Source: a virus. Taken from it: a DNA stretch of 24,087 nt. Position 1 is the first letter of the stretch, and each line of letters starts with the position of its first letter. The DNA lies in IMG/VR virus record IMGVR_UViG_3300034093_005163, positions 1 to 24,087 of that record, one strand, 5' to 3'. Below are positions 1 to 24,087 of the stretch, one piece after another. The translations under genes were made by a program, and so were the position numbers. The notes under the pieces were generated by a model, which was given only the letters and a program-made list of their open reading frames with translations, was not told the DNA's origin and made no database searches.

Positions 1-303
1 TAATGCTACTGTAACTCCGCTACCTACTGTTATTTTTGAAATTACTGTGTAGAAGGTATCACCTGCATTAAGTCTAATGTCTACTCCATCTCCAGTTATT
101 CCCTGGGCTGCAGTTTTTACATTTACGGTAATTGCTGAACCGCTTGGATTATGAATTCCGAAAAATGTATCAGTATAATAGCCTACTCCAGTATCTAAAT
201 CAGTAATATTTCTAGAACTTTGATTAACAAAGACTGGAGTATAATCAGTTCCATTATCTGCATCAGTGTGGGTTTTTAAAATTTTAGCAATAGTAGTGTT
301 CAT
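1..303 (-). CDS. Hypothetical, possibly structural, protein; C-terminus cut by window edge
   Basis: An open frame starts with ATG at 303 and runs off the left edge, giving the first 101 residues. It begins MNTTIAKILKTHTDADNGTD and continues as beta-rich sequence with many Thr, Asn, Gly and Val residues, no membrane segment and no catalytic motif I know. It ends a minus-strand series, 15 bases after the stop of the 239-residue gene. Both proteins carry a short A-G-D-T element in a similar hydrophobic setting (NAGDTFYTVIS here, CAGDTLSVF there), which hints at related beta folds. The position in a late-gene block suggests a virion component, but that is inference. I do not recognise the family. 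Confidence 0.7.
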   Translation of the reverse strand, partial: MNTTIAKILKTHTDADNGTDYTPVFVNQSSRNITDLDTGVGYYTDTFFGIHNPSGSAITVNVKTAAQGITGDGVDIRLNAGDTFYTVISKITVGSGVTVAL

Positions 304-318
304 TTGGTTTTAATATTT

Positions 319-1038
319 TTAGCAAGCACAATTATTTGGATCGTTATTGCTTTTTACATAGACTATTAAACCTGATACCTTAATACTGAAATTAGGATTA
401 GGATTAGTTATCTCTATCTTATTTATTAGGTTATTTGCGTTAAGCGTCTCAGGGTTACTGAAATGCGAAAAGAATTGAGAAACTGGTAGAGTAATATTGC
501 TAGCTACTCCATTATTGAAAGCACCTAATAGTATTTTACTTGACATGTTTGCTGGAAGAACAATTTCTCCATTTTTATCAGTCTTTGGATACTCAATATA
601 CAACAAACAGCCTCGGCTATAGTTCTTATCATTTGTTAAAATATAATACTCTGGCGATAAATCAGTACCGGCATGTGCCATATACTCAGTGTTTAACCCA
701 AATGGATAGTCTAGATCAACTGAAATAAGATCGCCTGGATGGGCTGGATCAGGATCTCCTGGAATAACTGAACTAATTTGAATGACTAAATCATTATCAA
801 ATACTGATAACGTATCACCTGCACAAACTTCAAAGTTAATTACTTGATAACTATCAACTGGATAAAGAAAGTCCTTTAGATTACAAAAGCTTGCCTCAGA
901 TTGACCTTTGCTATAGATATTAAAGCATTTTTCTAATAACTTTAAAACCTTTTTAGTTGGATCGCCTGCACATAGGTTTGCAAAAGAATTATTAAACCTT
1001 TTTGAAATTGGATCATCTTGAAAATTAATATATGCCAT
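319..1038 (-). CDS. Hypothetical 239-residue, possibly virion, protein
   Basis: ATG at 1038 to TAA at 319. The N-terminal third (to about residue 60) looks helical and has several cysteines; the remainder is beta-rich and acidic, with a D/P/G-rich stretch near residues 93-105 (VIPGDPDPAHPGD), and ends in N-N-C-A-C. There is no signal peptide, membrane segment or known catalytic motif. The gene starts 15 bases after the stop of the four-helix membrane protein and is followed by another beta-rich gene. Placement in the late block makes a virion or baseplate decoration role plausible, but the sequence does not prove it. The upstream leader (AAAAAAGTCTACTATGA) has no Shine-Dalgarno sequence. Confidence 0.75.
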   Translation of the reverse strand: MAYINFQDDPISKRFNNSFANLCAGDPTKKVLKLLEKCFNIYSKGQSEASFCNLKDFLYPVDSYQVINFEVCAGDTLSVFDNDLVIQISSVIPGDPDPAHPGDLISVDLDYPFGLNTEYMAHAGTDLSPEYYILTNDKNYSRGCLLYIEYPKTDKNGEIVLPANMSSKILLGAFNNGVASNITLPVSQFFSHFSNPETLNANNLINKIEITNPNPNFSIKVSGLIVYVKSNNDPNNCAC

Positions 1039-1053
1039 TCATAGTAGACTTTT

Positions 1054-1827
1054 TTAAGGACGATCATTAAACATTACTTTACCAGAACCAGGATTACTCC
1101 CTCTAGCTAATTCTTTGTCTATTTTTCGTTCTCTTTGTATATTATTATCTACCTTAGGTTCGTCAGCAATTTCTTGAACATTAACCGCCGTTTTAGAAAC
1201 CTCATTTAAGTTAGGTTCATTAATTTCAGCTGGGTTAATATCAGTCATTTCAATACTGATTTTAGAAAGATATGAAGGTTCAACAGGTTGTGTAGTAGTT
1301 TCAACTATTGGCTCAGCGATAATAGTTTGAGTTTCTTTAGCTATTTGAGTAACTGCATCAGTGATTTGAGGATTAACAATCTCACCAACTTTATTATCAG
1401 GTTTAATATAGTCAACTAGTGATTTAATAAATCCAAGTGCAACAATTGGTAAAATTGCGCCGCTTACAATAGAAAGAATTCGTTTTTGATAAATTAATTC
1501 TTCCTCAACTAGTCCAAATAATTCTATCCAACCTTGAAAATTGGTTAAATGAACGTATGCATAATACATATTTCCCATTGCCTGCATTGCTGTCAATAAA
1601 AGAAATAGCATCCAAACAATACCCTTATTCATTTTGTCAAGGGTAATAAGTGAGGCAAGTGACGCTGCTGCTCCAACCTCAAACGCAATTGCTAAGCTTA
1701 TTGCTAGCCATTGAGGATTAGACATGCTAAAGAAATCAATAACGTGGATTGTTGAAATTATTGAAACTAGCAAATATAAAGTAACAAACGTGCCTATTAT
1801 AAAATAACTAACGGCTTTTTTACTCAT
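1054..1827 (-). CDS. Multi-pass membrane protein with long soluble tail
   Basis: 257 residues. The first 140 hold four hydrophobic segments: about 8-30, 40-62, 70-92 and 117-137. An acidic loop (LVEEELIYQKR) lies before the last one. Residues from about 145 to the end form a polar, low-complexity tail rich in Glu, Ile, Asn, Thr and Pro that ends in a basic stretch. It should therefore sit in the inner membrane with an extended soluble tail. The start ATG overlaps the stop of the preceding 96-residue membrane protein by one base (TAATG), so the two are probably co-translated and may act together. I do not recognise the family. Possible roles are lysis timing, superinfection exclusion or membrane anchoring of another phage protein; none is proven. 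Confidence 0.75.
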   Translation of the reverse strand: MSKKAVSYFIIGTFVTLYLLVSIISTIHVIDFFSMSNPQWLAISLAIAFEVGAAASLASLITLDKMNKGIVWMLFLLLTAMQAMGNMYYAYVHLTNFQGWIELFGLVEEELIYQKRILSIVSGAILPIVALGFIKSLVDYIKPDNKVGEIVNPQITDAVTQIAKETQTIIAEPIVETTTQPVEPSYLSKISIEMTDINPAEINEPNLNEVSKTAVNVQEIADEPKVDNNIQRERKIDKELARGSNPGSGKVMFNDRP

Positions 1828-2117
1828 TATTTAGAAGATTCTAATTTTTTAATTGCTAAATCAATTTCAGATTGACGATTAACATCAAATATTTTACGAT
1901 CAGTTGATTGAATCATGCGCTTTTCAGCTTTTAATCCTTCGATTTCAAGGTACTTATTAAGCTCTTTAGTAGTACAAATTGAATCTAATTGGGAATTTGT
2001 AATTTTGTCCTGTTTTTCAATTTTAGAAAGTCGACTAGAATTATTACACTGTTGAACAAACACGATTAGCATAAATGCTAATATAAATTTTTCAAAATGA
2101 AGTTTAATAAAATTCAT
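1827..2117 (-). CDS. Small single-pass membrane protein with coiled-coil-like tail
   Basis: 96 residues. A hydrophobic segment at about 10-23 (FILAFMLIVFVQQC) is followed by a charged helical region with heptad-like spacing (RLSKIEKQDK, LEIEGLKAEKRM, AIKKLESSK). The cysteine at residue 24 follows Gln, not a small residue, so it does not form a normal lipobox; I read the segment as a signal anchor. N-anchored helical proteins of this size occur among inner-membrane spanins, but no outer-membrane partner gene is visible beside it, so that role is only a possibility. The gene overlaps the next one (257-residue membrane protein) by one base. The repeated motif ATAAATAACC lies 18 bases upstream. 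Confidence 0.7.
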   Translation of the reverse strand: MNFIKLHFEKFILAFMLIVFVQQCNNSSRLSKIEKQDKITNSQLDSICTTKELNKYLEIEGLKAEKRMIQSTDRKIFDVNRQSEIDLAIKKLESSK

Positions 2118-2134
2118 GGTTAAAATATCTTTTT

Positions 2135-2148
2135 GGTTATTTATTTAC
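2135..2148 (-). promoter_or_regulatory. Recurring ATAAATA-type motif upstream of small membrane protein
   Basis: Reads GTAAATAAATAACC on the minus strand, with the core ATAAATAACC identical to the one before the gp6-like gene, and ends 17 bases before the ATG at 2117. It overlaps the stop codon of the 168-residue gene. Candidate late promoter core; unproven. Confidence 0.3.
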
Positions 2149-2651
2149 TTGGTAGTTAGTTTATTTGTTATCCACAGTTGCACATCAGCATTATTGTGAT
2201 AAATCCACAGCCCGGTGCTAATTGCATAATATAAAGCAGCACCAAATACAATAACTCTAAAGAAATCTGACCTTTCTGAGAAGAATTTACACTTTACCCA
2301 AACTAAATAGGCATAATAGTCGGCAGATTTAATTCGTTTTGTTGAAATATCTACTATCTCAGTAAGATTTAGGTCTGCGAATTTATTTTGAAATTTAGAA
2401 ACTGAGTCAAATACTCTACTTTTTTCAAGATCAATTAAATCGCCAGTAGCCAATAGGGTTTCTGGCTCCAAGTTAATAACATAATATACTCGCTTTAACA
2501 AATCAGCTCGCATCTTAAAACCTTTAATAAAACCAGACTCTTCCAGCCCAGTTATTTTCTTTCGGTAAAAAAGATAATTGCTAATGTCCTTTGCAATTAG
2601 TTTAGCTGAACTAAATGCATCAATCGGGTTTAAATAGTTAAGTAGTTTCAT
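2145..2651 (-). CDS. Hypothetical protein with C-terminal membrane segment, next to the sigma factor gene
   Basis: 168 residues. The N-terminal 125 are soluble, mixed charged and hydrophobic, with a Lys/Arg-rich patch (FYRKKITG) near residue 30. One clear membrane helix lies at about 132-152 (FFRVIVFGAALYYAISTGLW) and is followed by a short tail. The gene begins two bases after the stop of the ECF-type sigma gene. In bacteria the gene after an ECF sigma often encodes a membrane-anchored anti-sigma factor, which makes this a candidate by position. However, I see no zinc-binding H-x3-C-x2-C motif typical of ZAS anti-sigma domains. The function remains unknown. Confidence 0.72.
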   Translation of the reverse strand: MKLLNYLNPIDAFSSAKLIAKDISNYLFYRKKITGLEESGFIKGFKMRADLLKRVYYVINLEPETLLATGDLIDLEKSRVFDSVSKFQNKFADLNLTEIVDISTKRIKSADYYAYLVWVKCKFFSERSDFFRVIVFGAALYYAISTGLWIYHNNADVQLWITNKLTTK

Positions 2652-2653
2652 AA

Positions 2654-3280
2654 TTAAAAATATTCTCCTAGTTTATCAACCATGTGAGGATTTTTAGTCA
2701 ACACGGCCTCTTTTAACATTTTACGAGCTTTTCTGATTTTGGTTTTAACCGTATTCAAATTCATTTCATATTTCTCAGCAATCTCATTACCTCGCATATG
2801 ATGTAATTCTTTATCAATTAATATCGATTTTTCAATACATTCAGGCAGCGCATTAATTTCAAACCTGGTCATATTATATAAATCATCAAAATATACTTCC
2901 TTTTCAAAAGTATAAGCCGAGTCATCTGGTATATTTAATGGTTTGGTTAAATTATCTAAACTTGTTGCATATTGCTGCTTTAATTTATGTTGATGAAGTA
3001 GTGCCTCATTCTTTGCAATTGTATAAATCCAAGTAGTAAACCGATAATTATCACTATATGATGCAATTCCTTTAAATATTTTAAACAGGGTATTATGCAA
3101 TACCTCGTCAGTTTCATCCGAATCATTAAAAAATTTCCAAATAAAATATTTTAATTTTGGATACATGATTGAGGCTAAGCGGTTTCGATCCTTTTCTGTA
3201 TATTTGCCTGACTTAATAAGTTCAGCAAGGCTTTGCATTTCGTCATTTAATTGCTTATTCAGTAGATCGTATGCGCTCAT
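2654..3280 (-). CDS. ECF-type RNA polymerase sigma factor
   Basis: 208 residues with a two-domain sigma layout. Region 2 lies at about 38-100: the helix PKLKYFIWKFFNDSDETDEVLH, then LFKIFKGIASY, and the DNA-melting/-10-reading part RFTTWIYTIAKNEAL. A linker of about 40 residues follows. Region 4 is at about 139-193, with LPECIEKSILI, then the helix-turn-helix GNEIAEKYEMNLNTVKTKIRKARKML. Regions 1 and 3 are absent, as in the ECF (group 4) class. It should direct host core polymerase to phage promoters. In T4 this role for late genes is played by gp55, a different divergent sigma protein. The gene sits between PhoH and a membrane protein. A motif ATAAATACACC lies 16 bases upstream of its start. 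Confidence 0.85.
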   Translation of the reverse strand: MSAYDLLNKQLNDEMQSLAELIKSGKYTEKDRNRLASIMYPKLKYFIWKFFNDSDETDEVLHNTLFKIFKGIASYSDNYRFTTWIYTIAKNEALLHQHKLKQQYATSLDNLTKPLNIPDDSAYTFEKEVYFDDLYNMTRFEINALPECIEKSILIDKELHHMRGNEIAEKYEMNLNTVKTKIRKARKMLKEAVLTKNPHMVDKLGEYF

Positions 3281-3289
3281 GTAGTTGGG

Positions 3290-4012
3290 TTAGTTGGTGT
3301 ATTTATTTGGGTTAGCGGATTTCCATTTATCATATCTTTCGGTTATCTGGATTAGTATTTTATTTCTCACAATATCTTCATCTTTAAATGTATGCACACT
3401 TAATCCATTAATTCCACTAAGCAATTCAATAAAATCAGGTAAAGCTACTTTACTCTTTGCGATATCATATTGGCTTACATCTCCGCATATTAATACCTTA
3501 GAATCTTTACCCATCCTAGTAATGAATAGCATTAACTGTTTAAAATCAGCATTTTGAGCTTCATCTAAAATCATTAAGCAATTATCAAATGTTGCACCTC
3601 TCATATATGCAAGAGGCCTAAATTCAATAACTCCAGCAGTTTCTAACCAACCAACATTATTGGGATCATTTAATAATTTTACCAAATTTGATCGATAACT
3701 TTCCATAAATGGATCAATTTTATCTTTTATTTCTCCAGGTAAAAAACCAAGCTTCTCTCCAGACTCTTGGATAGGTTTAGATAAGATAATTTTTTTAATT
3801 TTTCCACCTAAGTAAAGTTTTAGTGCAGCTAGACATGCAGTAAACGTTTTACTTGTCCCAGCAGGTCCATAACACAAAGTTATGTCACTAGACATAATCT
3901 TTTGTAAATAATCAGCCTGTGAAGGTTTTAAGCTAATTTGCCTTAACTCCTTTTCCGTTAATTCAGGTTTAAAAGATTGAGTTTTTCTCTTTGATTGCGG
4001 TCTTTCAGCCAT
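3290..4012 (-). CDS. phoH: PhoH-like P-loop ATPase
   Basis: I use the ATG at 4012 (MAERPQSK..., 240 residues). A longer frame to 4120 would overlap the upstream gene by 116 bases and adds only a stretch unlike PhoH. The chosen start overlaps the stop of that gene by 8 bases (ATGGCTGA), typical of coupled translation. The Walker A motif GPAGTSKT is at about 49-56, the Walker B motif MILDEAQN at about 147-154, and a sensor-like GDVSQYD follows near residue 177. These and the spacing identify the PhoH family of RNA/nucleotide-acting ATPases, which is common in marine and T4-like phages. Its exact job in phage infection is unsettled. It lies between the packaging genes and the sigma gene. Confidence 0.9.
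   Translation of the reverse strand: MAERPQSKRKTQSFKPELTEKELRQISLKPSQADYLQKIMSSDITLCYGPAGTSKTFTACLAALKLYLGGKIKKIILSKPIQESGEKLGFLPGEIKDKIDPFMESYRSNLVKLLNDPNNVGWLETAGVIEFRPLAYMRGATFDNCLMILDEAQNADFKQLMLFITRMGKDSKVLICGDVSQYDIAKSKVALPDFIELLSGINGLSVHTFKDEDIVRNKILIQITERYDKWKSANPNKYTN
3296..3309 (-). promoter_or_regulatory. Recurring ATAAATA-type motif upstream of sigma gene
   Basis: Reads CAAATAAATACACC on the minus strand, inside the last codons of the PhoH gene and 15 bases before the sigma ATG. It differs from the other two copies by an extra CA before the final CC. If real, the sigma factor could act on its own gene. Confidence 0.28.
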
Positions 4013-4316
4013 TAGATTTAGTGATTCTTTTTTTTGGTTTAGGTTTAGTATTGATCTTATCCAATAATTTTTGGCATTTTGAACAAGATTCATAATCTTC
4101 AATTTGCTTGTAAAAGGCAAGCGCTTTTGTTAAGCAATCTGGCCAATCTTTACTTTCTGCAATAACGTCTAATTCTTCATCAACGATTTTTAGTTTTTTA
4201 ATATAGATGTGAGGCCTTTTTTCTGAAAGGGCTACATCTATTTGGGCAACTACTATATCAAAAATTTGCTTTTTGTTAGTGCCATAGTCGAATTTTAAAA
4301 AATCATCATGTTTCAT
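4005..4316 (-). CDS. Small hypothetical protein between terminase and PhoH genes
   Basis: With ATG at 4316 this encodes 103 residues; a GTG at 4352 would add 12 residues but overlap the terminase gene by 47 bases instead of 11, so I prefer the ATG. The protein begins MKHDDFLKFDYGTNKKQ, is mostly helical and charged, has a C-S-K-C pair near residue 80 and a very basic end (KPKPKKRITKSNG). The two cysteines could be half of a metal site, but no second pair is present. It overlaps its neighbours on both sides, which points to co-expression with the large terminase and PhoH. I do not recognise the family. Confidence 0.7.
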   Translation of the reverse strand: MKHDDFLKFDYGTNKKQIFDIVVAQIDVALSEKRPHIYIKKLKIVDEELDVIAESKDWPDCLTKALAFYKQIEDYESCSKCQKLLDKINTKPKPKKRITKSNG

Positions 4317-6276
4317 AGCCTGACTTTGAATTATTTCCGTAAAAGGTGTCACGGGTTCTTTTTATTTGATTTATTGTCATTTCATCAAATACATTAATTA
4401 GTTTACCAGGTTTTTTAACCTCAGCTGTTGTATTTAATTCTCGTAAGGCAGAGTGATCGTATCCTGACGAATTTCCAAGATAAGCTTCTCCTAAATATAA
4501 TGAATATACTTTTGACAAATACTCTTTAGGTAATCTGTCAAGTTCTTCATTTACTAATTCCCAAAAATTTGGTGATTCAAAGAATGCGGCGGTTTCAACA
4601 CATGTGATTGCTAAATCGTCATTTCCGCTTTGACTTCGGTAATTACCATTACTTGATCGGCCAAATGCACCAAGCTCATGAACTGTTTTATGTTCATTTG
4701 GTAAAATTTTATTTACAGCAGCTAAATATTTAAAACGTTCGCAATATTTAGTCTTATTTGTCTCTGTCATCTTTAATCCAGGTTTCCAATTTATAGAAGT
4801 GGTTGTGTGCTTTGAATGAATTACTTGACCTGGCCAAAAATCCTCGTTTTGTGTTAGTTTATCCATTACCCATTCTCCTTTATGGTTAAGCTCAATTAAA
4901 AGTTTAACTTTTTCAGGATTAAAGATATTATACAACAAATGTTCTAAAGTGTTACAATATTCGTTAATATCTTTTTTGTTTGATCTAAACGTTGCAACTT
5001 GTACTAGTGTAAAAATATCGCCTTCATTTTTAATAAAGTCTTTTACTTGATCTAGCATTTTTAATGGAAGTGCTGCTAACTTAAAAATATTAATTACTGA
5101 ATAATCTCTACCTAATCCATCAGCTGTATCAATTGCAAAAATATAATTATTACCATCGTTTTTAATATCATCTGGTGTTAATTTGGCAAGGTTTGGATGA
5201 ACAGTAAAGCCATCTAATATTGCTAAGTGATCTGGGCTTTGAGCCCACTCTGGGATGACGTATGATGTGCGTAAGTTAAATATTTTCTTAAGATCTTTAG
5301 ACGGTAGCAGTAACTTATCTGATGAAAAGAATTGTAGCCCATATTCTTGGTTAAAGTCTTCTTCTGATCCTAAGTTTGCAATTGTTGATTGCTTCCATGC
5401 ATCATCACGACCTGGAACTTGCCACCAATCTACTCTTAATGGAACATACGTATTTGCACCGTTCATTGCATCCATGTAAATATCGTAAAAGCGGTTCATA
5501 CCATTTGGCGTGGACGTTATTATAATCTTTGAATTGGATGAGGCTGAAATTGTAGGATAAATTGCTCGATAAAAGAAGTCAAGATACGATGGATTAATAT
5601 GTGCAAACTCATCAATATATAATACATGAATTGTAAAACCAATACCTGTATTTTTAGTGGTAGTACGTCCAATTAATCGACAGCCATTGTCAAATTTCAT
5701 TGACATTACGTTATTTGAAATACAGCCAGGTTTTAAGAAGAATGGTAAATTTTCAAGTACTGATTTAATCTTATCCAAAACCTCTTTAGTAGTTGATGCA
5801 ATATTCGCTACAGCCAGAACATTTTTATCAGTATGGAAGATTAGGTACCATGCAATAAATACACCGGACATTACAGTCTTTCCAATTTGGCGACTTGCCA
5901 TCAGGCAATTAAATCGATTATTCTTAAATGACCTGATAATTTCTTCTTGATAGTCACGCAAGATAATTTGCTCAATACCTTGCTCCTGCATTACTTGAGC
6001 ATATTTACCAGCAAAATAAACTGGGTCAGCTTTACATTTTCGGATTTCTTCAAGTTCTTCTGGCGTATATTCAAATACAATATTTGCCTTCTTCCAAACT
6101 GGATCATTGTCTTTAAATGGAGAATTTTTGATTGTTTTAATATCAATTGCCCCATTTTCAAAATCATCAAGTAATTGTTGCACCTTAACTGTTGTCCAAA
6201 TCGCACTATTCTCTTGGTCAAGGTCAGAAAGCTTCATCTGAGTTCGACTTCCACTATTTGCTATAAAATCTTTCAT
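4306..6276 (-). CDS. Terminase large subunit, T4 gp17-like (packaging ATPase and nuclease)
   Basis: 656 residues, close to T4 gp17. This is the motor that pumps DNA into the prohead and cuts the concatemer. The ATPase domain (about 90-340) has an adenine-region L-R-D-Y-Q at about 106-110, Walker A SRQIGKT at 128-134, Walker B VLYIDEF with catalytic Glu at about 223, and the coupling motif TSTPNG at about 254-259. The nuclease domain (about 375-565) has the three acidic positions of the RNase H-like fold: Asp383 (FAIDTADG), Glu462 (LIELNHKGEW) and Asp553/554 (GNDDLAIT). The start ATG overlaps the stop of the small-terminase gene by four bases (ATGA). All key residues are present, so the enzyme looks intact. 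Confidence 0.95.
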   Translation of the reverse strand: MKDFIANSGSRTQMKLSDLDQENSAIWTTVKVQQLLDDFENGAIDIKTIKNSPFKDNDPVWKKANIVFEYTPEELEEIRKCKADPVYFAGKYAQVMQEQGIEQIILRDYQEEIIRSFKNNRFNCLMASRQIGKTVMSGVFIAWYLIFHTDKNVLAVANIASTTKEVLDKIKSVLENLPFFLKPGCISNNVMSMKFDNGCRLIGRTTTKNTGIGFTIHVLYIDEFAHINPSYLDFFYRAIYPTISASSNSKIIITSTPNGMNRFYDIYMDAMNGANTYVPLRVDWWQVPGRDDAWKQSTIANLGSEEDFNQEYGLQFFSSDKLLLPSKDLKKIFNLRTSYVIPEWAQSPDHLAILDGFTVHPNLAKLTPDDIKNDGNNYIFAIDTADGLGRDYSVINIFKLAALPLKMLDQVKDFIKNEGDIFTLVQVATFRSNKKDINEYCNTLEHLLYNIFNPEKVKLLIELNHKGEWVMDKLTQNEDFWPGQVIHSKHTTTSINWKPGLKMTETNKTKYCERFKYLAAVNKILPNEHKTVHELGAFGRSSNGNYRSQSGNDDLAITCVETAAFFESPNFWELVNEELDRLPKEYLSKVYSLYLGEAYLGNSSGYDHSALRELNTTAEVKKPGKLINVFDEMTINQIKRTRDTFYGNNSKSGYET

Positions 6277-7019
6277 ATTAATGAATTGACGTCATCCATA
6301 TAATCAATATCGCTATCTTCTGTAATAATAACATTGGATACGCCTCTTTCTATCATAACTTCAGCTTTTCTACCTGGGTGAGTTAAGTGTCTTGAATCAG
6401 AAGTATCTTCTTCTATTTCAAGAGCGTCAATTTCTTTTATTAAATTTTTTGTACCGGCTGTGATGTAGTAATCGCTTGAACTTTGCGGTATTGCTCTTGC
6501 TTGTGGGCCGGTTCCACCTAATTCTTTTTGTGATATATCTTGATTTACCTTTTTATAGGTATCTTCTAGAAATAACATATAATTTGCTTGAGTTTTTACA
6601 ACAGCTGTTAATTTATCTTGTAGTTGTCCAAATACTTCAAATAGTCTAGGATGAGTATTTCCTTGATTAATTTCTTCAGCAATTTTTTCAATTGCCATTC
6701 GAATGGTTTTTAATTGAAAGAAAATATTTTGAATACTTGAATTATCAAGAACCTGTTTCTGTTTAATATATTCATGCTTGTCTAGTACGCCAAGATCAAC
6801 ATAAAACGAAAGAAGAGAGTCGGTAATATTTTTAGCCTGCTTTTCAAAACCTGCATTCATTTCAATAAAATCCAATGGAGGTGCTGCTGCAATTTCAGCA
6901 AGTTGCTCATCAATATTATCGTCTTCCTGATTAGGTCCACCTGAGTAGCTACTCAATAGTGATTCAAGTTCGCCCTTAATTTGAGCCTTTTTTTCCTTTG
7001 AGAATACTGGTCCAGCCAT
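6273..7019 (-). CDS. Terminase small subunit, T4 gp16-like
   Basis: 248 residues, longer than T4 gp16 (164). It should recognise concatemer DNA and stimulate the large terminase. The central region (about 85-180) is predicted to be helical/coiled coil. The stretch around HPRLFEVFGQLQDKLTAVVK and the following Lys/Asp-rich helix resembles the gp16 segment that contains R-x-x-E-V-F-x-x-L. This match is from memory of the family and was not computed. Position supports it strongly: the gene ends in a four-base overlap with the large terminase gene. The N-terminal 60 residues are acidic and low complexity, and the C-terminal 60 are acidic with an I-T-E-D-S-D-I-D-Y-M-D-D tail, which is an extension relative to T4. 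Confidence 0.75.
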   Translation of the reverse strand: MAGPVFSKEKKAQIKGELESLLSSYSGGPNQEDDNIDEQLAEIAAAPPLDFIEMNAGFEKQAKNITDSLLSFYVDLGVLDKHEYIKQKQVLDNSSIQNIFFQLKTIRMAIEKIAEEINQGNTHPRLFEVFGQLQDKLTAVVKTQANYMLFLEDTYKKVNQDISQKELGGTGPQARAIPQSSSDYYITAGTKNLIKEIDALEIEEDTSDSRHLTHPGRKAEVMIERGVSNVIITEDSDIDYMDDVNSLI

Positions 7020-7022
7020 ACA

Positions 7023-7268
7023 TTAGTTTAGTCGATTTTCATTCTTATCTAGCGCTGGATTTGCAAATATTTTAATTTGTTTAACTGCCTCAATATGCTC
7101 GTATATGTAAGCTTCAATATATGCAATAAACGAATCTAGTATTGGGTTTGCTCCAAACATTTGATTTGAAAGGACTCGCTTCATTAAGTTATCTTTATAC
7201 ATATAACCTAAATGAAGACGTTTGTCTTTTCTATTATACACCTTTTGGTATAGAGAGTTTCTTATCAT
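7023..7268 (-). CDS. Small hypothetical protein after the baseplate gene
   Basis: 81 residues beginning MIRNSLYQKVYNRKDKR: a very basic N-terminus, then a helical middle (DSFIAYIEAYIYEHIEAVKQ). There is no membrane segment or known motif. Its ATG overlaps the stop of the gp6-like gene by four bases (ATGA), and its stop lies three bases before the start of the small terminase gene, so it is clearly part of the same translation unit. Small basic proteins at this place could serve head, neck or baseplate assembly, but I do not recognise it. Confidence 0.72.
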   Translation of the reverse strand: MIRNSLYQKVYNRKDKRLHLGYMYKDNLMKRVLSNQMFGANPILDSFIAYIEAYIYEHIEAVKQIKIFANPALDKNENRLN

Positions 7269-8959
7269 ATAATTCCAGTATTTTTACGAGCAACTTGTGC
7301 TTTAATTGAAATATTTAGTGCGCCTAGTGCCGAGTCGGATAAACCTTCGGCATACTTATTACCTTGAGAATCAGTCCAACCTCCACGTACTACTGGAAAT
7401 TCGTCTAACCCAATAATAATATCGTTAAAATCATCAAGCCCTACTAGAGTTTCACTTGCTGGATTTGCAGTTCTATAAAGTTCATTAAGCTCGCTTAGCA
7501 TATTAATACTAACTGAATCAACTCCATTAATTGCTTCAACTACTGTAATTAAATCACTTTTTGGAACACGATCTTGGCGTTTTAATTTAATGAAATATTT
7601 ACCTAGAGCATCAGCAATATCAGACTTAACAATATCTTGAGAAACATCATCAAACGCAATAATACTTAGATTAATAATGTATCTGGTAATTTTTGGATCA
7701 ACTATTTTTAAGTCAGTTGAAATCATTTTTGTTCCAGATTTTTCAACATATTTCATTAACTCGTTCTTTTGAAAATTTGTTAACTTAAAATTGCTGATTG
7801 GTAAATTAAAATAATCAGTTCCATTTTTAAACATTTGGGTAACATCTGGTACTAAGAATAAATTAATCATTCTAGAATCTAGGATATTGCCAGTTGAATC
7901 TTGATCTAGAAATACTTTAATTGTTGAAAACATTTGCATTTTTTGCAATAGAACTTCATAATTATCTAGATTAACTAGTGCAAAACTTTTTGATGCTCGC
8001 GGTGCAATTAATCGGGTTAAGGTAGGATCCTCTGGGTCTACTCCAAAATTTGGAGCACTTATTGTTACAATTGTAAAATAGTCACTCATTATAATTTCTT
8101 CCCCAATTGGAGAAAATCCAGTATCAACAAAAGAAAATACTACTTGTGCATTATTATCAACTTTAACATTGCCAGAAGAACCGTCAGTATTTAAGTATTC
8201 AACCACAATGGTTGACCCGGTATTTGGAATTTTACCAAATGATCCATTACCAAAATAGATGTCTAATCCATTTGTTATACCGGTTTTTGCAAGAAAACCT
8301 TTTGCTCCTCTTGGAATATCTAATAAGGACTCGTATTTGGTCCATTTCTCTCCATTAACGTATACATTAACGATAAAATTATCAATATAAAAATTGTTTG
8401 GTGCTCCCATTTGATAGCTTTCAAATGCAATACCTTTTGCTGTAAATGTTTGGGATTCAATTTGGCCTTGACGAATACTAAAAATTGCAGTAGTTTCTGC
8501 ACCACTTAGTGCAAGTCTAACTTCTTCTTGAGTAAGTTCAATTGCATAGGTAAGTCCATTATTTTCACAACGAACTCTAAATAGGTTATTAAGCACAACT
8601 TTAGTGGCCGGCGCTGTAATATTGGGTTTTCTAACAAGTCGGATTTGACCAGTTGCACCAATTGCTCTACTTGGGTTATGGCCAGCCAAAGTGGCTAATG
8701 AATAGATTGATGAAACTCGACTTGCTTCATTTATATTTAGTTCAGTAATTGAGTCTTCAATATAATAAAAAATAAGTTGACTTAAGTTTTCTACAACAAT
8801 TAATAGCTGCCCAAATGGAGAAGCTGCAGTAAATACAGAACGGCTCTGTTTAAACTTTGTTTGTAAGAATTGTATAGTTTCGCTAAGAATATCTCTAACT
8901 CGTATATTTAAACTAGTAAAGAGCCTTAGACTGGTATTTTGTTTAGTAAGGTTTGCCAT
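7265..8959 (-). CDS. Baseplate wedge protein, T4 gp6-like
   Basis: 564 residues; T4 gp6 is 660. The N-terminus (SLNIRVRDILSETIQFLQTKF, then ASPFGQLLIVVENLSQLIFYYIEDSITELNINEA) is typical of gp6/baseplate J-like proteins, as is the following beta-rich domain with A-T-G-Q-I-R and G-N-G-S-F-G-K-I-P-N-T-G motifs. The C-terminal part (about 395-490) has the YIINLSIIAFDD...ALGKYFIKLKRQDRVPKSDL pattern, with a V-D-S-V-S-I-N strand, of the gp6 dimerisation region. In T4 gp6 forms the ring that joins the baseplate wedges round the hub and responds to sheath contraction. It is the first gene of the left minus-strand block, 96 bases from the tmRNA. The start lacks a Shine-Dalgarno sequence; the motif ATAAATAACC lies 20 bases upstream. 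Confidence 0.85.
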   Translation of the reverse strand: MANLTKQNTSLRLFTSLNIRVRDILSETIQFLQTKFKQSRSVFTAASPFGQLLIVVENLSQLIFYYIEDSITELNINEASRVSSIYSLATLAGHNPSRAIGATGQIRLVRKPNITAPATKVVLNNLFRVRCENNGLTYAIELTQEEVRLALSGAETTAIFSIRQGQIESQTFTAKGIAFESYQMGAPNNFYIDNFIVNVYVNGEKWTKYESLLDIPRGAKGFLAKTGITNGLDIYFGNGSFGKIPNTGSTIVVEYLNTDGSSGNVKVDNNAQVVFSFVDTGFSPIGEEIIMSDYFTIVTISAPNFGVDPEDPTLTRLIAPRASKSFALVNLDNYEVLLQKMQMFSTIKVFLDQDSTGNILDSRMINLFLVPDVTQMFKNGTDYFNLPISNFKLTNFQKNELMKYVEKSGTKMISTDLKIVDPKITRYIINLSIIAFDDVSQDIVKSDIADALGKYFIKLKRQDRVPKSDLITVVEAINGVDSVSINMLSELNELYRTANPASETLVGLDDFNDIIIGLDEFPVVRGGWTDSQGNKYAEGLSDSALGALNISIKAQVARKNTGII

Positions 8960-8979
8960 TTAAGGAGTAGCTTCTTTTA

Positions 8980-8990
8980 GGTTATTTATC
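8980..8990 (-). promoter_or_regulatory. Recurring ATAAATA-type motif upstream of gp6-like gene
   Basis: Reads GATAAATAACC on the minus strand and ends 20 bases before the ATG. The same ten bases ATAAATAACC lie before the 96-residue membrane protein gene, and a near copy before the sigma gene. It resembles the T4 late promoter core TATAAATA in seven of eight positions. A/T-rich start-site context is the competing explanation. Confidence 0.35.
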
Positions 8991-9024
8991 AGCAGAGTAA
9001 AACGTTTATGAAAGAGACCACCTG

Positions 9025-9044
9025 TATAAATAATTAGGTATAAT
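9025..9044 (+). promoter_or_regulatory. Candidate tmRNA promoter
   Basis: TATAAATA at 9025-9032 matches the T4 late promoter core, and TATAAT at 9039-9044 matches a sigma-70 -10 box exactly. A start about 7 bases after TATAAT would give a precursor only a few bases longer than the mature tmRNA 5' end at 9056, which fits RNase P trimming. No clear -35 box is present, so which box is used cannot be decided from sequence. Confidence 0.5.
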
Positions 9045-9054
9045 AGTTATTATA
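9039..9054. repeat. Perfect inverted repeat TATAATA-GT-TATTATA
   Basis: Two seven-base arms (9039-9045 and 9048-9054) separated by GT. Each arm reads TATAATA on its own strand, so a -10-like box faces each way. It abuts the tmRNA 5' end and could be a bidirectional start region or an operator. Confidence 0.6.
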
Positions 9055-9055
9055 T

Positions 9056-9422
9056 GGGGATAACCGGTTTTGACAGAAATTATCGGTTACGCTTGCACGC
9101 CGAGGATGATGCTAAGACTCGTTAAAATGTATTACAAACAATAAGTGGCAACACTACTTTCTGGAGCCTAGTTAACCAAGGCGTTAACACTCCTGTTACT
9201 GAAGAGCTTTTAGCTGCATAAGTAACCAAGCGGCAACTGCTTGACTAACCAAAGTTGCAAAACCAGCATGGCGTAGCGGCCAAGTCGAACCGTTACCGAC
9301 TTTAACTTTAAGTCGTTAAAGAATAAGATATTTCGTCCAATTAGAAAAATGGACTAAGCGTGTAAATGAAAGTTTAATTAGAGGTTTTTTGGACGGCGGT
9401 TCGATTCCGCCTATCTCCACCA
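9056..9422 (+). ncRNA. ssrA: Transfer-messenger RNA (tmRNA), phage-encoded
   Basis: The RNA rescues stalled ribosomes by acting first as tRNA-Ala and then as mRNA for a degradation tag. The 5' end GGGGATA pairs with TATCTCC at 9412-9418 (one G-U pair), followed by discriminator A and an encoded CCA. Next to the 5' stem is the D-loop-like GGTTTTGACAG typical of tmRNA. The T arm is GGCGG-TTCGATT-CCGCC at the 3' end. CGCCGAGG and the later CTCG form the first pseudoknot region, as in bacterial ssrA. Downstream of the tag, pairing blocks such as GTCCA/TGGAC (about 9334-9355) fit the further pseudoknots. At 367 nt it is normal in length and one-piece. An intrinsic terminator follows directly. It is flanked by phage tail genes, so it belongs to the phage genome rather than a host locus. 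Confidence 0.95.
9147..9221 (+). other. tmRNA tag-peptide reading frame (24 residues)
   Basis: Translation should resume at GGC (9147), just after UAAGU, and end at TAA (9219-9221). The tag reads GNTTFWSLVN followed by QGVNTPVTEELLAA. The resume context UAAGU-GGC closely parallels the Bacillus subtilis tmRNA (UAACU-GGC, tag starting Gly), and the LLAA end matches the hydrophobic-Ala-Ala degron read by ClpXP and related proteases. The tag is longer than the common 8-15 residues. The neighbouring frame starting at GCA would give only ATLLSGA and then a stop, with no Ala-Ala end, so I reject it. Confidence 0.8.
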
Positions 9423-9423
9423 C

Positions 9424-9455
9424 AAAAAGGTATCCAGCATTGGGTACCTTTTTTA
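9424..9455 (+). terminator. Intrinsic terminator after tmRNA
   Basis: A 12-base-pair stem is formed by 9424-9435 (AAAAAGGTATCC) and 9442-9453 (GGGTACCTTTTT), with one T-G pair, and a six-base loop AGCATT. The T run lies in the 3' arm and just after it. It begins two bases after the tmRNA CCA, so it should define the precursor end and separate tmRNA from the downstream gene. Confidence 0.85.
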
Positions 9456-9495
9456 TTTTCTAAGAGTTGAGTCTGGACATAAATAAATAAACCAG

Positions 9496-10251
9496 ATGAA
9501 AACATTAAACACAGACGATATTTTTCTAAGAAATTTAACAATTGCCTTGCTTGATTTGTTAAACGGAGAAATGGAGATTATTATTGCAAGGAATGATCAT
9601 AATGAAACTTTTAAAGTTCCATTTCTTTATAATTATGGAACAGATGAAGGCTTCTTAAAGGATTTTTATATTGGCCTGCCAGATAACTGTCGCATTCCAG
9701 CAGCAGAAGGCACCTATGATATTATTCCTAGAGGAATTGTAACTTTGTCAAGCTTCCAAGTTAAACCTTCTGATATTACAAATAAGTTTGTTAGGGGTAG
9801 TTTTACTGAACCTGAAAGAGGAGAAAATGATGAAAATATCCTAACTGGCTATTCAGCTCAGCTATTTTCTTTTCCAATGTCAATTAAATTCGATATTAAA
9901 ATTATTTGTGATAACTTAAATAAAGCATTTAAGATTGCTGAAAATATGTTACATATTTTTTATTCAAACCGGGTAATGTATTTTCAATATCACGGAGTAA
10001 GAATTCCTGCTCAATTTCAATTTCCGGCAAATGAAACAGTTGATAAGACTTATAAGTTTACAATGCTTGAAAATAATAAACTAAACGTTATTTTATCAGT
10101 TGACGTTGAGACATATTTACCTAGTTTTGAACATACTTCTAAACGTAAAAGTTCAAATGTTATTGAAAGATTTGAAGTTAATCGTAAAGGCCCAGGTGGT
10201 GATAAATTAACTAAAACTGAATGGGTTGATCAAAACAGTCCAAATACTTAA
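9496..10251 (+). CDS. Tail sheath stabiliser/terminator, T4 gp15-like
   Basis: 251 residues; T4 gp15 is 272. The pattern follows gp15: an N-terminal helix with F-L-R-N-L-T-I-A-L-L-D-L-L, a strand with the F-K-V-P-F-L-Y-N-Y-G pattern, then IPRGIVTLSSFQVKPSDITN, followed by S-F-P-M-S-I-K-F-D-I-K-I and the helix KAFKIAENMLHIFYSNR. It ends in a strand hairpin NKLNVILSVDVETYLPSFE with a polar tail. In T4 this protein caps the tail tube and sheath and joins the tail to the head. The family match is from recalled sequence pattern, not a search. The leader ATAAATAAATAAACCAG is A-rich without a Shine-Dalgarno sequence. It starts 41 bases after the tmRNA terminator, so it needs its own promoter or read-through. 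Confidence 0.72.
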   Translation: MKTLNTDDIFLRNLTIALLDLLNGEMEIIIARNDHNETFKVPFLYNYGTDEGFLKDFYIGLPDNCRIPAAEGTYDIIPRGIVTLSSFQVKPSDITNKFVRGSFTEPERGENDENILTGYSAQLFSFPMSIKFDIKIICDNLNKAFKIAENMLHIFYSNRVMYFQYHGVRIPAQFQFPANETVDKTYKFTMLENNKLNVILSVDVETYLPSFEHTSKRKSSNVIERFEVNRKGPGGDKLTKTEWVDQNSPNT

Positions 10252-10268
10252 AATAATAAAATAAACAA

Positions 10269-11129
10269 ATGTCAACTTCAAAATCATTTGCATACAATAC
10301 AGGTTCTCCAATTGCTGGAACTGACCAAGTTGGAGATCTAGCAATTAGCGTAGACGCCCAAGATTACACAACTTCACCTGGTGGAGTTCAATGGTGGCAA
10401 GGTCCTGATGAAGATTTGGGATATGTTATTGCGTATTCGCAGCCTGATGGACTACACCCAACTCCAATATTCGGTACAACTGCATCAGTTGGATTTAATA
10501 GAGCAACCTCATTGACCGAAGCAGCTTTCATTAACGTTGCAAATAGCGTAAGCGGCCAAGTTTTTATAAGCGGCAATGCTGCAAGTACCTGGTTAACTGA
10601 TAACGGATATTGGAATAATTGGTCAAGTTTTGGAAGTTCAGGATTTCAATGGATGACAATTAGTTCAGTTACCGGAAGTTCAGCATCAGGAGTAGGTCAA
10701 AACTCAATTGGAATTACAATTAGTCAAAGCGCTGGAGGTATGGAACAGCATACTGGTATGTATGCGGCAAATACATTCCCAGAAGAATATGGAGTACCGT
10801 TTGATGGTATTCAAATTTTAAATCAATCAGCTGGAATATTTACAGCAATATTTAGCCAACCTGTTACAGATCCATTGGTTGCATTTGCCAGCGTAGGTAA
10901 TCCTGGATTACAGGTGCCAGTTCAAGTATCTGCGCCATTTACTCCAATTTGGGAAACTGCTACCACTTATCAAAATGCAGTTAATGGAACTCAATACACT
11001 CAGTTTACTGGACAAGAAGGATATAATATTATTCGAATAGACGGTACCGTAAGTATGGTAAGTTTTAATTACACCGTGTCGGAATACTATTGTACAGTTT
11101 GCTTTGGATTTGTTGATCAAAATGCATAA
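10269..11129 (+). CDS. Beta-rich protein, probable virion surface or tail component
   Basis: 286 residues starting MSTSKSFAYNTGSPIAGTDQ. Two parts can be seen. Residues about 20-125 form a Trp/Gly-rich region with VGDLAISV, GGVQWWQGPDED and ASTWLTDNGYWNNW. Residues about 165-286 form a beta-sandwich-like region that runs from FDGIQILNQ to SFNYTVSEYYCTVCFGFVD. There is no signal peptide, membrane segment or catalytic motif. The aromatic- and Gly-rich first part resembles tail or adhesin proteins of environmental phages, but I cannot name a family. It follows the gp15-like gene by 17 bases and is probably co-transcribed. Its stop codon abuts the stop of the convergent tail-tube-like gene with no spacer. 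Confidence 0.75.
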   Translation: MSTSKSFAYNTGSPIAGTDQVGDLAISVDAQDYTTSPGGVQWWQGPDEDLGYVIAYSQPDGLHPTPIFGTTASVGFNRATSLTEAAFINVANSVSGQVFISGNAASTWLTDNGYWNNWSSFGSSGFQWMTISSVTGSSASGVGQNSIGITISQSAGGMEQHTGMYAANTFPEEYGVPFDGIQILNQSAGIFTAIFSQPVTDPLVAFASVGNPGLQVPVQVSAPFTPIWETATTYQNAVNGTQYTQFTGQEGYNIIRIDGTVSMVSFNYTVSEYYCTVCFGFVDQNA

Positions 11130-11747
11130 TTAGTCAAAATCTAATTCCAGATCAAAATTATAATATTGGAAAGTTGCAGTGAAAGTTGTAAACTGCGGAG
11201 TTATTGATGAATATGATAGATTCATTTCACTTAATGACTTTAGCATTGGTCTATTAAAAATAATAGACGAAACTGCATAACCTTCATTATTTAAGAGAGT
11301 TAATCGGATTGGATGAAAGAATGGATGATTTACATTTGAGATTGGATTTACCGTTAACGCTTGGCCTAATGAATTATTGCCAAGATTCTCTGGATTAACA
11401 TTTGCTGGTTCTAAATAATTTAGCGCATTATCTAAAAATATAAAATAGTTTAGGTATGCATCAGTTAACTTAAAAGTTAATTTAAGCTCTCTAGTAAATT
11501 GATCAGCTATTGGTTTTGCACTCTGTAATTCTTGAATCTTGCCAAGTGTTCGGATTTGAGTTGGTAAAGTTGAAGAAAATCCTGGAAAATTCACAGTTTG
11601 TATAGTTGATGCCATAAAATCAGATAATGACTTATATGGCAATAGCAGACTTCTATAATATTTGTTGTACTTTTGCTGTACTACATCATTAAAGAAGTCC
11701 ATTGGTAAGTTTATGAGAAAACTGTTTTGTCTGGCGTTTAATAGCAT
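11130..11747 (-). CDS. Tail tube-like protein (T4 gp19/gp54 type)
   Basis: 205 residues. The middle has TVNFPGFSSTLPTQIRTLGK, the position where tail-tube proteins have a loop with P-G and a conserved 'target' strand; it then has R-E-L-K-L-T-F-K-L-T-D-A-Y-L-N-Y-F. The end, LKSLSEMNLSYSSITPQFTT followed by TATFQYYNFDLEL, resembles the C-terminal strand pair of gp19-type tube proteins. This suggests a tube or tube-initiator (gp54/gp48-like) protein. The assignment rests on pattern and on the tail-gene context, so a generic tail protein remains possible. It is the last gene of the right-hand minus-strand block, 10 bases after the sugar-transferase gene. Confidence 0.55.
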   Translation of the reverse strand: MLLNARQNSFLINLPMDFFNDVVQQKYNKYYRSLLLPYKSLSDFMASTIQTVNFPGFSSTLPTQIRTLGKIQELQSAKPIADQFTRELKLTFKLTDAYLNYFIFLDNALNYLEPANVNPENLGNNSLGQALTVNPISNVNHPFFHPIRLTLLNNEGYAVSSIIFNRPMLKSLSEMNLSYSSITPQFTTFTATFQYYNFDLELDFD

Positions 11748-11757
11748 ATAGAATTAT

Positions 11758-14490
11758 CTATATTAGAATTGTCTTTAACTTTTCAATTACCTGATCAGCA
11801 GTGATTAATTTTGAACATTCGAATTGACGAGGTGTACCTTTTTGATCTGGGCACCAATTCCAATCACCAGCATTAAGCCTTAATCGGTTTGCGCAACCTG
11901 AACAAGCTCCAGTTGGTGCAGCTAATTTAATAATATCGCCATCTGGTTCATTATAAGGTTCAGTAAAACCGGAGATTTGAATACTTGGAGTATTTGTTAC
12001 CCAAGCTAGCCAAGTTAATCCACTACTTATTCCAATAAATGCTGCGCATTCAGTTAATTCAGTAATTACTCGGTCAATTGTACCAGCTTCAAGTTTAGCA
12101 GCTCCAACCGGATTGCGGTTTCCCATATAACCGTCTTCTTCTCTAGATAATATTACAGGTTCATAACCATTTGCAATTAACCAATCTGTAACTTCTTGCC
12201 AGCCGGTTGGATTATTCCAATATTTTGCTTGAGCAGTACTATGAATTCCAAGGCCTACTTTTTTCTTAACTATTGGACCAGTTGGATAATTAATAATTGG
12301 TTTAACCTCTTTATATTCCAAACCTAAAATATCGGTTGCAGTTCTTTGTAATGGACCTAATTTAAAATCTCTAGGATTTTTTTCACGATCAATATTATCT
12401 CCATTATGGAACCATCCAATTCTGTACATTGCATGTAAATTAGTTACCATTTGGCCAGGTTCAATTAATTCAATATTTGGATAAGTATCTTTAAATAGTT
12501 GATTCCAAAAAGTTGAACAGATTATAATACAATCGTGCTTCTTTCTAAATTCTTCAACATACGGAAACCATGCTAAAGTATCGCCTAGTGCTTTTGACTC
12601 TAGTGGAATATAGACACGCTTGCCTTTTAGGTCAGTATTAAATATTATTACTGGATTTCCGTTCTGGTCCGTAACTTTAATTTTCCAATCTTTAAAATAT
12701 TTGATTGAACTTTTTGCCCACGCTCCGCCGCTTAATTTTGTTGAATAAACTAATTTGTCAGTTTCATTATCAATAAAGTCTACTTGATATTTCATTGGAC
12801 TTGTAGTTTTTAATTCAACAAACGGTCCATCTACTAAATTATGATTTACGGTAGGTAGTGCCTGAACTCCATCAATTGTTACATGATTCATTTTTGCAAA
12901 ATTTTGGAAGTCATCATTTAAAAATTGAGTGAATGCGCATTTACCTAAATAATTAACAGTTACTGTATAACCTTTACGATATTCGCCTAATTTAATAAGT
13001 AGAAAGTCTCCCTTTTTAAGAGTAGTAAACTGCACTGTTCCATTATACTTAATTTCAAGTAGGTAATCTTTGGTTGCAGGTTCATCGTGAAATCCTGAAA
13101 CTAGATGTAAATATAAATTATTAAAATCGTCAGCTGCTGTATAAATTTGAAATTTAGCATCGTCTCTTAGGATACCATCTCTATTCCAAACAGCTTGTGT
13201 ATTTAATTCATTTGAATTTGCAATATAATTAGTTACCCAAATATCCTTAGCGTGTTTTTCTAAATAGTGTAAAAATACTCTTTCTAATTGCCAACCATTT
13301 GGGCGATCCATAAAGTAATCCTTTTTTGTTTTTACTTCATTTATAATATTTAGGGCAACCTCAGTTTTAATTGAGAAAATAAAGGTTGCCATAAATTTAG
13401 CTAGGTGAGTATCAGTTACCGAGCCTTCATGATATTCATAAATTACGGCATCATGCTGATGAGCTCTTTCTAAAAAGGCTTGGCGATATTGAAAGGTATC
13501 AAGTAGATTATCATATTCCATAAAGTGAATCATCTTCTTTCCTAGATATTTACAGAAATTAAAAGCATGTGTCATTGATCTCCAAATTGCATAGTCATGG
13601 TGATATTCCATTTCTGTATCAACTCTAGTTTTTCCAAATGTACACCATCTACCGCTGCCTACTTTATATTCTTCAAATTCAGAATTTAATAGCAGTGGAT
13701 TTTCTTTATCATACAAATAATAGTCAACTAATTTTTGAATTTCCGGTTTAATTGCATAATGCGAAACCAATAAGATTGGAATTCCTGAAAATTCTCTAAG
13801 TTTTTTAATACACTCAATTAGGTCAGATTCTTTTTCTGGAGTATTTGGCCAAGTATCAACAACAAAAATATCATCAGGATATTCATTCGGCCTAATTATT
13901 GAAGGTCTATTATCTACTGAGTATTTTATGTCATTTGCAATTCCACCTTTAACTCCAAAGAAATATAGATCGCCTGGGTTTGAATTATATTCAAAAACTC
14001 CATCTGGAAAAGCTTCGTCAAAACCTTTTACTTTATGAATATCTTCTTCGGTTAAGTTCTTATAATAATCAGACCATTCTTCTGAAATATTTGCAAGCAA
14101 TGGAGCTGCCCAACTTCCATCTGACTTTCTGGTTCCATGTTCAGGTCTTCCAATTGAAGCACATGTAAATATAAATGCTCCACCAGGTTTTAGCATTCGA
14201 ATAATGTTTTGTAATGACATTTCATAGAACATATCATGTTCAAATACTTCAGTTGAAATTATCAAGTCAAACTGCTCGTCTGGTGCATCATATAAATGAG
14301 CAACTTGGATAACATCAACATTTTGGCCTTCTCCCACGTCTAATCCAATATAATTACAGTTGGTTAGCATAAATCGGTTATTGCCATTTATGTCCAATGA
14401 TCCAATATCTAAAACTTTTTTGCCAGTGAAATATTTTGGGAAAATACCACTCATTTTTTTACAAAATTCTTGCTGTTGAGGATGTGCCAT
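11758..14490 (-). CDS. Methyltransferase - glycosyltransferase - TibC-like O-heptosyltransferase fusion
   Basis: 910 residues in three parts. Residues about 1-185 form a class I SAM-dependent methyltransferase (motif I VLDIGSLDINGNN at 26-38; YIGLDVGEG; STEVFEH at 79-85; MLKPGGAFIFT at 99-109). Residues about 200-450 look like another sugar-transferase module (DIFVVDTWPN, LLVSHYAIKPEI, a HFMEYDN acidic motif near 322-328). Residues about 545-910 resemble the bacterial autotransporter heptosyltransferase family (TibC): VDGPFVEL, ESKALGDTLAWFPYVEEF (631-648), STFWNQLF and TATDILGLEYKE. A four-cysteine finger follows at C863, C866, C880 and C892 (C-x2-C-x13-C-x11-C), which in TibC binds iron. 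TibC proteins transfer heptose to Ser of autotransporter adhesins. Here the probable target is a phage Ser/Thr-rich protein. Donor sugar and target are inferred. Confidence 0.78.
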   Translation of the reverse strand: MAHPQQQEFCKKMSGIFPKYFTGKKVLDIGSLDINGNNRFMLTNCNYIGLDVGEGQNVDVIQVAHLYDAPDEQFDLIISTEVFEHDMFYEMSLQNIIRMLKPGGAFIFTCASIGRPEHGTRKSDGSWAAPLLANISEEWSDYYKNLTEEDIHKVKGFDEAFPDGVFEYNSNPGDLYFFGVKGGIANDIKYSVDNRPSIIRPNEYPDDIFVVDTWPNTPEKESDLIECIKKLREFSGIPILLVSHYAIKPEIQKLVDYYLYDKENPLLLNSEFEEYKVGSGRWCTFGKTRVDTEMEYHHDYAIWRSMTHAFNFCKYLGKKMIHFMEYDNLLDTFQYRQAFLERAHQHDAVIYEYHEGSVTDTHLAKFMATFIFSIKTEVALNIINEVKTKKDYFMDRPNGWQLERVFLHYLEKHAKDIWVTNYIANSNELNTQAVWNRDGILRDDAKFQIYTAADDFNNLYLHLVSGFHDEPATKDYLLEIKYNGTVQFTTLKKGDFLLIKLGEYRKGYTVTVNYLGKCAFTQFLNDDFQNFAKMNHVTIDGVQALPTVNHNLVDGPFVELKTTSPMKYQVDFIDNETDKLVYSTKLSGGAWAKSSIKYFKDWKIKVTDQNGNPVIIFNTDLKGKRVYIPLESKALGDTLAWFPYVEEFRKKHDCIIICSTFWNQLFKDTYPNIELIEPGQMVTNLHAMYRIGWFHNGDNIDREKNPRDFKLGPLQRTATDILGLEYKEVKPIINYPTGPIVKKKVGLGIHSTAQAKYWNNPTGWQEVTDWLIANGYEPVILSREEDGYMGNRNPVGAAKLEAGTIDRVITELTECAAFIGISSGLTWLAWVTNTPSIQISGFTEPYNEPDGDIIKLAAPTGACSGCANRLRLNAGDWNWCPDQKGTPRQFECSKLITADQVIEKLKTILI

Positions 14491-14496
14491 TTTTAC

Positions 14497-15162
14497 TTAT
14501 CTTTTTGTTATTATTGTTATTCCATTTAGGAAATTTACTGATTCAATATCAGTGCGAATTGTTAAACCTTTTTCTTTTGTCTGTTTAGTTAAGAAGTCTT
14601 CTCTTCTAGCATGCACGTTCCAAAATTCTTCTTGCATTTGCCCATTAAAATTAATATCATCTACTAGATTTTTTGTAAATTCAATAGAGGAACCTGGGTG
14701 TTTAAAACCGCCTTCGTAATCTTCCCAATACGACGTGCAAGTATCTTCAATTACATATACTCCTTCCGGTTTTACGTGGTCAATTAAATGATTAAATGAG
14801 GTAATTACATGACGGTTAATGTGAGACCCATCATCAAGTACCATATCAAATGGTCCCCATTTTTGGGCAACCCATTTTAAAAAATTAGCATCATCTTGAG
14901 ACCCAATTTCTACAAAAACCTTTTTATCTGGATTTTCGTATTGTTTGCATGAAGGTTCAATATCAATGCCAATAATTGTTGCATTTGGATAGTATTCTCT
15001 CCAAGTAGAAAGAGACTCTCCATGCAATACCCCAATTTCAAGAATTTTTAAAGGCTCTAATTGGTTAAATGGTAACCACTTCTCGTATTTTACACAATAG
15101 TTGTGAATTTCAGAAGATTTGTCAGTGCCTTTAGAAAGGGCAATTGTATTTAGTGATCTCAT
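14497..15162 (-). CDS. SAM-dependent O-methyltransferase, macrocin/MycE-like
   Basis: 221 residues. SAM motif I is LEIGVLHGES (41-50), followed by ATIIGIDIEPSC (motif II acidic residue at about 67). The block MVLDDGSHINRHV (about 107-119) and VYVIEDTCTSYWEDYEGG (about 135-152) match the metal-dependent sugar O-methyltransferases of the MycE/macrocin type, where an Asp, a Glu-Asp pair and a His hold magnesium and act in catalysis; D110/D111, H114, E139 and D140 are all present. It most likely methylates a hydroxyl of a sugar. It stands between two multi-domain sugar-transferase genes, one base from the upstream stop and six bases before the downstream start. That context says it decorates the same glycan. 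No signal peptide; cytoplasmic. Confidence 0.8.
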   Translation of the reverse strand: MRSLNTIALSKGTDKSSEIHNYCVKYEKWLPFNQLEPLKILEIGVLHGESLSTWREYYPNATIIGIDIEPSCKQYENPDKKVFVEIGSQDDANFLKWVAQKWGPFDMVLDDGSHINRHVITSFNHLIDHVKPEGVYVIEDTCTSYWEDYEGGFKHPGSSIEFTKNLVDDINFNGQMQEEFWNVHARREDFLTKQTKEKGLTIRTDIESVNFLNGITIITKR

Positions 15163-15163
15163 A

Positions 15164-17974
15164 TTATTTCCAAAAATAAATTAATTGTAGTGCATTATTA
15201 GGGCCGCAAAATAGTAAGTATGAATTAAAACCTAATCTGTTAAATCTGACAATAAATTCATCACGTAATTCTTCATTAAAATTAAGGTGTTCATGATGAT
15301 ATTCAACTGCAACATTTCGAATCTTAGCTAAGTTAGCATCACTAATGCCTTTTAGTGCAATAATTTCAGAACCTTCAATATCTACCTTTAAGAAGTCAAT
15401 TCGGTCAATTAAACCATTGTCTAAAATATAGTCTAGGGTATATAGATTAACGTCGTATTGAGTAACAGTTGGATCTTTTTGATGCCATAAGTTAGAGCCA
15501 CCTAAGTGAGAACTTTCAGTTAAGGTTAAGGTTCCTAATTGATCTCCAATTGCTGCATTAAATAGGACGGCATTTGCTGGCGCATTTTGTTTTAGGATCT
15601 CAAAATACCTACGATCAGGTTCAAAGGTTACAATTTTACTTGCTCCCATATGATATGCATACCGAGTAAAGATTCCAATATTTCCACCAAGATCAACCAC
15701 TACATCTCCTGGTTGGATTTTAACAACTGGATTTTCTGAGCGGTGTGGATGTTCATAATCAGTTAAGTTATAAATTTCATGATAAATTGCATAATCCCAT
15801 CCGTATTTATAGGCAATATCCATTGTACCACCTTGTACTTGTTTAATTGAACCTAAATTTTTAATTTCGTCCTTAGCAACAAAGAAATATTCAGTATCAT
15901 GGAAATTTTGGTCTCTTTGAGCTTTAATATGGTCAATCATGATTTGAGCAAAGCCTAGATTTTTATTTCCATGAAAGTATAGAATTTGGTCTTTATTCTT
16001 TGGGATAAATTGCCAGCCGTATACTTTTCCAAAATTCTTAGGGCCTTGATCTCTCCAAAAAGAAATAAAGTGTTCCATTGCTTTGCCAGTTGTTCCAAGT
16101 AAATCGCCGTCCCATTCAGAAACATCAAAATTTGAAATTGGTAAAAACCTATTATAACCATATTTGCATCTTAGGTAATTATCAATACCTTCATCATTCC
16201 ATTGTAATAAACTTGGATAGTCCGCAAGATCAGTTTCTTTATATACTGTTAAGATTTCATTAAACCACCATTCGCAATTTCGATTGTATACGTACATGCA
16301 AATATGGGCTTTGGTAGCAAGACGCTTAACTCCTTTGGCTTTGCATAAATTTTCATTAAATAATTGCTGACCTCTTGAACCGTCAGGTTTTGTATAATAT
16401 CCAATAAAATCTTCCTGTACATGAATATCAGCTAATGGATAGTTTTCGATATTTGCAAAATGCTCTGATAATTTATCGATTGTATGGTTTGCAATAATAT
16501 CACCATCCAACCAAACAAAATTTTCAAAACTTTCTTCAAAGGCTGCAAGACAGGCATATTGCTTCCAATACCATTTATCATAGTTTGAATAGTAGGGAAT
16601 TGTTAATTTTCGGGCAATTACATTTGGCAAATAGTCAAACGGAACATCACAGTCAATTCCATAAACAATAAGTTTACGGTTTGAGAATTCCAATAGCGAT
16701 TCAGCTAATTTCTGAATGATCGGCATATAGGCCAGGTTACCGCAGGTCACCCATGCAAAGTCAGTTGAGTATTCATTTACCTCAGGTTGAATGAGGTCCT
16801 GGATGTGATCTTGTGCGATTTTTGCTGCATTTTCCCAAGTGAATTGGGTTCGGATTTGTTTTGATTCCATTAGCGCGGATTTTTTATAAATTTCATAATT
16901 ATCATAAACTTCTCTAAGTCTAAGCTTAAGATCTTCAAAGTTTGGCTCAACGAAATTACCTGGAGCATTTGGATTCCAAGATTCGTCATTTGCAACACCA
17001 GCTGGAACTTCTCCATGGGTTGCTACTGGTAAACCTTTACCTGCAGCAAATTCTAATTGAGCTCCCCAATCAGAATAGATTGATGGGGTACCGCAGGCCA
17101 TTGCCTCAATTAGTGGAAGATTCCAACCTTCACTACGAGCACAAGAAACAAATACATCAGCCGTTTGTAATAAGTTGACATAGTCAGCTTTGCTTAAATG
17201 AGTAAGTATTTTAATGCCTTTATGAGTTAAGCCAAATTTGGCAAGACGTTCTTGAGTATTTGAACAGTCGTCATTTGCAAATGGATTTTCAACATTTAGG
17301 ATAAGTTCAACATTTTCATCTTCTGAAAAGGTATCAATGAATGCTTTTATAATTTCTTTAGTAGATTTGCGATATTCCCAGCGGCCAACTACAACAAATC
17401 TAAATGGGCGACCTTCTGGAAATGAGGTCTCTCGAGAAATGGGTTTAAACATTTGGGTATCAACTCCCTCAGGTACAACCTTTACTTTATCGGCTCGAAT
17501 TCCTTGGACAATTGTGCACTCTTTTTGCCAGCTGCTTGGAACCCAAACTTGGTCAAAGGTTTGTAAGTGTTTAAAAAAATCTTCTGGATATTTAGTAGTT
17601 TCCCAAACATTATAGGCAATTTTTGGGCCATCATACTTATCACCAAAATATTTATGATTAACATCATTTAAGACAATGTGAACATCAGGTTTTCCAGGAT
17701 TTGGATAGTTTTGATATAGTGGAAACTCTTGTGAAAGGTTTGGGGTCTGTAAAGTTTGTTGAGTTAGGATTGTTTTTAACTCAGTATCAATATAATACTC
17801 ATCATTATGAGGTTCATCATTATTATAACCCGTCCAGGTTGAACCTACTGTCCAATTTCTGACATCAACTCTTAAATCTTCTAGAGAATTTAGGGCTTTA
17901 AAGAAATTTCTAGAATGACAATTGTATCCAGTTTCCCCAATAATTGAGGTGTGCGCTTTAATTTTAATCGACAT
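15164..17974 (-). CDS. GT4 glycosyltransferase - DxD glycosyltransferase - FkbM methyltransferase fusion
   Basis: 936 residues in three enzyme modules. Residues about 1-395 are a GT-B, GT4-type glycosyltransferase: the hinge strand FRFVVVGRWEYRKSTKE at 191-207 and the donor-site E-x7-E motif in SEGWNLPLIEAMACGTPSIY (E282 and E290). Residues about 400-690 look like a GT-A-type nucleotide-sugar transferase: DFAWVTCGNLAYMPIIQKLA and the metal-binding D-x-D in NFVWLDGDII (D490, D492). Residues about 745-936 are an FkbM-family methyltransferase: VVDLGGNIGIFTR at 759-771, VTFEPDRRYFE, FLKVDIEGSEIIALKG at 861-876. All motifs look intact. The protein could add two sugars and methylate one. The leader carries a 12-bp hairpin. 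It is the first sugar gene after the fibre and two small genes. Acceptor unknown. Confidence 0.85.
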   Translation of the reverse strand: MSIKIKAHTSIIGETGYNCHSRNFFKALNSLEDLRVDVRNWTVGSTWTGYNNDEPHNDEYYIDTELKTILTQQTLQTPNLSQEFPLYQNYPNPGKPDVHIVLNDVNHKYFGDKYDGPKIAYNVWETTKYPEDFFKHLQTFDQVWVPSSWQKECTIVQGIRADKVKVVPEGVDTQMFKPISRETSFPEGRPFRFVVVGRWEYRKSTKEIIKAFIDTFSEDENVELILNVENPFANDDCSNTQERLAKFGLTHKGIKILTHLSKADYVNLLQTADVFVSCARSEGWNLPLIEAMACGTPSIYSDWGAQLEFAAGKGLPVATHGEVPAGVANDESWNPNAPGNFVEPNFEDLKLRLREVYDNYEIYKKSALMESKQIRTQFTWENAAKIAQDHIQDLIQPEVNEYSTDFAWVTCGNLAYMPIIQKLAESLLEFSNRKLIVYGIDCDVPFDYLPNVIARKLTIPYYSNYDKWYWKQYACLAAFEESFENFVWLDGDIIANHTIDKLSEHFANIENYPLADIHVQEDFIGYYTKPDGSRGQQLFNENLCKAKGVKRLATKAHICMYVYNRNCEWWFNEILTVYKETDLADYPSLLQWNDEGIDNYLRCKYGYNRFLPISNFDVSEWDGDLLGTTGKAMEHFISFWRDQGPKNFGKVYGWQFIPKNKDQILYFHGNKNLGFAQIMIDHIKAQRDQNFHDTEYFFVAKDEIKNLGSIKQVQGGTMDIAYKYGWDYAIYHEIYNLTDYEHPHRSENPVVKIQPGDVVVDLGGNIGIFTRYAYHMGASKIVTFEPDRRYFEILKQNAPANAVLFNAAIGDQLGTLTLTESSHLGGSNLWHQKDPTVTQYDVNLYTLDYILDNGLIDRIDFLKVDIEGSEIIALKGISDANLAKIRNVAVEYHHEHLNFNEELRDEFIVRFNRLGFNSYLLFCGPNNALQLIYFWK

Positions 17975-17979
17975 GCCTT

Positions 17980-18015
17980 TTGCTAAACTTTTTATTTTAT
18001 ACTAAAGTTTAGCAA
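17980..18015 (-). promoter_or_regulatory. Hairpin in the leader of the 936-residue transferase gene
   Basis: Perfect inverted repeat of 12 bases (arms 17980-17991 and 18004-18015, core GCTAAACTT / AAGTTTAGC) with a 12-base AT loop that contains TATAAAATA on the minus strand. It ends five bases before the ATG and partly covers an AAAAGG that could serve as a ribosome site. No T run follows, so it is not a normal terminator. Possible translation control or an operator. Confidence 0.45.
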
Positions 18016-18039
18016 TAAGGTTATGTAATCTTAAAAAAA

Positions 18040-18279
18040 TTATGCAGCAGTTAAGCCTAGGGCAGTTAAGACTTTGGTAACAATAACACTATCATTTGTA
18101 CCCCAATCAGATATATCAGTTAACCGAACTGCACCACTACAGATAATTGCATTGCCGCTATCCATTAATTGATAAATCACAGAAACTGAGGTTGCGCCTA
18201 ATTCATAGGTCATGGGTATAAATTTAATACTGGTTGCAGTTTTGCCGAGTATTGAATAGTTTTGAATATTAGTAGTCAT
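18040..18279 (-). CDS. Small hypothetical protein between fibre and transferase genes
   Basis: 79 residues starting MTTNIQNYSILGKTATSIKF; compact, with alternating hydrophobic residues (VSVIYQLMDSGNAIICSGAV) that suggest a beta-barrel or beta-sandwich, and no membrane segment. It follows the 230-residue gene by 28 bases, with an A-rich leader (AAAATAAATAAAATC) and no Shine-Dalgarno sequence. About 65 bases of non-coding DNA with a hairpin separate it from the 936-residue transferase. Small beta proteins at this place could be fibre-associated or head decoration proteins, but I do not recognise it. Confidence 0.7.
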   Translation of the reverse strand: MTTNIQNYSILGKTATSIKFIPMTYELGATSVSVIYQLMDSGNAIICSGAVRLTDISDWGTNDSVIVTKVLTALGLTAA

Positions 18280-18307
18280 GATTTTATTTATTTTTGTTTT
18301 TAACTAA

Positions 18308-19000
18308 TTATGGAGCAATTTCAATTGTAATAGAATATCTTCTAAAAAATGGTAATCCAGGGGTGAAAAACGAGATCGGGCCTGGAGGTATCGATATTGG
18401 AGGTCCACCAACAAAGTCGGCAATATTAAAGCCAGTATCAATGTCAGTTAGCCGAAGCTGCACTAAGTTTACTGGGAATGGTGCACTATTGTCTAAATTA
18501 ATGGTATGCTCAAAGTCTGCATTTGGCATGAAGTGCTGATAGTAATATGTAACTGGTCCACCGTTTATACTCGTGAGGCCAGTACTAAATGGGGTATTAG
18601 TAAAATAGGTATAAGGACCACTGGTTCCATCGTTTATCACTAATTCAACCATTATGTCAAACGAAGAATTATTCATAACTTCGCCGTCATATGTGTGCTC
18701 ATCAGTCCAGTGTCGATAATTATAAAACTGGTCAAATCCAATTGCACCTGCAACTGCGTTGGCTGCAGCCCAATAGCTTAATCCTTGTGGGTCATTTCGG
18801 TTGATGTCATAAGTACCAGCATATGTACCACTGAGTATTTTCCATCTAAACTCAGGAGCGCCCGTCTTATCTGGGTAAATCTGATTCCCGACACTGGCAG
18901 AAGCCCCAGACTGTTGAGTTAATAGTGCAGCAATCGAAGATTTGTCGTCTGGCGCCCAAACGACCGCCATTACTCCAGTTGGTGTTCCGTCTATCGGCAT
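18308..19000 (-). CDS. Hypothetical 230-residue protein downstream of the fibre gene
   Basis: Starts MPIDGTPTGVMAVVWAPDDK. The protein has an aromatic-rich middle (LSYWAAANAVAGAIGFDQFY, then NYRHWTDEHTYDGEV) and a beta-rich second half with Asn-, Pro- and Gly-rich loops (GGPPISIPPGPISFFTPGLP). There is no signal peptide or membrane segment. It begins three bases after the stop of the giant fibre gene, so it is very probably co-translated and could be a fibre-associated adhesin or an assembly partner. I do not recognise a family. Confidence 0.72.
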   Translation of the reverse strand: MPIDGTPTGVMAVVWAPDDKSSIAALLTQQSGASASVGNQIYPDKTGAPEFRWKILSGTYAGTYDINRNDPQGLSYWAAANAVAGAIGFDQFYNYRHWTDEHTYDGEVMNNSSFDIMVELVINDGTSGPYTYFTNTPFSTGLTSINGGPVTYYYQHFMPNADFEHTINLDNSAPFPVNLVQLRLTDIDTGFNIADFVGGPPISIPPGPISFFTPGLPFFRRYSITIEIAP

Positions 19001-19003
19001 TAC

Positions 19004-22000
19004 TTATAATAATTTTTCAATTTGATCCCGTAAGTCATCAATTTGGTGCTGTTGCTGCTTGATTGCCTCAATTAGGACTGATACAAGTGCTGGATAGGCA
19101 ACTGCCTTGGTGCCATTCTCATTTTCAAATACAACTTCCGGAAATACTGTTTCCATTTCCTGTGCAATAACACCCGCATGAACTCGAGTCTTATCCTCTT
19201 GATCATTTCTGGTGAAGGTAACTCCTCTCATTGATGTTACCTTAGCTAGAGCATCAGTGATGGTCTTCACATTATCTTTAACTGATCTATCTGAGTATGC
19301 TATAATATTAGCAGTTGCATAAATATCGCCGCCTACTTCTAATCGATAAGTTGGACCGGTTCCATTAGCAATAGATAGTCTGCCGTTTGTAACATCGTAG
19401 TGCATATTTGTTGCAGCTATGGTAGTTGCTGCAGAGAAGTAGGCTATTCGGTCAACTGTACTTGATGTAATAGTTCCAGTAGTACCGCCTGAAGTTCCAG
19501 AAGAACCAGTAGTTCCGGATGTTCCGCTTGAACCAGTTCCACCAGTTCCACCGCTTGTTCCGGATGTTCCAGCCGTACCTGATGCACCAGAAACTCCGCT
19601 TGTTCCACTAGTTCCAGAAGAACCAGTTCCACCAGTAGCGCCGCTTGTTCCAGAAGTTCCACTTGAGCCATTAGAACCTGATGTTCCAGAAGACCCATTA
19701 GAACCAGACGTACCTGAGGTACCTCTTGTTCCAGAAGTTCCAGAACTTCCGTTTGAACCATTAGAACCTGATGTTCCAGAGCTACCATTTGAGCCGGATG
19801 TACCGCTTGTACCTGATGAGCCATTTGATCCATTAGAACCAGAAGTTCCAGAAGAACCGTTTGAACCGGATGTACCAGAAGTACCAGATGATCCATTTGA
19901 ACCAGAAGTTCCAGAAGTACCTCTTGTTCCTGAAGTTCCAGAACTTCCATTTGAGCCATTTGAACCAGAAGTTCCAGAGCTACCATTTGAGCCTGATGTA
20001 CCACTTGTACCTGATGAGCCGTTTGACCCAGCAGATGCCATTAGCGTCCATTGCGCTGGACTAGTAGACGGGTTATTTCCTATATTACTTGATACTATAG
20101 AAATATAAGAACTTCCGTTAAATGAAATTACATCATTAATCGCATAAAGAGTACCACCAACCCAAATACCTTTCCATATAAAACTTGTACCACTAGTACC
20201 AGCTGATCCTGAAGTTCCTGATGTACCTGAGCTGCCATTAGAACCTGAAGTACCTGATGTTCCAGAAGAACCGTTTGAACCAGATGTACCAGAGGTTCCT
20301 GACGTACCTCGTGTTCCAGAAGAACCAGAGCTACCGTTTGATCCGTTAGAACCTGAAGTTCCAGAAGAACCATTAGAACCTGATGTACCCGAGCTTCCAT
20401 TTGATCCATTAGAACCTGAGGTTCCAGAAGAACCATTTGAGCCTGAAGTACCTGAAGTACCACGTGTTCCTGAAGTACCAGACGAGCCTGATACACCTGC
20501 AGCAGATATGTCAACAATAATATCAGTGCCAGCAGATGGCGTCCAAGGTGTACCTGAAACATAAGTTACTGGAAATTCCCAATATATTCCAGTATCAAAA
20601 CCTACACCAGTTGTTCTATAATATACAATTTGACCACCAATTCCACCATTTGTCTTAATTAGTGTGCCAGTACCAATTGATGGATACACTCCACTATAAT
20701 TGGTTGAAGTTAATGAAACTTCCGCTATGTTTAATAGAGAAGTTGCAGCATCTAAATTACCATTATTACTATAAATTTTAGTACTGGCTAATGGAGTACC
20801 CCAATCCCAACCGTCACTAATTGCTGCTCCACTTGCTCCAGTTGAGCCTGATGTGCCGGACGTTCCTGAGCTTCCATTAGAACCGGATGTACCAGAAGTA
20901 CCACGTGTTCCTGAAGTACCGGAACTGCCATTTGAACCAGAAGTTCCACTAGAGCCGTTTGAGCCGTTTGAGCCGGAAGTTCCTGAAGAACCATTAGAAC
21001 CTGATGTACCAGAACTTCCGTTAGAGCCATTTGAACCTGATGTACCAGAACTTCCGTTAGAACCATTTGAACCTGATGTACCTGAAGATCCATTTGAGCC
21101 ATTTGAACCTGATGTACCAGAACTTCCGTTAGAACCATTAGAACCTGAAGTACCTGAGCTTCCATTTGAGCCAGAAGTACCGCTTGAACCGTTTGAACCA
21201 TTTGAGCCGGATGTTCCTGAGCTACCGCTTGAACCGTTTGAACCAGAGGTTCCTGAGCTACCATTTGAACCAGAAGTTCCCGAAGAACCGTTTGAGCCAG
21301 ACGTACCGCTTGAACCGTTTGAACCATTTGAGCCGGATGTTCCTGAGCTACCGTTTGAACCAGAAGTACCTGAAGTACCTCTTGTTCCAGAAGTTCCTGA
21401 AGAACCATTTGAGCCGGATGTTCCTGAGCTACCATTTGAGCCGTTAGAGCCTGAGGTACCTGAAGTTCCACTAGAACCGTTTGAACCATTTGAACCAGAA
21501 GTACCGCTTGAACCGTTTGATCCATTTGAACCTGATGTTCCTGAAGAACCATTTGAACCTGATGTTCCACTTGAGCCATTAGAACCATTTGAACCTGAAG
21601 TACCTGAAGTTCCTGAGCTTCCGTTTGAACCAGATGTTCCTGAGCTACCATTTGAGCCGTTTGAACCTGAAGTTCCACTTGAACCATTTGAGCCGTTTGA
21701 ACCTGAGGTTCCGCTTGAGCCGTTAGAACCGGAAGTACCTGAGCTACCGTTAGAACCTGAAGTTCCAGAAGAACCATTTGATCCATTAGAACCAGAAGTT
21801 CCAGAAGAACCATTTGATCCATTAGAACCTGAGGTACCACTTGAGCCGTTAGAACCATTTGAACCTGATGTTCCGCTTGTTCCCGAAGTTCCAGAAGAAC
21901 CTCTTGTTCCTGAAGTTCCAGAAGAACCATTAGAACCTGACGTTCCACTTGAACCGTTTGATCCATTTGAACCAGATGTTCCTGAAGAACCATTTGAGCC

Positions 22001-24087
22001 GGAAGTACCAGAGCTACCGTTTGAGCCATTAGAACCTGAAGTACCAGATGTTCCAGAAGATCCATTAGAACCTGAAGTTCCACTAGTTCCAGAAGAACCA
22101 TTAGAACCATTAGACCCTGAGGTACCAGAGCTTCCATTTGATCCATTAGAACCTGAAGTTCCTGAACTACCATTTGAGCCATTAGAACCAGAAGTACCGC
22201 TTGATCCATTTGAGCCATTAGAACCTGATGTACCAGAACTTCCGTTTGATCCGTTTGAACCGGAAGTTCCGCTTGTTCCAGATGTACCAGAAGTACCTCT
22301 GGTTCCTGAAGTTCCAGAAGAACCATTAGAACCTGATGTGCCAGAAGAACCGTTTGAACCTGAAGTTCCTGAGCTTCCATTTGATCCATTAGAACCTGAA
22401 GTTCCACTTGAACCGTTTGAACCGCTTGTTCCTGAAGTTCCAGATGAACCGTTTGAACCTGAAGTTCCACTAGTACCAGAAGTACCTGAAGTACCTCTTG
22501 TTCCTGAAGATCCTGAAGTTCCTGAGCTACCATTAGAGCCATTTGAACCAGATGTTCCTGAGCTACCGTTTGATCCATTTGAACCAGATGTTCCTGAGCT
22601 ACCGTTAGAACCTGAAGTTCCAGAAGAACCATTAGATCCGTTTGACCCTGACGTTCCTGAAGAACCGTTAGAACCGTTTGACCCTGACGTTCCTGAAGAA
22701 CCATTAGAACCGTTTGAACCTGATGTACCACTAGAACCATTAGAACCGGAAGTTCCACTAGTTCCTGAGCTACCAGTTAAGCCGGAAGAACCTGAAGTTC
22801 CGCTTGACCCGTTTGAACCGTTTGAACCTGAAGTTCCTGAGCTTCCATTTGATCCATTAGAACCAGAAGTACCGCTTGTTCCAGAAGTACCAGTTGAACC
22901 TGATGTACCTGAGGTACCACTAGTACCTGAAGTACCTCTTGTGCCAGAAGAACCGGATGTACCGCTTGAACCAGAAGTTCCTGAAGAACCGTTTGATCCG
23001 TTTGAACCCGACGTTCCTGAGCTTCCATTAGAGCCTGAAGTTCCTGAGCTTCCGCTTGAGCCATTTGAACCAGATGTACCAGAAGTTCCAGAGCTTCCAT
23101 TTGATCCGTTTGAACCAGATGTTCCACTTGAGCCATTAGAACCTGAAGTTCCTGAGCTTCCGTTTGATCCATTAGAACCAGAGGTACCAGAGCTTCCATT
23201 TGATCCATTTGAACCAGACGTACCACTTGTTCCAGAAGAACCATTAGAACCGGAAGTACCAGAAGTTCCAGAAGAACCATTAGAACCGGAAGTACCTGAA
23301 GTACCAGAAGTTCCAGAAGTACCTCTTGTTCCAGAAGTACCAGATGAACCGCTTGAACCATTAGAACCAGAAGTTCCAGATGAACCATTAGACCCTGAGG
23401 TTCCACTAGTTCCAGAGCTTCCATTTGAGCCGTTTGAACCTGAAGTTCCAGATGTTCCAGAAGAACCATTTGATCCGTTTGAGCCTGATGTTCCTGAAGT
23501 TCCACTAGTACCAGAAGTACCAGAAGTACCTCTTGTTCCAGAAGAACCTGAAGTTCCTGAACTACCATTTGAACCATTAGAGCCGGATGTACCGCTTGAG
23601 CCATTAGAACCAGAAGTTCCAGAAGATCCATTAGAGCCTGAAGTACCTGAAGAACCATTTGATCCGTTTGAACCAGATGTACCTGACGTACCAGAGCTGC
23701 CGTTTGAACCTGAAGTTCCTGAGCTTCCATTTGATCCGTTTGAACCAGATGTACCGGATGTTCCGCTTGATCCATTAGATCCATTTGAACCTGATGTTCC
23801 GCTTGAACCGTTTGATCCATTTGAACCTGAAGTACCTGAAGTTCCACTTGAACCATTTGAGCCATTTGAACCTGAAGTTCCTGAAGAACCATTTGAACCT
23901 GAAGTTCCTGAGCTTCCGTTTGATCCATTAGAACCAGAAGTTCCACTTGAACCGGAAGTTCCACTTGATCCATTAGAACCTGACGTTCCTGAGCTTCCAC
24001 TCGATCCATTAGAACCTGATGTTCCTGAGCTTCCGTTTGATCCATTTGAACCAGAAGTACCAGAAGAACCATTTGATCCATTTGAGC
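19004..24087 (-). CDS. Giant collagen-like tail fibre with S74 self-cleaving chaperone domain; N-terminus outside window
   Basis: One open frame runs from the right edge to TAA at 19004: 1693 residues visible, no start inside. Frame is continuous: the codons at the right edge (S-N-G-S-N-G) and those at 20689 are in register, and the GTG at 20687-20689 is an internal Val. From N to C: about 1080 residues of Gly-X-Y triplets (GSN, GSS, GTS, rare GTR); a globular insert (about 20500-20829); more triplets; a roughly 47-residue carbohydrate-binding-like insert (20035-20180); more triplets; a neck; and the C-terminal chaperone (96 residues). The last has Ser and Lys spaced as in S74 self-cleaving domains (SDRSVK, Ser codon 19292-19294), then VHAGVIAQEMETVFPEVV and a coiled-coil end. 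It should trimerise as a long receptor-binding or whisker fibre. The triplets lack Pro, unlike animal collagen. Confidence 0.88.
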   Translation of the reverse strand, partial: SNGSNGSSGTSGSNGSNGSSGTSGSNGSSGSSGTSGSNGSSGTSGSSGTSGSNGSNGSSGTSGSNGSSGTSGSNGSNGSSGTSGTSGSNGSNGSSGTSGSNGSNGSSGTSGTSGSNGSNGSSGTSGSNGSSGTSGTSGSNGSNGSSGTSGSNGSSGTSGSNGSSGTSGSNGSNGSSGTSGSSGTRGTSGTSGTSGTSGTSGSNGSNGSSGTSGTSGSNGSNGSSGTSGTSGSNGSSGTSGSNGSSGSSGTSGTRGTSGTSGTSGTSGSNGSSGTSGTSGSNGSSGTSGTSGSNGSNGSSGTSGSNGSNGSSGTSGSNGSSGTSGSNGSNGSSGTSGTSGSNGSSGSSGTSGSNGSSGTSGSNGSNGSSGTSGSSGTSGSSGTRGTSGTSGTSGTSGSTGTSGTSGTSGSNGSNGSSGTSGSNGSNGSSGTSGSSGLTGSSGTSGTSGSNGSSGTSGSNGSNGSSGTSGSNGSNGSSGTSGSNGSNGSSGTSGSNGSSGTSGSNGSNGSSGTSGSNGSNGSSGTSGSSGTRGTSGTSGTSGTSGSNGSSGTSGTSGSNGSSGTSGSNGSNGSSGTSGSNGSSGTSGSNGSSGTSGTRGTSGTSGTSGTSGSNGSNGSSGTSGSNGSNGSSGTSGSNGSNGSSGTSGSNGSNGSSGTSGSNGSNGSSGTSGTSGSNGSSGTSGTSGSNGSNGSSGTSGSNGSSGTSGSNGSNGSSGTSGSNGSSGTSGTRGSSGTSGTSGTSGSNGSNGSSGTSGSNGSNGSSGTSGSNGSNGSSGTSGSNGSSGTSGSNGSSGTSGSNGSNGSSGTSGSNGSNGSSGTSGSNGSSGTSGTSGSNGSNGSSGTSGSNGSSGTSGSNGSNGSSGTSGSNGSNGSSGTSGTSGSNGSNGSSGTSGSNGSSGTSGTRGTSGTSGSNGSSGTSGSNGSNGSSGTSGSNGSSGTSGSNGSSGTSGSNGSSGSSGTSGSNGSNGSSGTSGSNGSSGTSGSNGSNGSSGTSGSNGSNGSSGTSGSNGSNGSSGTSGSNGSNGSSGTSGSNGSSGTSGSNGSNGSSGTSGSNGSSGTSGTRGTSGTSGSNGSSGTSGTSGSTGASGAAISDGWDWGTPLASTKIYSNNGNLDAATSLLNIAEVSLTSTNYSGVYPSIGTGTLIKTNGGIGGQIVYYRTTGVGFDTGIYWEFPVTYVSGTPWTPSAGTDIIVDISAAGVSGSSGTSGTRGTSGTSGSNGSSGTSGSNGSNGSSGTSGSNGSSGTSGSNGSNGSSGSSGTRGTSGTSGTSGSNGSSGTSGTSGSNGSSGTSGTSGSAGTSGTSFIWKGIWVGGTLYAINDVISFNGSSYISIVSSNIGNNPSTSPAQWTLMASAGSNGSSGTSGTSGSNGSSGTSGSNGSNGSSGTSGTRGTSGTSGSNGSSGTSGTSGSNGSSGTSGSNGSNGSSGTSGTSGSNGSSGTSGSNGSNGSSGTSGTRGTSGTSGSNGSSGTSGSNGSSGTSGTSGATGGTGSSGTSGTSGVSGASGTAGTSGTSGGTGGTGSSGTSGTTGSSGTSGGTTGTITSSTVDRIAYFSAATTIAATNMHYDVTNGRLSIANGTGPTYRLEVGGDIYATANIIAYSDRSVKDNVKTITDALAKVTSMRGVTFTRNDQEDKTRVHAGVIAQEMETVFPEVVFENENGTKAVAYPALVSVLIEAIKQQQHQIDDLRDQIEKLL
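19007..19294 (-). other. Peptidase S74 / intramolecular chaperone domain of the fibre
   Basis: The last 96 residues of the fibre. In this family a trimeric chaperone domain folds the fibre and then cuts itself off in front of a Ser, using a Ser-Lys pair five residues apart. Here SDRSVK supplies that pair, and HAGVIAQEMETVFPEVV and the C-terminal helix (VLIEAIKQQQHQIDDLRDQI) match the rest. Mature virions would lack this part. Confidence 0.85.
20034..20180 (-). other. Carbohydrate-binding-like module inserted in the fibre stalk
   Basis: About 47 residues, WKGIWVGGTLYAINDVISFN then GSSYISIVSSNIGNNPSTSP and AQWTLMA. The spacing of Trp, Tyr, N-D-V-I-S-F-N-G-S-S-Y and the final W-T-L follows the small CBM5/12 (chitin-binding-type) fold seen in many tail fibres. 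It sits between two Gly-X-Y stretches, so it would protrude from the stalk. Confidence 0.65.
20836..24087 (-). repeat. Long low-complexity repeat coding for Gly-X-Y triplets
   Basis: About 3.25 kb of imperfect 9-base units, often grouped into 27- or 36-base modules (for example G-S-N-G-S-N-G-S-S-G-T-S). Synonymous codons vary from copy to copy (gga/ggt, tca/tct/agc/agt, act/aca), so the DNA repeats are less exact than the protein repeats. Shorter stretches of the same kind lie at about 20190-20495 and 19480-20030. The repetition is a likely site of length change by recombination and of assembly error. Confidence 0.9.

Follow-up and report, generated by a model that had tools for sequence, protein, structure and literature searches.

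The window, a 24,087-nucleotide stretch of viral DNA (IMG/VR record IMGVR_UViG_3300034093_005163), carries beside a fibre gene an island of transferase genes that is probably a protein glycosylation machine for this freshwater phage's own fibre stalk. The most likely activity is phage-encoded O-glycosylation of the stalk with a variable methylated decoration, a chemistry that is inferred. The initial annotation had proposed a methylated glycan on the stalk. Stalk glycosylation is now supported by co-occurrence with controls, whereas methylation, for which the chemistry is inferred, is the less certain half because the methyltransferases are variable and the GT4 glycosyltransferase and TibC-like domain are constant.

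The fibre and its neighbouring enzymes

All features described here lie on the minus strand. The proposed acceptor is a fibre at least 1693 aa long (19004..24085), whose frame is open, with its 5′ end beyond the contig end; in contigs with identical GT4 the frame reaches 4178 and 4244 aa. It holds Gly-X-Y runs of 362, 35 and 61 triplets (approximately 20822-24079, 20183-20497 and 19481-20029), 458 triplets in all, nearly all of them Ser/Thr/Asn, so the proposed fibre of more than a thousand GSS, GTS and GSN residues, on the same strand as the island genes, was borne out. The 362-triplet run includes 130 GTS, 126 GSN, 93 GSS and 8 GTR and contains no proline. Pfam matches to Collagen and to Peptidase_S74 (chaperone of endosialidase, approximately 19130-19294) were found in the fibre, of which only the 561-aa 3′ part was scanned. 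As a background level, a Ser/Thr/Asn/Ala-rich Gly-X-Y frame occurred in 0/80 random viral loci (mean 7.9 kb).

Downstream of the fibre follow proteins of 230, 79, 936, 221 and 910 aa and then the tail tube (11130..11747; phrog_45, 7e-7), which forms the downstream boundary of the island. From the fibre to the tail tube the successive gaps are 3, 28, 65, 1, 6 and 10 bases, in keeping with the tight same-strand packing first described (1-65 bases). The first two proteins have no family match: the 230-aa protein (18308..19000) has near relatives that are 46-49% identical, and the 79-aa protein (18040..18279) has a 28% match also in enzyme-free relatives.

The identities of most of the modules are directly supported. 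The 936-aa protein begins with a GT4 glycosyltransferase (residues 1-400, 16775..17974; PF00534, 2e-13; phrog_2170, 5e-39; fold against 3oy2, Z 33.4, rmsd 3.4, 348 aligned) and ends with an FkbM methyltransferase (residues 736-936, 15164..15769; PF05050, 3e-17; TIGR01444 above cut-off). Next is a Methyltransf_24 protein of 221 aa (14497..15162; PF13578, 4e-7; phrog_21658, 6e-32); Methyltransf_24 is the library name for the module previously called MycE-like. The 910-aa protein opens with Methyltransf_23 (residues 1-185, 13936..14490; PF13489, 2.5e-8; phrog_32762, 5e-49) and closes with a TibC-like protein O-heptosyltransferase domain (residues 561-910, 11761..12810; TIGR04414, library match 548-908).

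Library matches thus confirmed the GT4, FkbM, TibC-type, Methyltransf_24 and Methyltransf_23 modules, but not the D-x-D region (residues 401-735 of the 936-aa protein, 15770..16774), a putative second transferase that gave no family match in profile searches. It is retained next to FkbM in relatives, and its fold was not resolved because GT4 matches filled the structure searches made with the whole 936-aa model. The earlier count of about three transferase modules had missed a further region in the middle of the 910-aa protein (residues 186-560, 12811..13935), whose residues 206-446 resemble GT-A enzymes in fold (Z 15.0, rmsd 3.3 and 180 aligned against mannosylglycerate synthase); nucleotidyltransferases scored nearly as well as GT-A enzymes in the fold search.

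The TibC-like domain

The TibC-like domain scores 267 bits against TIGR04414, the NCBIfam model for autotransporter O-heptosyltransferases (cut-off 200; model positions 12-374 of 374), and matches TibC itself at 4e-51 by sequence comparison. Its predicted model (residues 545-910) superimposes on the TibC structure 4rap with Z 35.2 and rmsd 2.8 over 352 aligned residues (TM-score 0.82 by target length), with the beta-barrel and the GT-B-like catalytic fold of TibC both present; pLDDT is below 50 in residues 752-759 and 864-886 of the 910-aa protein. Conservation of residues is equally direct: D110 (the catalytic Asp), T226, K230 and W305 of TibC correspond to D637, T752, K756 and W827, the four iron-finger cysteines to C863, C866, C880 and C892, and all are kept in 17/17 domains. 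The sugar-binding R286 is not kept, being V808 in a pairwise alignment that is less certain there, and we count this loss against our explanation.

The assignment to a TibC-type enzyme therefore stands on fold and model match, with the correction that the domain falls in a separate clade, next to that of the autotransporter enzymes. Because no match to an AIDA-type autotransporter partner was found among the nine window proteins scanned, we file the domain as a sister clade that is predicted from its sequence to work like TibC, and not as an autotransporter heptosyltransferase; its activity is inferred. The N-terminal beta-barrel fold, the catalytic Asp, three of the four sugar-binding residues, the four iron-finger cysteines and a Ser/Thr-rich repeat protein as neighbour are common to the phage domain and TibC/Aah. 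Unlike TibC/Aah, the phage domain is fused to other transferases and methyltransferases, and its neighbour is a Gly-X-Y protein instead of an AIDA-type autotransporter. Two further traits of TibC/Aah are an ADP-heptose donor and a ring of twelve subunits; for the phage domain the donor is suggested only indirectly, by HldE-like genes next to 12 loci.

Co-occurrence of the domain and Ser/Thr-rich stalks

Relatives of the key enzyme adjoin similar collagen-like proteins in many phages and some bacteria. Viral loci with a TibC-like domain number at least 584. The co-occurrence survey proposed in the initial annotation favoured the pairing, which stood out from controls and extended to bacteria and distant phages. 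Three sets of viral contigs of at least 15 kb were compared, and all counts for these sets are among the matches listed: Ser/Thr-rich Gly-X-Y (n=50), Pro-rich (n=50) and random (n=45). The TibC-like domain was present in 19/50, 0/50 and 0/45, respectively. It was absent from 31/50 of the Ser/Thr-rich contigs, a point against our explanation, and from 24 of the 42 with a verified Gly-X-Y frame; the eight loci without a verified frame include the enzyme-bearing L235. A Pro-rich frame of at least 10 triplets was verified in 40/50 Pro-rich loci, two of the 50 also having a Ser/Thr-rich frame. One locus, L191, also counts against us: it matched both DNA patterns and has the domain, and its nearby Gly-X-Y frame is Pro-rich only. 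It was counted in the Ser/Thr set alone; moving it to the Pro-rich set gives 18/49 versus 1/51 (Fisher 5.0e-6; among the matches listed).

The pairing also occurs in separate phages, namely Microcystis phage Mel-JY01 and a 735-kb phage. Among bacteria, 6/7 full-length phage-like copies in Methylobacter's order have a small GTS-repeat gene 44-157 bp away, and the classic copies scanned adjoin AIDA stalks. Methylobacter luteus has a GTS-repeat gene next to its enzyme gene.

A tree was built from 123 non-redundant domains. Fifteen from contigs chosen for Gly-X-Y were excluded from the neighbour analysis, and 15 of the remaining 108 rows had no usable label, including L037, though its contig holds a Ser/Thr-rich fibre. 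To be labelled, a row needed, no further than 10 kb away, at least eight triplets in runs of at least six, with S/T/N/A making up half or more of the X and Y positions; four classic rows with short flanks (L611, L612, L613 and L622, loci of about 4 kb) were labelled 'none' by hand. A Ser/Thr-rich Gly-X-Y gene lay within 10 kb in 54/73 classifiable rows of the phage-like clade versus 0/20 of the classic (autotransporter) clade. No Gly-X-Y was found within 10 kb in the other 19/73, most of them in one clade of stand-alone enzymes, and these rows are counted against our explanation. Labelled rows cluster on the tree (12 changes versus at least 21 in shuffles); descent alone predicts such clustering, so it does not on its own argue for function. 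An independent-pair comparison of fused architecture with Gly-X-Y had too few informative pairs.

A possible donor pathway lies close by in some loci: an HldE-like (ADP-heptose) adenylyltransferase gene within 366 bp of the domain in 12, and a kinase within 767 bp in 11. HldE-like genes were not found in two 271-kb relatives searched, which is also counted against our explanation.

Relatives of the phage and exchange of modules

Relatives of the window (52) were found via the tail tube, and counts were made on 50 records of the 67 loci first listed. GT4 was present in 33/50 records. Of 35 domain-bearing records, 33 also matched collagen; in the remaining two the contig ends within the island. 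The initial annotation would have been refuted by frequent transferases without a Ser/Thr-rich fibre; this is met in part by the 19 clade rows above, but not in the window's own relatives. Repeated joint gain and loss of fibre and enzymes in this family was considered and is not supported, as the tree shows one change.

The core that stays constant within the phage family consists of GT4 and the TibC-like domain; the methyltransferases inserted between these two vary and are swapped. The exchange is directly visible at 13801..15300, where DNA identity to the relative L033 falls to 0.64-0.80 versus 0.91-0.97 in both flanks.

Proposed mechanism

The TibC-like domain would place a sugar, with heptose donated by ADP-heptose the likeliest, onto Ser/Thr of the Gly-X-Y stalk; GT4 would extend it, as might the D-x-D and GT-A-like regions where present; and FkbM, Methyltransf_24 and Methyltransf_23 would methylate the glycan. 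Acceptor, donor, order of steps and glycan methylation are all inferences here, as is any benefit. Hydroxyproline stiffens and hydrates animal collagen, and a sugar coat on a proline-free stalk would probably take that role. The coat would probably also shield or retune the fibre, and the exchangeable methyltransferase block may alter its surface.

Alternative explanations

The enzymes could instead act on LPS or O-antigen at the host surface and so block superinfection, fibre adjacency reflecting a shared host-recognition cluster; we regard this as unlikely. Gtr-type O-antigen conversion places flippase and bactoprenol-dependent transferase genes beside a specific transferase, and a scan of nine proteins at E 0.01, confined to this genome fragment, gave no match to either family or to any other involved in O-antigen conversion. 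WaaC and heptosyltransferase II do share the fold family of the TibC-like domain (Z 17-18), but the LPS heptosyltransferase I model gives it only 19 bits against 267 for protein O-heptosyltransferase, and the iron finger of TibC is kept. Glycosyltransferases beside pelagimyophage tail fibres, mostly GT8, are interpreted as host O-chain modifiers in the available part of PMC7029224. They share with the island a position in the tail and host-recognition region; we read the island otherwise, since the domain is missing from the Pro-rich Gly-X-Y contigs (among the matches listed) and GTS-repeat genes adjoin the bacterial copies.

Slightly less credible is that the sugars go not to the Gly-X-Y stalk but to a different virion protein, for example the adjacent tail tube or a nearby adhesin. 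The tail tube gene lies immediately downstream, the stand-alone-enzyme clade adjoins large fibres without long Gly-X-Y runs, and glycans on the capsid and tail tube of mycobacteriophages are reported, as cited in PMC12619734, of which only part was available. The statistical partner across lineages is nevertheless the Ser/Thr-rich Gly-X-Y protein, and the tail tube is not favoured as a target because it is kept in enzyme-free relatives.

Mere hitch-hiking, in which large aquatic phages carry long Gly-X-Y fibres and many glycosyltransferases with no functional link, is very improbable: the pairing is a single tree event in the window's family (counted against our explanation) and Ser/Thr contigs are longer (median 49.7 kb versus 35.9 and 37.3 kb; among the matches listed), but at 40 kb or more the domain is still in 15/32 versus 0/22 and 0/21 (among the matches listed), unselected rows lie a median of 1.3 kb from Gly-X-Y with 15/54 within 200 bp, and the pairing recurs in bacteria.

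Relation to known systems and significance

Glycosylation of the phage's own fibre stalk would resemble known systems in part. BclA of Bacillus spores has glycans that contain methylated sugars. The phage stalk differs from it in its long run without Pro and in the TibC-type enzyme; a collagen-like stalk with sugars, inferred for the phage, is common to both, and in the accessible part of PMC8968730 the stalk sugars of glycosylated collagen-like proteins are thought to aid hydration. Phage-encoded transferases that act on the phage's own particle are shared with mycobacteriophage virion glycosylation, as far as the available part of PMC12619734 goes, whereas the island, by inference, involves a different enzyme family acting on the fibre stalk.

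A broader proposal remains tentative and has less behind it: that proline-free Gly-Ser/Thr-X stalks, in phage fibres as well as in small proteins secreted by bacteria, receive O-heptose-based glycans from a distinct, widespread TibC-like clade, that sugars replace hydroxyproline as stabiliser of the collagen-like rod, and that decorating modules, methyltransferases above all, are swapped between a constant GT4 and TibC-like end, so that the coat may change like a serotype.

Many environmental phage contigs encode very long GTS/GSN/GSS fibres. O-glycosylation would explain, in a way that can be tested, how such a proline-free rod holds together; the sequenced Mel-JY01 (host Microcystis elabens) and cultured Methylobacter make direct tests possible. 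Confirmation would give fibre-adjacent glycosyltransferases, so far read as host-surface modifiers (PMC7029224, available in part), a second meaning. It would also extend TibC-type chemistry from pathogen adhesins to environmental phages as well as methane-oxidising bacteria, and would give phage biology a fibre-directed protein O-glycosylation system.

The enzyme island and its fibre

The window is a complete virus record of 24,087 bases and represents a genome fragment, the contigs that carry its relatives reaching up to 271 kb. Judged from annotation of the sequence, the phage looks T4-like, with a tail sheath stabiliser (PF16724), a phrog_45 tail tube and a tmRNA; no near DNA match to positions 9000-24087 was found among 50,697 phage records. 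The tmRNA (9056-9422, plus strand; Rfam RF00023, 118.7 bits) has an odd, long tag, GNTTFWSLVNQGVNTPVTEELLAA. A protein that by eye resembles a sigma-70 type factor lies at 2654-3280 on the minus strand, near terminase-like and PhoH-like genes.

The initial annotation had described a Ser/Thr-rich fibre with co-directional enzyme genes, and triplet counts, gene order and spacing bore this out. Gly-X-Y triplets in the fibre frame (19004-24085) form consecutive runs of 362, 35 and 61, of which the longest consists of GTS, GSN and GSS with eight GTR, two GST and three singletons, and contains no Pro. From fibre to tail tube, the genes lie on one strand with intergenic gaps of 1-65 bases. Searches of Pfam, PHROGs and NCBIfam likewise confirmed the module names. 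The modules that stay constant across relatives are the outer two, GT4 and the TibC-like domain; in the window, D-x-D, FkbM, Methyltransf_24, Methyltransf_23 and GT-A-like modules lie between them, spread over three genes. Both outer modules share a single protein of 767-782 aa in some relatives (L075, L076, L081, L083, L085, L086, L093, L095, L096), single proteins of 1113-1549 aa hold extra regions in others (L054-L057), and Microcystis phage Mel-JY01 has one 1227-aa protein made up of GT4, the middle region, a part resembling Methyltransf_24, and the TibC-like domain. The gene for Methyltransf_24 is missing from relatives L045 and L046.

Island DNA of the window and its relative L033 is 0.91-0.97 identical, with the exception of 13801-15300 (Methyltransf_24 plus Methyltransf_23): identity there drops to 0.64-0.80, and this methyltransferase block is read as an exchanged module. 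Over this stretch relative L037 is closer to the window (0.79-0.85), and elsewhere it is mostly less similar (0.58-0.81). The bacterial genome locus L563 also has its minimum here (0.59-0.77, against 0.74-0.90 elsewhere), and two Methyltransf_24-type genes, one just below the Pfam cut-off, replace one.

The TibC-like domain and its possible sugar donor

Residues 548-908 of the 910-aa protein matched TIGR04414 (autotransporter strand-loop-strand O-heptosyltransferase) at 267 bits, the cut-off being 200, and a PDB sequence search at E 1 returned two TibC sequences and no others. In an AlphaFold model (mean pLDDT 76.3), residues 545-910 superposed on TibC (4rap) with Z 35.2 and rmsd 2.8 over 352 residues. 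The available part of PMC4358343 names D110, T226, K230, R286, W305 and C339/C342/C358/C370 as functional residues of TibC. All except R286 are conserved in 17/17 aligned domains; R286 corresponds to V808 in a pairwise alignment with the window domain. As R286A abolished or largely diminished TibC activity (same source, seen in part), the donor pocket of the window's domain may differ from that of TibC.

In 12 loci, a gene for an HldE-type adenylyltransferase (profile from four sequences) overlaps the domain or follows it by at most 366 bp; in 11, an HldE-type kinase gene (profile from two sequences) lies within 767 bp. TIGR02199 ranked top in NCBIfam for 3/3 adenylyltransferases and TIGR02198 for 2/2 kinases, all below cut-offs. 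Such gene pairs adjoin the TibC-like gene in phage loci L160 (11026-12157), L165 (11044-12175) and L143 (11393-12522). The order in L133, L143 and L144 is GT-TibC-like gene, adenylyltransferase and kinase, followed by a Ser/Thr-rich Gly-X-Y fibre on the opposite strand. The adenylyltransferase was matched in 7/22 whole records, and not in two 271-kb relatives searched as whole records.

Co-occurrence of domain and fibre

The TibC-like domain is present in 35 of 50 records of relatives, GT4 in 33 and collagen matches at E 1e-3 in 37 (30 above the Pfam cut-off). Co-occurrence of the enzymes with the fibre in related phages, which the initial annotation had proposed to survey, was upheld: 33 of the 35 domain records have a collagen match, and the contigs of the other two (L044, L094) start inside the island. 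Four of the 33 matches are weak: the records of L082 and L084 stop at GT4 or no more than 0.7 kb from it, and L086 and L087 match at E about 8e-7, L086 having 28 triplets in runs. Collagen matches are absent from 11 of the 15 domain-less records and single and weak in the other four (E 2e-4 to 6e-4); a number of the 15 are short, but not L103 (217 kb), L099 (142 kb), L105 (119 kb) or L101 (85 kb). Arrays of similar 220-620-aa, by eye adhesin-like, proteins upstream of the tail tube replace fibre and island in L092, L099, L103 and L105. In a 34-row tree built from the tube, sheath stabiliser and wedge proteins, the rows that lack the enzymes made up the two outer clades, and the window's family is therefore one event only.

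Viral contigs of at least 15 kb were also picked with a DNA pattern encoding seven Ser/Thr-rich triplets, with a Pro-rich pattern and a random word as controls. Among the matches listed, the domain occurred in 19/50 Ser/Thr-rich contigs (17 above cut-off), 0/50 Pro-rich and 0/45 random-word contigs (Fisher, 4.6e-7 and 7.3e-7, respectively). Restricted to listed contigs of at least 40 kb, the counts were 15/32, 0/22 and 0/21; counting the one contig that matches both patterns as Pro-rich gave 18/49 vs 1/51 (5.0e-6), again among matches listed. A Gly-X-Y frame was verified in only 42 of the 50 listed Ser/Thr loci, 18 of them with the domain. Of the 19 domain contigs, 12 have a Ser/Thr-rich Gly-X-Y frame no more than about 9 kb from the domain and one more has it about 13 kb off; L546, the locus from double-matching contig L191, has a Pro-rich frame only.

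For a quick IQ-TREE tree of the domain, 259 frames were reduced to 123 at 85% identity and to 108 without those picked by Gly-X-Y, 93 of which were labelled. A classic, autotransporter-type clade of 27 rows separated from the rest; the Gly-X-Y label was given to 0/20 labelled classic rows (four labelled by hand) vs 54/73 in the rest. It accompanied 40/46 rows with another module ahead in the same protein and 14/47 stand-alone domains (36/38 and 5/18 among viral rows). Median distance to the Gly-X-Y gene was 1.3 kb, with 15/54 at 200 bp or less. Most viral exceptions fall in a single 14-member clade of enzymes that stand alone. In 6/6 of those inspected (L148, L159, L160, L165, L170, L175), the gene ahead of the enzyme starts like a GT4, and in five it is itself preceded by a reading frame of about 2300-2460 aa that runs off the end of the locus. 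This large protein may be the acceptor there. No Gly-X-Y was found within 18 kb of the enzyme of L110, a 636-kb phage. Loci L123 (1281-11035) and L127 (1267-11029) hold six or seven transferase- or methyltransferase-like genes, the TibC-like gene last, and then a sheath-like gene; no Gly-X-Y gene was seen within either locus.

Proposed mechanism and bacterial counterparts

In the model we propose, the TibC-like domain would initiate a glycan on Ser/Thr of the stalk, GT4 and the middle modules would extend it and the methyltransferases would cap it; sugar identity, step order and benefit are inferred. In the part of PMC3368898 available, Thr glycosylation is cited as a means of stabilising collagen, and a prophage collagen rich in Pro, when produced in E. 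coli, was not glycosylated, in line with the absence of the domain from the listed Pro-rich contigs. Our search of open-licence papers found no report of such enzymes acting on phage fibres. From partial views of the sources, an aquatic lineage of jumbo phages has four putative glycosyltransferase groups in its core, the virion being among the possible targets listed (PMC12619734), glycosyltransferases have been interpreted as host-surface modifiers (PMC7029224), and actinophages carry both glycosyltransferases and collagen-like genes (PMC10202952).

Among 47 bacterial genome loci, L563 (CAIWBA010000291.1) is a 254-kb contig, and others are chromosomal. The gene order of L563 is the window's, and its placement in a Bacteroidetes genome assembly may hint at the host or reflect faulty binning. 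Within Methylococcales, the order that includes Methylobacter luteus (L565), the family was found at E 1e-20 in 12/201 genomes (13 matches). Five matches are classic (654-663 bits), with no Gly-X-Y in their 4-kb loci; in the two whose neighbours were scanned (L610, L612), these are AIDA stalk proteins. A further seven, all full-length, are phage-like (304-327 bits), four of their genomes being already among the 47 loci, and an eighth non-classic match, L621, is a fragment. For six of the seven, the neighbour at 44-157 bp is a small gene carrying GTS/GTA/GTN-type repeats and, by eye, a signal-like start; that of the seventh (L617, from the genome of L569) is Ser-rich, starts similarly and has no regular run. 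Ser/Thr-rich Gly-X-Y genes also occur outside that order, at 178 bp (L582), about 1 kb (L577) and 5 kb (L572).

That two clades of one family each adjoin their own type of Ser/Thr-rich repeat protein is the strongest hint to the acceptor. Methylobacter and its kin (L565-L568, L614-L616, L618-L620) pair the TibC-like gene with a small, apparently secreted GTS-repeat protein, and this pair represents a simple system in which to address the acceptor question.
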